The notes under the pieces are model-generated. The model did no database searches and was not told the origin of the DNA. It was given only the letters and a program-made list of their open reading frames with translations. From Taklimakanibacter albus (GTDB taxonomy: Bacteria > Pseudomonadota > Alphaproteobacteria > Rhizobiales > Aestuariivirgaceae), in contig NZ_JAENHL010000008.1 of the NCBI RefSeq assembly GCF_016595235.1, positions 1,324,624 through 1,388,623 of the forward strand: a stretch of 64,000 bases of DNA, written 5' to 3'. This document shows, piece after piece, positions 1 through 64,000 of this stretch (position 1 is its first letter; each line of letters starts with the position of its first letter). The position numbers and the translations under genes were made by a program.

Positions 1-276
1 TTCCTCGACCGCATCCATGCGGGCATTGAGGCGGACCAGCTCCTCGGTGAGCTTGCGGCTGCGCTGATGCAGGTCGCTCAGCCCGGCGAAGCGGCGCCGA
101 TGCTGCCAGTCACGATAGAGGAAGATGGCCAGATGCGATGAAGCGAGCACGATGGCGGCCAGAGCGAGGGCGAATTCGATGCGCTGGCCGGAGAGAATTA
201 CACCGGCGCCTGCCGCGGCACTGATCGCAACGGCCAAAATGGCCGCGACGCCCAAAGGCAGCGCTGGCTGTTTCAT
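1..276 (-). CDS. membrane protein with coiled-coil start, possible TipF-like EAL protein (5' part only)
   Basis: This is the N-terminal 92 codons of a gene that runs off the left edge of the window; the ATG is at 276. The translation shows two hydrophobic segments (about residues 7-27 and 33-50). A basic linker (DWQHRRRF) follows, then a charged, heptad-like stretch from about residue 55 (KLTEELVRLNARMDAVEE) that looks like the start of a coiled coil. Two membrane segments followed by a coiled coil is the layout of alphaproteobacterial TipF-type EAL-domain proteins involved in flagellar assembly. The EAL domain itself would lie outside the window, so that name is a guess. Any two-TM coiled-coil protein would fit equally well. 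Confidence 0.6.
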   Translation of the reverse strand, partial: MKQPALPLGVAAILAVAISAAAGAGVILSGQRIEFALALAAIVLASSHLAIFLYRDWQHRRRFAGLSDLHQRSRKLTEELVRLNARMDAVEE

Positions 277-300
277 ATACCCCGTCTCACGAATCACACC

Positions 301-329
301 TCGGCCCGAGAGTAACACACTCGGGCCGA
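301..329. terminator. 10-bp inverted repeat between two minus-strand genes
   Basis: Arms TCGGCCCGAG (301-310) and CTCGGGCCGA (320-329) are perfectly complementary around a 9-nt loop. It lies downstream of the aminotransferase stop and upstream of the partial membrane-protein start. No T-tract follows on either strand, so it could be a Rho-assisted or processing hairpin rather than a canonical intrinsic terminator. Confidence 0.5.
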
Positions 330-406
330 AGTCTATTGACGGAATGACTAATTTCACACAACGGCGATTCCCTACCGCGAAAGTCCAGCAACTTTCGCGG
401 GAAGCG

Positions 407-1753
407 CTAGATAGCAGCGAGGAGCTTCGGCAGCTTGTCCTCGAAGATCTCGCCGATCTGCTCTTCCTTGATGATCAGCGGCGGCGACAGCGCGATGGTG
501 TCACCGGTGATGCGCAGCATGATGCCGAAATCATGGAAGCCCTTCTCCATCGCGTCATAGCCGCGCTTGCCGGGTGAACCGTCGATCGAGTTGAGGTCGA
601 TGGCGGCGACGAGACCCATGGTGCGGATGTCGGCGACATGCGGCTTGCCCTTGAGCGTCATCGCGGCATCGGCCCACTTGTCCTCGAGCTTCAGCGCGCG
701 CTCGAACAGGCCCTCTTCCTTGTAGACCTCGAGCGTCGCCACACCGGCGGCGGCGGCGATCGGGTGGCCGGAATAGGTATAACCGTGGAACAGCTCGATC
801 ATATGGTCGGGACCGCTCATGAAGGCATCATAGATATGCTGCCGCGCCATGACGCCGCCCATCGGGATGGCACCCGAGGTGACACCCTTGGCGAAGGTGA
901 TCATGTCGGGGATGACGCCGAAACGCTCGGCGGCGAAGGGATAGCCCAGACGGCCGAAGCCGGTGATCACTTCGTCGAAAATGAGCAGGATGCCGTGCTT
1001 GTCGCAGATCTCGCGGAGCTTCTTGAGATAGCCGACGGGCGGCGGCAGCACGCCGGTCGACCCCGCCATCGGCTCGACGATCACGGCGGCGATGGTGGAG
1101 GCGTCATGCAGCGCCACGAGACGCTCGAGCTCGTCGGCGAGATGGGCGCCCCATGTCGGCTCGCCCTTGGTGAAGGCCTGCTCGGCGCGGTTATAGGTGT
1201 GCGGCAGATGATCGACACCGGCCAGCATGGTGCCGAAGAACTTGCGGTTGGCGACCATGCCGCCGACGCTGATGCCGCCGAAATTGACACCGTGATAGCC
1301 GCGCTCGCGGCCGATGAGACGGGTGCGCGAGGCCTGGCCCTTGGCGCGGTGATAAGCGAGCGCGATCTTGAGCGCCGTGTCGGCGGCCTCCGAGCCCGAA
1401 TTGCAGAAGAAGGCATAGTTCAGATCACCGGGCGCCAGATTGGCGAGGCGCGAGGAGAGCTCGAACACCTTGGGATGGCCGAACTGGAAGGTCGGCGCGA
1501 AATCGAGCTCGCCGGCCTGCTTCTGAATCGCCTCGACGATACGGTCGCGGCAGTGGCCGGCATTGGAGCACCACAGACCCGCCGTGGCGTCGAGCACCGG
1601 GCGGCCGGTCATGTCGTAATAATGCATGTCCTTGGCGCGGGCGATGAGGCGCGGCTTCTTCTTGAAAGCGCGGTTGGGGGTGAAGCCCATCCAGAAGGGT
1701 TCGAGATTGTTGGGTGACGGATCCCACTGGGCAGCGCCCGCGTGCTTGTTCAT
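407..1753 (-). CDS. class III omega-aminotransferase (beta-alanine/omega-amino acid:pyruvate type)
   Basis: A PLP-dependent fold-type I aminotransferase of about 448 residues, the usual size for omega-amino-acid:pyruvate transaminases. Seen in the sequence: the phosphate-binding stretch NSGSEAADTALK, the IIFDEV-like segment LLIFDEVITGFGR, and the Schiff-base lysine in ITFAKGVTSGAIPMGG (about K289). The ATG at 1753 is chosen because GAGGAG lies just upstream; an upstream in-frame ATG at 1783 would add ten residues. By family, the enzyme moves the amino group of beta-alanine, GABA or another omega-amine to pyruvate in the cytosol. The exact donor cannot be read from sequence. It appears monocistronic. 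Confidence 0.85.
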   Translation of the reverse strand: MNKHAGAAQWDPSPNNLEPFWMGFTPNRAFKKKPRLIARAKDMHYYDMTGRPVLDATAGLWCSNAGHCRDRIVEAIQKQAGELDFAPTFQFGHPKVFELSSRLANLAPGDLNYAFFCNSGSEAADTALKIALAYHRAKGQASRTRLIGRERGYHGVNFGGISVGGMVANRKFFGTMLAGVDHLPHTYNRAEQAFTKGEPTWGAHLADELERLVALHDASTIAAVIVEPMAGSTGVLPPPVGYLKKLREICDKHGILLIFDEVITGFGRLGYPFAAERFGVIPDMITFAKGVTSGAIPMGGVMARQHIYDAFMSGPDHMIELFHGYTYSGHPIAAAAGVATLEVYKEEGLFERALKLEDKWADAAMTLKGKPHVADIRTMGLVAAIDLNSIDGSPGKRGYDAMEKGFHDFGIMLRITGDTIALSPPLIIKEEQIGEIFEDKLPKLLAAI

Positions 1754-1973
1754 GAGAGGCTCCTCGGTTGCGGTGGGCGACATCTAGCAGAAGCGCACGG
1801 GCAAAGGAAATGCACCAGGGCGCGGAATTGGCACATACCAGATGTGATTTCCAAGCGGGCTCAACATGTTACCGGATATCAGCTGCCTTTTGCGTCGCCC
1901 GCCCGCCGCAATTCCTTCACAAAACGCCAGCAAATCTTGAAGCCGCGAGGGGTTTCGCGGAGCACAGTCACCC

Positions 1974-2702
1974 ATGTCAGCATTTTCCAGGGTTATCGCC
2001 GGCGGCCTGATCGGCCTCGGTGTCGCATCCGGCGGCTTTCTCGCCGGCGAGGCATTGCTCAAGAGCCGGCTCGGCTTCCGGACCGTGACGGTCAAAGGCC
2101 TGTCGGAGCGCGAGGCCAAAGCCGATCTCGGCTTCTGGCCGATCCGCTTCGTCGCCACCGGGCCGACGCTCGAAGCAGCGCGCACGGCGCTCGAGACCAG
2201 CGAGACATCGGTCAAGGCCTTCCTGACCGGCAGAGGTTTCGCCGAAGCCGACTATTCGGTCCAGAACATCCAGGTCGAGGACCGGATGGCGGGCTACAAT
2301 GCGCAACAGACGCCGCAGGACACCCGCTTCGTCCTCACCGAGGACATGCTGGTGAAATCCACCGACGTGCAGAAGCTCGCCGACACGTCGCGCGCCATCG
2401 GCGACCTGCTCAAGTCAGGCGTCGTGTTCTCATCGGATGCGTACAATGCCGGTCCGTCCTTCATCTTCACCAAGATCGCCGATCTGAAAGGCGAGATGCT
2501 GACGGAGGCGACCAAGCGGGCGCGCGAGGCGGCGGAGAATTTCGCCACCGAGTCGGGCGCCAAGGTCGGCGATATCCAGACCGCCAATCAGGGCATCATC
2601 GAAGTCAATCCGGCGGTCGCCATCCCCAATGACCGTCCCGACAAGCAGATCGACAAGAAAGTGCGCGTCGTCACGACGATCACCTACTTCCTGGTGGATT
2701 GA
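1974..2702 (+). CDS. SIMPL-domain (DUF541) exported protein
   Basis: 242 residues. The first about 25 residues form a hydrophobic signal or membrane anchor (MSAFSRVIAGGLIGLGVASGGFLAGEALL). The SIMPL/DUF541 domain then fills the rest, with the characteristic opening VTVKGLSEREAKADLGFW and the C-terminal VRVVTTITYFLVD strand. These proteins are periplasmic or outer-membrane-facing and have been linked to oxidative-stress tolerance, but no enzymatic activity is established. It is divergent from the aminotransferase across a 220-bp gap and is followed by a strong hairpin. No obvious partner gene. Confidence 0.8.
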   Translation: MSAFSRVIAGGLIGLGVASGGFLAGEALLKSRLGFRTVTVKGLSEREAKADLGFWPIRFVATGPTLEAARTALETSETSVKAFLTGRGFAEADYSVQNIQVEDRMAGYNAQQTPQDTRFVLTEDMLVKSTDVQKLADTSRAIGDLLKSGVVFSSDAYNAGPSFIFTKIADLKGEMLTEATKRAREAAENFATESGAKVGDIQTANQGIIEVNPAVAIPNDRPDKQIDKKVRVVTTITYFLVD

Positions 2703-2705
2703 AAA

Positions 2706-2733
2706 ACCCGGCCTCCACGAGGGGAGGCCGGGT
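2706..2733. terminator. bidirectional intrinsic terminator
   Basis: Arms ACCCGGCCTCC (2706-2716) and GGAGGCCGGGT (2723-2733) are perfect, with a 6-nt loop. On the minus strand the stem is followed by TTTTTC, a textbook intrinsic terminator for the DUF1127 gene. On the plus strand it sits four bases after the SIMPL stop codon. It separates the two convergent genes. Confidence 0.85.
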
Positions 2734-2780
2734 GCTAGATGCGCGGCAGGGTGGACCGCGCGGGGGGAGTAGGTTGAAAC

Positions 2781-3035
2781 TTACTTGTGGCGCAGGCCGC
2801 GGCTCGTCGGCCTGATATTCAGAAGCTCACTCACCGGATCACGGGCCAGCGGCACACGCTGGACGCGGATCAGCTCATCGCGGGTGAGACCGATATCCAT
2901 GAGGACATGGTCATCGAGCAGCTCGAGCTGGCGCAGTTGCCGGCGCTTGCGCCAATTGGCGACGATCCGGTGCAGGGCGGGAAACGTGAATGTCTTCCCA
3001 GCAGTCTCAGCCTGGTTCAGGATATAATCGCGCAT
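2781..3035 (-). CDS. DUF1127 small basic protein
   Basis: 84 residues. The ATG at 3035 has AGAGGTG upstream. The C-terminal half carries the DUF1127 signature (WRKRRQLRQLELLDDHVLMDIGLTRDELI), an arginine-rich helix-turn region. In Agrobacterium and related bacteria, DUF1127 proteins are RNA-binding or stress and phosphate-metabolism modulators. The gene is divergent from a MocR-type regulator, with a set of ATTGTC repeats in the shared intergenic region. This makes it a likely target of that regulator. Longer in-frame starts up to 3134 lack a ribosome site. Confidence 0.8.
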   Translation of the reverse strand: MRDYILNQAETAGKTFTFPALHRIVANWRKRRQLRQLELLDDHVLMDIGLTRDELIRVQRVPLARDPVSELLNIRPTSRGLRHK

Positions 3036-3139
3036 GGCACACCTCTTTCGGACAGGTTTCGGACAGGTAGAAGGATAGAACGGCAGGCGACCTGATTGTG
3101 TCAGCAGCAGACCACTTACTGACAGTGCATTCACAAGAA

Positions 3140-3170
3140 ATTGTCTCTATTGTCTCAATTCAATGACAAT
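3140..3170. promoter_or_regulatory. ATTGTC repeat operator cluster between DUF1127 gene and mocR
   Basis: Two direct ATTGTC hexamers (3140-3145 and 3149-3154, 9-bp phase) are followed by the inverted form GACAAT (3165-3170). A further ATTGTC lies at 3234-3239. Direct repeats plus an inverted copy is the site layout known for MocR/GabR-type regulators. The cluster lies immediately upstream of the mocR -35 box and within reach of the divergent DUF1127 promoter. Confidence 0.55.
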
Positions 3171-3175
3171 AAAAC

Positions 3176-3204
3176 TTGCCGATTGCACTGATGCATGTTA
3201 TACA
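3176..3204 (+). promoter_or_regulatory. sigma70-type promoter of the mocR gene
   Basis: TTGCCG (3176-3181), a 17-bp spacer and TATACA (3199-3204) give a predicted start of transcription near 3211, about 30 nt before the ATG at 3243. Confidence 0.5.
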
Positions 3205-3234
3205 ATGTCATCATTGTTACCGTCAAACGGAATA

Positions 3235-3249
3235 TTGTCACCATGACAA
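3235..3249. promoter_or_regulatory. operator-like palindrome overlapping the mocR start codon
   Basis: TTGTCA-CCA-TGACAA is a perfect 6-3-6 inverted repeat that includes the ATG (3243-3245). Its core is the same TTGTC/GACAA sequence as the upstream repeats. Autoregulation by roadblock is a reasonable inference. Confidence 0.45.
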
Positions 3250-4634
3250 GTTGGATACCCGCTCTTGCCCCTGACAAACCGCGTTATGTCGCGATTGCCG
3301 ATGCAATCGCCGCAGATCTGACGCACGGAAAACTCAAGGCGGGAGACCGGCTGCCGCCGCAACGCGAGCTCGCCTGGCGTCTCGGCGTCACCATCGGGAC
3401 AATCACCCGCGCCTATCAGGAAGCGGCCAAGCGCGGCTTCCTGTCGGGAGAAGTCGGGCGCGGCAGCTATCTGCGCGACCCCCGCCCCAATTATGCGGCG
3501 GCGCAAAGCATCGCCAATGGCGCCGAAGCCGGCATTCTCGACATGCAGATGTCGGCGCCGCCGCGCGCCGTCGGCCTGGCGCAAGTGGAAGAAGGCCTCG
3601 CCGCCATCACCCGCGAGCCGAACTGGATCGAGCTCTTCGATTATCCGCCGGCGCAAGGCTTCGCCCGTCATCGCGAGGCGGCCACCCACTGGCTCGCCAA
3701 ATGCGGCATCGACATCGCCCCTGACCAGGTGGTGCTGAGCGCCGGCGCCCAGGCCGCCCTCATCTCCTGCCTCTCGACCGCGACGACGCCCGGCGAGCGC
3801 ATCCTCATCGAACCTTTGACCTATCCGACGATGCAGCCGCTGTGCCGGCAATTCGGCCTGCAGACGCGGCCGCTGGAGAGCGATGCGGAAGGCATCACGC
3901 CGGACTCGCTCGAATATCATGCCAAGCGCGGCGAAGCGCGCGTCGTCTATGTGGTGCCGACCCTGCAGAATCCGACGACCGCCACCTTGTCGCTCGAGCG
4001 ACGACAAGCGATCGCCGAGATCGCGCGGCGCTACGATCTCACCCTCATCGAGGACGATGTATTCCGCCTGCTCGCCGACGACCCGCCGCCGCCGATCCGG
4101 AACTTCGCGCCGGAGCGCACCTATTACATCACCAGCCTTTCGAAGACGACGGCGCCTGGCCTGCGCCTGGCTTTCCTGGCGCCGCCGCCCGGCGCCACCG
4201 AGGCGCTCAACCGCCAGCAGATGATCATCGGCGGCCGGCCCAACGGGCTATCGGCCGAGCTCGGCAGCCGCTGGATCATGGACGGCAGCGCCGAACGCAC
4301 CCTCGCCAATATCCGCGCCGAGCTCCATGCCCGCCGCGACATCGCGCTCGAACATCTGCGCGGCCTCAAGGTCGACTGCCGGCCGGGCGCCATGTTCGCC
4401 TGGATCACTTTGCCCAATTACTGGCGGCCGACCGACTTCGTCGCTGCGGCACTCGCCGCCGGCATCAAGGTCACGCCGGGCACCGTCTTCGTCACCGAAG
4501 CATCGGTGCAGCAGAATGCGATCCGCGCCTGCTTCGGCCCGGCGCCGTCACGCGAACTGGTGCGCGAGGCTTTCGAGAAGCTGCGCGTCCTCATCGACAA
4601 ATGCCCGGTGGATGACTGCCACACGATGGCGTGA
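3243..4634 (+). CDS. MocR/PdxR-family regulator (GntR wHTH fused to aminotransferase fold)
   Basis: 463 residues. Residues about 8-75 form a GntR winged helix (YVAIADAIAADLTHGKLKAGDRLPPQRELAWRLGVTIGTITRAYQ). The rest is a fold-type I aminotransferase domain with the PLP-lysine motif YYITSLSKTTAPGLRL (lysine about residue 301). MocR proteins use PLP as a cofactor or sensor and regulate vitamin B6, GABA, taurine or ectoine genes. The effector here is unknown. ATG at 3243 is preferred over an upstream start at 3195, because a good promoter starts transcription near 3211. It ends 6 bp from the convergent caspase gene. The likely target is the divergent DUF1127 gene, plus itself. Confidence 0.9.
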   Translation: MTSWIPALAPDKPRYVAIADAIAADLTHGKLKAGDRLPPQRELAWRLGVTIGTITRAYQEAAKRGFLSGEVGRGSYLRDPRPNYAAAQSIANGAEAGILDMQMSAPPRAVGLAQVEEGLAAITREPNWIELFDYPPAQGFARHREAATHWLAKCGIDIAPDQVVLSAGAQAALISCLSTATTPGERILIEPLTYPTMQPLCRQFGLQTRPLESDAEGITPDSLEYHAKRGEARVVYVVPTLQNPTTATLSLERRQAIAEIARRYDLTLIEDDVFRLLADDPPPPIRNFAPERTYYITSLSKTTAPGLRLAFLAPPPGATEALNRQQMIIGGRPNGLSAELGSRWIMDGSAERTLANIRAELHARRDIALEHLRGLKVDCRPGAMFAWITLPNYWRPTDFVAAALAAGIKVTPGTVFVTEASVQQNAIRACFGPAPSRELVREAFEKLRVLIDKCPVDDCHTMA

Positions 4635-4640
4635 AAAGTC

Positions 4641-7493
4641 TTACTGCATTGACGCCAGATAGAAATTCGGAATAGCGGCGCTCTTTGTCATCACCGGCGT
4701 CTGCAATCCCTCCGTCATTGTCTCCACCCGCGTCCCCAGACTTTCGGCGAGTTCAAAGATCGACAGCCGGCCATCACCACCAAAGGCTTCCTTGTCCTCG
4801 AGCGTCGCGAGCAAGGCCTTGGTGAAGGCGCCGTTGCCCCATTCAGCCTTCTCATAGGAGAATTGCCGTCCGGTGGATGAGGCATACATCACGACACCAT
4901 TGGCCTGCGCGAATTCATTCGCGAAGCCCGTCATGTCGGCGAGCGCCTGACCGCCGGCAATGCCGCTTCCGGCATTACACGCATCCATGAAGAACAGGAC
5001 CTTGCCCTGGATGGTGCGAAGATTGTCGCGGATGACGAGCCCGCTCAAGGATTTCGCGGCGAGCTCATCCTCGGCGAGGCTGGCATTGGCGGGCAGGAAG
5101 TGGAAACTGCCGCGTCGATCCGTGACGCCGTGCCCCGCCATGAAGACGAAGGCATAGTCATTGGGCCCGACCTTCTTGCTCAAGCGCGTGAGCTCGATTT
5201 CGATATTGTCCTCATCGGCCTTGTCGTCGAGCAGCAATACGGTCTCGACATCGCCGAAGAACTTGCCCTTCTGGGCCCTGAGCGCCGCCTCGACATCGAT
5301 CGCATCCTTGGCGGCGTAATCGAGCCTCAGCGACGGCTCGCGATAAGCGCTCACCCCGACGAGCAGCGCATAGAGCTTCGGCTTGTCGCCCGACAGCTTG
5401 GCGCCCGTCCATTTCACCGGCACCGACGCTGCGGCGCTGGGCTGGTCACCGATGAAGGCGGTGAGCGAAACGACCGCATCGCGGGGCGGGAGGAGCAGCG
5501 ACATCCGGTTGTCGCGCTCGAGCTCCAGCTCCTCATTCACTTCCTGCATCGCCCGGGCCTGGGTCAGCTGACCGTCGATGCGCATTTCAAGACGCGTCAC
5601 CGCGCGGCCGGAGGGAGAATGCAGGCGGTAGGTAAGCTCGAGCTCCGGCCTGTCGGTTTCGATGCCGCGCGGATCGGAGACGATCTCGACGACGGCCGGC
5701 AGTTTCGTCTCCTCCTCCTTGCGCCTGGCGGCTTCGTTGGCCTGAATAACCGCGGCGGCCACGTCCTTCGTCTTGAGCACCAGTTGCACGATATCGGGGC
5801 GGTAGAACTTCTCACGCAGCAAGGACGCCGGAAAAAAGCTCGGCGTGTCGTTCCAGGATTTGCCGTTGATGTGCCAGCCGATCAGATCCTCACCACCTGG
5901 CGATGCGGCATAGTAGCCTGACGGTGTCCAGGCGATCCAGCGCTTGTCGGGAACATGCACAAAAAGGGCGAGGAGCTCGACGCCGTCGGATGCGCGGTGC
6001 CACCTGATCGTGCCATCGTCATTGGCGGTAATGATGAGGCTGCCATCGGCGGAATGATTGACGCCCCATACCGTGCAGCCACCGGAAGTCATCCACAAGC
6101 GCTTTCCAGTCGCGTCGAGGCGAAACAAATACAGGTCGGTCCCGATGGCGAAACTGCGCGCGTCGGGCGCGATCGACAGGCTTCGCGAGCCCGCGAAGAC
6201 CTCGACGGGCTTTCCGTTCAATGTCGGCTGTTGCGACTGGGTCCAGTTCTTGATGTCGAGCGTATCGGTGATGGGCAGAATATAATCGCTCGGCCGCGCC
6301 GGCATGGCGTTGAAGGCGAGCTTCTCGACGTCGAAGCGCCAGGGGTCCTTCGCGCCCAGCTTTAGACCGAACCACACGCCCGTTCCGTCCTGCGCGACGG
6401 CGAAGTTGTTCACGGTCTTCATACGCATGTCGGCGCGAACCGAGCTCTTATTGAACACGATCCGCGCATCGGGACCATAAAGCCCTATTTCGCCCGCGGC
6501 GCTCACGAAAGCGATGCCGCCCGTCGCGGTCGCCACCAGTCCGGTGACCGCCTCTTCCGCACCACCCTCCAGAACGACGGGCTTGCCGAGACCGGCGACA
6601 TCCCAGCGGATCAAGGGGTAGCGCTGCTTGGTGGTCATTATCGAACCGGCGGCAAAGAGGTTTTTCCCGTCGGCCGAAAATTCGATGTCGAACACCCCGC
6701 CGTTTTTCAGCAGGGCGGTGTCGAACTGGCCTTTGAGCTGCATCTGCGCGACGTCGATCACCGATATCCTGTTGCTCTTCTCGTAGGTAAAGGCGAGCAA
6801 GGCGCCGTCAGGTGAAAAGGCGAGCCGGACCGGCCGGGCGGCATCACCGTCACCGGGTATCTTCAATATTCTGGGAGGCTTGGTCAGATCTCTTTCATAG
6901 AGCCTGACCTGATTGTCATAGGCGACGGTCGCCAATCGACCCGAACCGGAGCCGTCATACGCGAGGTTGATGATACTGTAATCGGCATCGACAACGGGCG
7001 GGCCGGCGAAATCCGTTGTCCAGACTTGAAGTCCCTTTTTGTCGATGAACCCGGCCGCGAGGTAACGGCCGTCAGGAGAGAACGCTATACGCGGGCCACT
7101 GACAAAGGAGCCGAGGCTCTTGGTGACGGCGCCGCTCGCCGTATCGAGAATATAGATTCGTCCGCCATCGCCGAAGCTGCTGACCGCGATCTTCTGGCCA
7201 TCAGGTGAAATGCTGACATCGTCGATTCTTCCATCATATCCCTGCTCGCTCGGGATGGCGAAAGTCTTGATCAGCTTGCCGTCCTGAAGCGACCAGAGAC
7301 GCACGGACTTGTCGGTGGATCCGGTCAGCAGCAGCATCCCGTCCGCCGTCGTCACGGCGCCGACAATGGGCGCTATATGCATGCCGGATTCGATACGCAA
7401 TTGCGGATCTTGCGCCGGCGTGCTGCACTTTCCGATGACAGCAGCAATAAACACCGCCGCACAAAGGTGTATGGCCGTAGAGAAGACTCGCAT
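4641..7493 (-). CDS. exported WD40-repeat / caspase (peptidase C14) protein
   Basis: 950 residues. An N-terminal signal sequence (MRVFSTAIHLCAAVFIAAVIG) is followed by about 500 residues of WD40-like repeats (recurring ...FSPDGR/QLAAGS... and DVSISPDGQKIA units). A linker from about 570 to 700 has a Lys/Glu-rich stretch and a beta-sandwich-like region. The C-terminal caspase-fold domain spans about 703-900. The catalytic dyad is visible: His788 in FMAGHG and Cys839 in FMDACNAGSG. These are orthocaspase/C14 features, and in metacaspase-type enzymes cleavage is after basic residues. Being periplasmic sets it apart from cytosolic orthocaspases. It stands alone, convergent with mocR and following csoR on the same strand. 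Substrate and role are unknown. Confidence 0.88.
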   Translation of the reverse strand: MRVFSTAIHLCAAVFIAAVIGKCSTPAQDPQLRIESGMHIAPIVGAVTTADGMLLLTGSTDKSVRLWSLQDGKLIKTFAIPSEQGYDGRIDDVSISPDGQKIAVSSFGDGGRIYILDTASGAVTKSLGSFVSGPRIAFSPDGRYLAAGFIDKKGLQVWTTDFAGPPVVDADYSIINLAYDGSGSGRLATVAYDNQVRLYERDLTKPPRILKIPGDGDAARPVRLAFSPDGALLAFTYEKSNRISVIDVAQMQLKGQFDTALLKNGGVFDIEFSADGKNLFAAGSIMTTKQRYPLIRWDVAGLGKPVVLEGGAEEAVTGLVATATGGIAFVSAAGEIGLYGPDARIVFNKSSVRADMRMKTVNNFAVAQDGTGVWFGLKLGAKDPWRFDVEKLAFNAMPARPSDYILPITDTLDIKNWTQSQQPTLNGKPVEVFAGSRSLSIAPDARSFAIGTDLYLFRLDATGKRLWMTSGGCTVWGVNHSADGSLIITANDDGTIRWHRASDGVELLALFVHVPDKRWIAWTPSGYYAASPGGEDLIGWHINGKSWNDTPSFFPASLLREKFYRPDIVQLVLKTKDVAAAVIQANEAARRKEEETKLPAVVEIVSDPRGIETDRPELELTYRLHSPSGRAVTRLEMRIDGQLTQARAMQEVNEELELERDNRMSLLLPPRDAVVSLTAFIGDQPSAAASVPVKWTGAKLSGDKPKLYALLVGVSAYREPSLRLDYAAKDAIDVEAALRAQKGKFFGDVETVLLLDDKADEDNIEIELTRLSKKVGPNDYAFVFMAGHGVTDRRGSFHFLPANASLAEDELAAKSLSGLVIRDNLRTIQGKVLFFMDACNAGSGIAGGQALADMTGFANEFAQANGVVMYASSTGRQFSYEKAEWGNGAFTKALLATLEDKEAFGGDGRLSIFELAESLGTRVETMTEGLQTPVMTKSAAIPNFYLASMQ

Positions 7494-7495
7494 GG

Positions 7496-7520
7496 GTACC
7501 GTCCGAGTGGACGGTTACCC
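7496..7520. promoter_or_regulatory. imperfect inverted repeat just upstream of the caspase gene
   Basis: GGTACCGTCC (7496-7505) and GGACGG-T-TACC (7510-7520) pair around a short GAGT loop. It sits directly 5' of the caspase ATG on the minus strand and 38 bp after the csoR stop. It may end the csoR transcript or act as an operator; no T-tract is present. Confidence 0.35.
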
Positions 7521-7557
7521 TAACGTACAGTAAGGCAAAAGCAAGACGACGCTGGCT

Positions 7558-7833
7558 TCAATTCTGCAAGCGTCCCAGCACGTCGAGCAGCTCGGCGAGC
7601 TTGCGGCGCTGCTCGTCTTTCTTGCCCGAGACGATCGCGTCCTCGACGCAATGGGCGACGTGGTCCTTCAGCACCTCTTCCTCGACGCGCTTGAGCGCGG
7701 CGCGGATGGCGGAGATCTGGGTCATCACATCGATGCAGTAACGGTCTTCCTCGACCATGCGCGCGACGCCGCGCACCTGGCCCTCGATCCGGCCCAACCG
7801 CTTGAGGCAGGCCTGCTTGGTCTCGTTTTTCAT
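7558..7833 (-). CDS. csoR: CsoR-family copper-sensing repressor
   Basis: 91 residues, the full length of the DUF156/CsoR family. The copper ligand set C-H-C is present: Cys33 (DRYC), His58 (LKDH) and Cys62 (AHC), matching the Cys36-His61-Cys65 set of characterised CsoR. It binds GC-tract palindromes and releases DNA when it binds Cu(I). Two such palindromes lie between it and the divergent copper ATPase. Its own predicted promoter (-35 TTGCTA, -10 TATAAG) spans one of them, and transcription would begin at or next to the start codon, so the mRNA may be leaderless. Alternatives in the family (RcnR, FrmR) have a different ligand order. Confidence 0.92.
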   Translation of the reverse strand: MKNETKQACLKRLGRIEGQVRGVARMVEEDRYCIDVMTQISAIRAALKRVEEEVLKDHVAHCVEDAIVSGKKDEQRRKLAELLDVLGRLQN

Positions 7834-7836
7834 GAC

Positions 7837-7865
7837 TTGCCTTATACCCTATGGGGGTATATATA
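7837..7865 (+). promoter_or_regulatory. copA promoter with operator 1 in its spacer
   Basis: TTGCCT (7837-7842), 17-bp spacer and TATATA (7860-7865). The predicted start is near 7872, giving a leader of about 40 nt that contains operator 2. Confidence 0.55.
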
Positions 7866-7869
7866 GCAA
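7841..7869 (-). promoter_or_regulatory. csoR promoter overlapping operator 1
   Basis: On the minus strand TTGCTA (7869-7864), a 17-bp spacer and TATAAG (7846-7841) predict a start about 7834, one base from the csoR ATG at 7833. Almost the whole spacer is operator 1. Confidence 0.55.
7844..7860. promoter_or_regulatory. CsoR operator 1
   Basis: The 17-bp palindrome ATACCCTATGGGGGTAT is of the A/T-C-run-G-run type bound by CsoR repressors. It lies within the spacers of both divergent promoters, so one bound repressor would shut both. Confidence 0.8.
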
Positions 7870-7875
7870 GAACAA

Positions 7876-7892
7876 ATACCCCTTGGGGGTAT
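7876..7892. promoter_or_regulatory. CsoR operator 2
   Basis: The 17-bp palindrome ATACCCCTTGGGGGTAT has 7-bp perfect arms. It lies 32 bp (about three helical turns) from operator 1 and in the 5' leader of copA. Confidence 0.8.
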
Positions 7893-7910
7893 CCAGTTTT
7901 GGAGTGCATC

Positions 7911-10277
7911 ATGCAGAAGTCAGACGGCCATGGCGGCCATGCCCATCACGATCACGCGCATCATGGCCATGGCGCGGCGACACCGGCCGGCAAGGTGAAG
8001 GATCCCGTCTGCGGCATGGATGTCGATCCGGCCACCGCCAAACACACGCTCACCCATGCAGGCCAGCATTTCTATTTCTGCTCGCCCGGCTGCAAAGCGA
8101 AGTTCGAGGCTGATCCTCAACGTTATGTGGCACCCAAGGCGGAAACCAAACCCGCCGATCCGGGCGCCATCTATACCTGCCCGATGCATCCCGAGATCCG
8201 CCAGGTCGGCCCCGGCTCCTGCCCGATCTGCGGCATGGCGCTCGAGCCCGAGATCGCTACCGCCGACAGCGGGCCCAATCCCGAGCTCGCCGACATGAAG
8301 AAGCGCTTCTGGATCGGCCTCGTTCTTACCGTGCCGGTCTTCGTGCTCGAAATGGGCGCCCATCTTTTCCCGGCGCTGCTGCATGCGATCCCGCCCGGCA
8401 TCTCGAACTGGGTACAACTCGCTTTCGCGACACCGGTCGTGCTGTGGGCGGGGTATCCTTTCTTCGAACGCGGCTGGCGTTCACTCGTCACGCGCAAACT
8501 CAATATGTTCACGCTCATCGCCATGGGCACCGGCGTCGCCTGGGCTTTCAGCATCATCGCCACGCTGCTGCCCGGCCTCTTCCCCGACTCGTTGCGCAGT
8601 CACGATGGCAGCGTGCCGGTCTATTTCGAAGCCGCCGCGGTCATCACCGTGCTGGTGCTGCTCGGCCAGGTTCTGGAATTGCGCGCCCGCGACCAGACTT
8701 CGGGCGCCATCAAGGCGCTCTTAGGCCTCGCCCCCAAAACGGCGCGCCGCATCGGCGCCGATGGCGCGGAAGCGGAAGTGGCGCTCGATCTCGTCCAGGC
8801 CGGCGATGTGCTACGCGTGCGGCCCGGTGAAAAGGTGCCGGTCGACGGCGAGGTCATTGACGGACGGTCCTCGGTCGATGAATCGATGATCACCGGCGAA
8901 TCCATGCCGGTCAGCAAGACACAAGGGTCCAAGGTCACCGGCGGCACGCTCAACCAGACCGGGGCGCTGACCATGCGCGCGCTCAAAGTGGGTCGCGAGA
9001 CGATGCTGGCGCGCATCGTGCAGATGGTGTCGGAAGCGCAGCGCTCGCGCGCGCCGATCCAGCGCCTCGCCGATCAGGTGTCGGGCTGGTTCGTGCCGCT
9101 CGTCATCGCCATCGCTCTGATCGCTTTCGCCACCTGGATGCTGTGGGGGCCTGAGCCGCGCCTTGCTTACGCGCTGCTCGCCGCCGTCTCGGTGCTCATC
9201 ATCGCGTGTCCCTGTGCGCTCGGGCTCGCGACGCCGATGTCGATCATGGTGGGCGTCGGCAAGGGTGCTGAGAACGGCATCCTCATCAAGAATGCCGAGG
9301 CGCTGGAGCGGCTCGAAAAAGCCGATGCGCTGGTCGTCGACAAGACCGGCACGCTCACCGAGGGTAAGCCCAAAGTGACAAGCATCGTCGCGGCGACGGG
9401 CCATGACGAGACAGAGCTTCTGCGCCTCGCGGCCGGCGTCGAACGCGCCTCCGAACATCCGCTCGCCCATGCGATCGTCGTCGCGGCGGAAGAGAAGAAG
9501 CTCAAGCTGCCCGAGGTCAAGGATTTCGACTCGCCTACCGGCAAGGGCGCCAAGGGTGTCGTCGAGGGCAGGAAGATCACCCTCGGCAATGCCGCGTTTC
9601 TCAAATCCGAGGGCGTCGATGCGACCGCGCTGTTCACCGAAGCCGAGGCTCTGCGCCAGGACGGCGCCACCGCGATCTTCATCGGCATCGACAAGGCGGC
9701 GGCGGGTGTCATCGCCATCGCCGATCCGGTCAAGGCGACGACGCCCGATGCGCTGAAGGCGCTGCGCGAGGCCAATATCCGCATCGTGATGCTGACCGGC
9801 GACAACCGCACGACGGCGGAAGCGGTGGCGCGCCGGCTCGGCATCACCGAAGTCGAGGCCGATGTGCTGCCCGACCAGAAAGCGGCGATCGTCAAGCGCC
9901 TGCAGAGCGAAGGCCGTGTCGTCGCCATGGCGGGCGACGGCGTCAATGACGCGCCGGCGCTCGCTGCCGCCGATATCGGCATCGCCATGGGCAAAGGCAC
10001 CGATGTCGCCATCGAAAGCGCCGGTGTCACGCTGCTCCAGGGCGATCTCATGGGCATCGCCGAAGCGCGCCGGCTGTCGCGCGCCACCATGCGCAATATC
10101 CGCGAGAACCTGCTCTTCGCCTTCATCTATAATGCGGCGGGCGTTCCGGTGGCGGCAGGCGTGCTCTACCCGACCTTCGGCCTGCTCCTGTCACCGATGA
10201 TCGCCGCGGCGGCGATGGCGCTCTCCTCGGTGAGCGTGATCGGCAATGCGCTACGGCTCCGGATGATGAAGCTTTAG
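7911..10277 (+). CDS. copA: copper-translocating P1B-type ATPase
   Basis: 788 residues from the ATG at 7911. Domains in order: a His-rich tail ([15 protein letters not shown]); a YHS-type metal domain (DPVCGMDV...[10 protein letters not shown]); a heavy-metal-binding domain (YTCPMHPE...[10 protein letters not shown]); then the P-type core. The core shows TGES (MITGESMP), the intramembrane CPC pair (Cys433, Cys435 in [13 protein letters not shown]), the phosphorylated Asp477 (DKTGTLTEG), SEHPLA, and [13 protein letters not shown] with these N-terminal modules means Cu(I)/Ag(I) export from the cytosol. It lacks the classical CxxC ferredoxin-like HMA domain. Divergent from and controlled by CsoR. 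Its stop overlaps the stop of the convergent PfkB gene by 2 bases. Confidence 0.93.
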
Positions 10278-11224
10278 GCCTTAACCCTCGTCGGCGTGCG
10301 TGTCATGAATTCCATCGTGTGCTCGAAGGAGGTGACGCCGGCCTGGGAACCGAGGCCCGTCGCATTGAGCGCCGATGTCGCCTGAGCGAAACGCACCGTG
10401 GTTTCGGGATCGAAGCCGCGCACCAGGCCGACGGCGAAGCCGGCATTGAAGGCATCGCCGCAGCCGCAGGTGCATTTGACCTTCACATCGAAGGCCGGAA
10501 TCTGGAAATGCCGGCCCTCAGCATCGTGGTAATAGGCGCCGTCGGCGCCGAGCGTGAAGACGCAGGCCTTGACGCCAAGACCGATGAAATGCTTCGCATT
10601 GTCGGCAAGGCCCGACAGGCCGGTGAGCGCGCCCGCCTCCTCGATCGAGGGCATGAAATAGTCGACATGCGGCAGCACCTGCGCCACCGCCGGCAGATCG
10701 GCCGGCGAGCTGGCGAAAACATCGAGCGTCGTGGTGGCGCCATGCGCCTTGGCTGCCTGCATCAATTCGGCATTGCGGCCCTTGTCCATCCGGTCCATCA
10801 GGCCGATGCCGCCAATATGGACGACGCGGGCATCGATCACCTGCTTCAGCAGCGTGTCGTCGACGAAGAAATCACCGGTTGCGCCCTTCATATGGAGCGC
10901 CGGGCGCGTGCCGTCGACGCGCGTCGTCACGATCGAGGACGAAGTGCGCGATCCGGCGAGGCGCTGCATGGCGGAGGTGTCGACGGAAAAACTCTTCAGG
11001 CGCTGAAACACCCAATCGCCCATGAGATCGGGGCCGACGCCGCCCACCGCCAGAACCTTGAGGCCCATCTTGGCGGCGGCGATCGCCGCCGTGCCGGCGG
11101 CGCCTGAAACCGCGAGCGTCAATTCATCGATGAAATTGGTGCCGCCGCCGTCCGGCACCGCCGTGAAGGGCCAGCCCAGACAATCGAAAGTATAGAAGCC
11201 GATCGATGAATAGTCGTATCTCAT
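10274..11224 (-). CDS. PfkB/ribokinase-family sugar or polyol kinase (last gene of cluster 1 operon)
   Basis: 316 residues. The PfkB fold is seen in the N-terminal GG motif region ([34 protein letters not shown]) and the C-terminal catalytic signature [17 protein letters not shown], with the anion-hole GCGD and the base Asp. It transfers the ATP phosphate to a hydroxyl of a small sugar or polyol in the cytosol. The gene starts 50 bp after the E2 stop, so it closes the DRL-E1alpha-E1beta-E2-kinase operon. In that context a C5 polyol or 1-deoxyketose substrate is my inference. Specificity in this family is not predictable from sequence. The stop overlaps the convergent copA stop. Confidence 0.85.
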
Positions 11225-11274
11225 GCCTTGGGTTCCCTGCCCTCGCCGTAAGAGGTGACAGCCTATTCAATATC

Positions 11275-12522
11275 TCACGCCAGCATCAAGGCCGGTTCTT
11301 CGATGAATGTCCGGAAAGCGGCGAGGAGCTCGGCGCCGAGCGCGCCATCGACGGCGCGATGGTCGCAGGACAAGGTGCAGGTCATCTGAGTTCGCAATTC
11401 GATGCGACCCTCATATTTCGCCGGACGTTCGATGCCGGCGCCGACGGCGAGGATGGTCGCATGCGGCGGGTTGATGATCGCCGCGAACTCTTCGATGCCA
11501 TACATGCCGAGATTGGAAACCGCAGTCGTGCCGCCCTGATATTCGGACGGCGTCAGCCGGCGGGCGCGCGCTCTGGCGGCCAGCTCCTTCATCTCGAGCG
11601 AGATGACGGAGAGGGATTTCGTCTCGGCGGCGCGGATCACCGGCGTGAACAGCCCGCCTTCGACGGCGACCGCGACACCCACATCGCTGGCGCGGTGCTT
11701 CAGGATGCCGGCATCGGTCCAGGTGACATTGGCGTTGGGCACGCGCTGCAAGGCCAGCGCCAGCGCCTTGATGACGAAGTCGTTGATCGACAGCTTCCAG
11801 GCCGGCTGCTTGTCGGAATTGCGCGGCGCGCTGTCATTAAGCTTTTCGCGGATATGCAGGAGCTCGCCCAGGTCGCAGGTGAGCGACAGATAGAAATGCG
11901 GCACCGTCTGCTTCGACTGCACCAGCCTCTCGGCGATGATGCGACGCATGCCGCTGATAGGTTCGATGTCGTAGCTGCCCGACTGATAGAGGCTGGTGAC
12001 CTCCGGCGCAGCGGGCCGCAGCTCCGCTTGCGGCGGCGGCGGCACGGCACGGAAGTTCTTCACGTCCTCGGCCTGGATGCGGCCACGCGGACCGCTGCCG
12101 GCGATCTCCGGCAGCTTCAGGCCGCGTTCACGCGCGAGGCGGCGCGCCAGCGGCGTGGCGCGCGGCAGGCCCGATTGCGGCATCGGCGTCGTATCGATCA
12201 CCGGGGCGACAGGTGCGGCTTGGATACTCTGCGCGGCCGGCGCGAGCTTCACCGGAGCCGGCGCTAGTGTCTGGGCGGTCTCGCCTTCCCCATAAATGAA
12301 GGCGACCGGCGTTCCGACCGGAATATCGACACCCTCGCTTGCGGAGATGTTGCGGATCACGCCGGAGCCCGGTGATTCCACTTCCATCGCCGCCTTGTCG
12401 GTCTCGATCTCGAAGATCGGCGCGCCCTTGGCGACGGTCGCGCCTTCGGTGACATACCACTTGCTGATTTTGCCAGTGGCCATGTCCATATCGACACGCG
12501 GCAGGATGACCTCGATGGGCAT
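11275..12522 (-). CDS. dihydrolipoamide acyltransferase E2 of acetoin/2-oxo-acid dehydrogenase type
   Basis: 415 residues. A lipoyl domain (residues 1-76) carries the lipoylated Lys43 in [11 protein letters not shown] Pro/Ala-rich linker follows, then a peripheral-subunit-binding domain ([29 protein letters not shown]). The catalytic CAT domain ends with the active-site motif [12 protein letters not shown]. It carries the acyl group from the E1-bound thiamine adduct to CoA. The gene starts 3 bp after the E1beta stop. No E3 (lipoamide dehydrogenase) gene is present, so a shared genomic E3 must be used. Contrast the E2 of cluster 2, which has a hydrolase fold in place of CAT. Confidence 0.92.
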
Positions 12523-12525
12523 GAT

Positions 12526-13518
12526 TCAGATCCGGCCCGTCACGAGGCGGCGCACAGATGCGATGATGCCGTCGGTCTGTGGCACGGCCGCTTTTTCGAG
12601 CACCGGATTATAGGGGATCGGCGCTTCGGCGCCGCCCAGACGCAGGATCGGCGCATCGAGATAATCGAAGGCCTCGCTCTCGGCGATCATGGCGCTGATC
12701 TCGGCGCCGATACCGAGCGTCTTGACGCCTTCATAGACGCAGGCGAGACGGGTCGTCTTCTTCACGCTTTCGATGATCGTCTGGGTGTCGAGCGGGCGCA
12801 GCGTGCGCAGGTCGATGACCTCGACATCGATGCCTTCGCCGCTCAGGATCTCGGCCGCCTCGAGGGCGCGATGCACCATGATGGCGGTGGCGACGATGGT
12901 GACGTGGCGGCCCTCGCGCCGAACGAGCGCCTTGCCGATCGGAACGCGATAGGCTTCCTCGGGAACCTCGCCCTTCATCTTGTAGAGAAGCTTGTGCTCG
13001 AAGACCATCACCGGATCGGGATCGTCGATCGCCGACAGCAGCAGGCCCTTGGCGTCATGCGGCGTTGCCGGCTGCACCACCTTGAGGCCCGGCACATGGG
13101 CGAACCAGGCATCGAGCGACTGGCTGTGCTGGGCGGCGGCCCCAGTGCCGGAGCCCGCCGGGAAACGCATCACCAGCGGCACCGAAACCTTGCCGCCAAG
13201 CATGAAGCGGATCTTGGCCGCCTGGTTGACGATCTGCTCCATCGCCAGCGTGGCGAAATCGGAGAACTGGAATTCAAAGACCGGCTTCGAGCCGGCGAGC
13301 GCCGCACCGACGGCGACACCGGCGGCGCCCAGTTCGGCGATCGGCGTGTCCATGACACGATCCTCGCCGAAGCGATGGACGAGATCGCCCGTCACCTGGA
13401 AGGCGCCGCCATAGACGCCGATATCCTCACCCATGAGGAAGACGCGCTCATCGGCCTCCATGGCCTGGGCGAGCGCCTCGCGCACTGCTTCGGCATAACT
13501 CAACTCACGCGCCGACAT
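12526..13518 (-). CDS. E1 beta subunit, acetoin-dehydrogenase type
   Basis: 330 residues, the transketolase-like pyrimidine and C-terminal domains of a heterotetrameric thiamine-diphosphate E1. Seen: [16 protein letters not shown] (with the conserved Glu that activates ThDP), DTPIAELG, and [31 protein letters not shown]. The sequence resembles AcoB as much as PdhB, which cannot be separated by eye. The start codon overlaps the E1alpha stop as TGATG, so translation is coupled. Confidence 0.9.
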
Positions 13519-14543
13519 CAGGCCGCTCCCTTGGTATAGACATCGCGCATCAGATCGGCCGGCAGCGGATCGGTGCCGCCCTTGGCGAATTCGACCGCCG
13601 CGGCGATCTCCACCTCGGCGGCGACACGGATCGCCTCCGCCTCGTCCTTGCGCAAGATTCCGAAGGCCTCGAGATTGGCCTCGAAATGGCCGATCGGGTC
13701 ACGCGCCTTCCACTCCTCGATCTCTTCCTTGGTGCGGTAGCGGTTACGGTCGCTCTTCGAATGGCCGCGAATGCGATAAGTCTTGGTTTCGATCAACGAG
13801 GGGCCATCGCCGTTCCGGGCGCGCGCCGTCGCCCGCATGACGGCTTCGGAGACATCCTCGATGCGGTTGCCGTCGACGATCTCGCCCGGCATGTTGTAGG
13901 CAGGCGCCCGGTCGGCGACATTGCGGACCGCCATCGAGCGTTCGGTCGATACCGACATGCCGTATTTGTTGTTCTCGCAGATGAAGAGGACCGGCAGCTT
14001 CCAGATCGCCGCCATATTGAGCGCCTCATGGAAGGCGCCTTCGTTGGAGGCGCCGTCGCCGAAGAAACACACCGCGACGTCGTCGCGCTTCTGCTTGCGG
14101 ATGGCGAGCGCCGCGCCGACCGCGATGGGCAGGCCGCCACCGACAATGCCATTGGCGCCGAGATTGCCGCTTTCGACATCGGCGATATGCATCGAGCCGC
14201 CGCGGCCGCGGCAATAGCCCTCCTCCTTGCCGAAGAACTCGGCGAACATCAGCTTAGGGTCGGCGCCCTTGGCGATGCAGTGGCCGTGGCCGCGATGGGT
14301 GGAGGTGATGTAATCGGTCTTGCGCAGATCCATGCAGGAGCCGACGGCGCTGGCTTCCTGACCGATCGAGAGATGCATGGTGCCGTGGATGAGGCCGCGC
14401 GTATAAGCCTCTTCAGCGCCTTCCTCGAAACGGCGGATCAGATACATGCGGCGCAGTGCATCGCGGAGCGCCGTGGTGTCGAAATGCCGATAGAAATCGC
14501 GGAGATTCGAAACCGCGACGGTTTCCTGGGTCACCTGGGTCAT
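13518..14543 (-). CDS. E1 alpha subunit, acetoin-dehydrogenase type
   Basis: 341 residues from the ATG at 14543, which overlaps the upstream DRL stop as ATGA. The ThDP-binding motif is [26 protein letters not shown]...NN. The [25 protein letters not shown] segment is the pattern typical of AcoA-like E1alpha proteins. Acetoin-type E1 cleaves alpha-hydroxyketones, passing a C2 (hydroxyethyl) unit to lipoate and releasing an aldehyde. Its position next to a DRL-type reductoisomerase suggests the hydroxyketone is DXP-like (inference). It could also be a pyruvate or branched-chain E1. Confidence 0.9.
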
Positions 14544-15889
14544 GCGGAGGCCTTTGCCAGAAGCTCGTCCTGTCGGCGGCGCAGGCCTACGATGCGCGAG
14601 CTCTGATCGAGCGCGACATTGTCGGCGGTGAGCAATTCGCCTTTGCGGATGGGCCTGGTGACCTTGCCCTGCTCGAGAAGGCCGCAAGGGACGGCCTTTG
14701 CCTCCGCCGCGCCCTCATAGGTCATGATCCAGGCGCGATAGGTATATTCGCCGATCGCGTCGAGCGCGTCGCCGGGTTTCAAATCTTTCTTGGCGACGGC
14801 GCAGACTTCCGCCGCCGGCCGGTCGAGCGGCTGCATGTCGGCGGTGCCGTAGAGCACGGCGCGGGCGCAGGACAGCGGCACTTCGAGACTCGTCAGATGA
14901 TAGGGCCGATAGAACGTGTAGTAAGGTCCGGCACCGAGCTTCAGATCATGCATGCGCTCCCGCAAGCGCGGATGCGCCATCTCGGCGATGACGAAGACGC
15001 CGGGGGCGACACCTTTGCCGATCGAATAATCGACGACGCCTTTGCGTGACAGCAGGCCGCCATCGACCTTGGGACACAGCACTTTTTCGAGCTCCGGCAA
15101 GGTCGCCTGCGGGCCATGCATGCCGGGGCAGTCGGGCACGAGACCGGTCGCATTGGCGATCGCCGCCATCTCGACCATGGTCTTCGAGCCATCGACGAAC
15201 TCGACCAGCATGCGCGGGTTCATGTTGCGCCGGCGGGCTTCGTCCATATAGGCGTCGGGCGTCGCGTCGATATTGAGCGGGTTGTTCTTGCCCTTGCCGG
15301 CGGCGACGATCGGATAGCCGAGGCTCGACACGAAATTGATGAGCTCCATGCAGGAGCTCGGCTCATCACCGGCGCCCAGCGTATAAACGACGCCGAGCCG
15401 TTTCGCCTCGCGCTGCAGATAGGCGCCGATGGTGACGTCGGCCTCGACATTCATCATCACCAGATGCTTGCCATGCTCCATCGCGGTGAGGCCGATCTCG
15501 GCGCCGACCGCCGGGCGCCCGGTCGCGTCGATGACGACATCGATCGCATCGCTGGTGCAAACCGCCTGTGCATCCTCGGTGATCGCGGTCAGGCCCTGCT
15601 TCAGGGCGGCGTCGAAAGCGGGCTTGCCGGAAGCGACGACATGGCTGCCAGCCGGCCGGCCGGCAATGGCGAGCGCGCGCTCGGCGGCCTTGATGTTGAT
15701 CTCGGCAATGGCGGCAACCGTGATGCCCGCCATCTGGTCGCATTGGGTGACGATGTCGGTTCCCATCTCACCGGAGCCGATGAGGCCGACCCGGATCGGA
15801 CGGCCCTGCGCCGCCTGCCGGCGCGCGAGATCGGCGGCGAGCGCGCCGGAAAAGCTGCTGCCTGGCAATTGACGGGCTGCGACAGCCAT
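14540..15889 (-). CDS. DRL-type oxidoreductase (DXP reductoisomerase-like / homoserine-dehydrogenase-like with SAF domain)
   Basis: 449 residues from the ATG at 15889, preceded by GGGAGG; a TTG at 15955 overlaps the -35 box and is rejected. Rossmann NAD(P) site GLIGSGEMG (about residues 35-43). The middle shows TLGAGDEPSS, AAGKGKNNP and CPGMHGP. The C-terminal about 100 residues form a SAF domain (KDLKPGDALDAIGEYTYR...RKGELLTADNVAL). This is the COG4091 layout, usually labelled homoserine dehydrogenase-like. One member, DRL of Brucella, was shown to convert 1-deoxy-xylulose 5-phosphate to 2-C-methyl-erythritol 4-phosphate, but other members are of unknown substrate. It is first in an operon with E1alpha, E1beta, E2 and a kinase, so a catabolic role in the reverse direction is my inference. 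Confidence 0.75.
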   Translation of the reverse strand: MAVAARQLPGSSFSGALAADLARRQAAQGRPIRVGLIGSGEMGTDIVTQCDQMAGITVAAIAEINIKAAERALAIAGRPAGSHVVASGKPAFDAALKQGLTAITEDAQAVCTSDAIDVVIDATGRPAVGAEIGLTAMEHGKHLVMMNVEADVTIGAYLQREAKRLGVVYTLGAGDEPSSCMELINFVSSLGYPIVAAGKGKNNPLNIDATPDAYMDEARRRNMNPRMLVEFVDGSKTMVEMAAIANATGLVPDCPGMHGPQATLPELEKVLCPKVDGGLLSRKGVVDYSIGKGVAPGVFVIAEMAHPRLRERMHDLKLGAGPYYTFYRPYHLTSLEVPLSCARAVLYGTADMQPLDRPAAEVCAVAKKDLKPGDALDAIGEYTYRAWIMTYEGAAEAKAVPCGLLEQGKVTRPIRKGELLTADNVALDQSSRIVGLRRRQDELLAKASA

Positions 15890-15927
15890 TCTGCCTCCCA
15901 CTGCATTCTGGTTATTGGATGGGAGAA

Positions 15928-15955
15928 TAGATACTTTTATGCTCTCTATTGTCAA
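15928..15955 (-). promoter_or_regulatory. promoter of the DRL-E1-E2-kinase operon
   Basis: On the minus strand a consensus TTGACA (15955-15950) is separated by 16 bp from TATCTA (15933-15928). The predicted start near 15921 gives a leader of about 30 nt. Confidence 0.6.
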
Positions 15956-15970
15956 TATGTAATACGATTT

Positions 15971-15985
15971 TGCTGCTTTGCGGCA
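15971..15985. promoter_or_regulatory. shared operator motif, copy A (DRL/ABC-ATPase divergent region)
   Basis: TGCTGCTTTGCGGCA is an imperfect palindrome that matches 14 of 15 bases of a motif at 21996-22010, in front of the binding-protein and SorC regulator genes. It is just upstream of the DRL -35 box and in the divergent ABC ATPase upstream region. Probable target of the SorC-family regulator (inference). Confidence 0.55.
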
Positions 15986-16160
15986 GGGAAATTGTGCAGA
16001 GCAGTATAAGATTTCTCAAGAAACCCGCTGTTTAATGGCTCTACTGCCCAAAACTGAATATGGAACATATGTATCCACAACTCTGAACTGTTGCATTTTC
16101 AGGATGACCGTATAGTGTTTGCTTCCATAAAAGTGCCGGGGAAGCAGATGCAGGGACGCC

Positions 16161-17210
16161 ATGGCTGAGATCAAATTGCGCGGAGTGTCGAAGTCCTGGG
16201 GCGATTTCATCGGCGTGGACAACATCGATCTCGACATCAGGGACAAGGAATTCATGGTCTTCCTCGGTCCCTCGGGCTGCGGCAAGACGACGACCATGCG
16301 GATGATCGCCGGCCTCGAGGATCCGACCGGCGGCGACATCAGCATCGACGGCGAGAGCATGACCGATGTCGACGCCCGCGACCGCGACGTCGCGATGGTG
16401 TTCCAGAGCTATGCGCTCTATCCGAACATGTCGATCTACGAGAATATCCGCTTTCCCCTGAAGATGCGCGGTATCCCCGCCGGCGATCACGACCGGCTGG
16501 TGCGCCAGGCGGCGGACATGGTCGAGCTCGGCCAATATCTCGACCGCAAGCCGCGCGCGCTATCGGGCGGCCAGCGCCAGCGCGCCGCGCTCGCCCGCGC
16601 CATCGTGCGCCAGCCGCAGGTCTTCCTGATGGACGAGCCGCTCTCCAATCTCGACGCCAAGCTGCGCCTCACCATGCGGGCCCAGCTCAAGCATATCCAA
16701 AGGCAGCTCGAGACGACGACCGTCTATGTGACGCATGACCAGATCGAGGCGATGACGCTCGCCGACCGCATCGCAGTGATGAACAAAGGCAAGATCCAGC
16801 AGCTCGGCACGCCGGACGAGGTCTACAACAATCCGAACCACCTGTTCGTCGCCGGCTTCATCGGCTCGCCGCCGATGAATCTCATTCCGGGGGCGCTTGA
16901 GAACGGCGATTTCGTCGGACCCGACACACGCGTGAAGGGTGCGGGCCAAGGCAGCCGCGCCAATGTGGTCCTCGGCGTCAGGCCGGAAGACATGGAGATC
17001 GTCCCCACCCAGGACGGCCATCTCATCTCGAAGCTCTATTCGCTCGAGCCGACCGGCGATGTCACCCTGGTGACGGCCTGGGCCGGCGAGCAGCTCGTCG
17101 TCGCCAAAGGCTCACGTGTTTTCCGGCAAGAGGTCGACACACCGATCGCCTTCAAATTCGCACCGGGGCGTGTCTTCCTGTTCGATGGAGAGAGCGGGAA
17201 CAGGATCTGA
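16161..17210 (+). CDS. sugar ABC transporter ATP-binding protein (UgpC/MalK type)
   Basis: 349 residues. Walker A GPSGCGKTT, Q-loop, signature LSGGQRQRAALARA, Walker B VFLMDEPLSNLDA, H-loop VYVTHDQ, then the C-terminal TOBE/OB regulatory domain typical of MalK-like ATPases of sugar and polyol importers. It powers import at the cytoplasmic face of the membrane. It is divergent from the DRL operon across 271 bp and convergent with the operon that encodes the permeases and binding protein, so the transporter is split over two transcription units. Motif copy A at 15971-15985 and copy B at 21996-22010 could unite them. Confidence 0.92.
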   Translation: MAEIKLRGVSKSWGDFIGVDNIDLDIRDKEFMVFLGPSGCGKTTTMRMIAGLEDPTGGDISIDGESMTDVDARDRDVAMVFQSYALYPNMSIYENIRFPLKMRGIPAGDHDRLVRQAADMVELGQYLDRKPRALSGGQRQRAALARAIVRQPQVFLMDEPLSNLDAKLRLTMRAQLKHIQRQLETTTVYVTHDQIEAMTLADRIAVMNKGKIQQLGTPDEVYNNPNHLFVAGFIGSPPMNLIPGALENGDFVGPDTRVKGAGQGSRANVVLGVRPEDMEIVPTQDGHLISKLYSLEPTGDVTLVTAWAGEQLVVAKGSRVFRQEVDTPIAFKFAPGRVFLFDGESGNRI

Positions 17211-17222
17211 GTATCCGGCAGC

Positions 17223-17453
17223 TCACTTACCGCGGGTGAGCGCCATGATAGCGTCAGTCGATAGGCCCTTGCCGGCGTGGCCACGCAGTTTAGCGAAACG
17301 ACCGATTTGCCGCTCGCGCCGAGCCTTCGCCAATACGACAGACCCATTTGCGGCTACGCCAAAATCGATCCTGTCGCCCGGAACGATGCCCAAGCGTTCG
17401 CGCATCGACTTTGGAATTGTGACCCGTCCCTTGGCGTCTACGGTCGCGCTCAT
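17223..17453 (-). CDS. AbrB/SpoVT (MazE-like) DNA-binding protein
   Basis: 76 residues from the ATG at 17453; a TTG start at 17465 overlapping the upstream stop is also possible. The swapped-hairpin AbrB motif is clear: MSATVDAKGRVTIPKSMRERLGIVPGDRIDFGV. Such proteins are transition-state regulators or antitoxins. No PIN or MazF toxin is adjacent: the gene upstream (17462-18289) is not a PIN protein. It is last in the binding-protein/permease operon, 8 bp after its neighbour. Confidence 0.8.
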   Translation of the reverse strand: MSATVDAKGRVTIPKSMRERLGIVPGDRIDFGVAANGSVVLAKARRERQIGRFAKLRGHAGKGLSTDAIMALTRGK

Positions 17454-17461
17454 GACAAGCG

Positions 17462-18289
17462 TCAATACATTCCGCGGATTTCGGTGAGCTCGGCGGCGAG
17501 GCCGGCGATGTCGCGCTTGGCGACGAGGCTGGCGATCGCGGGCAGGCGCGGCGCGATCAGGGCGCCGACAATGGCGAAGAACTGATCCTCGTCGAGCTCC
17601 TCGGCGGGCTTGCCCTGCTCGGCGAACAGGAGCGCCACGCAGGCGATGGCATAGACGGTGAGATTCTGGTCGTCGCCCCTGGCGATGACGGAAGCGTCTC
17701 GCGGTTTGCCGGAGCGGGCGATCGGCGCCACATCGACGAGCGCCATGATGGCATGGGCGAGGAAATCGGGCTCCGAACCGTTTAAGCCAGCGCCGATATC
17801 GGCGAGCAAGGTGCGGCGCGCCGCATCGACGCGATGCTCGAGCACAAGGAAAGGCGGCGTGCGGTAACGCCTGAGGATGTGAATGGTGGCGCGATAAAAG
17901 TAGGCATTGAACAGCGGATTGACGAGGAAGCTGTCGGCGCGGATGGCGGCCGCCACCTCATTCATGATGCCATGGGTGAAGGGCGACGGCAGCTTGCGCC
18001 ATTCCGGCGCGAAAAGCGTGATCGACAGATTGACCGACCAGGTGGTCAGCCGGTCGGCAATGCGCGCCAGCCGCGACACCAAGGCCGTCAGAAAATAACC
18101 GCCGGGCCGCATTTCTACCGGTGGACGGGCAGGCCCGGCAGGCGTCTGTTCGGCGGGATGGCCCCAATATTCGGCGCCGGACAGCACCCGCATGAAGAAT
18201 TGCGCCGTGCGCAGGCTGTCACGTGCCCCAGCGGCAGCGCAGACGGCATGCGAGGCAAGGGTGTCCTGATGGCGCGAAGCAGTTGTCAT
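17462..18289 (-). CDS. protein of unknown function in the cluster 1 ABC transporter operon
   Basis: 275 residues, with no family I recognise. The protein looks cytosolic and mostly helical, with long amphipathic stretches (AQFFMRVLSGAEYWGH, ALVSRLARIADRLTTWSVNLSITLFAPEW, DEDQFFAIVGALIAPRLPAIASL), and no signal peptide or clear membrane segment. It starts 8 bp after the inner-membrane permease stop and ends next to the AbrB-like gene, so it is co-transcribed with the transporter. A role in transport control or in handling the imported compound is possible but not shown. Confidence 0.65.
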   Translation of the reverse strand: MTTASRHQDTLASHAVCAAAGARDSLRTAQFFMRVLSGAEYWGHPAEQTPAGPARPPVEMRPGGYFLTALVSRLARIADRLTTWSVNLSITLFAPEWRKLPSPFTHGIMNEVAAAIRADSFLVNPLFNAYFYRATIHILRRYRTPPFLVLEHRVDAARRTLLADIGAGLNGSEPDFLAHAIMALVDVAPIARSGKPRDASVIARGDDQNLTVYAIACVALLFAEQGKPAEELDEDQFFAIVGALIAPRLPAIASLVAKRDIAGLAAELTEIRGMY

Positions 18290-18297
18290 AGGCCCAT

Positions 18298-19143
18298 TCA
18301 GCCCTTTACGGCCCCCATCGTCAAGCCGCGCGAGAGGTGCTTCTGGATCGCCACAACCAGAAGCAGCACCGGCACGAAGGCGATGAAGGCGACCATGGCG
18401 ATGGCATTATATATGATGCCGTCGGATCCGCCGGTAAAGTTGGCGAGAGCCACCGAGAGCGTATAGGCGTTCTGCGTCGAGGCGATGAGCAGCGTGAACA
18501 GGAACTCGTTGATGGCGAAGATCACCGCGATGACGCCGGCGGTGATGATGCCCGGCAGGCACATGGGCACGATGATCGCCACCAGGATGCGCAGATCCGA
18601 GGCGCCGTCGGTGCGCGCGGCGTCCTCAATCTCGGGCGGAATGTCGAGCATGTAAGAGCGCACGATCCAGGTGACGAGCGACAGATTCATCGCCGCATAG
18701 ATCAGCATCAGCGCCCAGACCGAATCGAGCAGGCCGAAGGTCTTGAACAGGAAGAAGATCGGAATGGCGACGACGGCCGGCGCCATCATGCGGGTGGAGA
18801 GGATGTAGAAGCCGATATCCTCGCGGAACCGGTATTTGTAACGCGCCAGCGAATAGGCGGCGGGAATGGCGAGCAGGAGGTCGATGACGACGCTGCCGAA
18901 AATGGCGATGAGCGAGTTGCGCAAATAGCTGCCCATCGGCCAGGACGACCAGATCATGTTCCAGGCATCGAGCGTGAAGGTCGGCAGATAGAGGGGCTGC
19001 GGCAGCACGATCTCAGTGCGCGGGCGTAAACCGATGGTCAGGAACCAGATGATCGGCACGACGCAGAACAGCGCCCAGGAGCCGAGCACGAGATAACGCA
19101 ATGCGAGTGACCCGGCCTTGCCTGATTTGCGGCGTCTCGCCAT
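18298..19143 (-). CDS. sugar ABC permease (MalG type)
   Basis: 281 residues with six predicted membrane helices. The EAA loop that docks to the ATPase reads EIEDAARTDGASDLRILVAIIVPMCLPG. MalG-like inner-membrane half of the importer. It follows the MalF-type permease with a 3-bp gap and belongs to the SBP-permease-permease operon. Confidence 0.9.
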   Translation of the reverse strand: MARRRKSGKAGSLALRYLVLGSWALFCVVPIIWFLTIGLRPRTEIVLPQPLYLPTFTLDAWNMIWSSWPMGSYLRNSLIAIFGSVVIDLLLAIPAAYSLARYKYRFREDIGFYILSTRMMAPAVVAIPIFFLFKTFGLLDSVWALMLIYAAMNLSLVTWIVRSYMLDIPPEIEDAARTDGASDLRILVAIIVPMCLPGIITAGVIAVIFAINEFLFTLLIASTQNAYTLSVALANFTGGSDGIIYNAIAMVAFIAFVPVLLLVVAIQKHLSRGLTMGAVKG

Positions 19144-19146
19144 GGC

Positions 19147-20082
19147 CTAATCCCTGCCTGAGCGGAAGAACCGCTTCACGAATGTCTGGGCGATGATCAC
19201 GGTGAGCGCCAGCAGCAGCACGGACGCGGCAGAGGCATAGCCGAAGTCGAAACGCTTGAAGCCGGTGCGATAGATGAAATAGCTCATCGTCTCGGTGGCG
19301 CCGCCCGGCGTGCCGCCGGTGATGATGAAGATCGAGGTAAACATCGTCACGATGTCGATGCCGCGCAGCACCAGCGCCACCGCGATGATGGGCTTGAGCA
19401 TCGGCAGCGAGATGTTCCAGAAAATCTGCGACCAGCGGGCGCCGTCGAGGCGCGCCGCCTCTTCGATCTCGGCATCCTGCCCCTGAAGGGCGGCGACGAA
19501 GATGACGAACAGGAACGGCGTCCACTGCCAGACATCGGTGATGATGAGGGAGAGACGGGCGAGCCAGACATCGCCCAGGAAATCAAGCGGCCGCTCGATG
19601 AAGCCGATGCGCATCAGAATGTCCGACACGACGCGGCCGTCATTGAAGGCGAGCTTCCACAGGAAGGAGACCGCCGAGGGCATGAACAGCATCGGCAGCA
19701 GGAACAGGATGCGCCAGCTCCTGATGAAGGGATCGCGATAGGCGAAGGCCGCGAGCGTCAAAGCGATGACGAATTCGATGAGGAGTGCGCCAGAGCCCAT
19801 GAGGAAGGTGTTCCACAGGCTGGCCCAGAACTCATTGTCGCCCAGGAGCTTGGAATAGTTGTCGAGCCCGATGAAGGTCCAGCTGTTGAACTTCACCCGG
19901 AACAGGCTCTGATAGATCGCATAGAGGCCGGGATAGAAGGTGATGCCGAGAAGATAGATCACCGCCGGCGCGACGAGCAAATAGGGGAAGGCCTTGCGCT
20001 GCAGCGGGCTGCGGCGGCGCTTAAGAGGAGAACGGGCGACCTGCGCCGCCCGTCCCGGATTTGCTGCGATGGCTTCAGCCAT
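19147..20082 (-). CDS. sugar ABC permease (MalF type)
   Basis: 311 residues. A basic N-terminus (RSPLKRRRSPLQRKAFPYLLVAPAVIYLLG) leads into six membrane helices. EAA loop EIEEAARLDGARWSQIFWNISLPMLKP. Forms the channel with the MalG-type partner encoded next. It starts 130 bp after the binding-protein stop, with a palindromic repeat in between. Confidence 0.9.
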   Translation of the reverse strand: MAEAIAANPGRAAQVARSPLKRRRSPLQRKAFPYLLVAPAVIYLLGITFYPGLYAIYQSLFRVKFNSWTFIGLDNYSKLLGDNEFWASLWNTFLMGSGALLIEFVIALTLAAFAYRDPFIRSWRILFLLPMLFMPSAVSFLWKLAFNDGRVVSDILMRIGFIERPLDFLGDVWLARLSLIITDVWQWTPFLFVIFVAALQGQDAEIEEAARLDGARWSQIFWNISLPMLKPIIAVALVLRGIDIVTMFTSIFIITGGTPGGATETMSYFIYRTGFKRFDFGYASAASVLLLALTVIIAQTFVKRFFRSGRD

Positions 20083-20108
20083 TACTTCTCAAATACTTCT
20101 CTTCAAAT

Positions 20109-20196
20109 ACCCTCACCTTCGAGGGCCGCTCTCGCCTTCGCGAAGCCGAGGCTTCGCTTCGGCGGAGCAAGGTCGCGGCCACCTCAGGGTGAGGGT
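20109..20196. repeat. intergenic palindromic repeat between binding-protein and permease genes
   Basis: The outer arms ACCCTCACC (20109-20117) and GGTGAGGGT (20188-20196) are perfectly inverted. Inside are further GC-rich hairpins (GAAGCC-GAG-GCTTCG). It looks like the REP-type palindromic elements of alphaproteobacterial genomes. In this position it would stabilise the upstream binding-protein mRNA or reduce read-through into the permeases. Confidence 0.65.
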
Positions 20197-20211
20197 GATG
20201 GGCTGAACCTA

Positions 20212-21789
20212 TCACACCGGCGGCGTCTTGCCCTTGCCGACCCAGGTGGCATCGGCGACAGCGGCGAAATCCATGGGCGGCGTTCCGGAATAGAAGCCGT
20301 TCTTGTCCATGATCTCGCGCCAGGCCTTGACGCCGGCATCGAGCGCTTCCTTCGGCGTCGACTGGCCGACGACCGCCTTGTTGATCTCGTTGCCGAGCGC
20401 CTGCTCCATCTCGAACATGCCGGGCAGACGCGGGGCACACCAGGCATAATCGAGCTCGGTCGACCACACTTCGGCGGGCTGCGAGACCTTGCGCAGATTG
20501 GGGTTGGTGAGCACCGAGCGGTAGCCCGGCGCCACGCCATTGGCATTGGCCTCGTTCATCGCCATGATCGAGGCGGTGGTGAGGAAGGCCAGCATCAGGA
20601 AGGCGCCTTCCGGATTCTTCGACGAGGCCGTGACGACCGAAGTCGAGCCCGCAATATTGGGCGGCGCGAAACGGCCGCCGTCGACGCGCGGCTCATAGAT
20701 GGTGATCACGTCGCCGACGATCTTGCTCTGATCGGGACGCGTCGCCTGGGTGCCGGAATCCTGCCAGGAGATGTTGCTGGCGAGCTGGCCGCCGAGCCAG
20801 GCGGCACGGTTCTCGCCCCAGCCCCAGCCGGCGACACCGGCCGGTGCGTTTTTCTGCAGCGCCAGGATGGTCTCGATCGCCTTGACGCCGGCGTCGGAAT
20901 TGAAGACCGGCTCCCACTTGTCGTTGAACAGATCGACGCCGAACTGGGCGGCGAGATGCTCCCAGGTATAGGTCGACCAGAAGCCGCGCGCCGCCATGAA
21001 ACCGACGCCGGCAACGCCCTTGTCGGTCTTGTTGAGCTCGGCCGAGAAGCGGATCAGATCGTCATAGGTCTTGATGGTGCTCTTGGCGTCGACGTCGCCG
21101 CCCGTCACTTCCTTGAAGTATTTGGCGCGGACATGAATCTGCTGGATGTCGCAGTCGAAGGGAATGCCATAGAGGCCCTTGCCGCCCCACATGCCGTAAT
21201 TGAGCTTGTAGGTGTCGTAGAAGTCGTCGATCGGCAGCTTCCACTTCGCCGCATAATCGTCGAGCTTGGCGAGGAAGCCTGGCGCTGCGAAATCGCCGAG
21301 CCAGGGGGAGAAGAACTGCAGCGCGTCGAAGCTGGCATTGCCGGAGATGAATTCGGCGACCACCTTGTCATAGAGCGAGTCATCCGGGATCGGCACCAGC
21401 TCGACCGTCATGCCGGACAATTCCTGGAACGGCTTGAGGCCATCGGCAGCGGATTCGGCGTCGGCGGCGCCGATGGCGAACTTCACCGTCTTGCCGGCGA
21501 ATTCCTTGCGCACCTGCTCCCAGTCGACGGTGCGGATCCAGTCCTTGGCGGGGTCCCACAGCTGCTCGTCATCGGCGAGCTTGTAGAGATCGCGATAGTC
21601 CTTCTTCACGTAATTGCCGACATTGATCCTGGCGAGCACGCTCGCCGGATCGGGCAGCTCGGCGGCGAGGCTGCGCCGGACATTGAAGAGGCTGACCCCA
21701 CCCACGCCCACGAGGCCGGCGGCGCCAAAGGCGGCGGTCGATTTCAGCAAGGACCGGCGCGACAGGCGGCCCGATGGTTTATGCAACAT
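20212..21789 (-). CDS. sugar ABC substrate-binding protein, Tat-exported
   Basis: 525 residues from the ATG at 21789 (AGGAG 8 nt upstream; the GTG just before it is rejected). Twin-arginine signal SRRSLLKSTAAFGAAGLVGVGG followed by a cleavage-like ARRSLAAE region. The body has the type 1 extracellular solute-binding fold seen in MalE-like proteins, but is longer than the usual about 420 residues. It captures the substrate in the periplasm and delivers it to the MalF/MalG pair. First gene of the operon SBP-permease-permease-unknown-AbrB. The ligand cannot be read from sequence. Confidence 0.9.
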   Translation of the reverse strand: MLHKPSGRLSRRSLLKSTAAFGAAGLVGVGGVSLFNVRRSLAAELPDPASVLARINVGNYVKKDYRDLYKLADDEQLWDPAKDWIRTVDWEQVRKEFAGKTVKFAIGAADAESAADGLKPFQELSGMTVELVPIPDDSLYDKVVAEFISGNASFDALQFFSPWLGDFAAPGFLAKLDDYAAKWKLPIDDFYDTYKLNYGMWGGKGLYGIPFDCDIQQIHVRAKYFKEVTGGDVDAKSTIKTYDDLIRFSAELNKTDKGVAGVGFMAARGFWSTYTWEHLAAQFGVDLFNDKWEPVFNSDAGVKAIETILALQKNAPAGVAGWGWGENRAAWLGGQLASNISWQDSGTQATRPDQSKIVGDVITIYEPRVDGGRFAPPNIAGSTSVVTASSKNPEGAFLMLAFLTTASIMAMNEANANGVAPGYRSVLTNPNLRKVSQPAEVWSTELDYAWCAPRLPGMFEMEQALGNEINKAVVGQSTPKEALDAGVKAWREIMDKNGFYSGTPPMDFAAVADATWVGKGKTPPV

Positions 21790-21950
21790 CACTCTATCTC
21801 CTCCCTGGAAATGGCCTGATCAGGCCGGCTTGACGGCACGAGCTTCTGGGGACGAGCGCAAGACAATGCTGGCTGATGGCACAGGCTCCTCCCATTTACC
21901 GTTCGATGACGGCGTTTATTCTTCGATTGAGCGTGAGAGTACTAAACTGC

Positions 21951-21977
21951 AATTGCGAATGCAAATGTTTCGCAATT
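21951..21977. promoter_or_regulatory. inverted repeat upstream of the binding-protein operon
   Basis: AATTGCGAA (21951-21959) and TTCGCAATT (21969-21977) are perfect 9-bp arms separated by 9 bp. This fits a dimeric regulator contacting two turns of DNA. It lies in the 400-bp gap between the SBP and SorC genes; the rest of the gap holds motif copy B and no gene that I can see. Confidence 0.5.
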
Positions 21978-21993
21978 CATCCGGAACAAATTC

Positions 21994-22012
21994 CATGCTG
22001 CTTTGCAGCATG
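21994..22012. promoter_or_regulatory. shared operator motif, copy B (SBP/SorC divergent region)
   Basis: CATGCTGC-TTT-GCAGCATG has perfect 8-bp arms. Its 15-bp core (21996-22010) is nearly identical to 15971-15985. See the matching entry there. Confidence 0.55.
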
Positions 22013-22192
22013 AACGCGCGATATCCAGAGGAATTCTAGCTCTTCCCTCCCCCAAACAGCCTCGAAATTGGACAATTATGAGATACAATCGTATACTAAG
22101 ATCACAATATGTATCTTCATCGAAGTGAACATAAAGCCGAGACGGATACTTTATGGTAGGCTATTCCCAGCGAGGAAAAGCGACAGGCCAGA

Positions 22193-23182
22193 ATGCTCGA
22201 GAAGACACCAACAAGAAGAGGCAAGTCCGCCGCCGAAGCGAGCCCGGGGCGCGTGGCGCGCAACCGCATGCGCATCGCCTGGATGTATTATGTCGAGGGC
22301 CTGACCCAGAATGAGATCGCCGACCGGCTCGGCATCGGGCGCGTCACCGTGGTGCGCAACATCAATGAAGCCATCCGCCAGCGCGAAGTGAAGATCTGGA
22401 TCGAGGGCGACGTCGCCGAATGTCTCGAGCTCGAGGGCCAACTGAAGCAGGCCTTCGGCTTCAAGGAGGCGATGGTGGTGCCCGAGCCCTCCAATCCGGC
22501 CCTCACCACCAAGGCGATCGGCGTCGCCGCCGGCATGTATATCACCGACAATCTGACCGACGACATGTCGATCGGCGTTGGCTGGGGCGCCACGCTTTAT
22601 GAATCGCTGCAGACGCTGGCCCCGCGCGAGCTCGAAAATGTGCAGGTGATCTCGCTGCTCGGCGGCATCGTGCAGGCGCGCCGCTATAATCCGTCGGAAT
22701 TCGCCTGGCAGGTCGCCCGCATGGTGGGCGCCGACTGCTATCTCCTCACCGCGCCGGCCGTGGTCGATTCACCCGAGACCAAGGAGACGCTGATCGAGAA
22801 ATGCGGCCTGCGCGACGTGCTGCGCCGCGCCGAGAGGCTCGATCTGGCGATACTGAGCGTCGGCACCATGGCGCCCGATTCGACCGCTTTCCGCTTCGAC
22901 TTTCTGTCCGACGAGGACCGGACGAGCCTGATCAGGCTCGGCGCCGTCGGCGATATCCTGTTCAATTTCTATGACCGCGAAGGCCGGCTGGTCGATCATC
23001 CGCTCAACAAGCGGGTGATGTCGATCCCGATCGACCAGCTGCGCGACGTGCCCAAACGCATGATCGCCTCGGGCGGCAATGAGAAGGTCGACTCGCTCTT
23101 GGGCGCGATCCGACTGATCGACTGCAACGTGCTGATCACCAATGAAGCCACCGCCCGCGAATTGCTGATCCGAAAGACGTGA
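22193..23182 (+). CDS. SorC-family sugar-responsive transcriptional regulator
   Basis: 329 residues. N-terminal HTH at about residues 24-65 (RIAWMYYVEGLTQNEIADRLGIGRVTVVRNINEA), then the SorC/DeoR-type sugar-phosphate-binding domain (MSIGVGWGATLYESLQTL, VISLLGGIVQARRYNPSEFAWQVA, VGDILFNFYDREGRLVDHPLN). Family members are tetramers whose effector is usually a phosphorylated sugar intermediate. It is divergent from the binding-protein operon, so it is the natural regulator of cluster 1. A phosphorylated C5 compound such as MEP or DXP is a candidate effector (inference). Confidence 0.88.
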   Translation: MLEKTPTRRGKSAAEASPGRVARNRMRIAWMYYVEGLTQNEIADRLGIGRVTVVRNINEAIRQREVKIWIEGDVAECLELEGQLKQAFGFKEAMVVPEPSNPALTTKAIGVAAGMYITDNLTDDMSIGVGWGATLYESLQTLAPRELENVQVISLLGGIVQARRYNPSEFAWQVARMVGADCYLLTAPAVVDSPETKETLIEKCGLRDVLRRAERLDLAILSVGTMAPDSTAFRFDFLSDEDRTSLIRLGAVGDILFNFYDREGRLVDHPLNKRVMSIPIDQLRDVPKRMIASGGNEKVDSLLGAIRLIDCNVLITNEATARELLIRKT

Positions 23183-23189
23183 CGGCGCC

Positions 23190-23810
23190 ATGATGCTCAC
23201 CCCCCTCAAACCGGAAGTCCTGAAAGTCGACGATCTCAGCCACGAGGCGCGGCGCTTCCGCACCATCGTCTGGTCGTTCCAGCGCAATCTCGACCTTCTG
23301 TTCAAGGGCACCGGTCTCTCCGCCAAGGTCGATCATGCGGCACTCGCCGAGGCTTTCGCGCGCTGGCGGCAGAAATTCGACCAGTCGAAGCATCTCGCCG
23401 ATGTCAACCGCAACGACTATGTGATCTATGCGGCAGGGCTCATGCTGCGCGAGCTCATCGTCGCGGCGCCGCTCAAGGCGAGCAAGGAAGAAGAACTGCC
23501 GTCGCTGCCGGGCGGCATCGACCATCCGCTGGCGCGCTGGCCGGAAGGTTATGCCTATACGAGCTTCTGCCTGTCGGTCGCCGCCGCCATCCTCAAGGAA
23601 CTCGGCGATGACGAGCCGATGCCGGCCGAGGTGGCGGATGATCCGGGCTTCTGGAGCTCCTTCCGCGAGAACACCCATGAGGATCCCGAGACCGCGGTCG
23701 GCTTCTTCGACCTGGTCTGCGGCCGCGAGCCCAATTGGGCGGCGCCGGGCGTGCTCTGGCTGCGCAAGGCTTTTGCCGACCAAGGTAAGCTTCCCCGCAA
23801 TAAGGCTTGA
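23190..23810 (+). CDS. conserved-looking protein of unknown function, operon with SorC regulator
   Basis: 206 residues, starting 7 bp after the SorC stop (two adjacent ATGs). No signal peptide or membrane segment. It opens with MLTPLKPEVLKVDDLSHEARRFRTIVWSF and has a mostly helical, acidic C-terminal half. I do not recognise a family. Tight coupling to the regulator suggests a role in the same pathway. Confidence 0.7.
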   Translation: MMLTPLKPEVLKVDDLSHEARRFRTIVWSFQRNLDLLFKGTGLSAKVDHAALAEAFARWRQKFDQSKHLADVNRNDYVIYAAGLMLRELIVAAPLKASKEEELPSLPGGIDHPLARWPEGYAYTSFCLSVAAAILKELGDDEPMPAEVADDPGFWSSFRENTHEDPETAVGFFDLVCGREPNWAAPGVLWLRKAFADQGKLPRNKA

Positions 23811-23882
23811 GCTCTCTCCGCTTTAACCATTCGTATACCGAATCAGTTACGCTCAATCCGTCGTCCTGGGGGAGAGGTTCCC

Positions 23883-25889
23883 ATGAAACGGATTCTGATG
23901 TTCGGCGGCGCCTTGCTGACGCTCCTTGTTGCGGCTGTGCTCGCCCTCCCATTCGTCATTCCGCATGATTTCATTGCCGGCCAGCTCAAGCAGGCGGTGA
24001 AGGCCGAGACCGGCCGCACGCTGACCATCGGCGAAGCGCCGAGACTCGTCTTCTGGCCGGATTTCGCGGTGACGCTGAAGGACGTGCGGCTCTCCACCCC
24101 GCCCGACATGTATGAGGGCCAGGTGGCGCAAATGGACGAGATGCGCATCCGCGTCGAGGTCGCCTCGCTGTTCGACCGGCGGCTCGACATCAAGGAACTG
24201 CATCTCATCCGCCCGAAACTGTCGCTGATCATCGATGGCGAAGGGCGGCCGAACTGGATCATGGCCAGGCCCGAGGAGAATGGCGGCGGTAGCGGCCCCG
24301 GCATCCAGACCGGCTCGATCGCCCCCGTTACCATCGAGGACGGCGATGTACGCTTCCTCGACGAGCGTTCCGGCAAGGCCTTCATGGCCGAGAATGTCGA
24401 CCTGACCATCACGCTCGGCTCGCTCACCGGCCCCGTCGCGGTCAAGGGATCGCTCAAGGCGCTGGGCGATGATATCGACCTCGCTTTCTCGGCCAAGACG
24501 CCCACCGAGCTCGCCGCCGCCGGCTCGGCTTTGTCGCTCGCGGTCAAGAGCAAGCGGCTCGACTTCGCCTTCTCGGGCCTCGCCGCCATGCAGGATGGGC
24601 TCGCCCTCGACGGTACCATCACGGCGGCGTCCAGTTCGCTGCGCGAACTCGGCCGCTGGGCCAAGATCCAGGTGCCGGACGGGCCGGGCTTCGGCCCCGC
24701 CAAGATCAACGGGCAGATCGCCTTCGCCGGCAAGAGCCTCAAACTCAGAAAGGCCAGGATCACGCTCGACGGACTCGCCGCGCAAGGCGATGTGGCGCTC
24801 GATCTCGGCACACGCCCCCAGGTCAACGCCACTCTCGCTTTCGATACGATCGATGTGAACCGCTATCTGCCGCCACAAGCGGCGTCACCCGAAGCCGTGG
24901 CCGGCCAGACCGGATGGAGCACTGCGCCGATCGCCCTCGCCGGGCTCGGCGTAGTGGACGCCAAGCTCAAGCTCAGCGCCAACAAGCTCCTCTACCGCAC
25001 GCTCACCACCGGCAAGATCGCCATCGACGCCACGCTCAAAAGCGGCAAGCTCGACGCGACGCTGGGCCAGATCGCGCTTTATGGAGGCAAGGCCAAGGGC
25101 CGCCTGGTGCTCGATGGTGCCGCCAAGATGCCGGCGGTGCAGATGACGCTCGAGGCGAAAGGCTTCGACGGCTTGCGGTTGCTCAAGGACTATGCCGGGC
25201 TCGACCGCTTCGAGGGCGTCGCCGGCGCCATGCTCAATCTTTCCGGCCGCGGCCGCTCGCAGCAGGAGCTCGTTTCATCGCTCAACGGCACCGCGTCCTT
25301 CAGCTTCGCCAATGGCGCGGTGCGCGGCATCGACATCGAGGCGATGGTCAAAGACGTGGGCACCAATATCCTGACCGGCTGGCGCCAGGGGCCCGATGCG
25401 AAGACGCCTTTCGATGCGCTGAGCGCCGGTTTCACGGTGGTGAACGGCATCGCCACGACCAATGACCTCAATTTCACCAGCCCGGTTCTCAGCGTGAGCG
25501 GCGGCGGCCTCGTCGATCTGCCGCGCCAGACCCTCAATCTCAAGGTCAATCCGACGCTGACATTAGCCGCGGCGCAGACTGTCGACCTCGCCGGCCTCGC
25601 GGTTCCGATCATCGTCAAGGGGCCGTGGTCGAACCCGAAGATCTATCCCGACATCGCCGGAATCCTCGACAATCCGCAGGCCGCCTACGACACGCTGCGC
25701 AAGATCATCGGCGAAGGCACGACGGCGAGCCTCAAGGAAAAGGGCGAAGCCATCAAGCAGCAGGTCAAGGGCAAGGTCGCCGACGAGATCGGCAAGGCGC
25801 TGGGCAATGATCAGGCCGGCCAAGAGATCGGTAATGCCGTTGAACAACAAGGTCAGAAGCTCCTGAAAGGCCTGTTTGGGAACAACTAA
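23883..25889 (+). CDS. AsmA-family protein
   Basis: 668 residues. An N-terminal membrane anchor (ILMFGGALLTLLVAAVLALPFVIP) is followed by the AsmA N-terminal region (FIAGQLKQAVKAETGRTLTIGEAPRLVFWPDFAVTLKDVRLSTP). The C-terminal AsmA_2 region carries FEGVAGAMLNLSGRGRS...LNGTASFSFANGAVRGIDI. AsmA-like proteins bridge the inner and outer membranes and are linked to phospholipid or outer-membrane lipid transport. Preceded by GGGGGAGAGG as ribosome site. It stands alone, 72 bp after the SorC operon. Confidence 0.88.
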   Translation: MKRILMFGGALLTLLVAAVLALPFVIPHDFIAGQLKQAVKAETGRTLTIGEAPRLVFWPDFAVTLKDVRLSTPPDMYEGQVAQMDEMRIRVEVASLFDRRLDIKELHLIRPKLSLIIDGEGRPNWIMARPEENGGGSGPGIQTGSIAPVTIEDGDVRFLDERSGKAFMAENVDLTITLGSLTGPVAVKGSLKALGDDIDLAFSAKTPTELAAAGSALSLAVKSKRLDFAFSGLAAMQDGLALDGTITAASSSLRELGRWAKIQVPDGPGFGPAKINGQIAFAGKSLKLRKARITLDGLAAQGDVALDLGTRPQVNATLAFDTIDVNRYLPPQAASPEAVAGQTGWSTAPIALAGLGVVDAKLKLSANKLLYRTLTTGKIAIDATLKSGKLDATLGQIALYGGKAKGRLVLDGAAKMPAVQMTLEAKGFDGLRLLKDYAGLDRFEGVAGAMLNLSGRGRSQQELVSSLNGTASFSFANGAVRGIDIEAMVKDVGTNILTGWRQGPDAKTPFDALSAGFTVVNGIATTNDLNFTSPVLSVSGGGLVDLPRQTLNLKVNPTLTLAAAQTVDLAGLAVPIIVKGPWSNPKIYPDIAGILDNPQAAYDTLRKIIGEGTTASLKEKGEAIKQQVKGKVADEIGKALGNDQAGQEIGNAVEQQGQKLLKGLFGNN

Positions 25890-26065
25890 GGCATCGGCCC
25901 GTAGATCATCGACTTCCGTTGTACGACTAAAGACTCACGACGAAGGTTGATCTAGCGACACGCCCTCCTCATCCCTACGACTCAGGGTCAGCTCCGCCCA
26001 GCCACGATTCCATCGGGGGATGGATTGCGGCGGAGATTCAGACCCAAAACGGGAGAGGAAACAAT

Positions 26066-27727
26066 ATGGCCCACGCCGAAGCTACACTTTCCGGTCGCGG
26101 AAAGGGCATGACGCAGGACGAGAGATTCGTCGTCACTGCATCATCCGCCGGTACCGTCTTCGAATGGTACGACTTCTATCTCTACGCCACGCTGGCGCCG
26201 TTCTTCGCCTCGCTGTTCTTCCCGCCCGGCAACGACACGGCAGCCCTGCTCTCGGCCTTCGCCACCTATGCCGCGGGCTTCCTGGTGCGTCCCTTCGGCG
26301 CCATCTTCTTCGGCCGCATCGGCGATCTCGTCGGGCGCAAATATACCTTCCTCGTCACCATCCTGGTGATGGGCATCTCGACCTTCGCGGTCGGCCTCTT
26401 GCCGACCTTCGCCTCGGTCGGCTGGCTCGCGCCCTTGCTGCTCGTGCTCCTGCGCCTCCTGCAAGGCCTGGCGCTCGGGGGCGAATATGGCGGTGCCGCA
26501 ACTTATGTGGCCGAACATGCCCAGCATGGCCGGCGCGGTTATGCAACGAGCTGGATCCAGACCACCGCGACCTTGGGCTTCTTCCTGTCGCTCCTCGTCA
26601 TCGGCCTGTGCCGGTGGGGCATGGATGCGGCGGTGTTCAAGGAATGGGGCTGGCGCCTGCCGTTCCTGGTGTCGGTCGTGCTGCTCGCCTTCTCCGTCTA
26701 TATCCGGCTGAAGCTCAATGAATCGCCGATCTTCACCAAGATGAAGGAAGAGGGCAAAGGCTCGACCTCGCCGCTCACCGATTCATTCCTGCGTTATCCC
26801 AACAACAAATATGTGCTACTGGCGCTTCTGGGCGCCACGGCGGGACAGGGCGTCGTCTGGTACACCGGCCAGTTCTATGCGCTGTTCTTCCTGATCGGCC
26901 CGCTCAAGCTCGACTTCCTCGCGGCCTACGGGCTGATCGCGGTGTCGCTGCTCATCGGCACGCCGCTGTTCATCTTCTTCGGCAAGCTCTCCGACAGGAT
27001 CGGCCGACTCAAGATCATCCTGGTCGGCTGCGTAATCGCGGCATTGACTTATTTCCCGCTGTTCCAGGCTCTGACGCATTATGTCAACCCGGCGCTGGAG
27101 GAATTCAACGCGAAGAACCCGATCACGGTGTCGGCTGACAGCTCGACCTGCAACTTCCACATCTTCGTGGGACCGTGGTCGAAATTCAGCGACTGCGACA
27201 GCGTCAAGGACTACCTGACCAAGCAAGGTCTGTCCTTCACCTCCGTCAACACGCCGGGCGAGCCCGTTAAGGTGATGGTGGGCACGACCGAGATGCCGGG
27301 CTGGGCGACGATCACCTCGACGGATCCGGCCAAGAAGGATCTCGCGGTGCGCCAGGAGACCTGGGGCGCCAAGCTCAAGGAACTCGGCTACCAGGCATCG
27401 GCTGACCTCTCCAAGGTCAACTGGTTCATGGCCGAGTTGATCCTCGTCATCATGGTCGTCTATGTGACGATGGTCTACGGCCCGATCGCCGCCTTCCTGG
27501 TCGAGTTGTTCCCGACCAAGATCCGCTACACCTCGATGTCGCTGCCCTATCACATCGGCAATGGCTGGTTCGGCGGCATGCTGCCGCTGCTCGCCACCGC
27601 CATCGTGGCGGCGGCCGGCAATATCTATGCGGGCCTTTGGTATCCGATCGTGGTGGCGTTGATGACGGCGGTCATCGGCTTCATCTTCCTGCGCGAGACC
27701 AAGGACGTCGATATCTCGAAGACCTGA
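26066..27727 (+). CDS. MFS transporter, metabolite:H+ symporter (MHS) family, with periplasmic insertion
   Basis: 553 residues, longer than the usual about 430. Twelve helices with the MHS signatures TVFEWYDFYLYATLA near the N-terminus, GRIGDLVGRKYTF after helix 2 and RLLQGLALGGEYGGA. Between helices 9 and 10 an extra segment of about 110 residues (about 338-450) faces the periplasm and carries two cysteines (TCNFHIF, DCDSVKD) that could form a disulfide. MHS proteins import organic acids, proline/betaine, shikimate or 2-oxoglutarate with protons. The substrate here is unknown. A good ribosome site (GGGAGAGGA) precedes the ATG. Confidence 0.88.
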   Translation: MAHAEATLSGRGKGMTQDERFVVTASSAGTVFEWYDFYLYATLAPFFASLFFPPGNDTAALLSAFATYAAGFLVRPFGAIFFGRIGDLVGRKYTFLVTILVMGISTFAVGLLPTFASVGWLAPLLLVLLRLLQGLALGGEYGGAATYVAEHAQHGRRGYATSWIQTTATLGFFLSLLVIGLCRWGMDAAVFKEWGWRLPFLVSVVLLAFSVYIRLKLNESPIFTKMKEEGKGSTSPLTDSFLRYPNNKYVLLALLGATAGQGVVWYTGQFYALFFLIGPLKLDFLAAYGLIAVSLLIGTPLFIFFGKLSDRIGRLKIILVGCVIAALTYFPLFQALTHYVNPALEEFNAKNPITVSADSSTCNFHIFVGPWSKFSDCDSVKDYLTKQGLSFTSVNTPGEPVKVMVGTTEMPGWATITSTDPAKKDLAVRQETWGAKLKELGYQASADLSKVNWFMAELILVIMVVYVTMVYGPIAAFLVELFPTKIRYTSMSLPYHIGNGWFGGMLPLLATAIVAAAGNIYAGLWYPIVVALMTAVIGFIFLRETKDVDISKT

Positions 27728-27752
27728 CGCAAGTCACATCGGCAAGATCGGT

Positions 27753-27774
27753 CCGGGCGGCTCATGCCGCCCGG
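27753..27774 (+). terminator. intrinsic terminator after the MFS gene
   Basis: CCGGGCGGC and GCCGCCCGG arms with a TCAT loop are followed by TTCCGTTT. It lies between the convergent MFS and HAD genes, and could work in both directions. Confidence 0.75.
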
Positions 27775-27781
27775 TTCCGTT

Positions 27782-28447
27782 TCAGGAGCGCGCCAGCCGC
27801 TCGACCAGCGCCGGCACCTCGTCGAAACGCCCGGCAAGGGCGTCGGGCGCAAGATCGGCCAAAGGCGTCTTGGCATAGCCATAGGTCACGGCGATGATCG
27901 GCACGCGCGCGGCCTTGGCGAGCGCCACATCCACTTCGGAATCACCGACCATCACCGCCGGCATGCCGCCGGCGCCGGCGGCCTCGATCGTGCGCAGAAG
28001 CTGGCGAGGATCGGGTTTCGCGACACCGAACGTGTCGGGGCCTGAAACCACCGAGAAGCGTGCGGCGAGGCCGAGATCGGCGAGAATCCGGCGGGCATAA
28101 GGTTCGAGCTTGTTGGTACAGACGGCAAGCCGCCAGCCTTGAGCGGCAAGCCTGTCGAGCGCCGTTTCCACACCGTCATAGGGGCGGGTCCGGCGCGACA
28201 ATCGCGTCGCATAGATCGCACGGAAACGATCGGCGAACGGGCGCAGCGCATCATCGCTGACAGTCATGCCGCGCCGCGCCAGGCCCTGGCGCACCAGATT
28301 GTCCATGCCATGGCCGATCAAGGCGCGCCCGACCGCGAGGCCCAAGGGCTCGCGGCCATTCTCGACGAGGAGATCGTCGAGCGCATCGGCGAGATCGGGC
28401 GCGCTGTCGACCAGCGTGCCGTCGAGATCGAAAATGACGATGCCCAT
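27782..28447 (-). CDS. HAD-family phosphatase (phosphoglycolate-phosphatase like)
   Basis: 221 residues from the ATG at 28447, which overlaps the upstream E2 stop as TGATG. HAD motif I is IFDLDGTLVDS (nucleophile Asp), motif III is the lysine in GVAKPDP, and motif IV is VMVGDSEVD. It removes phosphate from a small organic phosphate in the cytosol. As the last gene in the cluster 2 dehydrogenase operon, it may act on a pathway intermediate or on a phosphorylated by-product (repair). Confidence 0.82.
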   Translation of the reverse strand: MGIVIFDLDGTLVDSAPDLADALDDLLVENGREPLGLAVGRALIGHGMDNLVRQGLARRGMTVSDDALRPFADRFRAIYATRLSRRTRPYDGVETALDRLAAQGWRLAVCTNKLEPYARRILADLGLAARFSVVSGPDTFGVAKPDPRQLLRTIEAAGAGGMPAVMVGDSEVDVALAKAARVPIIAVTYGYAKTPLADLAPDALAGRFDEVPALVERLARS

Positions 28448-29682
28448 CAGCCGGCGGCCCTGACCGTCTCCATGACCAGCCTGCCGACGAGAGGCGCCGC
28501 CTCGACCTGCGGCAGATGGCCGACGCCGGCGAGCCGGTGGAGCGCCACATGGCCGGGCAGGCCCGTCGCCTGCGCGGCCGGGATGATGGCATCCTCGATA
28601 CCGACAATGACGCGGCATGGACCGGCATAGAGTGCGAGCGCCTCGCGAATGGAGAAAAGCTGCGTCGATCCTTCGAACAGCCGCGCCGCGGCGCGCTTCT
28701 GGCCGGCGGCAAGCTGGCCGTCCGCCCGCGCCGCCAGCGTCGCCCGGATCATGGCCTGCGGCAGACTCGCGCGATCGTGAAAGAGGCCGCCGAGCCAGAG
28801 GCTGAGCGCCGCTTCCGATTGCGCGGCCAGGAAGCCGGCAATGAAATCGCCGTCGATGCGGGGGCCGAGACCAGCGGGCGCGATCAGCGTCAGCGACCGT
28901 ACGCGCGGCTTGCCGTGCAGGGTGATCGCCGCCGCGACAGCCGCGCCGAGCGAATGGCCGACGAGATGGACATTGTCCAGCCCCTGCTCCGTCAGGGCCT
29001 GCGCGACATGGGCCACGGTGCTCTCGAAATCGGCGTCATCCAGCGGCGGCGAGGCGCCATGCGCCGGCAGATCGAGCCCTTGCATCGGATTGGCGAGCGT
29101 CAGATGGCTCAGGAACGGCCGCCAGGACGACAGGTCCGAACCAAAGCCGTGAATGAAGACGACCGGATCGCCGGTGCCGGCTTTCAGACCGCGGAACGCC
29201 AGCGCTGCCGTTCCGAAGGCGGGCGCCGCCATCCGTGTTTCGATGTCACGGCGGATGATCGCTCCCTTCGGACCGCTGCCGGCAAAGCGGCGCAGATCGA
29301 GCCCGTTCCGGGCGGCGAGCCGGCGCGCCAATGGCGAAGACCTGAGAATGCCATCACCCGGTGCCGATTGCGGCGCCACCGGCATAGCGGCCGTCGGGCC
29401 CACGACCGCCGGCGCAGCATCCCGTGCGTCGGCAACCGCTTCGCCAGGCTCGCCCAGAAGCAGCAAAGGGGCGAGCACGGTCGCGATATCGCCGAGCTTG
29501 TAAGGCAAATGAATGACGGTTCCCTCGGCGAAGGCCTCGACCTCGAAGCTCGCCTTTTCGGACTCCACTTCGGCGACAAGATCGCCCTTCTTCACCTTGT
29601 CGCCGAGCTTCACATGCAAGGCGACGATCTTGGCCTCGGTCAAATCCTGCCCGACCTGAGGAACGAGTATTGCTTCGGCCAT
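28447..29682 (-). CDS. AcoC-like E2: lipoyl and subunit-binding domains fused to alpha/beta-hydrolase fold
   Basis: 411 residues. The lipoyl domain has the lipoylated Lys43 (VESEKASFEV). A subunit-binding domain follows (SSPLARRLAARNGLDLRRFAGSGPKG). The C-terminal part is not a CAT domain but an alpha/beta-hydrolase with the oxyanion HGFG motif (VVFIHGFGSD), nucleophile elbow GHSLGAA and a late GVGHLPQ histidine. This architecture is known for AcoC of acetoin-cleaving systems. It passes the acyl group from lipoate to CoA. Operon E1alpha-E1beta-transaldolase-E2-HAD; no E3 is encoded. Confidence 0.88.
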   Translation of the reverse strand: MAEAILVPQVGQDLTEAKIVALHVKLGDKVKKGDLVAEVESEKASFEVEAFAEGTVIHLPYKLGDIATVLAPLLLLGEPGEAVADARDAAPAVVGPTAAMPVAPQSAPGDGILRSSPLARRLAARNGLDLRRFAGSGPKGAIIRRDIETRMAAPAFGTAALAFRGLKAGTGDPVVFIHGFGSDLSSWRPFLSHLTLANPMQGLDLPAHGASPPLDDADFESTVAHVAQALTEQGLDNVHLVGHSLGAAVAAAITLHGKPRVRSLTLIAPAGLGPRIDGDFIAGFLAAQSEAALSLWLGGLFHDRASLPQAMIRATLAARADGQLAAGQKRAAARLFEGSTQLFSIREALALYAGPCRVIVGIEDAIIPAAQATGLPGHVALHRLAGVGHLPQVEAAPLVGRLVMETVRAAG

Positions 29683-29703
29683 AAGACTGTCTCCTGAATT
29701 GCG

Positions 29704-30921
29704 CTACGCGGCGCGGCGCGCGGACTGCTCGACAGCGCGCGCGACGAAATCCACCGTCTTGCGGGTGGCGGCGGCGAATTCCGCGGCCGTCGCGACGAAG
29801 GCGCCGAACTGGCTGAATTCCTCCGGCTTCATGCCGTCCGGCTCATAGGCCTGGCGGAAATAGGGAACGCGCATCAGCTTGCCGAGCACGTCCGGCGGCG
29901 CCTCTTCGTGGATGGCGTCGGGATCGAAGGGCCTGAAGCGATCCTCGACCTGCATGAGCTGCGCGATGTAGCCCGGCGGGCAGGTATAGACGAAGTCGCC
30001 GCCGGCAAGCTTTTCGATATGCCAGCTCGATGCCGGGTGGCCTGGTCCCGGATCGATCACGCGCATCGAGCATTGCAGCATCTTGCTCGGATGGCCCATC
30101 TGCTTGCCGAGATGATAAGCGCGCTTCATCACCGCGAGCTCGCCAAGCATGATATCTTCCGGTGAAAGGGCGATGCCGCGCGCCTCGGCCTGCATCTTGA
30201 GGTCGCCGATATTGCCGAGACGGGCGGACATATGGGTGATGACAGAGCGCCAGCGGGTGAGGTCGATACCGGCGGCCTTGGCGCGCGCCAGCCCCCGCGA
30301 CACCGCATTCATGCAGGCGACATATTGGGCAACGGTGAAGGACGTCGTGTTGTTGGTGGCGATGCCGCGCGCCGTCAGTTCCTCGATGACCTGATAACCT
30401 TCCTGCGAGCCCGGAATCTTGACCATGACATTGGGCCCCAATGCGGCAAGCTCGAGCCCCTGCTCCAGCATGCGCTGGCCATTGGTCACATGCCGCGGAT
30501 CGACCTGACCGGAGAGGAAGCCGTATCTGCCACCCGATTTCTCATGGACCGGTGCGATCATCATGGCGCCGCGACGCACGATCTCGAGATAAAGCGCCCA
30601 ATAAACCGTCTCGACATCACTCGTCGAGCGCTCGGCGGCGATGCGGCCGATCTCGGCCATCCAGAAACCGGGATCGGCTTGAATGGCCTGCAGCGACAAG
30701 GGTGGATTGGTGGTCACGCCGCGAAAGCCCATCACCCCCTGGCGCGCCGCATCTTCATCGAACAGACGTGTGAGCTGCGCTGTCCACAGCTCCTGTTTTC
30801 CGCCCGGCGCGCTGCGCAGGAGATCCGCCTTCCAGCCCGGATAGACGAGCGGCGATGAATCCCACCAGATCTCACTGTCGGGATTGGTGGCGGCGAGCCT
30901 TTCGAGAATATGCGGCGTCAT
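29704..30921 (-). CDS. transaldolase-family protein
   Basis: 405 residues, longer than classical TalB (about 317) or Fsa (about 220). The (beta/alpha)8 class I aldolase motifs are visible: GVTTNPPLS (about 69-76) and the Schiff-base lysine 168 in NVMVKIPGSQEG, with TSFTVAQY at the next strand. A strong ribosome site (GAGGAGG) precedes the ATG at 30921. Family members transfer or cleave a dihydroxyacetone unit from a ketose phosphate. It lies between E1beta and E2 in one operon, which is not a known arrangement for acetoin systems. Its exact substrate is unknown. Confidence 0.82.
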   Translation of the reverse strand: MTPHILERLAATNPDSEIWWDSSPLVYPGWKADLLRSAPGGKQELWTAQLTRLFDEDAARQGVMGFRGVTTNPPLSLQAIQADPGFWMAEIGRIAAERSTSDVETVYWALYLEIVRRGAMMIAPVHEKSGGRYGFLSGQVDPRHVTNGQRMLEQGLELAALGPNVMVKIPGSQEGYQVIEELTARGIATNNTTSFTVAQYVACMNAVSRGLARAKAAGIDLTRWRSVITHMSARLGNIGDLKMQAEARGIALSPEDIMLGELAVMKRAYHLGKQMGHPSKMLQCSMRVIDPGPGHPASSWHIEKLAGGDFVYTCPPGYIAQLMQVEDRFRPFDPDAIHEEAPPDVLGKLMRVPYFRQAYEPDGMKPEEFSQFGAFVATAAEFAAATRKTVDFVARAVEQSARRAA

Positions 30922-30939
30922 CTCGTCCTCCTCGTGCGG

Positions 30940-31941
30940 TCACTTCGCGGCGATGGCCATGGGCTGGATATGGAGCGCGCGCCGCGCCGCCCTGATCACG
31001 TCGTCCTTCTGCGGCACGCTCGCTTTCTCGAGCTCCAGATTGAAGGGGATCGGTATATTGAGGCCAGCCACGATCTCGATCGGCGCGTCGAGCTCGTAGA
31101 ACGCCTCCTCCTGGATGATCGAGGCGATGTCCGAGGCGACGCCGCCGCGGCGCACCGCCTCCTGCACGATGACCACGCGATTGGTCCGGGCGACGGAAGC
31201 GAGGATCGTCTCGGTGTCGAGCGGCACGAGGGTGCGCGGATCGACGACCTCCGCTTCGATCCCTTCCTCGGCCAGCGCGGCGGCGGCCTCCAATGCGCGC
31301 GGGACCATGTTCGACCAGGCGATGACGGTCACGTCACGGCCCGGGCGTTTGATGTCGGCCTTGCCGAACTCGACGATATGCTCGCCCTCCGGCACCGGCC
31401 CTTTTGTCATGTAGAGATGCTTGTGCTCGAGGAACATCACCGGATCGTCCTGGCGCAAGGCGTATTTGAGCAGGCCCTTGGCGTCGGCGGGCGCCGAGGG
31501 CATCACCACCTTGAGGCCCGGTATGTGGTAGAACAACGCCTCGAGGCTCTGCGAATGCTGGGCCGCGACGCCACCGCCGGCGCCGCCTTGCGTGCGCATT
31601 ACGAAGGGCACGCGGCCGTCGCCGCCCGTCATCAACCGGAACTTGGCCGCCTGATTGACGAGCATGTCCATGCCGAGCATGGCGAAATCGACATAAAGGA
31701 TCTCGACGATCGGACGGGCGCCGGCGATCGCCGCACCGACGCCGACACCGATCATGCCGGCTTCGGCGATCGGCGTATCACGCACGCGGCGGGGGCCGTA
31801 TTTCGCCAACAGGCCTTCGGTCACCTTGTAGGAGCCGCCGCGTTCGGCGATGCCCTCGCCGATGATGAAGACGTCGCTGTTGCGCTGCATCTCCTCGTCG
31901 ATGGCCTCGCGCAAGGCCTCGCGATACATGATCTCTCGCAT
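30940..31941 (-). CDS. E1 beta subunit, acetoin-dehydrogenase type (cluster 2)
   Basis: 333 residues from the ATG at 31941 (REIMYREALREAIDEEM). FIIGEGIAERGGSYKVT carries the conserved ThDP-activating Glu; DTPIAEAGMIGVGVGAAIAGARPIVE and QHSQSLEALFYHIPGLKVVMPSAPADAKGLL follow. It pairs with the E1alpha just upstream (29-bp gap). A paralogue of 12526-13518, with an overall similar length and the same motifs. Confidence 0.9.
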   Translation of the reverse strand: MREIMYREALREAIDEEMQRNSDVFIIGEGIAERGGSYKVTEGLLAKYGPRRVRDTPIAEAGMIGVGVGAAIAGARPIVEILYVDFAMLGMDMLVNQAAKFRLMTGGDGRVPFVMRTQGGAGGGVAAQHSQSLEALFYHIPGLKVVMPSAPADAKGLLKYALRQDDPVMFLEHKHLYMTKGPVPEGEHIVEFGKADIKRPGRDVTVIAWSNMVPRALEAAAALAEEGIEAEVVDPRTLVPLDTETILASVARTNRVVIVQEAVRRGGVASDIASIIQEEAFYELDAPIEIVAGLNIPIPFNLELEKASVPQKDDVIRAARRALHIQPMAIAAK

Positions 31942-31970
31942 TGTCACGATTCCTCCAAGGCTTGAGTATT

Positions 31971-32954
31971 TTAGTAAGCGGCCACGAATTGCCGGAATTC
32001 GGCGGCGGTGATTTCGCGGCTCTCCTTCGCAAAATCGACGGCCTCGGCGAATTCGGCGGCAATCTCCGCTTCGATCGCATCGATGTCGGCCTTGTCGACG
32101 CCTGACATCTCGACGAGCGCGGCACGCGCCCGGTCGATCGGATCGCGCGCCTTGTAAAAAGCGAGGCGCTCTTCCGGCATGTATTTGCCGGGATCGTTCA
32201 CATGGTGGCCCATATGGCGGAAGGTCTTGGCCTCGATGAGAACCGGCCCCTTGCCGGCACGGCATGTCTCCACCGCCTCGCGGGTGAGATGATAGACGGC
32301 CAAGGGATCGTTGCCGTCGACCTGATGGCTTTCGACGCCGATGCTCAGGCCGCGCTTGTAGAGATCGGTGTCGCGCGTCGCCTCTTCGATCGGCGTCGAG
32401 ACGGCATATTGATTGTTCTCGATGACGAGGATGAAGTTCAGATTCCAGATGGCGGCGAGATTGAGGGATTCGAGGAAGGTGCCGTTGTTGGAGGCGCCAT
32501 CGGTGGTGAAGGTGACCGTCACCGCATCCGAGCCGCGGATCTGGGCGGCGAGCGCCGCGCCGACGCCGAGCGGCGTGCCGGCGCCGACAATGCCATTGGC
32601 GCCGAGATTGCCCTTGCCGATGTCAGCGATATGCATCGAGCCGCCATAGCCGCGGCAATAGCCGGTCTCCTTCTGCAGAAGCTCGGCCACCATGCGCTTC
32701 ACATCCGCCCCCCAGGCGATGCAATGGCCATGTCCGCGATGGGTCGAGGCGATGTAGTCGCCCTCCCGCAAGGCCGCGCATACACCGGTCGCGATGCCTT
32801 CCTGGCCGAGATAAGGGTGGAAATAACCGCGGATCAGCCCTTGCCGGTAAAGCTTGATTCCTTCCGTCTCAAAGACCCGGATTTTGTAAGCTGTGCGGAA
32901 AATTTTCTCCAGAAATTCACGTGATGGCGCGTTTCTCTTGACCGCCTCGTCCAT
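31971..32954 (-). CDS. E1 alpha subunit, acetoin-dehydrogenase type (cluster 2)
   Basis: 327 residues from the ATG at 32954, chosen because GGGGAG lies 9-10 nt upstream (the GTG two codons before is too close to it). ThDP motif FTTDGASNNGTFLESLNLAAIWNLNFILVIENN, where TDGAS replaces the usual [30 protein letters not shown] is AcoA-like. First gene of the cluster 2 dehydrogenase operon, divergent from the RpiR regulator. Substrate is an alpha-hydroxyketone by analogy with acetoin enzymes. Confidence 0.9.
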   Translation of the reverse strand: MDEAVKRNAPSREFLEKIFRTAYKIRVFETEGIKLYRQGLIRGYFHPYLGQEGIATGVCAALREGDYIASTHRGHGHCIAWGADVKRMVAELLQKETGYCRGYGGSMHIADIGKGNLGANGIVGAGTPLGVGAALAAQIRGSDAVTVTFTTDGASNNGTFLESLNLAAIWNLNFILVIENNQYAVSTPIEEATRDTDLYKRGLSIGVESHQVDGNDPLAVYHLTREAVETCRAGKGPVLIEAKTFRHMGHHVNDPGKYMPEERLAFYKARDPIDRARAALVEMSGVDKADIDAIEAEIAAEFAEAVDFAKESREITAAEFRQFVAAY

Positions 32955-32979
32955 CGACACGCTCTCCCCGCTCTATCGT

Positions 32980-33060
32980 TTCTGTGCGAAAACATATGGT
33001 TGGTTCGATCTCTCCTACAACTGAAGCGCCTAACTTGTCGAGAAAATTTTTTGCACAGAA
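32980..33060. promoter_or_regulatory. pair of inverted TTCTGTGC-A-tract motifs upstream of E1alpha and rpiR
   Basis: TTCTGTGCGAAAA at 32980-32992 and its inverse TTTTTGCACAGAA at 33048-33060 match at 12 of 13 positions and are about 55 bp apart. They lie in the divergent region between the dehydrogenase operon and the RpiR gene, as expected of a regulator that binds two half-operons. The rest of 33061-33270 is AT-rich with no gene visible. Confidence 0.45.
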
Positions 33061-33274
33061 TTCTTCTTACTGATTGAGGTGAAGATGGTCGCTCCACAAC
33101 CTGCAAATGCATCCGGCATATGAAAAATTCAATCAACCACTTGATTTTAAATAATAATTTACTTCAAAACCCTTCGTCTCCACAAAACATGTGGGGTTCT
33201 ATGGAGGAAAATTGCTTTCTCAGCGCCATGGCGCTAAGTTGCGGGCCGACCAAACTCGTTACTGTTCCAGCGGC

Positions 33275-34183
33275 ATGACCGACTCAAACTTGACGTCAAC
33301 GACATCCAATGACGACCTGCTTCACCGCATCCAGGAGCGCTATGGAAATCTGAGGAAATCGGAGCGCGTGGTCGCCGACTATCTGCGCGAGCATTCCGGC
33401 AGCCGGCTCAATGCCTCGATCACCGAACTTGGGCAATTGCTCGGCGTCAGCGAAGCGACGATCAGCCGGGTCAGCCGGGCACTCGGCTATCAAGGCTATC
33501 CCGATCTCAAGCTGTCGCTCGCCGAGGGCTCGCGCCATCGCAACGCCTTCGCCAATGTTCCCGTCGAGATCGATGAAAACGACTCGCTGGTCACCACCAG
33601 CGGCAATCTCGCCTCGCTTCTGGCCGCCAGCCTGCAAGGCACGCAGCGCATGCTGGACGGCGCCAGGCTCGAGCGCGCGGTCGAGGCGCTGTGCGCGGCA
33701 CGCAAGATCCTCTTTGTCGGCGTCGGGGGCGCGGCCTCCATCTGCGATGAGGCGGCGCATCTCTTCATCAAAGCCGGGCTCGATGCGATGGCGTATCGCG
33801 ACGGCTACACGCAGACCATCGGGGCCGCCAATATGACGCCGTCCGACGTCATGGTGGGTGTGTCGCATACCGGCACGACCGAGACCGTCGCCGTGGCGCT
33901 CGAGATCGCGCGCGAGAACGGCGCCACGACCATCGCCATCACCAGCGACGCCGCCTCGCCCGTCGCCAAAGCCGCGCATGTCACGCTGACGACATGGAAC
34001 TCATCGACGCCCTCGATACCGCTTTATGGCGACTTCCTCGAGGGCCGCATCAGCCAGCTGTTCCTGATCGACCTGCTCTATCTGGGCCTGCTGTTCCGCC
34101 TCGGCGCCAAGACATCGAAACAGCTCAAGGCCACCGGCCTCGCCCTCGAGAAGCACTATCGCCAGCGCGGCAGCGAGCGCTGA
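33275..34183 (+). CDS. RpiR-family regulator (HTH plus SIS domain)
   Basis: 302 residues from the ATG at 33275; a GTG at 33191 is rejected as it lacks support, though the chosen ATG also has no clear ribosome site. N-terminal RpiR HTH (RYGNLRKSERVVADYLREHSGSRLNASITELGQLLGVSEATISRVSRALGYQGYPDLKLSL). C-terminal SIS sugar-phosphate domain (LFVGVGGAASICDEAAHLFIKAG, VGVSHTGTTETVAVALEIARENGATTIAITSD). It senses a phosphosugar. Sitting alone on the plus strand within 16 kb of minus-strand genes, it is the likely local regulator of cluster 2. Confidence 0.9.
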   Translation: MTDSNLTSTTSNDDLLHRIQERYGNLRKSERVVADYLREHSGSRLNASITELGQLLGVSEATISRVSRALGYQGYPDLKLSLAEGSRHRNAFANVPVEIDENDSLVTTSGNLASLLAASLQGTQRMLDGARLERAVEALCAARKILFVGVGGAASICDEAAHLFIKAGLDAMAYRDGYTQTIGAANMTPSDVMVGVSHTGTTETVAVALEIARENGATTIAITSDAASPVAKAAHVTLTTWNSSTPSIPLYGDFLEGRISQLFLIDLLYLGLLFRLGAKTSKQLKATGLALEKHYRQRGSER

Positions 34184-34208
34184 TCCGCCTGAAGTGGTGC
34201 GCGATATT

Positions 34209-34381
34209 CTCCCTCCGCCCGCGCGAAGCGCGGGGAGGGTGGACGCCCGCAGGGCGGACGGGTGGGGTTTCTCCACCGACACGTGCTCATCATTTCTTGT
34301 CTGATAGATCTCCATTGCGGAGATGCCCCACCCGTCGCGCGTTCCGCGCGCCACCCTCCCCGCCTTCGGCGGCGGAGGGAG
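34209..34381. repeat. large palindromic repeat between convergent rpiR and HAD genes
   Basis: The left part (CTCCCTCCGCC...GGGGAGGGTGG...GGGTGGGG) is mirrored by the right part (CCCCACCC...CCACCCTCCCC...GGCGGAGGGAG), with about 50 bp of unrelated sequence in the middle. It has internal GCGCG hairpins. It fills the 200-bp gap and probably forms a strong bidirectional stop or a REP-like element. A related but distinct element lies at 20109-20196. Confidence 0.65.
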
Positions 34382-34383
34382 AC

Positions 34384-35097
34384 TCAGACGCTGCGCGCCA
34401 CCAACGCCCGGCATTGCGCCAGGCCGATGCCGACATCGAGATCCGGCACGACGATATCGGCGAGGCGGAAATCCTCTTCGGCCGTGAAGGCCGAGCGCGT
34501 GACGATGCAGCGCATGCCGGCGGCCTTGGCGGCGGTGAGGCCGATATGGCTGTCTTCCACGACGACACAGCGGCCAGGATCGAGCACCAGCGTGCTGGCC
34601 GCCAGATTGTAGATCGCCGGATCCGGCTTCTTGGCGGCAACCACATCGCCAGCGAAGATGGCGATGTGCCGGGCCCGCTCCGCGCCCAGCATCACCTTGA
34701 CCAGGGCTGTCACCGCACGCTCATTGGAGGTCGAGCACACGGCAAGGCGAATATCCGCGGCGATCGCCTCGTCGACAAGCCGCGCAATGCCTGGGCGCAA
34801 GGGCAAGCTCCCGGCCTCGATCAGCTCCATGAACAGGTCGGTCTTGCGCTTGTGCAGCGCCTTGATCAGCGCTTCCCGGTCCGCCGCCGCGCCGGGCCAG
34901 CCGGTTTCGTCGAAATGGCGGATCATGCGCTCCTTGCCGCCGGCGACGGACAGAAGCTCGGCATAACGCTCGACCGACCATTGCGCGGCAACGCCCTGAT
35001 CGGCGAAGGCGCGGTTGAAGGCGACGCGATGACCGTCGCGCTCGGTATCGACGAGCACGCCGTCGCAGTCGAAGATCAGCGCCGCGAGCATGCTCAT
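34384..35097 (-). CDS. HAD phosphatase of CbbY type
   Basis: 237 residues. Motif I LIFDCDGVLVDTERDGHRVAFNRAF is the CbbY-type opening, and SVAGGKERMIRHF, CSTSNERAV, KKPDPAIY and VVVEDSHIGLTAAKAAGM follow. Characterised CbbY removes the C1 phosphate from xylulose 1,5-bisphosphate. Here it follows a class II aldolase with a 1-bp gap (GGGAG ribosome site inside the aldolase end), in an operon with an FGGY kinase. A ketose-bisphosphate clean-up or pathway step is reasonable inference. No RuBisCO is in view. Confidence 0.82.
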   Translation of the reverse strand: MSMLAALIFDCDGVLVDTERDGHRVAFNRAFADQGVAAQWSVERYAELLSVAGGKERMIRHFDETGWPGAAADREALIKALHKRKTDLFMELIEAGSLPLRPGIARLVDEAIAADIRLAVCSTSNERAVTALVKVMLGAERARHIAIFAGDVVAAKKPDPAIYNLAASTLVLDPGRCVVVEDSHIGLTAAKAAGMRCIVTRSAFTAEEDFRLADIVVPDLDVGIGLAQCRALVARSV

Positions 35098-35098
35098 T

Positions 35099-35962
35099 TC
35101 ATGCTCCCGCCTTGCCGGCCGATCCGAAGGCGCGCACCATCGCCATCACGTCGCGCTTCATGGCTTCATATTGGCTGACGATGAACGGCAGGGGCTCGCC
35201 GAGCTTCGGCTTCTCGACCTTCAGATCGGCGAAGCCGTCGATATAGCAGCGCTTGTGCATGGTCGAGATATTGACCTTGGCGCAGCCGCCGGCGATGCAG
35301 CGGTCGAATTGCTCCTGGGCGAGGCCGGTGCCGCCATGCAGCGCGATCGGGATATCGATCCGCGCCGTGATGTCGCGCAACAGGTCATAGGCGATCTTGG
35401 GCTCGCCCTTGTAGAAGCCATGCGCGGTGCCGATCGCCGGCGCGAAGACCGCAAGCCGCGGCATTTCCTTGCAGAAGGCCACGCAGTCGGCAAGATCGGC
35501 GAGCAGCGCCTTGTCCTCGGCGACAAATTTGTCGTCCTCGGTGCCGCCGATGGCGCCCATCTCGGCCTCGAGGCCGATGCCGGCCGCCTCGGTCAGACGA
35601 TAGATGTCCAGCGAGCGCGCCAGATTCTGCTCGAAGGGCAAGGCCGATCCGTCGAACATCACCGACGTCCAGCCGGCATCGATGCAGCGCTTGATGACGT
35701 CGCTATCGCTGCAATGGTCGAGATGAAGGGCGACCGGTATGTCGACGCTTGCGGCGAGCATGCCGACCCAGGAGGCGATCGGCGCATAACCCCAATGGCG
35801 CACCGTCTTGACCGAAACCTGGACGATGACCGGCGCCTTGAGCTCGGCGGCACCTTCGATGATCGAGCGCGCGCTGTTGTAATCGATCATGTTATAGGCG
35901 GCGACGCCGTAACGGCCGGCCTGCGCCTCTTTGAGCATTGGGCGCATCGAAATGAGGGGCAT
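35099..35962 (-). CDS. class II aldolase of fructose/tagatose-bisphosphate aldolase family
   Basis: 287 residues from the ATG at 35962 (AGGAGAGG upstream). Zn-dependent fold with ligands in ALHLDHCSD, GTAHGFYKG and ALHGGTGL, plus the phosphate-binding GCAKVNIST. The family (FbaA, GatY, KbaY, AgaY) cleaves ketose (bis)phosphates to dihydroxyacetone phosphate and an aldehyde. GatY/KbaY-like length. It is separated from the upstream VOC gene by a hairpin and followed at once by the CbbY-like phosphatase. Confidence 0.85.
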   Translation of the reverse strand: MPLISMRPMLKEAQAGRYGVAAYNMIDYNSARSIIEGAAELKAPVIVQVSVKTVRHWGYAPIASWVGMLAASVDIPVALHLDHCSDSDVIKRCIDAGWTSVMFDGSALPFEQNLARSLDIYRLTEAAGIGLEAEMGAIGGTEDDKFVAEDKALLADLADCVAFCKEMPRLAVFAPAIGTAHGFYKGEPKIAYDLLRDITARIDIPIALHGGTGLAQEQFDRCIAGGCAKVNISTMHKRCYIDGFADLKVEKPKLGEPLPFIVSQYEAMKRDVMAMVRAFGSAGKAGA

Positions 35963-35994
35963 TGGACCTCTCCTTGACTGTGAAGAATTTACAC

Positions 35995-36020
35995 GCCGGG
36001 AAGCGATCACGCTTCCCGGC
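35995..36020. terminator. intercistronic hairpin between VOC and aldolase genes
   Basis: GCCGGGAAGC (35995-36004) and GCTTCCCGGC (36011-36020) are perfect 10-bp arms with a 6-nt loop. In the minus direction it lies after the VOC gene and about 30 nt before the aldolase ribosome site and start. No good T-tract follows in that direction (a CGTTTTG follows on the plus side). It may protect or attenuate the transcript rather than end it. Confidence 0.55.
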
Positions 36021-36057
36021 CGTTTTGTTTATGTATGGAGACGAGAAGGCCGAGGGA

Positions 36058-36609
36058 TCAGATCTTCGTCTCGTCCAGATATTTGGGATGGAACAGCCGC
36101 GTCCTGCCGGACTTCTTCGCCTCATCATCATAGACGGTGCCCTTGGGCGCCGAGACGATTTCGAGCTGCTGGCCCCAGGGCGCCATGAAGTAGCACCAGG
36201 TCAAACCGAGATTGGGTCCATCGGTATAGGAGGTCGGCTCGCCCAGCACCTTGACGCCGTTCTTCTTCAGGAAGTCGACCGCCGCCGCCATGTCGTCGAC
36301 ATAGAAGGCGAGATGGTGTCCGCCGATATCGCTGTTCTTGGGCGGCAGGGGATTCTGGTCTGGCGCCTGATATTGGAAGACCTCCAGATTGGTGCCATTG
36401 CCGCAGCGCAGATAGCGGAATTCGGTGATGACGCAGCGCGGGTCGACATTCAGATGAACCTTCATCCAGTCGCCGTCGGCCTTGAAGTTGGTGGCCGCGG
36501 TGAACAGGACCTCGGCGCCCAGAATCTTCTCGAAGAAGTCGCAGGCTTCGTTGATATCGGGCACCGTGAAGCCGATATGCTCCATGCCGCGCATTCCCGG
36601 AATTGGCAT
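36058..36609 (-). CDS. VOC-family (glyoxalase/dioxygenase fold) protein
   Basis: 183 residues. Two betaalphabetabetabeta modules: the first starts GMEHIGFTVPDINEACDFFEKILGAEVLF, the second has DIGGHHLAFYVDDMAAAVDFLKKNGVKVLGEP and ends with APWGQQLEIVS. His residues (EHIGF, GHHLAF) and the Glu in QLEIV are likely metal ligands. Good ribosome site (GAGGAG). VOC proteins include glyoxalases, epimerases, isomerases and dioxygenases. In a sugar operon an epimerase or isomerase role is possible, but it is unassigned. Confidence 0.82.
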   Translation of the reverse strand: MPIPGMRGMEHIGFTVPDINEACDFFEKILGAEVLFTAATNFKADGDWMKVHLNVDPRCVITEFRYLRCGNGTNLEVFQYQAPDQNPLPPKNSDIGGHHLAFYVDDMAAAVDFLKKNGVKVLGEPTSYTDGPNLGLTWCYFMAPWGQQLEIVSAPKGTVYDDEAKKSGRTRLFHPKYLDETKI

Positions 36610-36636
36610 TGTTATCTCCTCTTCAATTGCGATTTT

Positions 36637-38202
36637 TCAGTAATGGCGCGCCACGAAATCGGCGAGCTGCTGATATTGTCCGGCGGCGGCGATCGCCTCG
36701 TAGAAGCCGCGATAGATCTGGTGCTGGTCGTTGTAGAGATTGCCAGTCTTGCCATTCGGCTCGAATTCGGCCTCGACCTGGACCATGGCGTCGACCGCTT
36801 CGTCGATCGACGCAAAGGCGCCCGAGCCATAGGCCCCGAGTATTGCCGCGCCCAGCACCGTGCATTCGCGCTCCCGCGTGACGCGCGCCGGCTTGCCGAT
36901 GATGTCAGTCATGATCTGCACAAAGCCGTCCGATTTCGTCCCGCCGCCGGTCAGGCGGAAATCGGTGATACCGCCGTCGATGTCGCTTTCGAAGGAATCG
37001 ACCACCATCCGCATTTCATGCGCGCAGCCCTCGAGCAGAGCGCGGATCATGTCCTGACGCTCATGATAGAGGCCGAGACCAAGGAAGCCGCCACGCGAGG
37101 CCGCGTCATAATAGGGCGTGACCTGGCTCGTCAGGAAGGAATGGAAGATGGCGCCCTTGGCGCCGGGCGGCGACTTGCCCGCCTGCTCGACCATGACCGA
37201 ATAAGGACTGCGGCCCTGGCGCGAACTCTCATCGAGCTCGTTGCGGCCGAGATTGTTGCGCCACCATTTGAGGCAGGCGCCGAGGCTGAATGCGGCGCCC
37301 TCGATGTCCCAGGCGCCGGGCACGCCGTGGCCGCCCCACCACAGATTGCGCCCCTTGATGCGGTCGAGGCTGTCGAGATGCGCCACCATAACGCCCGACG
37401 TACCAACCGTGAATTCGGCCATGCCCTGCCGGATCACGCCGGCGCCGATGGCGGCGCATTGCTGATCGCCGGCGCCCCGGCACAGAGTGATGCCGGCCGG
37501 CAATCCGGTCGCCTCGGCCGCCGCCTTGGACAACACGCCGGCCTGGCCCGACGGTATGCCCACCGGCGGAAGCCGGTCGCGTCCAATGCCGCACAGCGCC
37601 AGGATACGGTCGCTCCAGTCGAGCTTACGGATATCCATCATGCCGTTGAGCGTCAGCGAGGCCGGATCGGTGACCCATTCCTCGGCGCCGAGCCGATGCA
37701 GGAAATATTCCTGGCCGTTGGCGAACCAGCGCGTCCTGTCGAACAGGGTCGGCTCATTGTCGCGCAGCCACGCGATCTTCGCCGCCGCCCATAATGGGCT
37801 CAGCTGCATGCCGGTATGGACCTGATGCTCCTCCGGCGAGATTTCCTTGGCGAAGATGTCGCGATATTTGAGCGCGCGTCCGCAATTCCACACAATCGAA
37901 TTGGCAAGCGGCCTCTTGTCGGCATCGAGGGCGCAGAAGGTGCCGCGCTGGCTCGACAGGCCGACCGAGCGATAGGCCTCGGCCGGCAGGCCGGCCTTGG
38001 CCACTGCCTGGCGCGACGCCGCGCAGATGCCGGCCCAGACGAGCTCGACGTCCTGCTCGCTCCAGCCCGGATTGGGAGAGACACAGGGATATTCCTCATA
38101 TCCGTGCCCCAAGGCATTGCCACGTTCGTCGAAAATCATCACCGTGCAGCCGGTCGTACCGGCATCGATGCCGACAAACGCGTTGACGCGTCCCGCTGGC
38201 AT
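36637..38202 (-). CDS. FGGY-family carbohydrate kinase (xylulokinase-like)
   Basis: 521 residues. N-terminal phosphate loop GIDAGTTGCTVMIFDERG, central ATPase-fold motifs (FTVGTSGVMVAHLDS) and C-terminal adenosine motif (DFRLTGGGTKSDGFVQIMTDIIGKP). It phosphorylates a ketose or polyol in the cytosol; xylulokinase-like members are known to accept 1-deoxy-xylulose as well as xylulose. A very good ribosome site (AGGGAGGAAAC) precedes the ATG. It starts 9 bp after the transglutaminase-like stop. Together with the RpiR regulator and the ABC importer it defines cluster 2 as a sugar pathway. Confidence 0.88.
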   Translation of the reverse strand: MPAGRVNAFVGIDAGTTGCTVMIFDERGNALGHGYEEYPCVSPNPGWSEQDVELVWAGICAASRQAVAKAGLPAEAYRSVGLSSQRGTFCALDADKRPLANSIVWNCGRALKYRDIFAKEISPEEHQVHTGMQLSPLWAAAKIAWLRDNEPTLFDRTRWFANGQEYFLHRLGAEEWVTDPASLTLNGMMDIRKLDWSDRILALCGIGRDRLPPVGIPSGQAGVLSKAAAEATGLPAGITLCRGAGDQQCAAIGAGVIRQGMAEFTVGTSGVMVAHLDSLDRIKGRNLWWGGHGVPGAWDIEGAAFSLGACLKWWRNNLGRNELDESSRQGRSPYSVMVEQAGKSPPGAKGAIFHSFLTSQVTPYYDAASRGGFLGLGLYHERQDMIRALLEGCAHEMRMVVDSFESDIDGGITDFRLTGGGTKSDGFVQIMTDIIGKPARVTRERECTVLGAAILGAYGSGAFASIDEAVDAMVQVEAEFEPNGKTGNLYNDQHQIYRGFYEAIAAAGQYQQLADFVARHY

Positions 38203-38211
38203 GTTTCCTCC

Positions 38212-38811
38212 CTAAGCTTCCTCTGGCATCCATTTCGTCAGGAGCTCGAGAAAACCCCTGCGATCTTTTCTTTGTTGTTCGGACAAGGTCGCCACGAGCC
38301 TTGCCTTGTGTTCGATCACATCCTCGGCACGTGACTTGTGGCCGTCGGGGGTGAGCGCGATGCGTGTGTCGCCGGTTCCGTCCCAGCCGGCATTCACCGG
38401 GAAGCCGAGCGGCGCCAAGCTGTCGGGCCAGGTCGCGTCGAGCGTCACTTCACGCCCGTCGTCATCCCACACCACATAGCAATGAAAATCGCGAATGCCG
38501 CCCGAGCGCACCCAGTCGGCGAGCGCCTTCGGCATCGAGGCTACAACCGGCATGCCGGCGGCGAAATCGCCGGCGGCGAATTCCACCTCGGCACCGCGGC
38601 CGACGCGGCGCAAAAGATCACGCAGCAGGATATGCTTGCCGGTGCACGCTCCCCTGCCGTTCTTCAGGACGATGGCGGGATCGCGGTTGCCGTCGGAGGC
38701 GTAGCTAAGATTGCGCACCGCATGATAGATCGCCGGAACCGAAGGCGGCGCGGCACCGCCCGCATGACGGGCGAGGAAGGCATCGAGATCCCCCGGATAG
38801 GATGCGCTCAT
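38212..38811 (-). CDS. transglutaminase-like cysteine protein of unknown role
   Basis: 199 residues. A transglutaminase-like core is suggested by the Cys in GRGACTGKHILLRDLLRRVG, His in IRDFHCYVVWDD and Asp in VTLDATWPDS, in the order C-H-D expected for the triad. No signal peptide. It is the first gene of the kinase operon, 263 bp upstream-adjacent to the ABC ATPase end. No clear ribosome site is seen at the ATG 38811. An unusual member of a sugar operon; a function cannot be given. Confidence 0.65.
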   Translation of the reverse strand: MSASYPGDLDAFLARHAGGAAPPSVPAIYHAVRNLSYASDGNRDPAIVLKNGRGACTGKHILLRDLLRRVGRGAEVEFAAGDFAAGMPVVASMPKALADWVRSGGIRDFHCYVVWDDDGREVTLDATWPDSLAPLGFPVNAGWDGTGDTRIALTPDGHKSRAEDVIEHKARLVATLSEQQRKDRRGFLELLTKWMPEEA

Positions 38812-39074
38812 GGCCGTGCTGGTGCCACGGCGATTGTCCTGCAGAATATCCGGCAGTTCCTGCCCATGATACGCGCCTCCCTGAAAGCAATTTTTTTATT
38901 GGCTGTGTTTGAGAAGACTATGCACGAAGGGCAATGCAGCGTCCAGCAGGATTCACCTATTCATGCAAATTCTTTTCACGATTTCGGCTGATATTTTAGG
39001 AAGCAGATTTGCCACTGCTGTTAGGAAGTCGCCCACAATCGCAGCCCCTGAAAATTTCCTTCTGAAGACGAAGG
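38812..39074. other. intergenic control region of the kinase operon
   Basis: 263 bp between the ABC ATPase stop and the transglutaminase-like gene, both on the minus strand. It is more AT-rich than the surroundings, with an A/T tract at about 38890-38898 (CAATTTTTTTATTGG). Similar A-tract motifs occur near 33047 and 43978 in cluster 2. Likely holds the promoter; I cannot place the boxes with confidence. Confidence 0.4.
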
Positions 39075-40163
39075 TTAGAAATAGGCCCTGCCCGTCCCAG
39101 TGTCGAAAGCGTGCCATTTGTCGCGATTGACCGAAAGGTAGCAAGCCTCGCCCGGAGAGCCGGCGAATTCGGGCGCCGTCTTGACCCTGATGCGCGCATC
39201 GGCGAGTTGCACCTCGACGATCATGTCGCCGCCCAAGAGCTCGGTGACGAAGACCTCGCCGGTGATCACCGGCTCCGCCGGCCGCGTCATCGAAATGGCG
39301 AGCGCGTCCGGCCTGACGCCCATGCGCACGGTGCCGGTGGTCCCGTTCAGGCATCCGGCCTGATCAGGCTTGAGGGCCAGCGAAAAATTGGGATGGGAGA
39401 GCGAAAGCCGGTCGGCCTCGCGCGAGAGCTCGCAGGTGAGAAAATTCATTGCCGGCTCGCCGACGAAACCCGCCACCCAGGCATTGACCGGCTTGTTGTA
39501 GACCTCGCGCGGAGAGCCCAGCTGCTGCAATTCGCCCTCATGCATGACGGCGATCTGATCGGCCATCGACATGGCTTCCAGCTGGTCATGCGTGACATAG
39601 ACCATCGTGGTGCCGAGGGTGCGCTGCATGTGCTTGATCTCGCCGCGCATATGCGCCCTCAGCTTGGCGTCGAGATGGGCGATCGGCTCGTCGAAGAGGA
39701 AGAGCTTGGGCTCGCGCACGATGGCGCGGCCAATGGCGACACGCTGCTTCTGGCCGCCCGACAGCTCCTGCGGGCGGCGTTCCAGCAAGTGGCCGATCTC
39801 CAGGAGCTGCGCCGCCTGGGTGACGCGGTCCTTGATGCGGCCCGTGTCCTGGCCCCTGAGCTTCAAGGGATTGGCCATGTTCTCGAAGACCGACTTATGC
39901 GGATAGAGGGCGTAGTTCTCGAAAACCATGGCGACGTCGCGATCCTTGGGCGCCAGGTCGTTGATGCGCTTGTCGTCGAACAGGATATCGCCGGCGCTGA
40001 TATGCTCGAGGCCCGCCACCATGCGCATGGTCGAAGACTTGCCGCATCCCGAGGGACCGAGGATCGACAGGAAGGTCCCGTCCGGACAATCGATGTTCAA
40101 GTCCTTCACCGCGGCGAAGTCGCCGTATTTCTTCCACACATTGCGGAACGTTACTCTGGCCAT
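39075..40163 (-). CDS. sugar ABC transporter ATP-binding protein (cluster 2)
   Basis: 362 residues. Walker A GPSGCGKSSTMR, signature [15 protein letters not shown], Walker B LFLFDEPIAHLDA, H-loop VYVTHDQ, then a C-terminal TOBE/OB domain. MalK/UgpC-type ATPase for the permeases encoded just upstream (12-bp gap). Operon order SBP-permease-permease-ATPase. Confidence 0.92.
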   Translation of the reverse strand: MARVTFRNVWKKYGDFAAVKDLNIDCPDGTFLSILGPSGCGKSSTMRMVAGLEHISAGDILFDDKRINDLAPKDRDVAMVFENYALYPHKSVFENMANPLKLRGQDTGRIKDRVTQAAQLLEIGHLLERRPQELSGGQKQRVAIGRAIVREPKLFLFDEPIAHLDAKLRAHMRGEIKHMQRTLGTTMVYVTHDQLEAMSMADQIAVMHEGELQQLGSPREVYNKPVNAWVAGFVGEPAMNFLTCELSREADRLSLSHPNFSLALKPDQAGCLNGTTGTVRMGVRPDALAISMTRPAEPVITGEVFVTELLGGDMIVEVQLADARIRVKTAPEFAGSPGEACYLSVNRDKWHAFDTGTGRAYF

Positions 40164-40175
40164 GGTATTCTCCGA

Positions 40176-41054
40176 TTATTCCTTGACCGCGCCCATGGTC
40201 AGGCCGGTGACGAGATATCTTCTGATGACTAACCCCAGGAGCATCATGGGCAGCGTGGTGACGACGCCCGCCGCCATGATCGAACCCCACTGGATATTCT
40301 GCGGCTGGACGAGTTCGCGCGTGGCGACCGGCAGCGTCTTGGCGCCGCCCGAGCCGATGATCGCGGCAAAGAGGAAGTCGTTCCAGGCGAAGAGAATGCA
40401 CAGCACGATGAACGCGCCGATGCCGGGTGCCACCAGCGGCAGGATCGCCACGAAGGCCTGGAAGCGCGTGGCGCCGTCAACCATCTGGGCCTCCTCGATC
40501 GCGTAAGGGACGTTGTCGAAGAAGCCTTTGAGGATCCAGATGGCGAAGGGAAGGTTGAAGGTCGTGTAAGCGAGGATCAGGCCCGGCAAGGTGCCGACCA
40601 GATCGAGCGAGCGGAAGATCGCATAAAGCGGCACCATCACCGCGACCACCGGCGCCATGCGGGTCGAGATGATCCAGAAGAACAGGTCGCTCTTGCCGCG
40701 GAAGTCGATGCGCGAGAGCGAATAGGCGGCCATCGAGCCCAGGATCACCGAGATCACCGCCGAGCCGCCGGCGGCCACCAGGCTGTTCGCCATGTAGCGG
40801 CTGAAGTCGAGATTGACGAAGAGATCGCGATAGTGCTTCAGCGTCGGGGTGAAGTCGAAGAAGACGCCGACGCCGGACCAGTCGCCGACCGCCGGGATCT
40901 TGAAGGCCTCGAGCAGGTCCTTGAACGAGGACACGAACATCACGAGGATCGGCAGCAGCGTCCAGACGAGATAGAGCGCGATGAACACACCCGAAAACCA
41001 GCGGAAGCCCCGGGTGAGCGGCGTTTCATATTGGACTACGTCACGAGAGGCCAT
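40176..41054 (-). CDS. sugar ABC permease (MalG type, cluster 2)
   Basis: 292 residues with six membrane helices. EAA loop YAIEEAQMVDGATRFQAFVAILPLVAPGIG. C-terminal end GLTMGAVKE is typical of MalG-like subunits, and nearly the same ending (GLTMGAVKG) occurs in the cluster 1 permease. 4-bp gap from the MalF-type gene. Confidence 0.9.
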   Translation of the reverse strand: MASRDVVQYETPLTRGFRWFSGVFIALYLVWTLLPILVMFVSSFKDLLEAFKIPAVGDWSGVGVFFDFTPTLKHYRDLFVNLDFSRYMANSLVAAGGSAVISVILGSMAAYSLSRIDFRGKSDLFFWIISTRMAPVVAVMVPLYAIFRSLDLVGTLPGLILAYTTFNLPFAIWILKGFFDNVPYAIEEAQMVDGATRFQAFVAILPLVAPGIGAFIVLCILFAWNDFLFAAIIGSGGAKTLPVATRELVQPQNIQWGSIMAAGVVTTLPMMLLGLVIRRYLVTGLTMGAVKE

Positions 41055-41058
41055 GATT

Positions 41059-42057
41059 TCAGATTTTCCTCGTCTGCTGGCGATCGAAGACCTTCACCAG
41101 GATCATGCCTAAGATGATGGTGACGACGAGAAGCGTCAGGGCGATCGCCGCCCCGCGGCCGAGCTTGAAGAACTTGAAGGACACTTCGAACAGATAGATC
41201 GGCAGGATCTTGGTGGCATTGCCGGGACCGCCGCCGGTGAGGACGAGGGCCGAGTCGATGAAGCGGAAATTGTCCATGAAGCGCAGCATCACCGCGATCA
41301 GCAGCACGGGATAGAGATTGGGGAGCGTCACCGAGAAGAAATTGCGCAAGGGCGAGGCGCCGTCGACCATATTGGCCTCGAGCTGGTCCTGCGGCACGCG
41401 CTTGAGGCCAGCAAGCGTGATGAGCGTGATGAGCGGTGTCCACTGCCATACATCGACGAGCACGATGCCGAGCATCGCCGTATTGGGACTGGCGAGGATC
41501 GATTTGGCATCGAGCAGCCCCAGGCTCTGGAACAGCCAATGATACCAGCCGAAGGTGCCGTTATAGAGGAAGTACCAGACGAGCCCGGCCACGATCGGCG
41601 CCATCATCATCGGCATCAGCAGCGCGGTCACCAGGACCTTCTCGAAGCGCGCGCCATTGAGCACGACGGCGAGGAACACGCCGATGCCGATCTGCAAGGC
41701 GAGACACATCAGGCTGTATTGGAAGAGCAGCGCCCAGCCCTTGAGGTAACGCGTGTCGGTGAAGAGCTTGGTGAAGTTCTCGAAGTTGTTCCAGGTGGCC
41801 GAGCCGATATCCACCTCGTGGAGGCTCATATAGATCATCCAGAAGAACGGATAGATCGAGATGCAGGCGAGCAGGATGATGGCCGGCGCCATCAGCCAGA
41901 AGAAATAAGCCTTGGACGGCAGCGGATTGAGCCTGGCCGGCTCGGCGATGCGCGAGGGCGCCGGGCGCGCCTCGACATTGTCCTGGAGCTGGCGGACGCG
42001 GAAGAGGCTTTCGCCATGCCGCAGGGAGTTTTCGGGTGAAAGCGTAATGTCTGTCAT
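41059..42057 (-). CDS. sugar ABC permease (MalF type, cluster 2)
   Basis: 332 residues from the ATG at 42057. A cytosolic N-terminal tail of about 55 residues is followed by six membrane helices. EAA loop DQLEANMVDGASPLRNFFSVTLPNLYPV. Partner of the MalG-type subunit encoded next. A longer in-frame start (42171) would overlap the intergenic region after the binding-protein gene and lacks support. Confidence 0.88.
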   Translation of the reverse strand: MTDITLSPENSLRHGESLFRVRQLQDNVEARPAPSRIAEPARLNPLPSKAYFFWLMAPAIILLACISIYPFFWMIYMSLHEVDIGSATWNNFENFTKLFTDTRYLKGWALLFQYSLMCLALQIGIGVFLAVVLNGARFEKVLVTALLMPMMMAPIVAGLVWYFLYNGTFGWYHWLFQSLGLLDAKSILASPNTAMLGIVLVDVWQWTPLITLITLAGLKRVPQDQLEANMVDGASPLRNFFSVTLPNLYPVLLIAVMLRFMDNFRFIDSALVLTGGGPGNATKILPIYLFEVSFKFFKLGRGAAIALTLLVVTIILGMILVKVFDRQQTRKI

Positions 42058-42183
42058 CGATCTCGTATCGGCAGCCGTCACCGGCGCGGCGGGTCGCGGC
42101 GACAAGAGGTCCTTGCTTGAGCATCGGACCGAGAGCCCGGCCCGGCGACCATGTGGCCGCCGGGCCGGCACAGTCGAGGAAAC

Positions 42184-43713
42184 TTAGCCCGCGCCGTTCA
42201 GCTCGTCGAGCTGCGACTGGAGCGACTTGCAAGTATCCTCCGGCGACTGCTCCCCGGATGCGCATTTCTGCACCTCGGCGGCGAGGATCGAGTGATACTC
42301 GTTGGCCTGCGGAATCTTAGGCCCAAGCACGAAATGCGGGTCCTTGATGCCGTAGTTGTAGACCGGATCGAAGGTAAGCGCGTTCGGCATGGTGGTCGGG
42401 CGCACGGTGGCCTTCTTCACCTCATCCATGGCCAGCACGGACTTGCGGGTCGGCGTGCCGCCGAGGCCCTTCAGCACGTTGAACTGGTTCTCGCGCGACA
42501 CCGACCAGATGGCGAAGATATAAGCGGCGCGCTTCAGATCCTCGGACGCATTGCCGTTGATGCCGATGCCGCCGATGCCGCAATTGGTGCCGTTGACGGC
42601 CTCGCCGCCATTCTTGATCCAGCTCGCCTCGCCTTTCGGACAGACGGCATAGGCGGTCTTGCCCCCGGCCGCGCGCGATTTCGTCTCGTCCTCGATCGAG
42701 GCGGCAAATTCATGATACTGGACCTGCATCGCGATATTGCCGGACTGGTAGACGGTGTTCAGCTCGAGGGTGCCGTTGGCGAGGTTGTCGGGATGCGACA
42801 CATCCGCCAGCTCCTTGAACTTGGTCATGGTCACGATCGACTGCTCGTCGCCCCAGTTCGTCTTGCCGGGAGTCTTGGAGCCGAGCTTGTCGTCGACCGG
42901 CCAGTCGATCCAGCGGCCATTGGCGAAGAGCATGCGCTGGATGTCGAGCTGCGTCGTCCAGGCGAATGACCCTTGATGCTGGGCATAGCCATAGGGCACG
43001 TCCTTGCCGGCCTCCTTCGCTTTCTTGAAGAAGGTGGCGATATCGATCACCTGCTTCCAGGTCGTGTCCTTGGTGAATTCGAGGCGATAGCCAAATTCGG
43101 CTTCGAAATCCTTGCTGTTCGCCTCGAAGAGATCCTGGCGATAGAAGGTGCAGGCGATGGCGGCGTCATAGGGCAAGGCAATGATCTTGCCTTCGCTGTA
43201 GAAGCGCCCGCAGGCCGACAGGAAGTTCTCGAACCAGGCATCGTCGCCATAGCCATCGGGATCCTGCGGCAACGTATCGTCGCCGAACATCGGGGTAAGA
43301 TCGGCATAGAAGTCGGCGAAGGGGGCGCCGATCGGCTTGTCCTGGACATAGTTGAGAACATAGTCCGACTTGCCGCCGCGCAGATCGATGCCGACTTTCT
43401 GCTGCACGACCGGCAGGTCGTCGGTGAGGATGGTGACATCGATGCCGGTCAGATCCGTGAAGGCCTTTATATTGTCACGGATGGCAAAGGACGGCGGCGT
43501 GTTCTCCGACATGAAAACGAGCTTGGAGCCGGCATATTGCTTCCATTTGGCGGCATCCGACGAGGCAGCCTGGACCCGGCTGCGGGTGACCGTCGATCCG
43601 AGACCGAGCGTCAGCGACCCGGCGCCCAGCGCCGTGGCGGCACCGCCGCCAAGCTCGAGAAATTTTCGGCGACTTACACGGCTGAAGACGGCGTCTTTCG
43701 GCACGTAAAACAT
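42184..43713 (-). CDS. sugar ABC substrate-binding protein, Tat-exported (cluster 2)
   Basis: 509 residues. Twin-arginine signal SRRKFLELGGGAATALGAGSL. The mature part is a type 1 solute-binding fold, longer than most MalE-like proteins and similar in size to the cluster 1 protein. Ribosome site GGGAGGAATTC. First gene of the four-gene ABC operon. The ligand cannot be inferred, but it is probably the substrate of the FGGY kinase. Confidence 0.9.
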   Translation of the reverse strand: MFYVPKDAVFSRVSRRKFLELGGGAATALGAGSLTLGLGSTVTRSRVQAASSDAAKWKQYAGSKLVFMSENTPPSFAIRDNIKAFTDLTGIDVTILTDDLPVVQQKVGIDLRGGKSDYVLNYVQDKPIGAPFADFYADLTPMFGDDTLPQDPDGYGDDAWFENFLSACGRFYSEGKIIALPYDAAIACTFYRQDLFEANSKDFEAEFGYRLEFTKDTTWKQVIDIATFFKKAKEAGKDVPYGYAQHQGSFAWTTQLDIQRMLFANGRWIDWPVDDKLGSKTPGKTNWGDEQSIVTMTKFKELADVSHPDNLANGTLELNTVYQSGNIAMQVQYHEFAASIEDETKSRAAGGKTAYAVCPKGEASWIKNGGEAVNGTNCGIGGIGINGNASEDLKRAAYIFAIWSVSRENQFNVLKGLGGTPTRKSVLAMDEVKKATVRPTTMPNALTFDPVYNYGIKDPHFVLGPKIPQANEYHSILAAEVQKCASGEQSPEDTCKSLQSQLDELNGAG

Positions 43714-44203
43714 GAATTCCTCCCATCCGGCAGCTTATGAACCTGGTTCCGGCGTTCTGTTTTCGGTTCCTCGGGCGCATTCGAGTGACGCCCCTTTGCG
43801 CCATCGCGCGGCCGGTCGACGACGACATGACCCCGCGATGGTGCTGTGACGAGGTTTTGTCCCGTCGAGGAAAACCTAGCCGCAAACATCCCATCGTGTA
43901 AATTATTTTTTTCCTTTTTCCTATTTTTCTCGATTTCGGAGGGTGAAAATTTCATCACATTGATTATCAACGATTTTTTTGATCAAATATTTTCAAGAAT
44001 TGGCGTGCACTTCCTGATCCAGCTTAAACTCACGCATAATTGCGCGGCACCGTTTCCGAGCGGCGCCACGAATCGACCGGCCGCTATCGGGCCCGAAGCC
44101 TGCCGCGCCGCGACATGATGAGGAGCGGCCGGCCGTGAAGACCCGCGTTGCGGAGCCGGTTTTTCAACACGATTTGAGCTTCGGACGACGCGAGATTTTG
44201 AAA
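43714..44203. other. AT-rich upstream region of the cluster 2 ABC operon
   Basis: About 490 bp with no gene that I can support. The part 43895-44000 is very AT-rich with long T runs (near 43908 and 43975) and a TTGATCAA palindrome at about 43979-43986. Expected to hold the SBP promoter and RpiR sites, which I could not place by eye. Confidence 0.4.
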
Positions 44204-44233
44204 CTGGACAAGGCAAAAACCCTCGCCTATAAA
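44204..44233 (+). promoter_or_regulatory. promoter of tRNA-Phe
   Basis: CTGGAC (44204-44209; compare the alphaproteobacterial CTTGAC form), an 18-bp spacer and TATAAA (44228-44233) lie 44 bp upstream of the mature tRNA. Confidence 0.5.
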
Positions 44234-44276
44234 CCGGCCCGCTTCATATCGGCCTCCGCTCCCGCGAGGCCTCGGC

Positions 44277-44352
<76 letters not shown>

Positions 44353-44560
44353 TTTTTCCCAAGTTGTTCAATAAGTTATAGCACGCGCTTATTCTTTCGC
44401 ACGCTCGCTGCGCCATTCCTGGGCGGCAAAAACGCATGTCGGGCTTGGAAGCCATCGTCTAGCCGCGATCGCCGAGCAGCCCGAACACCCACTCCTGTTC
44501 TGAGAGATCGCCTCAAGCCAATACGTCTCTGGAGGGCGTGCGTTTGATCCAGACAACAAG

Positions 44561-45097
44561 TCAGCCGGCCGGCTTCTTGCGCTTTTTACCCGACGCAGCG
44601 CCATCATTTTTGATGACGCTAATCTGCCCGTCCGCTTCTATGTAGGCGCGCTTCACATCCGTAAGGTCCCCGACGCCTTGCTGTCGAAGTTGGCTCATTA
44701 TCTCCTCGGGCGTAATTAGCTCCTGCCGCAGATTTTGTCTCAGCATCTTACCTTCTTGCACGAGCAACAGGGGCGGTGGGCTGATGAGCCTATTGAAAAT
44801 CGGTGATTTGTAGGCAAGCCAATCGATCACAAAATCCCAGGCAACAATAGTCAAGACGAGTATGAGACCTTCAGTGAGTGACTGGTATTCCTTTGAAAAA
44901 GCGTTCTGAGCCGCATCCGCAATCAGGACGATCAGCAGAAGGTCGGAAAGGCTGAATGATCCAGCCTGCCGCTTCATGAAAAACCGCATCAGGACGAAAA
45001 GGCCCAGATACATCAGCGACCCCCTGAGCATCATTTCAGCGATAGAATGAGTTGGGATCCAAAGCTCGGCCCAATCTATTGTGAATATCTTCTCCAC
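44561..45097 (-). CDS. DUF421 (YetF-type) membrane protein
   Basis: 178 residues from a GTG start at 45097. Two to three membrane helices in the first 90 residues (AEMMLRGSLMYLGLFVLMRFFM, LSDLLLIVLIADAAQ, GLILVLTIVAWDFVIDWLAYK), then the cytosolic DUF421 domain with KMLRQNLRQELITPEEIMSQLRQQG and the C-terminal VKRAYIEADGQISVIK. Lys-rich tail. Related YetF/YdfR-type proteins are stress- or sporulation-linked membrane proteins of unknown mechanism. First gene after tRNA-Phe, on the opposite strand. Confidence 0.85.
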   Translation of the reverse strand: MEKIFTIDWAELWIPTHSIAEMMLRGSLMYLGLFVLMRFFMKRQAGSFSLSDLLLIVLIADAAQNAFSKEYQSLTEGLILVLTIVAWDFVIDWLAYKSPIFNRLISPPPLLLVQEGKMLRQNLRQELITPEEIMSQLRQQGVGDLTDVKRAYIEADGQISVIKNDGAASGKKRKKPAG

Positions 45098-45547
45098 CTC
45101 AATGGCCCCTTCCGTCGCGGGTTATTACCTGAAGCTCATCGATCAGCCTCATGGTCTTTCATCAGAAGAATTAAAATGGATTCTCACCGTGTCACACATC
45201 GTGCACTGGTCTTCCTCTCATTCGTCAGCGCTGCTCGATCCTTCGCTCTGAGCGATCCGCCCATTCGCGTCTATGACCCTGGGCGACAGAAGCGCCGCGG
45301 TCTGGCTCACAAGATTTGAAGATGTCTGTCGCACGGTCTTTCAAGCGGCAGGCAAGGTAAAAAGTTCCATTTGAGAGTCCGGCGCGGGTGCGCCATGGGA
45401 ATTGGCTGCAGGTGTTCTGACGCCAGTTGCTCAAGGGATCCGTCAATCAGCAAGCTGATGAATTCCTGTGCAGCCGCCACGCCGTCCAGCGCTTGTATCG
45501 CGAGCCAAAAGGCCTATTACAGAGGGGCGAAACAGTTGCGAGATCAA
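45098..45547. other. 450-bp gap with no supported gene
   Basis: I see no convincing gene here. A short open stretch on the minus strand (about 45330-45520; for example QALDGVAAAQEFISLLIDG) looks protein-like but has no start, so it could be a gene remnant. The region must hold divergent promoters for the DUF421 and transglutaminase genes. Confidence 0.4.
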
Positions 45548-46435
45548 ATGGCTTTTCTGACGATCCGGCACGTGACCACCTATCGCTATCGCCAGCCCGT
45601 CGCCTTCGGCGAACACCGCCTGATGTTCCGGCCACGTGATACCGATGACCAGAAAGTCAAAACGACTCATCTTGCGATCAGCCCGGCACCCTCGAGCCTA
45701 GATTTCATTGAAGACATTTTTGGTAATCAGGTCGGGGTAGCGCGGTTTTCGGCCAACGCGGCGGAACTACGATTTGAAAGCGTCGTCGATATAGAACGCT
45801 CACCACAAGCGAATTTAAGCCTCGAGGCCATGCCTAGCGGAGTATTTCCGGTCACATATGCCGCGACCGAGATATCCCAGCTTTCAACCTTCATGGAACG
45901 CTATTATTCCGATCCTTGCGACATGATCGACGTCTGGGCGTCCGGATTCCTGCCGACCGACGCCCGCATCGGGAACTTCGAGCTTCTGGTCGCGATGACA
46001 CGCGGCATTCGTGATGGCTTGCGCTATCGGCGCCGCGAAGAAAAAGGTATCCAGACGCCACAGGAAACGCTGCATAAAGGCCAAGGCAGTTGTCGCGACT
46101 TTGCGATGCTGATGATCGAAGGCGTGCGCAGCCTCGGCTTCGCCGCGCGTTTCGCTTCGGGCTATCTTGCTGCCCCGATGGACCATCCGGCCAGTGGAGC
46201 AACGCATGCCTGGGCTCAAGTCTATCTGCCTGGCGTTGGTTGGGTCGATTTCGACCCGACCAACGGCACTGCCGGCCCGGCCGCCCTCGTTACCGTTGCT
46301 GTGGCGCATGACCCTCATCATGCGTTACCATTACATGGCACCTATTTCGGAGCTGCTGCCGACCACCTTGGTATGGACGTACATGTTCGCCTGATCCGCG
46401 ACGAAGAGGTCGCGGGCAAAGAGGAAGCTTCATGA
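45548..46435 (+). CDS. transglutaminase-like cysteine protein (COG1305), active triad present
   Basis: 295 residues from the ATG at 45548 (FLTIRHVTTYRYRQPVAFGEHRLMFRPRD). An N-terminal bacterial transglutaminase beta domain is followed by the catalytic core: Cys in GQGSCRDFA, His in GATHAWAQVYLPGVGW and Asp in DFDPTNG. Longer upstream starts are not supported by domain content. Overlaps the next gene by 4 bp (ATGA). These proteins may be cytosolic proteases, amidases or cross-linkers; tandem pairs are common in proteobacteria. Confidence 0.88.
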   Translation: MAFLTIRHVTTYRYRQPVAFGEHRLMFRPRDTDDQKVKTTHLAISPAPSSLDFIEDIFGNQVGVARFSANAAELRFESVVDIERSPQANLSLEAMPSGVFPVTYAATEISQLSTFMERYYSDPCDMIDVWASGFLPTDARIGNFELLVAMTRGIRDGLRYRRREEKGIQTPQETLHKGQGSCRDFAMLMIEGVRSLGFAARFASGYLAAPMDHPASGATHAWAQVYLPGVGWVDFDPTNGTAGPAALVTVAVAHDPHHALPLHGTYFGAAADHLGMDVHVRLIRDEEVAGKEEAS

Positions 46436-47238
46436 AGATTCGCGTCGGTTACGAACTGATCTACGATTTTCCACAACCGACACCGATGATCATGGTCTTA
46501 GGCGTTCACTTCACCCGGGCGTCCGACGTGATCACGCCGGATCATCTGACCACCACACCATCCGTGCCGGTGACGCCCTATCGCGATGGGTTTGGTAATT
46601 GGTGCAGTCGTATCGTGGCACCGGCGGGACGCATGCAGCTCATGGCCGACGGCCTGGTACGCGACAGCGGACGGCCTGATATCACCGCTCTGTCCGCCAA
46701 GCAGCACAATGTTGAAGACCTGCCGGCCGACACCTTGGTCTACCTTCTCGGAAGTCGGTATTGCGAGACCGACCAGTTGTCGGGTGCGGCATGGAAACTA
46801 TTCGAGAAAACGAAGCCCGGATGGGAGCGCGTCCAGGCGATTTGCGATTTCGTCCATGATCACATCACCTTCGGCTATGAGCATGCGCGCTCGACCATGA
46901 CGGCCTTCGACGTCTTCAACGCAGGCAAAGGTGTGTGTCGCGACTTCGCGCATCTCGCCATCGCATTCTGCCGCTGCATGAATATCCCGGCACGGTATTG
47001 CACCGGTTATCTGGGCGATATTGGCGTGCCGCCGCCGAATGCACCAATGGACTTCGCAGGCTGGTTCGAGGCCTATCTCGATGGACGCTGGTACACATTT
47101 GACCCGCGCAACAATGTACCGAGGATCGGGCGCGTCCTCATCGCTCAGGGGCGCGATGCGGCGGATGTGCCGATAACACTCACCTTCGGGCCTAACACGC
47201 TGGTGAGTTTTAAAGTGTGGACGGACGAGGCTCTTTGA
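46432..47238 (+). CDS. transglutaminase-like protein, second copy, catalytic His replaced
   Basis: 268 residues. Cys present in GKGVCRDFAHLAIAFCR and Asp in WYTFDPRNN. At the histidine position, where an active enzyme has HAW, this protein reads DFAGWFEAYL, so the triad His is missing. It may be a partner or regulatory subunit of the upstream transglutaminase (ATGA-coupled), or use another residue. I have a recollection that Ser or other residues occur here in related proteins, so the loss may be a subfamily trait. Confidence 0.86.
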   Translation: MKIRVGYELIYDFPQPTPMIMVLGVHFTRASDVITPDHLTTTPSVPVTPYRDGFGNWCSRIVAPAGRMQLMADGLVRDSGRPDITALSAKQHNVEDLPADTLVYLLGSRYCETDQLSGAAWKLFEKTKPGWERVQAICDFVHDHITFGYEHARSTMTAFDVFNAGKGVCRDFAHLAIAFCRCMNIPARYCTGYLGDIGVPPPNAPMDFAGWFEAYLDGRWYTFDPRNNVPRIGRVLIAQGRDAADVPITLTFGPNTLVSFKVWTDEAL

Positions 47239-47283
47239 GCCGCTCACATCACCCTGCATCCAATCCCACCGCTATATCTAAAA

Positions 47284-47303
47284 ATTCAAATAGTTAGCAC
47301 GCC
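47284..47303. repeat. 20-bp direct repeat (copy 2 of 3)
   Basis: ATTCAAATAGTTAGCACGCC is identical to 49524-49543. A diverged form (TTCAATAAGTTATAGCACGC) follows the real tRNA-Phe at 44367-44386. All three have the same orientation, so they could be remnants of att or duplication boundaries. Confidence 0.7.
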
Positions 47304-47512
47304 CTTGTTGATTCCCCGGGCACGTGCTCCATCACATCTTGATCTCCGGCTGGTCGTGCAGGATGACGTTCAATCGCGAGCTATGAACTTCGATATGGCC
47401 GTTATAGTCATGAAACCGAGCTTGCAGAATGCCGGCTTCTCATGGATCACATTGACAATATCCGCCTTTTCGAGGCGCATGATGACCCAGTCGGCTATCG
47501 CGGTCACCGTGG
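47284..47512 (-). pseudogene. decayed partial copy of the crp/fnr regulator gene at 49565-50242
   Basis: The plus-strand text of this stretch follows 49524 onward closely: the lead ATTCAAATAGTTAGCACGCC is identical, then the C-terminal coding region of the Crp gene. It has two 1-bp deletions and an internal deletion of about 230 bp (equivalent to 49669-49899). It rejoins at the GCCGGC...GGATCAC...GACAA region and ends near 47512 before the histidine kinase stop. Direct orientation. It explains the absence of a gene in 47239-47518. Confidence 0.8.
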
Positions 47513-47518
47513 ACACCC

Positions 47519-48697
47519 TTAATTCAGCGCGGATGCGTGAATTGAGTGCTTATCCGCAGCAGCGGCACGCGTGAACACGACTGTCACACGCGTTCCATCT
47601 CGCGCGTTCGAAGAGACCTCGATACGAGCTTTAGCGTTCTCACGGAGCGACTGGATAATAAGCGCCCCAAGCTTACCTTTTTCAGGCCATTCCTTGCCAG
47701 CAGGGAGTCCAACCCCGTCATCAGCAACAAGGACGCGACAGCCGACCTCATCTGTGAGACAATGCAAGGTGATAGTGCCGCCATCCCGCCCTTCAAATGC
47801 ATGTTTCAGGGAATTGGTCAGCAATTCATTCACAACTAGACCTGTGGGCATCGCTACATTGACCGAGACCGGATACGCATCAACTTTCAAGTCAAGGCGT
47901 ATGCCTTCGGTGGCATGCGTTCTCATCACATTTGAGGCGATCTGGCTCAGATAAGTGCCGAGGTCGATCTCCTGGCGCTGGTCGCCTTCCGAAAGGGATT
48001 TGTACAAAAGTTGCAGCGATTCAATTCGACCCGCAAGCCGATCGAAGGGCTTGCTATTCGCCCTACTGGACGCGTTGCGAGCTTCAAGTCGAATCAACGC
48101 CGTTATCATCTGAAGATTATTTTTAACGCGATGCTGAATTTCCCGAAGAAGCGTGTCCTTATCACGAAGTTGCTTCTCAAGCTCATCACGCGCGGGCTGA
48201 TCGTGGGCAGTTACGTCAACAAGCGCGGCAAGCCTGAATGCAGGTGTTCCATCGTCGTCAACGATTACGTTGGAGTATGCGTCGACCAATGATGGCTCAC
48301 TCTCAGTCCGCTCAATTCGGAAGGTGCCCACATATTCGCTGGCATTTGCCAACGCATCGCTCAGCTTCAGACCAGGTTTCTCGCCGATACTCTCGCCATG
48401 AAGGGCAGACCATGATTGGCTCTGAATGGCGGCGCTGGTCTGTCCGGTCAGCTTCTCGAACTCCGGGTTAGAATAGACGATACGTTCGTCAGCTTTCATT
48501 TCCGCTACGACGATTGCGATAGGTATCTGGTCAAGAAACTGCCTGAACTGCTCGCTTTCCAGAGCACCGGCCAAATCTGGCGTCGTAAGAAGCGTCTCAA
48601 CCGGGGCAGCCCTATCATTTGACTCAGTCACGCTGTGGTCCTCTACAATGCCCCGCCCATGACTCGCTGACGCACTTTTGCAGAAGCTCCGATACAT
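47519..48697 (-). CDS. PAS-containing sensor histidine kinase (HisKA_2/HWE-type)
   Basis: 392 residues, no membrane segments, so a soluble sensor. PAS domain at about 50-165 (FLDQIPIAIVVAEMKADERIVYSNPEFEKLTGQ). HisKA_2 dimerisation box LREIQHRVKNNLQMITALIRL with phospho-His. HATPase with N-box VVNELLTNSLKHAFEG and G-box LVADDGVGLPAG. This kinase class typically serves the alphaproteobacterial general stress response or light and redox sensing. It starts 6 bp after the receiver gene's stop, so the two form an operon. Confidence 0.88.
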   Translation of the reverse strand: MYRSFCKSASASHGRGIVEDHSVTESNDRAAPVETLLTTPDLAGALESEQFRQFLDQIPIAIVVAEMKADERIVYSNPEFEKLTGQTSAAIQSQSWSALHGESIGEKPGLKLSDALANASEYVGTFRIERTESEPSLVDAYSNVIVDDDGTPAFRLAALVDVTAHDQPARDELEKQLRDKDTLLREIQHRVKNNLQMITALIRLEARNASSRANSKPFDRLAGRIESLQLLYKSLSEGDQRQEIDLGTYLSQIASNVMRTHATEGIRLDLKVDAYPVSVNVAMPTGLVVNELLTNSLKHAFEGRDGGTITLHCLTDEVGCRVLVADDGVGLPAGKEWPEKGKLGALIIQSLRENAKARIEVSSNARDGTRVTVVFTRAAAADKHSIHASALN

Positions 48698-48703
48698 TGA
48701 ACT

Positions 48704-49084
48704 TCATTTTTCGACCAATTCGCGGATACGCTTTGTCAGAGAAGCATTAGAGATTGGCTTGGAATATATGTAACCTTCGTCACCCAAAGGACGCAGGCGC
48801 GGCGCATCGGATTGAGCACCAGACATCACCATGATCTTGGTGGATGGGAGGTTATCCCGGGTCCATAAAGCCAGGTCTATCCCGTTGATCTCTCCCGGCA
48901 TGTGAATATCGGTTACTAAAACATGCACATCTCGCCGCTCGGAAAGTATTCGTATTGCCTGACCACCATTTCCTGCTTCAACGACCTTATAGCCGATACT
49001 TTCCAAGTGATCGGCAACGCCCATACGAATTATGGGCTCGTCTTCGACCAGCAAGATCACAATTTTCAATCGAGAGGCCACCAC
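48704..49084 (-). CDS. single-domain response regulator (CheY-like)
   Basis: 126 residues with a GTG start, tentative (GTG at 49084 or 49081). Receiver fold: acidic pair VEDEP, phospho-acceptor Asp in VTDIHMPG, Thr/Ser in VMSGAQ, Lys in YSKPI. No output domain. Upstream of and coupled to the kinase; probable cognate receiver. It could relay phosphate to an unlinked protein. Confidence 0.82.
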   Translation of the reverse strand: MVASRLKIVILLVEDEPIIRMGVADHLESIGYKVVEAGNGGQAIRILSERRDVHVLVTDIHMPGEINGIDLALWTRDNLPSTKIMVMSGAQSDAPRLRPLGDEGYIYSKPISNASLTKRIRELVEK

Positions 49085-49465
49085 CGCGCACCGCCTTGAG
49101 CAAGCCTAACCGCGATTAAAGCGCTACAGAAGGAATAGTTCCATTCGGGCGGAAAACGGCTATCAAACAATCAAAGTAGAACCATCCAGGCGTAAGCAAG
49201 ACGCGGTGCTGGCTATCCCCCTAATCGCTTGTAACTTGGTTAGAATATCGCGACGTCGTTTGAACTCGCCGTGCAAGCTTTGATGCTTTCGACCATGGTC
49301 TTTGTACGTTTCTTTCGCTCCACGCTTCTGCATCCTGAATTCTAGGCAGCAAACAGGTAGCAGCGAGGACGGGATTTTGGGGGCATAAGGCATGAAATTG
49401 GTAGTAAAAAAGTTCCGCCCAACATCATGAAGCTTAGAGGGAAAGCTGGAACTCGGCTAATCATA
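49085..49465. other. 380-bp gap without a supported gene
   Basis: Low coding signal. A 76-codon minus-strand open frame (49163-49393) begins in a plausible place but has no ribosome site or recognisable domain. It ends next to the tRNA-like fragment. Confidence 0.4.
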
Positions 49466-49507
49466 GATGAAAATCTGCATATCGTTGGTTCGATTCCGGC
49501 GCTGCGC
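49466..49507 (+). pseudogene. degenerate 3' fragment of tRNA-Phe
   Basis: GATGAAAATCTGCATATCG...TTCGATTCCGGCGCTGCGC aligns to the anticodon-to-acceptor half of the tRNA-Phe at 44277-44352, with about 33 of 42 matches and one gap. The GAAAATC anticodon-loop part and the GGTTCgATTCC T-loop are kept; the acceptor stem is mutated and has no CCA. It is followed at 49524 by ATTCAAATAGTTAGCACGCC, resembling the sequence after the real tRNA (44367-44386). A remnant of a duplicated tRNA end, as expected at an old insertion site. Confidence 0.65.
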
Positions 49508-49523
49508 GCTACTAAACCTTATA

Positions 49524-49543
49524 ATTCAAATAGTTAGCACGCC
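49524..49543. repeat. 20-bp direct repeat (copy 3 of 3)
   Basis: Identical to 47284-47303. Lies between the tRNA-Phe fragment and the end of the crp gene. Confidence 0.7.
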
Positions 49544-49564
49544 ATCGTCTGATTCCCTGGGCGC

Positions 49565-50242
49565 CTACTCCAACACATTCTTGATCTCCGGCTGATCGTG
49601 CAGGATGACGTTCAATAGCGAGCTATGAACCTCGATATGGCCGTTATAATCGATGAAACCGAGCTTGCGAAACCGGTTCATGAAGAAGCTGACCCGCGAT
49701 CGGGTGGTGCCGATCATCTCGGCCAGCGTCTCCTGACTGATCTTTGCGATGATCGGCTCCGGTTTCCCCTCTTTGCCGAAATTCGCCAAGAGCAGAAGAA
49801 GTCGTGCAAGCCGCTTCTCACTGGAATTGAACAACTGATCGACAAGGTCGGCTTCCACGCGGATGGTCCGCGCCAGCAAATGGGCAATGAACATCTCCGA
49901 GAAGGCCGGCTCCTTGTGGATCACGTCGACAAGATCCGCCTTTTCGAGGCGCATGATGACCGAGTCAGCGATCGCGGTCACCGTCGTTATACGTTGTGCC
50001 TGGCCGGCAAGACATGCTTCCCCGAAAAACTCGTCCACTCCCAGAAACGCAACGATGGCTTCCTTGCCCTGCTCTGAAACGACAGTGACTTTGACCTTGC
50101 CCTTCTGAATGTAGAAGACGGCATTGGCCGGGTCGCCTTGCCGGAATATGGTCTGATCCTTGGGATAATTGGCAATAGTCCGGCCCTCGCCAATCCTGGC
50201 CAGAAAGGATTTGGGATCAAATGATTGCCGCTTACGTGCCAT
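49565..50242 (-). CDS. Crp/Fnr-family transcriptional regulator
   Basis: 225 residues. cNMP-binding-like beta-roll (IANYPKDQTIFRQGDPANAVFYIQKGKVKVTVVSEQGKEAIVAFLGVDEFFGEACLAGQ), dimer helix, and C-terminal Crp HTH (ISQETLAEMIGTTRSRVSFFMNRFRKLGFIDYNGHIEVHSSLLN). No Cys cluster for an Fe-S centre, so it is not a classical Fnr. It is the intact parent of the pseudogene at 47284-47512. Target genes are unknown; divergent small ORF at 50452. Confidence 0.92.
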   Translation of the reverse strand: MARKRQSFDPKSFLARIGEGRTIANYPKDQTIFRQGDPANAVFYIQKGKVKVTVVSEQGKEAIVAFLGVDEFFGEACLAGQAQRITTVTAIADSVIMRLEKADLVDVIHKEPAFSEMFIAHLLARTIRVEADLVDQLFNSSEKRLARLLLLLANFGKEGKPEPIIAKISQETLAEMIGTTRSRVSFFMNRFRKLGFIDYNGHIEVHSSLLNVILHDQPEIKNVLE

Positions 50243-50451
50243 GCGGTCCCTTGCCTCAGCTGCTGAGGGTGAAACAGCCTATTATACAGGTTTCTCCGAT
50301 TGGTGCAGCGCACGACATACGAGCGTCGGCGAGATTACATAACTGTGATGTGAGCAATGTGGCACAGCTTGCGATGTGTCCGTGTGCCAAGAGTTAGGCT
50401 GGTGCTTGGGCTTTGAGATCACCACGGGCTAAAGCCCCCAGGAGACATCAC

Positions 50452-50715
50452 ATGTACAAGCCATATTTCGAGCCTCGGGAACTGACCTTCCTGGCCGCGG
50501 TTCTGGAGTGCGCCTGTCGGGAGGCGGGCATCGTCGAGGACAGCGAGCGTGAACTTGCGGCGGCTCGAATTGTCGGGCTGGCACAGACGGGCGAGGAGGA
50601 TTTCGACGCTCTCAGTAAACGAGTCCGCCTTGCAGCATCCTTTCGACTTATTGAATGCCGCGGACCCGCTGAGATGAGGTTACGGCGGAATATGCCTTGG
50701 CAATTCCTCGCCTAG
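50452..50715 (+). CDS. small protein of unknown function
   Basis: 87 residues from the ATG at 50452, with AGGAGA upstream. Starts MYKPYFEPRELTFLAAVLECACREAG; the mid part (ERELAAARIVGLAQTGEEDFDALSKRV) is helical. It looks like the small rhizobial proteins that carry one helical bundle. Probably real given the ribosome site and composition. Confidence 0.6.
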   Translation: MYKPYFEPRELTFLAAVLECACREAGIVEDSERELAAARIVGLAQTGEEDFDALSKRVRLAASFRLIECRGPAEMRLRRNMPWQFLA

Positions 50716-50720
50716 CGATG

Positions 50721-50858
50721 TCAGAATGCCCAGAAATACCCAAATGCAAGACCCAAGATCACGAACACCAATATCCATGAGAGAATAAAAACTGGAGAGC
50801 TGGATGCGCGTTTGCGCAGGATATGCTCTTTCATGATCCATTTGTCGGTTGACGTCAT
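50721..50858 (-). CDS. small single-pass membrane protein
   Basis: 45 residues, ATG 50858 to TGA 50721. Basic N-terminal part (KEHILRKRASS) and one hydrophobic helix (PVFILSWILVFVILGLAFGYFWAF). Positive-inside orientation. Found by reading the strand directly. Confidence 0.5.
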   Translation of the reverse strand: MTSTDKWIMKEHILRKRASSSPVFILSWILVFVILGLAFGYFWAF

Positions 50859-51082
50859 TTGGCGGCCTACGGAATTGTCCCGGGAACCTGGCTCTATAAG
50901 AGTTCCATTCGGACTATCGCATCTGCCGGTGTTCCTGGCTGTGCAATACTGATCGTTGGATCGCTAGCCAGCTGATGGCCGACACCAACGCCAACAAACC
51001 CATCGTTTGTTCCGCCCTCGCGTACTTTACGTTGTAGGTGCCCGCAAGCATGACCATATCTATTGAAGAAGGATCACCCTAA

Positions 51083-51190
51083 ATGAAACAGGCGCTCGCT
51101 TGGCTCAATCTGCAGGCCAATGACATCACGATCTTCGCCATAATGGCGCTGGCCATCGCCATCGCCGCCATTATTTTTGGCAGTTGGTAG
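51083..51190 (+). CDS. small hydrophobic protein
   Basis: 35 residues from the ATG at 51083 (AAGGA at a slightly long distance). It ends in one hydrophobic helix (IFAIMALAIAIAAIIFGSW). Very short, so uncertain. Confidence 0.4.
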   Translation: MKQALAWLNLQANDITIFAIMALAIAIAAIIFGSW

Positions 51191-51191
51191 A

Positions 51192-51608
51192 ATGGTTCAC
51201 CCACCCACGAGCGGCACCGGCGGCTCGCATCGGGGAATGAAATTTCCCGGCTATCAGCGGCGCGCGAGCCCGTCGAAAGCGGAAATTGCGCTTCATCCCT
51301 TGGTCAGGATGGGCAGGCAGAGGAGATCGCTGAAGCGCCTGCTCCCCACCCTTTCGGGTCTCGGCACTCTCCACGCCAGCACGGGAGAAGTCGGCGCGAT
51401 GCGTTACCATCTTCCGATCCGGCAAGCACACGGAACTCAGGTCGGAGACGGGTTCCTACTGGGAGATGGCGATCTTCTGCGCGAAACCTACATGGACAGC
51501 GAGCATACACTGCAGATCAGCGATGGACGCCGCATCCCCGTACTTTTGACCCGTTTGAGCTCAACTGGCGCCCAGTTCAGAACGACGGGACCCATACCAG
51601 GCTTTTGA
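51192..51608 (+). CDS. hypothetical protein, possibly PilZ-like at its C-terminus
   Basis: 138 residues from the ATG at 51192; the N-terminal 70 residues are Arg/Ser-rich and may be untranslated. The C-terminal part (HTLQISDGRRIPVLLTRLSSTGAQFRT) reads like a beta-rich domain with R...SxxG spacing. A start near 51399 is also possible. Low confidence. Confidence 0.35.
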   Translation: MVHPPTSGTGGSHRGMKFPGYQRRASPSKAEIALHPLVRMGRQRRSLKRLLPTLSGLGTLHASTGEVGAMRYHLPIRQAHGTQVGDGFLLGDGDLLRETYMDSEHTLQISDGRRIPVLLTRLSSTGAQFRTTGPIPGF

Positions 51609-51645
51609 AACCAGCGCCGGCAAGCCCATGAAGGTCAGGTGAAAA

Positions 51646-51912
51646 ATGACGATCGCATTCCCCAATCTCAGCCGCCGATACGATGCGACGCGCCGATGCG
51701 TTCGATTCTCGGGTTATGACGGAGCGCTGGAACGGCCGTTCTTCATCGAGGAAGAGGCGCTTTGCGGCCTGGATGCCATGGCGCGGAGAGGCGGAGCGGC
51801 CCTTCTCGCGGTATTCGATCGTCATCGCGATCGCATATACGCGGTGGCAGCCCGGGCCTATGGACGACACCGTGAGGGTTCCTACACATTAACGGCCGCC
51901 CATTTTTCCTGA
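51646..51912 (+). CDS. DUF1488-family protein
   Basis: 88 residues. Opens with TIAFPNLSRRYDATRRCVRFSGYDGALERPFFIEEEAL and ends YTLTAAHFS, which is the DUF1488 pattern found in rhizobial genomes. Small cytosolic protein; function unknown. Confidence 0.72.
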   Translation: MTIAFPNLSRRYDATRRCVRFSGYDGALERPFFIEEEALCGLDAMARRGGAALLAVFDRHRDRIYAVAARAYGRHREGSYTLTAAHFS

Positions 51913-52028
51913 TCCTGCTCAGGTTCGATCGAACGGCACGCCGCCATTGGCGAGCACCGGTCGTGAAGCTCGATGCGTCCGATTACCCGATGCGGGAATC
52001 TACTTGTTATTCGTCTGGACCTTATTCG

Positions 52029-52115
52029 TCAGTACCAGCGTCCGCGACCATACCAGCCGCCTCCGCCGAGCAATACTAGGATAAGGACTATGATGAGCAA
52101 AGTGTTGGTGTCCAT
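52029..52115 (-). CDS. DUF3309-family tiny membrane protein
   Basis: 28 residues from the ATG at 52115 (GGGAG upstream). DTNTLLIIVLILVLLGGGGW followed by YGRGRWY is the DUF3309 signature. Single membrane helix with a Gly/aromatic tail. Function unknown; upstream in-frame starts only add non-conserved residues. Confidence 0.75.
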   Translation of the reverse strand: MDTNTLLIIVLILVLLGGGGWYGRGRWY

Positions 52116-52384
52116 GTTCGGCTCCCGGAGGTGCATGCCAGTGGGATGATAATACGAGGCGAATTTTGAGACTTGCCGACGACAGGCTGCACCGTTTTCA
52201 CCCGGCGCGATGTTCAATTTCGCTCATAAGGCGTAGGCTGTGCATCATCGTTCATCTCGAAAAGATCACGCCCAGAAATATATATGTGCCTGGCAGGAAC
52301 CTTCCAGCTCGCCGGCAATTCACGTCACAGGGTCTTTCCATTCGGCGCATCTGACCCCATTGGCGCCACAACCCAGCAGGATAC
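52116..52384. other. intergenic gap between DUF3309 gene and EF-hand protein
   Basis: About 270 bp; I see no gene or clear terminator. Probably holds the two divergent promoters. Confidence 0.4.
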
Positions 52385-52657
52385 ATGAAAACGTTCTTAG
52401 CAGCGAGCATGCTCGTTGCCAGCATCTCCTTTGCGCCTTTGGCCATGGCGAAGATGTCACAAGCCGATTGCCAGGCGACCTGGAAGAAGGCCGACGTCAA
52501 CAGCGACGGTAAGATGGATGGCAAGGAAGCCAAGCCCTTTATCGAAGCCATGACCGTTGCGAAGCAAAAGCCCATGGACAGCACGGGCAAGTCCCTCCAG
52601 TCCGGCGAATTTCTGAAAAGCTGCCAAGCCGGCACATTCGACAGCGTGAAGCTGTAA
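52385..52657 (+). CDS. small secreted EF-hand-like protein
   Basis: 90 residues. Signal peptide MKTFLAASMLVASISFAPLAMA. Mature part contains a calcium-binding EF-hand-like loop DVNSDGKMDGKE (D-x-N-x-D-G-x-M-x-x-x-E). Two Cys (ADCQATW, KSCQAGTF) could form a disulfide. Probably periplasmic. Confidence 0.72.
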   Translation: MKTFLAASMLVASISFAPLAMAKMSQADCQATWKKADVNSDGKMDGKEAKPFIEAMTVAKQKPMDSTGKSLQSGEFLKSCQAGTFDSVKL

Positions 52658-52733
52658 TCGCTTCGCGTCATCACGATGGATGTAGTCCGGCCTTACCGGA
52701 TTACATCCACTCCAAGTTTTGAAAGGAAATAGC

Positions 52734-53369
52734 ATGTCTATGATGTTTCGAAATGCCGCCATGGCGTCGTCGATCGCCCTCATGGCGTTTGCAGGCGCCG
52801 GCATGGCCGCCGCCCAGGACAACAGCAAAAACTACAGAGGTCTCAATGACTGCGTCGATCAGCAGGAGTGCGGCGATCAGGGACCGCGCAACTCCGGCAA
52901 GCAGCGCTCGCAGAATAACCAGGGTTACGACCAAGGCGAAGATCAGCCCGGCGATATGCAGATACGCAAGAAGCTGCGGCACAATAACAGCCAGGGTTAC
53001 AATGACGGCGATCAGCCCGAAACGATGCGGATGCACAAGAGGCGGTCGGCCCAGAACGATAACCGCAACTGGAAATATGATTCCAACCGGCATGATCGCC
53101 GGCGCAGCAAGAATTCGCAATTCCGCTTCTATTTCGGCGGCTTTTACTATGCGCAGCCCTATTGGGCGGGCGAGACCTACGGCGTTCAGTCATACAGGGT
53201 CAGCTGCAGGGAAGGCCGCAGCATTGTCGACGACAGCGGCTATAACCGCGTTCGAGCCATCGAATGCGGCGGCGGGACATTCACATATCTGGGTCGCCGC
53301 AACGGCGATACGTTCAAGGTATTCCTGAATTCGCGCACCGGACGGATTGTCGGTCGCCAGGAAGTTTGA
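52734..53369 (+). CDS. secreted Gln/Asn-rich hypothetical protein with tandem repeats
   Basis: 211 residues from the ATG at 52734 (GAAAGGAAA). Signal peptide ending near AGAGMAAAQ. Residues about 55-110 hold two copies of a 23-27-residue unit (NNQGYDQGEDQPGDMQIRKK and NSQGYNDGDQPETMRMHKRR). The C-terminal 80 residues form a beta-rich folded domain with two Cys (SCREGR, ECGGGT) ending FLNSRTGRIVGRQEV. Function unknown. Confidence 0.7.
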   Translation: MSMMFRNAAMASSIALMAFAGAGMAAAQDNSKNYRGLNDCVDQQECGDQGPRNSGKQRSQNNQGYDQGEDQPGDMQIRKKLRHNNSQGYNDGDQPETMRMHKRRSAQNDNRNWKYDSNRHDRRRSKNSQFRFYFGGFYYAQPYWAGETYGVQSYRVSCREGRSIVDDSGYNRVRAIECGGGTFTYLGRRNGDTFKVFLNSRTGRIVGRQEV

Positions 53370-53538
53370 TCCGCGACAAATCGAAGTGGCCCGAAGGTCG
53401 GGCCACCTTTCCTCTGAGCGGGGAACGCCGCACCACCCTCCTCGCAGCTTGCATAAGGCCCGCGCCGGGTGCCATTGTCGGACATGGCCGGCCGCTCGCA
53501 GTCTTTGAGTCGCGCGCTGGCCGCATAGAGCACTTCCC

Positions 53539-55062
53539 ATGACCACGGCGGACGAGTTCTTAGAGCAAAAGGAAAAGTTCCAGCTCGGCGACTTGCCGAC
53601 CGAGTCCCCGCATCCCAAGACCACCCATCTGTCCGATTGGGCGAAAGAGGATGTGGCCCGCGGCCTCAATGTCTTACGCGAAGTGGACCTGGACGCGCTG
53701 CGCCGGATCACCAGGCTGCGCCGGGAGGCGCGCGATTTCTTTCACGCCGTGGCCGCTGCCTTGGAGCAAGGCGACCGGATCTTCCTGGTCGGCTGCGGGG
53801 CCACGGGACGGCTTTCACTATCGCTTGAATTCCTGTGGCGGAAAAGACATCCGGCCTCGACGCAGGTGTGCTCTCTCATGGCTGGAGGCGACGTCGCCCT
53901 GGTTCATTCCCTGGAAGGCTTCGAAGACTTTCCCGACTATGGCGCCCGTCACTTGCTCGAGCTCGGTTTCGGTCCCAACGACCTTTTGATCGGTTCGACG
54001 GAAGGCGGGGAAACCCCTTACGTGATCGGCGCGGTGGAAAAGGCGGCCGAGATCTCTACCCGACCGCCGCAGTTCCTCTATTGCAATACGCGGCAGATTC
54101 TCGTCGACCGGGTGGAACGTTCGCGCCGGGTTTTGACCAATTCCCGCATCCACTCTTTAAGTCTTGATGTCGGGCCGATGGCTTTGACGGGCAGTACGCG
54201 TATGCAGGCCAGCACCGTTCTGATGCTGGTGATCGGACTGGCCTTGGAATTCGGCCGAGATGTCGACGGCGCCTTCGCGGTGCTCGAACAATGGATCGAC
54301 TTCCTCGCCCGGCAGGATGTCGTGCCCCTGGAGCCCTTTGTCATCGCTGAGGCGGACACCTATCGCGACAATAACCGCACGATCTATACCAGCGATGACT
54401 ACGCCATCACGGTTCTCACCGACACCACCGAGCGGGCGCCTACCTTCAACCTGGCGCCGTTCGATAGCCCCAAATATCCGACCGACCGCCATTCTCTCAC
54501 CTATCTGATGATCCCTTCCACGGATAAGCCTGAGGAAAGCTGGCGCCATCTCCTGGCCCGCGACCCGCGGCCCCTCGAATGGCCCGACATCCATGCCAAA
54601 ACGACCCTGGAATATTTGCTGGGGTTTGATTTCAGCCGCCAGGCTCTGGATATCCGCCGGCGGATGATCGAGCATAGCCGGCATCATATCTTTCAGATCG
54701 CCACCGCCGGACCCCGCCTGCAACTGAAGTTCGCCGGGCTGGACGAGCGTTTCGATCTCCCGGGTTCCGTCGCGCTCTTGGATCACCTGACGCTGAAGCT
54801 CTTGTTGAACATGCACTCGACGCTGGTCATGGGCCGGCTCGGCCGTTTCGAAAGCAATCTGATGACCTGGGTTTACCCCTCCAACGGCAAGCTGATCGAC
54901 CGGGCTGCGCGCTACACGCAGATCCTCTTGGGCCGGCGCGGCTATGGCGATTTTACTTATGACGAGATTGTCCGCGCCCAGTTCGCGTGCAAGAACGAGC
55001 TAAGTCCGAATGAATCGATCGTCCATATGACCATGAGGAGATTGGTCAGCGCGCCGACGTAG
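53539..55062 (+). CDS. MurQ/GKRP-superfamily sugar-phosphate-binding (SIS) protein, extended
   Basis: 507 residues against about 300 for MurQ. N-terminal SIS domain: IFLVGCGATGRLSLSLEFLW, LIGSTEGGETPYVIGAV, and LTGSTRMQASTVLMLVIGLALE. A middle part (about 250-400) may be a second SIS-like domain (TIYTSDDYAITVLTD). The C-terminal MurQ-like helices are LKLLLNMHSTLVMGRLGRFESNLMTWVYPSNGKLIDRAARY. The two-SIS plus lid layout resembles glucokinase regulatory protein. No peptidoglycan-recycling gene is beside it. It may be an etherase, isomerase or sugar-phosphate sensor. Confidence 0.8.
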   Translation: MTTADEFLEQKEKFQLGDLPTESPHPKTTHLSDWAKEDVARGLNVLREVDLDALRRITRLRREARDFFHAVAAALEQGDRIFLVGCGATGRLSLSLEFLWRKRHPASTQVCSLMAGGDVALVHSLEGFEDFPDYGARHLLELGFGPNDLLIGSTEGGETPYVIGAVEKAAEISTRPPQFLYCNTRQILVDRVERSRRVLTNSRIHSLSLDVGPMALTGSTRMQASTVLMLVIGLALEFGRDVDGAFAVLEQWIDFLARQDVVPLEPFVIAEADTYRDNNRTIYTSDDYAITVLTDTTERAPTFNLAPFDSPKYPTDRHSLTYLMIPSTDKPEESWRHLLARDPRPLEWPDIHAKTTLEYLLGFDFSRQALDIRRRMIEHSRHHIFQIATAGPRLQLKFAGLDERFDLPGSVALLDHLTLKLLLNMHSTLVMGRLGRFESNLMTWVYPSNGKLIDRAARYTQILLGRRGYGDFTYDEIVRAQFACKNELSPNESIVHMTMRRLVSAPT

Positions 55063-55086
55063 CTGTTGCGATCAACAAATCCTTCC

Positions 55087-56256
55087 TCACGCATCATCTT
55101 CTTTGTTTGCGCGTGACGCCCCCCCGGCCAGAAAGAAACGGATCATCTCCGCGGAGGCATCGGGACCATCGCCATCTGTATAGGAGCCGTTTGGATTTCC
55201 GCCGCTCCAGGCATGCCCCAACCCGTGGATAATCCACTGCTCCACGGATGAGGCATTGGTGGCGGATGCGGAGAATATTCGCCGGTCGGCCGTGCGTCCT
55301 CCGGCCGAGACAGTCAGTTCGAGAACCTCGCCCTGACCTTTCGATCGCACCGCGTCGTTCCATAGAAGCGTGGCGTTCGCCGCATCAACCGTCTGATCGG
55401 CGCTGCCGTGTAAAACAATCAGCCTTGGCCGAAAGCCGTCCCCCTCGGATGCGTGGGGTCGATTTCTATTTTGTCCCCGCATTGCCGCAAAGGCGCTGTT
55501 GACATCATGCGCGGATTTGTAAGGCAGGCCGGAATGTATGCCGACTGCCGAATAGAGATCGGGATAGGTGGATCCCAAGACGGCGGCCATGGCGCCACCG
55601 GCGGACAGACCCGCCACAAATACGTTATCGGGTGGGACTTCGAATTCTGCGCACACCTCCCGGGTGAGCCCCGCGATAATGCCCGCTTCGCCACCCAGGC
55701 GCGCCTGATCTTGCGGACGAAACCAATTCCAGCAGGACATCGTATTGGCTGCCGAAGTCTGACGCGGATAGGCAACCAGGAGATCATGTGCTTCGGCCAG
55801 CGCATTCATATTGGTGCCGACGGCAAAGTCTTCCCCGGTTTGCCGGCATCCATGTAGCATCACGATCAGGCCGCGGGGTTTGACGCAGGCCGGGACGAAC
55901 AGCCGGAAGTCGCGCTGCCCGCTGGCACAGGCGAAGTGGCGTTTCGCGAAGTTGGGGCTTTCGGGAATACTGACGCCGGGGATATGAGACTTGATATCGA
56001 TCGGCGATTTGAAGGCGCGCAGAGCCGCGATCGTCTTGCCGAGTCCCGCGAGCCATTCTGACTTGCTCGGGTGTAATTCTGCAGAACCGCGTCGTTTGGT
56101 TTCGGCGGCGCGGAAGGTCAATAATGGCGGCTCTGATGCGTGAGCTTCCGGGCGCCCCGATCCACGAAGCGCTTCCTGAATCAGACGGGTTGCCTCCAGG
56201 GGATTTGACGACCTGACGGCATCCAACGCCCGGCCGATGGCCGTTGCATCTTTCAT
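55087..56256 (-). CDS. PHB-depolymerase / feruloyl-esterase-like alpha/beta-hydrolase
   Basis: 389 residues. After an about 95-residue N-terminal region comes the polyhydroxyalkanoate-depolymerase-type esterase core: GLIVMLHGCRQTGEDFAVGTNMNALAEAHDLLVAYP, nucleophile elbow FVAGLSAGGAMAAVLG, Asp in VLHGSADQTVDAANA, His in GLGHAWSGGNPNGSYTDGDGPDASAEM. No signal peptide is seen, so intracellular polymer or ester hydrolysis is likely. Next gene after the RHH regulator, 20 bp away. Confidence 0.85.
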   Translation of the reverse strand: MKDATAIGRALDAVRSSNPLEATRLIQEALRGSGRPEAHASEPPLLTFRAAETKRRGSAELHPSKSEWLAGLGKTIAALRAFKSPIDIKSHIPGVSIPESPNFAKRHFACASGQRDFRLFVPACVKPRGLIVMLHGCRQTGEDFAVGTNMNALAEAHDLLVAYPRQTSAANTMSCWNWFRPQDQARLGGEAGIIAGLTREVCAEFEVPPDNVFVAGLSAGGAMAAVLGSTYPDLYSAVGIHSGLPYKSAHDVNSAFAAMRGQNRNRPHASEGDGFRPRLIVLHGSADQTVDAANATLLWNDAVRSKGQGEVLELTVSAGGRTADRRIFSASATNASSVEQWIIHGLGHAWSGGNPNGSYTDGDGPDASAEMIRFFLAGGASRANKEDDA

Positions 56257-56276
56257 GACGATCTTTTCCTTCTGAA

Positions 56277-56672
56277 TTAGCGGATACGTCCGGCAAGGGC
56301 CGTCTTGACTTCGGCACTGGCCTGCAGGGAGCCCAGCACAGTGATGGATTCGATGGTTGCGGCGGCCAGTTCTCCCGTCACATCGCTCGCTATTCTTGCC
56401 AGTCCGACGACATTTATGGACAGGCGCTCTCCTGCCTTCCGCTTGGATATGAGTTCAGCGCTGCTGAAATCACGCAAGCCCACATCAAAGATCTGGCGCA
56501 CGACAACACGCTCGACCTCGGTTGCCTGCGCTGACAGCTGGTTGCGGATCGCCGTCCGGATGAAGTCGGATCGGTTAGAGTAAAACCCTTCCCGAACAAG
56601 AAGGTCGATTTTCCCCAGATCGACATAGCCGATATTGAGCGTCAGCTTTTCACTATCGGGAAATTTGTCCAA
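56277..56672 (-). CDS. ribbon-helix-helix (CopG/Arc type) regulator
   Basis: 131 residues from a TTG start at 56672, 8 nt after GGAGG (an ATG between them is out of frame). The RHH fold opens with KLTLNIGYVDLGKIDLLVREGFYSNRSDFIRTAIRNQLS. A C-terminal extension of about 80 residues could be a ligand or dimer region. A perfect palindrome overlaps its upstream region (56686-56705), so autoregulation is likely. Operon with the esterase. Confidence 0.78.
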   Translation of the reverse strand: MDKFPDSEKLTLNIGYVDLGKIDLLVREGFYSNRSDFIRTAIRNQLSAQATEVERVVVRQIFDVGLRDFSSAELISKRKAGERLSINVVGLARIASDVTGELAAATIESITVLGSLQASAEVKTALAGRIR

Positions 56673-56685
56673 TCCGCCATCCTCC

Positions 56686-56705
56686 TACCATCCATCTGGA
56701 TGGTA
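56686..56705. promoter_or_regulatory. perfect palindrome upstream of the RHH gene
   Basis: TACCATCCA (56686-56694), a TC spacer and TGGATGGTA (56697-56705) form perfect 9-bp arms next to the ribosome site. A small-dimer repressor such as the adjacent RHH protein is the obvious ligand. Confidence 0.65.
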
Positions 56706-56766
56706 TATGGAGTAGGTTTGGACGATTTCAAGGAGAAAGTCATTTCGGTCATAGCGGATCCGGGCA

Positions 56767-57567
56767 TCACTCGTTCAAGGACGTCGATGTTGCGGTCCCA
56801 CAGAGACATCGCTCTTTCAGCACGCGTTTCCAATCGGCGCGCGTGCCGTTGAAGCTGTTGCGGTCGACCGGCCCAGCGACTCCGCTCACCCGTCCCGTTG
56901 TGGTGAACTGCCAGAACGCCCAGTTGCGCGCGCTGTATATCTCTTCCGGCTTCGCCGCCACCGAGCGCAGCCAGAAGTGATAATCGGTGAACTCGCCTTC
57001 CAGCACCTCGCGGTGAAATTTCGGGTCGGTATAGATGACCGGCCGCTTGCCGCTATGCGCCTCCAGCGCCTTGAGCATGACCTTGATCTTGGCGATGGCG
57101 GCGGCGCGCGGAATGCGGCGCGCGCAGGTCTTGGAATGAGTGGTCCACTCCACATCGAGCACTGGCGGCAACGCATCGTCGTCTTCCGGCACATGCGACT
57201 TGTACCACGCAGCCTGCTCGCTCGCGGGCCTGCACCAATACATGAAATGATAGGCGCCGCGGGCGACGCCGGCTTTTTTCGCCGCGCGCCAATTGTCGAG
57301 GAACTTCTCATCGACGCGGTCACCGCCTTCGGTCGCCTTGATGTACGCGAAATGGATTCCCGCATCGCGGACTTTTCGCCAGTCGATGTCGCCCTGGTAA
57401 TAGGAGACGTCGATGCCCTGAACCGGCATCTTGTGGGCCGCGGCAACGCCTTTATGCGGCTTCTTGTCCGAGAGCGGGCGAGAAAGCGCCGGCCCCGCGC
57501 CCAAGCTCGCAGCAAGCACTCCCACGGCGACGGCCAAAACGGCCATGCGGCGTCGATCAAGCATCAT
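56767..57567 (-). CDS. secreted GH25 lysozyme (muramidase)
   Basis: 266 residues (start M1 57567 or M2 57564). Signal or anchor MAVLAVAVGVLAASLGAGPALS, then the GH25 TIM barrel: VQGIDVSYYQGDIDWRKVRDAGIHFAYIKATEG (catalytic-region Asp residues), GAYHFMYW, PPVLDVEWTTHSK (acidic pair D-x-E), KRPVIYTD and FWQFTTTGRV. Cleaves peptidoglycan beta-1,4 links in the periplasm. Not next to phage genes, so a cellular enzyme. Confidence 0.88.
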   Translation of the reverse strand: MMLDRRRMAVLAVAVGVLAASLGAGPALSRPLSDKKPHKGVAAAHKMPVQGIDVSYYQGDIDWRKVRDAGIHFAYIKATEGGDRVDEKFLDNWRAAKKAGVARGAYHFMYWCRPASEQAAWYKSHVPEDDDALPPVLDVEWTTHSKTCARRIPRAAAIAKIKVMLKALEAHSGKRPVIYTDPKFHREVLEGEFTDYHFWLRSVAAKPEEIYSARNWAFWQFTTTGRVSGVAGPVDRNSFNGTRADWKRVLKERCLCGTATSTSLNE

Positions 57568-57653
57568 CGGCTAAGCCCCGACCTTTTCCTAACGTCAAAC
57601 CCGACTCGATGGAGATTAGATCGAATCCCGGCAAAGTTGAAGCTTATGGGCAA

Positions 57654-58369
57654 TCAATATGCATAGCCCAGGGTTTCGACCGCCTGCCGAAGGCCGGCAT
57701 GGGCCGTCTTGTTTCGGTGAGCCATCAGCGCTACCGCCGCCTCGGATGCCTTGTCAGGATGGCCGGCATCGAAAGGCGGGGCGGGATCGTATTCGATGCC
57801 GAGCTGTATCGCCCGGGCGACGTCCGGTCCGGCAATTTCGGCGACAATGGACAAGGCGAAATCAATTCCCGCCGAGACGCCACCCGAGGTGAAGACATTG
57901 CCGTCGCGCACGATACGTGCCTTTTCGTGCCTAGCGCCGACAAAAGACAACAGATCGACATAAGCCCAATGGGTCGTCGCCCGGCGTCCCTTCAGGAATC
58001 CGGCCGCGCCCAGAAGAAAGGCGCCGACACATACGGAGGTCACGAATTGGGCGCCGGCACCCTGGCGGCGAATGAAGTCGACCGTCTCCTCATCCGCAAG
58101 CGCCTGCACGATCCCGGCGCCGCCCGGCACGCAGATCAGATCGAGCGGCGGACAATCCGCGAATGTGCAGGTGGCATGATGCCGAGACCGCGGTCGCTCA
58201 GAACGGGAAGCATGTTCTTTGCGACGATATGGGTTTTCGATTGAGTGAATTTTGCCGGGACGGTGAGCGAAGCGGGCGTCGTAAGCCGGCTCAAGACCTC
58301 GAATGGCCCCGTGAAGTCGAGCTGGTTGATAGCGGGGAAAATCACGAAACCGACATTGAATTCGGACAT
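57654..58369 (-). pseudogene. DJ-1/PfpI-family protein broken by a frameshift
   Basis: The N-terminal part (MSEFNVGFVIFPAINQLDFTGPFEVLSRL...DRGLGIMP) is in one frame from the ATG at 58369. The C-terminal part (TCTFADCPPLDLICVPGGAG...TSVCVGAFLLGAAGFLKGRRATTHWAYVDLL) is in another. The two join at about 58168-58178, where one missing base after GIMP would restore a full DJ-1/PfpI (isonitrile-hydratase-like) protein of about 238 residues. The nucleophile Cys in SVCVGA is kept. Either a real pseudogene or a sequencing error. Confidence 0.85.
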
Positions 58370-58561
58370 GCCACATTCCCTCCAGGGTCAGATGCGCAGG
58401 CACGGTGCGGGGGAGATCATCGCGCGAAGCGGGAAGCTCCACAATGGGTCACCTGATTCAGATTTGATATCAAAGTGAGTTTTCTCACCACGCCACGTCC
58501 CGGCAATGAATAGAGTTTCCGTTCAACGACGATCGAGACACAAACATAAAGGGGCGGGCGC

Positions 58562-59341
58562 ATGGATTCCCTTTCCCAGTATGTGAGCATCCCTGATATT
58601 CCAGGGCATGTCGCCTATGTTGTTATCGCCGTTTCATACTATCTGACGAGCATCTTCTGGTTACGCGTCTTTGCCGTCATCGGCCTCGCCTTGGAGGTCG
58701 TCTATTTCGTATTGGTGAGTTCCGATCTCTATACAGGCATCGCCTGGAGCGTAATCTTCATTGCAATCAATGCCTATCAACTCTTCTGGCTGCTCCGCGA
58801 CCGCTTGCGGCTGCGGTTGCCGCAAGAAGAGAAATCAGTACTGAGGCGCGTGCTGACCGGGCTCGACGATGTGCAAATATCGCGGCTGCTCGACGCCAGC
58901 CAGTGGCGCGAGCTCTCCGCAGGGGCGCATCTGATGCGCGAAAGCCAAGAGGTCAATGAGCTTTACTTTCTCTTCTCGGGCCGTTTCGGCGTCGATGTGG
59001 GCGGCAAAACGGTGGCGCATCTGGAAAGCGGCTCCTTTGCAGGCGAGGTTGCCTTTCTGACCGGACACCCGGCCACCGCATCGGTGATCGTCGAGCAACC
59101 ATCCCGCGTCCTGGCCATTTCCCGCGCGCGGCTCATCAAGCTGTGCAAATCGGATAATCAGGTTGCCGGGGTCATCCATCAATTGCTGGGCCGCGACCTG
59201 GCCAACAAACTGCGCCTGGCCAACGGCTTTCATACGATGATGGACGTGGCCGGACATCCGCGGCGACCGCCGGACCTGATACATTTGACCCAAGCGGCCA
59301 CTTCAGTGCAGGATAACTCCAACAGACAAAAAAATTTCTGA
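58562..59341 (+). CDS. Popeye-like membrane protein with cyclic-nucleotide-binding domain
   Basis: 259 residues. Three membrane helices in residues about 15-80 (VAYVVIAVSYYLTSIFWLRVFAVIGLALEVVYFVLVSSDLYTGIAWSVIFIAINAYQLFWLL). The cytosolic cNMP-binding beta-roll follows (LDASQWRELSAGAHLMRESQEVNELYFLFSGRFGVDV...GSFAGEVAFLTGHPATASVIVEQPSRVLAISRARL). The three-helix plus cNMP order matches Popeye (POPDC) proteins known from animals and bacteria. No DNA-binding domain. A cAMP-linked membrane regulator. Confidence 0.8.
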   Translation: MDSLSQYVSIPDIPGHVAYVVIAVSYYLTSIFWLRVFAVIGLALEVVYFVLVSSDLYTGIAWSVIFIAINAYQLFWLLRDRLRLRLPQEEKSVLRRVLTGLDDVQISRLLDASQWRELSAGAHLMRESQEVNELYFLFSGRFGVDVGGKTVAHLESGSFAGEVAFLTGHPATASVIVEQPSRVLAISRARLIKLCKSDNQVAGVIHQLLGRDLANKLRLANGFHTMMDVAGHPRRPPDLIHLTQAATSVQDNSNRQKNF

Positions 59342-59362
59342 GGGGGCCGTGGGAGCATTGCA

Positions 59363-59671
59363 ATGGACACTATTGGAACCGCACCGGGTAAAGACGCCCT
59401 GGTCATAGCGGGAATCATATTATTCGTCTTTCTATGGCTGATCCCTCTCCTTCACGTATCACGCGCCGGAAGACTTCTTCCGATCATCGAAGTGTTGCTC
59501 CTGTTGGGGACTTCGATCCTCCTTCCGATCGGCCTTACAGCACTGGGCGCAGCCGCATCGCCCCTGACCGGAGCGATGCTCTTCGCGCCAATGGCGGCCG
59601 CTGCCAGCTTGCTGTGGTTCACCGCATTGGTGATCGCCCTCTTCGCCGAACTGGGAGAACGCCTGCGCTAG
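59363..59671 (+). CDS. small multi-pass membrane protein
   Basis: 102 residues, 21 bp after the Popeye-like gene, so likely in operon. Three hydrophobic helices (ALVIAGIILFVFLWLIPLLHV, LLPIIEVLLLLGTSILLPIGL, GAMLFAPMAAAASLLWFTALVIALFAELG). No family recognised. May be a partner of the Popeye-like protein. Confidence 0.65.
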   Translation: MDTIGTAPGKDALVIAGIILFVFLWLIPLLHVSRAGRLLPIIEVLLLLGTSILLPIGLTALGAAASPLTGAMLFAPMAAAASLLWFTALVIALFAELGERLR

Positions 59672-59696
59672 GCTGGCGACGACACGCGCATGCCGG

Positions 59697-60284
59697 TCAC
59701 TCTTTCCTCACCCGCCCCAGGTCAGAGACGAAGTTCCGATATTCGCGCTCCCGGGCGCTTTCATCCGGCAGGCGCAGCAGGAAGGACGGATGCACCGTCA
59801 CGAAGCCTTGCGCCTCGCCAAACGACATCGGGCCGCGCTCCTTGGTCACCGAAACCGCGCGGCCTGAAAGCGCACCGGCAGCGGTGGCGCCCAGCGCCAC
59901 GATCAGGCGCGGCCGGACGAGCGCGATCTCGCGGTTGAGCCACCATTTGCAGCTCTGCACTTCTCCGGCATTGGGCTTCTGATGGATGCGGCGCTTGCCG
60001 CGCGGCTCATATTTGAAATGCTTGACCGCATTGGTGAGATATAGCCGGTCACGGTCGAGCCCGGCCTCCGCCAGAGCACGGTCGAGCAGCTGCCCCGCCG
60101 GTCCAACGAAAGGCCTTCCGGCAAGATCCTCGGCATCGCCCGGCTGCTCGCCCACAAGCATGATCGCGGCATCAGCCGGCCCCTCGCCGGGCACGGCCTG
60201 GGTCGCGGCGCAATGCAAGGGACAGCGGCGGCAATGCGCGATCTCTTCCTTGAGCGCCGAGACCGCGTCGGCCACGGGAGTCAC
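59697..60284 (-). CDS. UdgX-type uracil-DNA glycosylase (separated from its usual fusion partner)
   Basis: 195 residues from a GTG start at 60284 that overlaps the upstream stop as GTGA. Fe-S Cys in HCRRCPLHC; motif A EGPADAAIMLVGEQPGDAEDLAGRPFVGPAGQLLD. The UdgX signature loop GKRRIH is present (His101), where the His crosslinks covalently to the uracil-derived site in the mycobacterial enzyme. C-terminal motif VTVHPSFLLRLPD. In many alphaproteobacteria this domain is fused behind a DUF4130 domain. Here the two are in separate, overlapping frames. Start choice is inference. Confidence 0.78.
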   Translation of the reverse strand: MTPVADAVSALKEEIAHCRRCPLHCAATQAVPGEGPADAAIMLVGEQPGDAEDLAGRPFVGPAGQLLDRALAEAGLDRDRLYLTNAVKHFKYEPRGKRRIHQKPNAGEVQSCKWWLNREIALVRPRLIVALGATAAGALSGRAVSVTKERGPMSFGEAQGFVTVHPSFLLRLPDESAREREYRNFVSDLGRVRKE

Positions 60285-61093
60285 GGGCGCGGCCGGACGC
60301 GCTGCGATCTTCCCGGCACCGGATCCGGCGCCCGCGCCGCCATGTCCTGGAGCCTGCGGCCGGAACCTGAGACCATGGCCGGGATGAGCCGGGTCTCCGG
60401 CATGTTGGCCCAATAATGCCGCGGCATTTCGGCGGCCATCGCCTTCAGCCGCAAGCGCGCCGGATTGAAGGTGGTGCGGTAATAAGTGAGCCAAGTCTCA
60501 TCCAGCACGGCATCGGCGGGCTGCGGGGCGCGCTCCGCCGGCGGCCCATAAACGAGCTCCGATCCGTTCCACGCCGCCGTGCCGATGGGCGTCGCGATAA
60601 ACCACTCCATAGTGCTGAAGCGATCGACGAAGAAAGGTATGGCCTGGCGCAAGATGAAATGCTTGGGCTCGAACCAGCTGGTGAAGACCGTCCGGTCGTC
60701 GACCCGCTGCTCGCGGAATCTGAGAAACGCGTGCATCTTATGGATGTCGCGACGGACATTGTGCGCATAGTCGTTGAGCCGCGCCACCGCCGCGTCGGCC
60801 GGATTGTCGGCAAGCGACGCCTCGCCATGACGAATGCGCCACAACACGTCATAAAGGAGACTGAAGCGATCGGGCGCCTGATGGCAAATGGCAAGTTTGA
60901 GCAATTCGGCATAGGCCTTGGGCACCGAGAAAGAGGCTGGCGCGTCCACCTCGGGCACGCGATCGAATAAGGGCGCCGCGTCGGGCGAGGCAAAGCTCAC
61001 CCCGGCCGGCGCGATGTCGAGCGTCAGGCAGCGCCGCGCCATGGCACGGAACTGCACCGCATGGGCATCGATCGGCATGGGCGCCCAATACAT
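60281..61093 (-). CDS. DUF4130-family protein of the UDG/radical-SAM system
   Basis: 270 residues from the ATG at 61093, which overlaps the radical-SAM stop as TGATG. Conserved DUF4130 pieces: RARHGEAS-like IRHGEASLADNPADAAVARL, NVRRDIHKMHAFLRFRE, FTSWFEPKHFILRQAIPFFVDRFSTMEWFIATP and YYRTTFNPARLRLKAMAAEMPRHYWANMPETRLIP. The last about 20 residues (from the ARAPD stretch) are a frame-shifted or linker tail. Function is unknown; it is known as a gene that co-occurs with the UdgX and radical-SAM proteins. Confidence 0.85.
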   Translation of the reverse strand: MYWAPMPIDAHAVQFRAMARRCLTLDIAPAGVSFASPDAAPLFDRVPEVDAPASFSVPKAYAELLKLAICHQAPDRFSLLYDVLWRIRHGEASLADNPADAAVARLNDYAHNVRRDIHKMHAFLRFREQRVDDRTVFTSWFEPKHFILRQAIPFFVDRFSTMEWFIATPIGTAAWNGSELVYGPPAERAPQPADAVLDETWLTYYRTTFNPARLRLKAMAAEMPRHYWANMPETRLIPAMVSGSGRRLQDMAARAPDPVPGRSQRVRPRP

Positions 61094-62343
61094 CAACTGA
61101 ACAACTCGAGCTGCTTCGCCGGCGGCGTAAGCTTGCGCCGGAGCGCGCCATCATCGAGAAGACTTCCAGGGCGCCAGTCCCTCGTCACGATGAAGGGCCG
61201 CGCTCTGCCGATCGCACCGGCAAGACGCGCGATATCGGCAAGGCCGAGCGCTGCCAAGCGGCGCGCCGCGATGATGCGGTCCACGGCACGCACGCCAAAC
61301 CCCGGCACGCGCAGCAGCCTCTCGCGCGGCGCCTTGTTCACATCGAGCGGAAAGTCGCCGCGATGCGCCAACGCCCAGGCGAGCTTGGGGTCGATTTCGA
61401 GGCTGAGCATGCCCTCGGGCGTCGCCTGCTCGAGATCACGTAGATCGAAGCCGTAAAAGCGCAACAGCCAATCGGCTTGATAAAGGCGATGCTCGCGCAA
61501 AAGCGGTGTCGCGATGTCGGGCAGCGCGGCAGAGGGATGCCCGGTCGGGCTGAAGGCCGAATAATAGACGCGCTTCAGGTCATAGGACGAATAAAGCGCC
61601 GTACTGTTGCGCAGGATGGTGATGTCGCTGCTCCGGTCGGCACCGACGATGACCTGCGTCGACTGGCCTGCCGGCGCAAAACGGCGCGGGGCGGCGCGAC
61701 CGATCCTGCCGCGCGCCGGCTTCGCTTCGCCAAGCGCTGCCTCGATGCAGCTGCGCGTCGTGGCGAGCCCCTTCTTCATCGCCCCGACGTCCTTCTCGGG
61801 CGCATAGGCCTTGAGCGCGGCTTCGGTCGGCAGCTCCATATTGAGGGACAGCCGGTCGGCATAAAGCCCCGCCTCGCCGATCAAACGCTCATCGGCGCCG
61901 GGAATGGTCTTCAGATGGATGTACCCCTTGAAGCCGTGCTCGAGGCGCAGCGTTTTCGCCACCGCCACGAGATCGCTCATCGTGTCGTCCTCGCTGCGGG
62001 CGATGCCCGATGAGAGGAACAGGCCCTCGATACAGTTGCGCCGGTAGAGATCGAGCGTCAGCTGCACCACCTCGGCGACGGAGAGCCTCGCGCGCTCGAC
62101 ATTGCTGGAGCGGCGGCTCACGCAATAGGCGCAGTCATAGCGGCAAAAATTGGTGAGCAGGATCTTGAGCAAGGAAACGCAGCGGCCATCAGGCGTATAG
62201 GCATGGCAAATGCCGGCACCAGTCGTCGACCCGATGCCGCCGTCGCGGGCATTGCGCTTGGCGCCGCCCGATGAGGCGCAGGACGCATCATATTTCGCGG
62301 CATCGGCGAGGATTTCGAGCTTACGCAGCAGGGACAACGGCAT
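61093..62343 (-). CDS. radical-SAM protein of the UdgX-linked DNA-repair system
   Basis: 416 residues. Radical-SAM cluster Cys67-x3-Cys71-x2-Cys74 in NFCRYDCAYCVSRR. An upstream GICHAYTPDGRCVSLLKI segment precedes it. C-terminal helix-hairpin-helix (RLLRVPGFGVRAVDRIIAARRL) suggests DNA binding. Photolyase/SPL-like in look. It belongs to the conserved trio with DUF4130 and UdgX, first gene of the operon, and ATG at 62343 is clear. Substrate is not established. Confidence 0.88.
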   Translation of the reverse strand: MPLSLLRKLEILADAAKYDASCASSGGAKRNARDGGIGSTTGAGICHAYTPDGRCVSLLKILLTNFCRYDCAYCVSRRSSNVERARLSVAEVVQLTLDLYRRNCIEGLFLSSGIARSEDDTMSDLVAVAKTLRLEHGFKGYIHLKTIPGADERLIGEAGLYADRLSLNMELPTEAALKAYAPEKDVGAMKKGLATTRSCIEAALGEAKPARGRIGRAAPRRFAPAGQSTQVIVGADRSSDITILRNSTALYSSYDLKRVYYSAFSPTGHPSAALPDIATPLLREHRLYQADWLLRFYGFDLRDLEQATPEGMLSLEIDPKLAWALAHRGDFPLDVNKAPRERLLRVPGFGVRAVDRIIAARRLAALGLADIARLAGAIGRARPFIVTRDWRPGSLLDDGALRRKLTPPAKQLELFS

Positions 62344-62418
62344 TGCGTCAGTCTATGTTCTCTTTTTGTTCTTTTCAAGACTTATTGGATGAGCAACCGT
62401 AATTCGCCCGCGGCATCG

Positions 62419-62895
62419 TCAGCCGAGCGTCACTTCACCCGCTTTGTCGCGATACTCCTGTTTCGGATCGAAGCCGAGCAGCATCTTGATGCCGGCCATC
62501 AGGCTCGATGCATCGATCCAGACCTCGGCGCGTTCCGCGTCGAAACGCAGAAGCGCCAGCTTGGGATCATCCTTCCCTTCGAACCAGGCCGCGACGAACG
62601 GGTTCCACAACCGCTCGATGACTTTGGGATCGGTATCTTCACGCAGGGAACCATGCAATGTGGCGAAGAGATCATGCGATTTGGAGGCGAAAGTGGCCAG
62701 TGCCTCGTGATCCTCGGCCAGCCGGTGCATGATCTCGGTGTCTTTGGCGGTGAAGAACCAGATCGGGCCGCCCTCGCTCTCGATCTGCGCCGTCATCGGA
62801 CGGGCGCTGTCCTCGCCCGCGAGCCCCAGCATGACCGTCCTGTCCGACTTGAGCGCGCGCCAAAGTTTTTCCCTGAGTTCCCGTTCCTTCGCCAT
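62419..62895 (-). CDS. pyridoxamine-phosphate-oxidase-fold general stress protein
   Basis: 158 residues. FMN-binding split-barrel with ALKSDRTVMLGLAGEDSARPMTAQIESEGGPIWFFTAKDTEIMHRL and LWNPFVAAWFEGKDDPKLALLRFDAERAEVWID. Typical of the general-stress-protein-26-like branch. Binds FMN or F420-like flavin; role in stress is inferred from the family. Monocistronic. Confidence 0.85.
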   Translation of the reverse strand: MAKERELREKLWRALKSDRTVMLGLAGEDSARPMTAQIESEGGPIWFFTAKDTEIMHRLAEDHEALATFASKSHDLFATLHGSLREDTDPKVIERLWNPFVAAWFEGKDDPKLALLRFDAERAEVWIDASSLMAGIKMLLGFDPKQEYRDKAGEVTLG

Positions 62896-62957
62896 GTTCG
62901 ACCTCGCAGACTGAAGAGTGTGTAAGGTCTAACCCTTGGCGCGCGGACAGGTTCCTG

Positions 62958-63611
62958 TTACCGGTGATCGAAATACCGCGCGACCCGGTCACCGATTGCC
63001 TGAATGAGAGAAACCAGGGCGATCAGCACGACGATGACGGCGATCATCACTTCGGTCTGAAAGCGCTGATAGCCATAACGGATGGCGAGATCGCCGAGGC
63101 CGCCGGCACCCACCGCCCCCGCCATCGCGGACGCACCGATCAGCAGGACGAGCGTCACCGTGAAGCCGGAAACGAGGCTCGGCAGGGCTTCGGGCACGAG
63201 GACCTCGCGCACGATGGTCCAGCGGCTGCCGCCCATCGCCTTGACCGCATCGATCAGGCCGCGATCGACCTCGCGCAGCGCCACCTCGGCGACGCGCCCG
63301 AAATAGGGAATGGCCGAGATCGCGAGCGGGACGATGGCGGCGGCGGTGCCGATCGACGTGCCGACGATCAGCCGCGTCAAGGGAATCAAGGCGACGAGCA
63401 GGATGATGAAGGGGAGCGAGCGCACCGCATTGACGACCGAGCCCAATATCTTGTTGACCCAAAGGTTCTCCCAGATGCCGCCAGCGGCGGTGCCGACGAG
63501 CACGAGGCCCAGCGGCAGACCCAGCACGAAGCTGATGGCGCCCGCGACGAAAGTCATCGTGAGCGTCTGTCCGAGCGAGACGAGGAGTGCCTGATAAGGA
63601 AGATCGATCAT
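62958..63611 (-). CDS. metI: methionine ABC transporter permease
   Basis: 217 residues from the ATG at 63611. Five membrane helices (SLGQTLTMTFVAGAISFVLGLPLGLVLVG, LPFIILLVALIPLTRLI and others). ABC-permease loop EVALREVDRGLIDAVKAMGGSRWTIVREVLVPEALPSLV. The size and sequence are those of MetI, the D-/L-methionine importer permease. Pairs with metN. The metQ binding protein is not in the window. Confidence 0.88.
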   Translation of the reverse strand: MIDLPYQALLVSLGQTLTMTFVAGAISFVLGLPLGLVLVGTAAGGIWENLWVNKILGSVVNAVRSLPFIILLVALIPLTRLIVGTSIGTAAAIVPLAISAIPYFGRVAEVALREVDRGLIDAVKAMGGSRWTIVREVLVPEALPSLVSGFTVTLVLLIGASAMAGAVGAGGLGDLAIRYGYQRFQTEVMIAVIVVLIALVSLIQAIGDRVARYFDHR

Positions 63612-63618
63612 TTCAGTC

Positions 63619-64000
63619 TTACTCCAGGCCAAGCTGCGCCGCGGCGAGCAAACGTCTGGTGAGGTCGGCCTCAGGCGCCGCGAAGACGCGCTCGGTCGGC
63701 CCCTGCTCGATGATGCGGCCATGATCCAGCACGATCACCCGGTCGGTGACGGCGCGGATCACACTCATCTCATGGGTGATGAGCAGGATGGTCAAACCAA
63801 GCCTGCGGTTGATATCCTTGAGAAGGCTTAAGATCGCGGTGGTGGTTTCGGGATCGAGCGCCGAGGTGGCCTCATCGGAGAGGAGCAGCGCCGGTGACGC
63901 GGCAAGGGCGCGGGCAATGCCGACCCGCTGCTTCTGCCCGCCCGACAATTGCGCCGGATAGGCATCCGCCTTGGCATCGAGTCCGACCAGCCGCAGCAGG
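63619..64000 (-). CDS. metN: methionine ABC transporter ATP-binding protein (3' part only)
   Basis: Runs off the right edge. [16 protein letters not shown], Walker [19 protein letters not shown]-loop [14 protein letters not shown] and the region after it are MetN-like. The gene ends 7 bp before metI, so they form an operon. No riboswitch can be checked as the 5' end is outside the window. Confidence 0.88.

What the first reader, a model, noticed from the sequence alone, without database searches (positions are those of the whole stretch)
10274..23182. Candidate catabolic route for 2-C-methyl-erythritol or a 1-deoxyketose: DRL reductoisomerase + acetoin-type E1/E2 + PfkB kinase + ABC importer + SorC
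Seen: one operon (15889 to 10274) encodes a DRL/SAF oxidoreductase, E1alpha, E1beta, E2 and a PfkB kinase, with overlapping starts and stops, next to a sugar ABC importer and a SorC regulator. Known: one DRL-family enzyme (Brucella) interconverts DXP and MEP, and acetoin dehydrogenase cleaves CH3-CO-CHOH-R with CoA to acetyl-CoA plus R-CHO. DXP has exactly this CH3-CO-CHOH group. Inference: import of ME, ATP phosphorylation to MEP, DRL oxidation/rearrangement to DXP, then cleavage to acetyl-CoA and glyceraldehyde 3-phosphate (C5 = C2 + C3). This would be an isoprenoid-precursor pathway run backwards as carbon catabolism. I know of no described pathway of this kind.
Basis: partly seen in the sequence, partly recalled or inferred. 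Interest (0 to 1): 0.88.

Follow-up and report, generated by a model that had tools for sequence, protein, structure and literature searches.

The report
Isoprenoid step reversed for food
A set of bacterial genes looks built to import methylerythritol (a small polyol that plants and bacteria make), phosphorylate it, run one step of isoprenoid synthesis backwards, and split the product into two ordinary metabolic fuels; if true, this is an undescribed way to eat an isoprenoid intermediate and may explain why a rare second type of an isoprenoid enzyme exists.

Summary
In detail: a five-gene operon (DRL, E1alpha, E1beta, E2, PfkB; 15889 to 10274) beside an ABC importer and a SorC regulator. The DRL is a DXR-II type protein (3e-172 to the Brucella enzyme, substrate residues kept). 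Among the 80 best DXR-II loci retrieved (all near the window's type), E1alpha follows DRL in 64; among 16 distant DLO-like loci, none has E1/E2. The phosphorylation module is swapped: of 62 distinct longer linked loci, 15 have a close PfkB kinase, 24 a glucitol-type polyol PTS, none both, 23 neither. A Priestia plasmid has MFS carrier and FGGY kinase with E1/E2/E3; two Ligilactobacillus plasmids pair DRL and PTS with fructose-6-phosphate aldolase, known to make 1-deoxyxylulose. In 14 tested genomes that also have DXR-I, 15 of 16 DXR-II copies are E1-linked. Linked DRLs carry an NAD-type acidic residue (76 of 76); solo copies of ten two-copy genomes carry NADP-type Arg-Arg, though 33 of 44 solo copies overall are acidic. 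Best reading: ME -> MEP -> DXP -> acetyl-CoA + glyceraldehyde 3-phosphate. Nothing has been assayed; nine searches of an open-licence library found no such pathway.

The parts
14540..15889 (-). DRL / DXR type II oxidoreductase (predicted NAD-dependent, MEP to DXP)
   Evidence: PF21135 1e-68; 3upl/3upy E 3e-172 with K199, K201, T237, H258, R328 aligned to Brucella K191, K193, T229, H250, R320; acidic E63 directly after strand beta2 of the Rossmann fold
13518..14543 (-). ThDP-dependent E1 alpha subunit
   Evidence: PF00676 3e-86; best NCBIfam TIGR03182 374 bits, below cut-off 394
12526..13518 (-). E1 beta subunit
   Evidence: PF02779 + PF02780; NF006667 subfamily above cut-off
11275..12522 (-). 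E2 lipoyl acyltransferase with lipoyl, E3-binding and catalytic domains
   Evidence: PF00364, PF02817, PF00198; TIGR01349 417 bits, cut-off 445
10274..11224 (-). PfkB-family kinase (predicted methylerythritol 4-kinase)
   Evidence: PF00294 5e-42; no NCBIfam equivalog cut-off reached; best solved relatives 3h49 (uncharacterised YdjH) and 7ag6 (sulfofructose kinase)
16161..17210 (+). ABC importer ATPase (MalK/UgpC type)
   Evidence: PF00005, PF17912; NCBIfam UgpC 424 bits, cut-off 432
18298..19143 (-). ABC importer permease 2
   Evidence: PF00528
19147..20082 (-). ABC importer permease 1
   Evidence: ORF, next to permease 2; relatives of 65-99% identity beside DRL clusters
20212..21792 (-). Solute-binding protein
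   Evidence: PF01547; best solved relatives include 5iai and a chain named for sorbitol, 4rya
17462..18289 (-). Conserved 275-aa protein of unknown fold and role
   Evidence: No Pfam/NCBIfam match; 11 fetched loci, 7 distinct places; model too poor to use, mean pLDDT 61
22193..23182 (+). SorC/DeoR-type sugar-binding regulator
   Evidence: PF04198 1e-61; NCBIfam DeoR and LsrR below cut-off; such a gene recurs beside DRL clusters

Best explanation
This is a catabolic module for 2-C-methyl-D-erythritol (ME) or a close source of its phosphate. ME enters through the ABC importer under SorC control and is phosphorylated by the PfkB kinase to MEP. The DXR-II enzyme, using NAD+, runs the isoprenoid step backwards (MEP + NAD+ -> DXP + NADH). 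The E1/E2 complex, with an E3 supplied from elsewhere in the genome, cleaves DXP with CoA and NAD+ to acetyl-CoA and glyceraldehyde 3-phosphate. Shown here: gene content, residues, conservation and module swapping. Inferred: substrate identity, reaction direction, cofactor, cleavage by E1/E2.
For: (1) DRL keeps the five DXR-II residues tested; so do 123 of 123 distinct DXR-II-type sequences collected, while the 16 distant relatives have Ser at 229 and no His at 250. (2) E1alpha directly follows DRL in 64 of 80 genome-contig loci; an E1/E2 hit occurs in 0 of 16 distant, DLO-like loci. (3) Of 62 distinct linked loci of at least 14 kb, 24 have a glucitol-type PTS, 15 a close PfkB (10 of these with the same ABC importer), 0 both, 23 neither (chance of no overlap 2e-4 if loci were independent, which related loci are not). 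A polyol PTS fits import of ME as MEP. (4) Priestia: E1alpha-E1beta-E2-E3, SorC, MFS, SorC, DRL, FGGY kinase. (5) Ligilactobacillus, two near-identical plasmids: DRL, PTS, GutM, regulator, fructose-6-phosphate aldolase, transketolase; this kind of aldolase gives 1-deoxyxylulose from hydroxyacetone (PMC7767278, passages). (6) Purified pyruvate dehydrogenase makes 1-deoxyxylulose from pyruvate and glyceraldehyde, and a cited 1986 title adds acetoin dehydrogenase (PMC3424233, passages). (7) In 14 of 50 tested genomes that have DXR-I, 15 of 16 DXR-II copies are E1-linked and the other has the PTS nearby. (8) Linked DRLs: acidic residue after beta2 in 76 of 76 distinct rows with a residue; solo copies of ten two-copy genomes (7 Mesorhizobium, 3 Ochrobactrum/Brucella-like): Arg-Arg in 10 of 10. 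(9) S. meliloti Rm41 carries the same cluster plus lpdA and lipA.
Against: No biochemistry. I know of no characterised ME kinase or ME-binding protein to compare with. 33 of 44 solo DRLs with a residue there also keep the acidic residue, including the own genome's second copy and the only copies of several DXR-I-less genomes, so it does not cleanly mark the catabolic role. In 9 of 22 tested genomes with a linked DRL but no DXR-I, the linked copy is the only DXR-II-type copy found, so it must also serve synthesis there, or a gene is missing from the assembly. 23 of 62 longer linked loci have neither a close PfkB nor the polyol PTS. Two Listeria loci, Enterococcus and Pseudovibrio have DRL and the PTS with no E1/E2 within the fetched 9-10 kb. 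Wild-type E. coli pyruvate dehydrogenase does not make enough 1-deoxyxylulose in vivo to replace DXS (PMC3424233). Window E1/E2 look more PDH-like than AcoC-like.
Confidence: 0.72

Rival explanations
1. DRL acts as a plain polyol-phosphate dehydrogenase, without the skeletal rearrangement, on a straight 1-deoxypolyol phosphate; E1/E2 then cleave the resulting 1-deoxyketose phosphate. The imported substrate would be a deoxypolyol, not ME.
For: The polyol PTS and E1/E2 logic fit any CH3-CHOH-R polyol. An L-fuculose-phosphate-aldolase-like gene stands next to the other DRL copy of the genus.
Against: All DXR-II substrate residues tested are kept. Second paralogues of M. loti and O. anthropi are reported as functional DXR-II (PMC3847144, passage), and in the close relatives examined one of the two copies is the E1-linked one; that the tested genes include the linked type is my inference.
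Confidence: 0.12
2. 1-deoxy-D-xylulose salvage: the imported sugar is DX, the kinase makes DXP, E1/E2 burn part of it and DRL sends the rest to isoprenoids.
For: E. coli XylB phosphorylates DX to DXP (PMC3424233, passage). Thiamine genes follow one cluster; thiamine synthesis also uses DXP (established).
Against: DRL would be superfluous in the 13 tested genomes with a linked DRL that also have DXR-I. A glucitol-type PTS points to a polyol rather than a ketose.
Confidence: 0.08
3. The operon is biosynthetic: DRL is simply the cell's DXR, and E1/E2 make acetyl-CoA or DXP for other purposes.
For: No DXR-I was found in the own genome, which has IspH, so some DRL must make MEP.
Against: A second DRL copy exists; same-genus G003, a one-contig genome, has only that other copy and no DXR-I match, so the window copy looks accessory. 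Importer, kinase/PTS and sugar-sensing regulator do not fit a housekeeping operon.
Confidence: 0.05

Closest known systems
DXR type II (DRL) of the MEP pathway
   Same: Same protein family, same substrate residues, presumably the same reaction (PMC3847144).
   Different: Described as the biosynthetic forward step (NADPH-dependent, recalled for Brucella); here in a catabolic-looking operon with an NAD-type residue.
Acetoin dehydrogenase complex (aco) and pyruvate dehydrogenase
   Same: E1alpha/E1beta/E2 architecture; cleavage of CH3-CO-CHOH-R with CoA is acetoin-dehydrogenase chemistry (established).
   Different: Predicted substrate is a sugar phosphate (DXP), not acetoin or pyruvate; E2 in the window is PDH-like.
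AI-2 processing (Lsr: kinase, SorC-type LsrR, LsrF thiolase giving acetyl-CoA + DHAP; recalled)
   Same: Import, kinase, SorC-family regulator, C5 phosphate split into acetyl-CoA and a triose phosphate.
   Different: Different enzymes; the regulator scores 150 bits to the LsrR model, cut-off 486.
Glucitol (gut/srl) PTS operons
   Same: The substitutes of the window's kinase + importer in other DRL clusters belong to this PTS family.
   Different: Paired with DRL, and in Proteobacteria usually E1/E2, instead of sorbitol-6-phosphate dehydrogenase (the latter recalled).

Membership tests
DXR-II (DRL) family | DRL catalytic domain, NAD(P)-binding and SAF domains | tested here: met
   PF21135 1e-68, PF03447, PF08666
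DXR-II (DRL) family | Residues K191, K193, T229, H250, R320, G121 (Brucella numbering; PMC3847144, parts read) | tested here: met
   Aligned to K199, K201, T237, H258, R328, G129
DXR-II (DRL) family | V351, conserved in most DXR-II | tested here: not met
   Alanine in the window protein; the paper says 'most', not all, so I do not treat it as defining
DXR-II (DRL) family | Makes MEP from DXP (complements a dxr mutant) | not testable with these tools
   No assay; M. loti and O. anthropi paralogues reported functional
Acetoin dehydrogenase | AcoC-type E2 (alpha/beta-hydrolase type) | tested here: not met
   Window E2 has the 2-oxoacid_dh catalytic domain and 104 bits to the AcoC model, cut-off 307; two other linked clusters have an E2 annotated as that type
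Acetoin dehydrogenase | Cleaves acetoin to acetyl-CoA and acetaldehyde | not testable with these tools
   -
Pyruvate dehydrogenase | E1alpha and E2 above NCBIfam equivalog cut-offs | tested here: not met
   374 vs 394 and 417 vs 445 bits
Known PfkB kinases | Any NCBIfam equivalog cut-off reached | tested here: not met
   Best IolC-type 114 bits, cut-off 300

The most novel reading that the evidence does not exclude
DXR-II is at root not an isoprenoid enzyme but the NAD-dependent core of a widespread ME-degrading module, shared by Bacillota and Proteobacteria with interchangeable uptake/phosphorylation units and interchangeable cleavage units (E1/E2 or fructose-6-phosphate aldolase). Lineages without DXR-I recruited a copy for synthesis, in some Mesorhizobium and Ochrobactrum/Brucella-like genomes by changing the acidic NAD residue to Arg-Arg for NADPH. 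This would explain the puzzling patchy spread of DXR-II and predicts a bacterial sink for the ME that plants make.
Probability: 0.45. Interest if true: 0.93.

Novelty: categorically new. Interest (0 to 1): 0.86.

Why it matters
If true, it is a catabolic pathway for an isoprenoid intermediate, made by running the committed step of the MEP pathway backwards. It gives a reason for the existence and patchy spread of DXR-II, of which a 2026 review says that no defining pattern has emerged other than over-representation among certain pathogens (PMC13001223, passage). It offers a sink for the free ME and ME glucosides that plants form from MEcPP (PMC10534317, passage). It would also mean that some genes annotated only as 'NAD(P)H-dependent oxidoreductase' or 'homoserine dehydrogenase' are DXR-type enzymes. 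The parts belong to known enzyme families; it is the pathway that would be new.

Tried and rejected
Operator search: a near-palindrome TGCTGC-TTT-GC(G/A)GCA occurs once in each of the two intergenic regions of the window (at 16 letters 1 of 8 shuffles did as well, at 12 letters 3 of 8, at 20 letters 1 of 8). Before DRL, besides the window only a same-genus genome (L043) and Burkholderia (L087) have it with at most one mismatch. Only a weak lead.

E1alpha tree: DRL-linked E1alpha rows cluster against the other E1alpha rows (3 changes, shuffled mean 7.5), but the other rows sit on very long branches that meet; no conclusion about a single origin. Priestia's E1alpha, cut by the locus end, falls among the others.

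DRL tree: linked and solo rows are mixed (10 changes, shuffled mean 22). Arg-Arg needs 2 changes on the tree, but one clade is not rejected (p-AU 0.2), so 'evolved twice' is not shown. Rows dropped: two short ones, near-copies over 90% with the same label, and three long-branch rows and the outgroup.

Linkage against DXR-I over 50 of the 80 loci: linked 13 with and 22 without DXR-I, solo 1 with and 14 without; Fisher p 0.04, not corrected for kinship. One 22.8-bit match was not counted as DXR-I because its contig and place adjoin a distant DRL-type match.

First counts held five places fetched twice; one search recounted without them (82 to 77 linked, 66 to 62 longer loci, 128 to 123 sequences).

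Fold of the 275-aa protein: mean pLDDT 61, not used. The DRL model is good only in the NAD domain (mean pLDDT 64 overall; blocks of residues 21-130 between 75 and 96).

Paper searches (9 of 10) listed no paper on an ME or DXP catabolic pathway; the library holds open-licence papers only, and the founding 2010 and 2012 DRL papers were not held.
Full report
Observation. The window (on a contig of a 7.17 Mb genome; nearest named relative Rhizobiales bacterium Y(2018), DRL 97% identical) carries the five-gene minus-strand operon and the neighbouring importer and SorC gene as described. Genes overlap or nearly touch. The genome has 16 matches to the E1 family, one of them about 5 kb from a gene with the dihydrolipoamide dehydrogenase-type dimerisation domain on contig C6, so the window's E1/E2 is probably an extra set; E3 must come from elsewhere in the genome (3 such domains found).

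DRL identity. The protein aligns over residues 16-446 with the Brucella DXR-II structures 3upl and 3upy (E 3e-172). The paper that split the family into DXR-II (11 members verified) and DLO1/DLO2 (four tested, none functional) names Lys191, Lys193, Thr229, His250, Arg320 and Gly121 (PMC3847144; first three of eight parts read, and passages). All are kept here; Val351, conserved in most, is alanine. In 123 of 123 distinct DXR-II-type sequences I collected, the five residues K, K, T, H, R are the same. The 16 distant relatives I call DLO-like have Ser at the Thr229 place and no His at 250.

Which DRL makes isoprenoids in this genome? No DXR-I was found (the control rings in 10 of 14 genomes), but IspH is present, so a DRL must serve. 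There are two. The other copy (58% identical) is in all five same-genus genomes examined, the own one included, and is the only one in G003, which has no DXR-I match. The window copy is therefore probably the accessory one.

Conservation of the module. Among 60 genomes (the own one and 59 relatives), 11 show a DRL followed by E1alpha: the window and 10 others. G057, of another family of the order, keeps the parts in another order (PfkB-ATPase-permeases-SBP, SorC, DRL-E1alpha-E1beta-E2) and also has DXR-I. The linked hosts include Mesorhizobium, Rhizobium, Sinorhizobium, Shinella, Bosea, Nitratireductor, Phyllobacterium, a Rhodobacteraceae and a Rhodospirillaceae bacterium, Burkholderia, Paraburkholderia and Xenophilus. 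None of the 16 DLO-like loci (12-19.5 kb long) has an E1/E2 hit.

Swapped phosphorylation. From all sources there are 77 distinct linked loci besides the window, 62 of at least 14 kb. Of these, 24 carry a glucitol-type PTS, 15 a PfkB at least 50% identical to the window's (10 of them with a close SBP too), none both, 23 neither. Pfam confirms examples of EII-GUT, EIIBC-GUT, EIIA gutA, GutM and an HPr-EI fusion. Some clusters have a GAT-type PTS as well. Priestia aryabhattai has an MFS carrier and an FGGY kinase with E1-E2-E3, two SorC genes and DRL. In the 'neither' class, seven loci (family 23) have an importer whose binding protein matches the PhnS2 model below its cut-off and the chains 8x1a and 4r72-4r75; I recall the latter as the sugar-phosphate binder AfuA, so uptake of MEP itself is possible there. 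The constant appears to be 'polyol phosphate into DRL'; the means vary.

Swapped cleavage. In Ligilactobacillus the block is DRL, PTS, GutM, regulator, fructose-6-phosphate aldolase, transketolase (one species; the aldolase is above its NCBIfam cut-off). This kind of aldolase accepts hydroxyacetone and opens a road to 1-deoxyxylulose (PMC7767278, passages), so run backwards it could split DXP. Purified pyruvate dehydrogenase forms 1-deoxyxylulose from pyruvate and glyceraldehyde, though the wild-type enzyme does not make enough in vivo to replace DXS; the cited 1986 title speaks of acetoin dehydrogenase as well (PMC3424233, passages; the 1986 paper itself not seen). Two unrelated enzymes with 1-deoxyxylulose chemistry beside a DXR-type enzyme is the strongest hint that DXP is the intermediate. 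Two Listeria loci, Enterococcus raffinosus and Pseudovibrio flavus have DRL + PTS but no E1/E2 hit in the fetched stretch; Enterococcus has a phosphoketolase gene next to DRL.

Genomes with DXR-I. Of 50 genomes tested (behind 50 of the 80 loci), 14 have DXR-I (one 22.8-bit match not counted). Their 16 DXR-II-type copies are E1-linked in 15 cases (13 loci plus two second copies, L180, L181); the exception, Pseudovibrio flavus, has the PTS genes within 5 kb. So in these genomes, where synthesis is covered by DXR-I, DXR-II sits almost only in this context. Against a clean split: 22 tested genomes have a linked DRL and no DXR-I, and in 9 of them the linked copy is the only DXR-II-type copy found.

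Cofactor residue. In the model the NAD domain is well predicted and residue 63 follows strand beta2 (56-62), where an acidic residue usually marks NAD and arginines mark NADP (established knowledge). Linked DRLs are acidic in 76 of 76 distinct rows with a residue there (two gaps). Solo DRLs: 33 acidic (three of them with Arg next), 11 not, all 11 with Arg-Arg following, one gap. The 11 are the solo copies of seven Mesorhizobium and three Ochrobactrum/Brucella-like two-copy genomes whose linked copy is acidic, plus G040; no DXR-I was found in any. The Brucella structures also show Ala-Arg-Arg there. This fits oxidation in the linked enzymes and reduction in recruited ones. But other two-copy genomes, among them the own one, and two Mesorhizobium-named single copies (L089, L091) keep the acidic residue in the solo copy, so the rule is not general.

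Completeness elsewhere. S. meliloti Rm41 plasmid pRM41A carries kinase, ABC importer, SBP, SorC, DRL, E1alpha, E1beta, E2, and then lpdA and lipA: a full complex with its own E3 and lipoyl synthase. A Rhizobium plasmid has thiamine genes after the cluster.

Known or new. Nine paper searches listed nothing on catabolism of ME, MEP or DXP by such a route. The collection is limited to open licences, so absence is not proof. Plants convert MEcPP to free ME and ME glucosides (PMC10534317, passage), so a substrate exists where many of these bacteria live.

Verdict. New beyond it: the PTS and FGGY replacements, the aldolase replacement, the DXR-I pattern and the cofactor residue, which together suggest that DXR-II may be primarily a catabolic enzyme.

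Noticed in passing
window 27782-42171: A second sugar cluster about 12 kb from the DRL gene: AcoC-type E2 (above its NCBIfam cut-off), transaldolase-like protein, E1beta, E1alpha, RpiR-like regulator, HAD proteins, class II ketose-bisphosphate aldolase, FGGY kinase, ABC importer; possibly another deoxyketose route without DRL.
   Followed up: partly
window 17462-18289: 275-aa protein without any family match, found beside DRL clusters at 34-96% identity.
   Followed up: partly
L040 8882-10210 (own genome, contig C7); L042 5725-10494 (genome G001): The second DRL copy; in the same-genus locus L042 it directly follows an L-fuculose-phosphate-aldolase-like gene, with an FGGY_C_2 kinase and an XRE-type regulator nearby. 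A fructose-6-phosphate-aldolase relative (56-57%) lies about 8-9 kb away in both loci.
   Followed up: partly
L122 16320-17414, L117 18395-20098: Mesorhizobium DRL clusters carry a PhnS2/AfuA-like importer that may take up a phosphorylated compound directly.
   Followed up: partly
L098 20149-20850, L164 2018-2734 and others: A HAD phosphatase (phosphogluconate/hexitol phosphatase-like, below cut-offs) accompanies many of the PTS-type DRL clusters.
   Followed up: no
L159 5055-7436: A phosphoketolase gene stands next to DRL and the glucitol PTS in Enterococcus raffinosus.
   Followed up: no
L164 15754-19260: Thiamine genes thiC, thiO, thiS and thiazole synthase follow the DRL-E1-E2 cluster in a Rhizobium plasmid.
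   Followed up: no
window 15889-16161 and 21792-22193: A shared near-palindrome TGCTGC-N3-GC(G/A)GCA, a possible SorC operator; kept in one same-genus genome.
   Followed up: partly
window 10274-10277: The PfkB gene ends in a 4-nt tail-to-tail overlap with a copper-type P-ATPase-like gene (7851-10277, plus strand; named from its sequence, not scanned).
   Followed up: no
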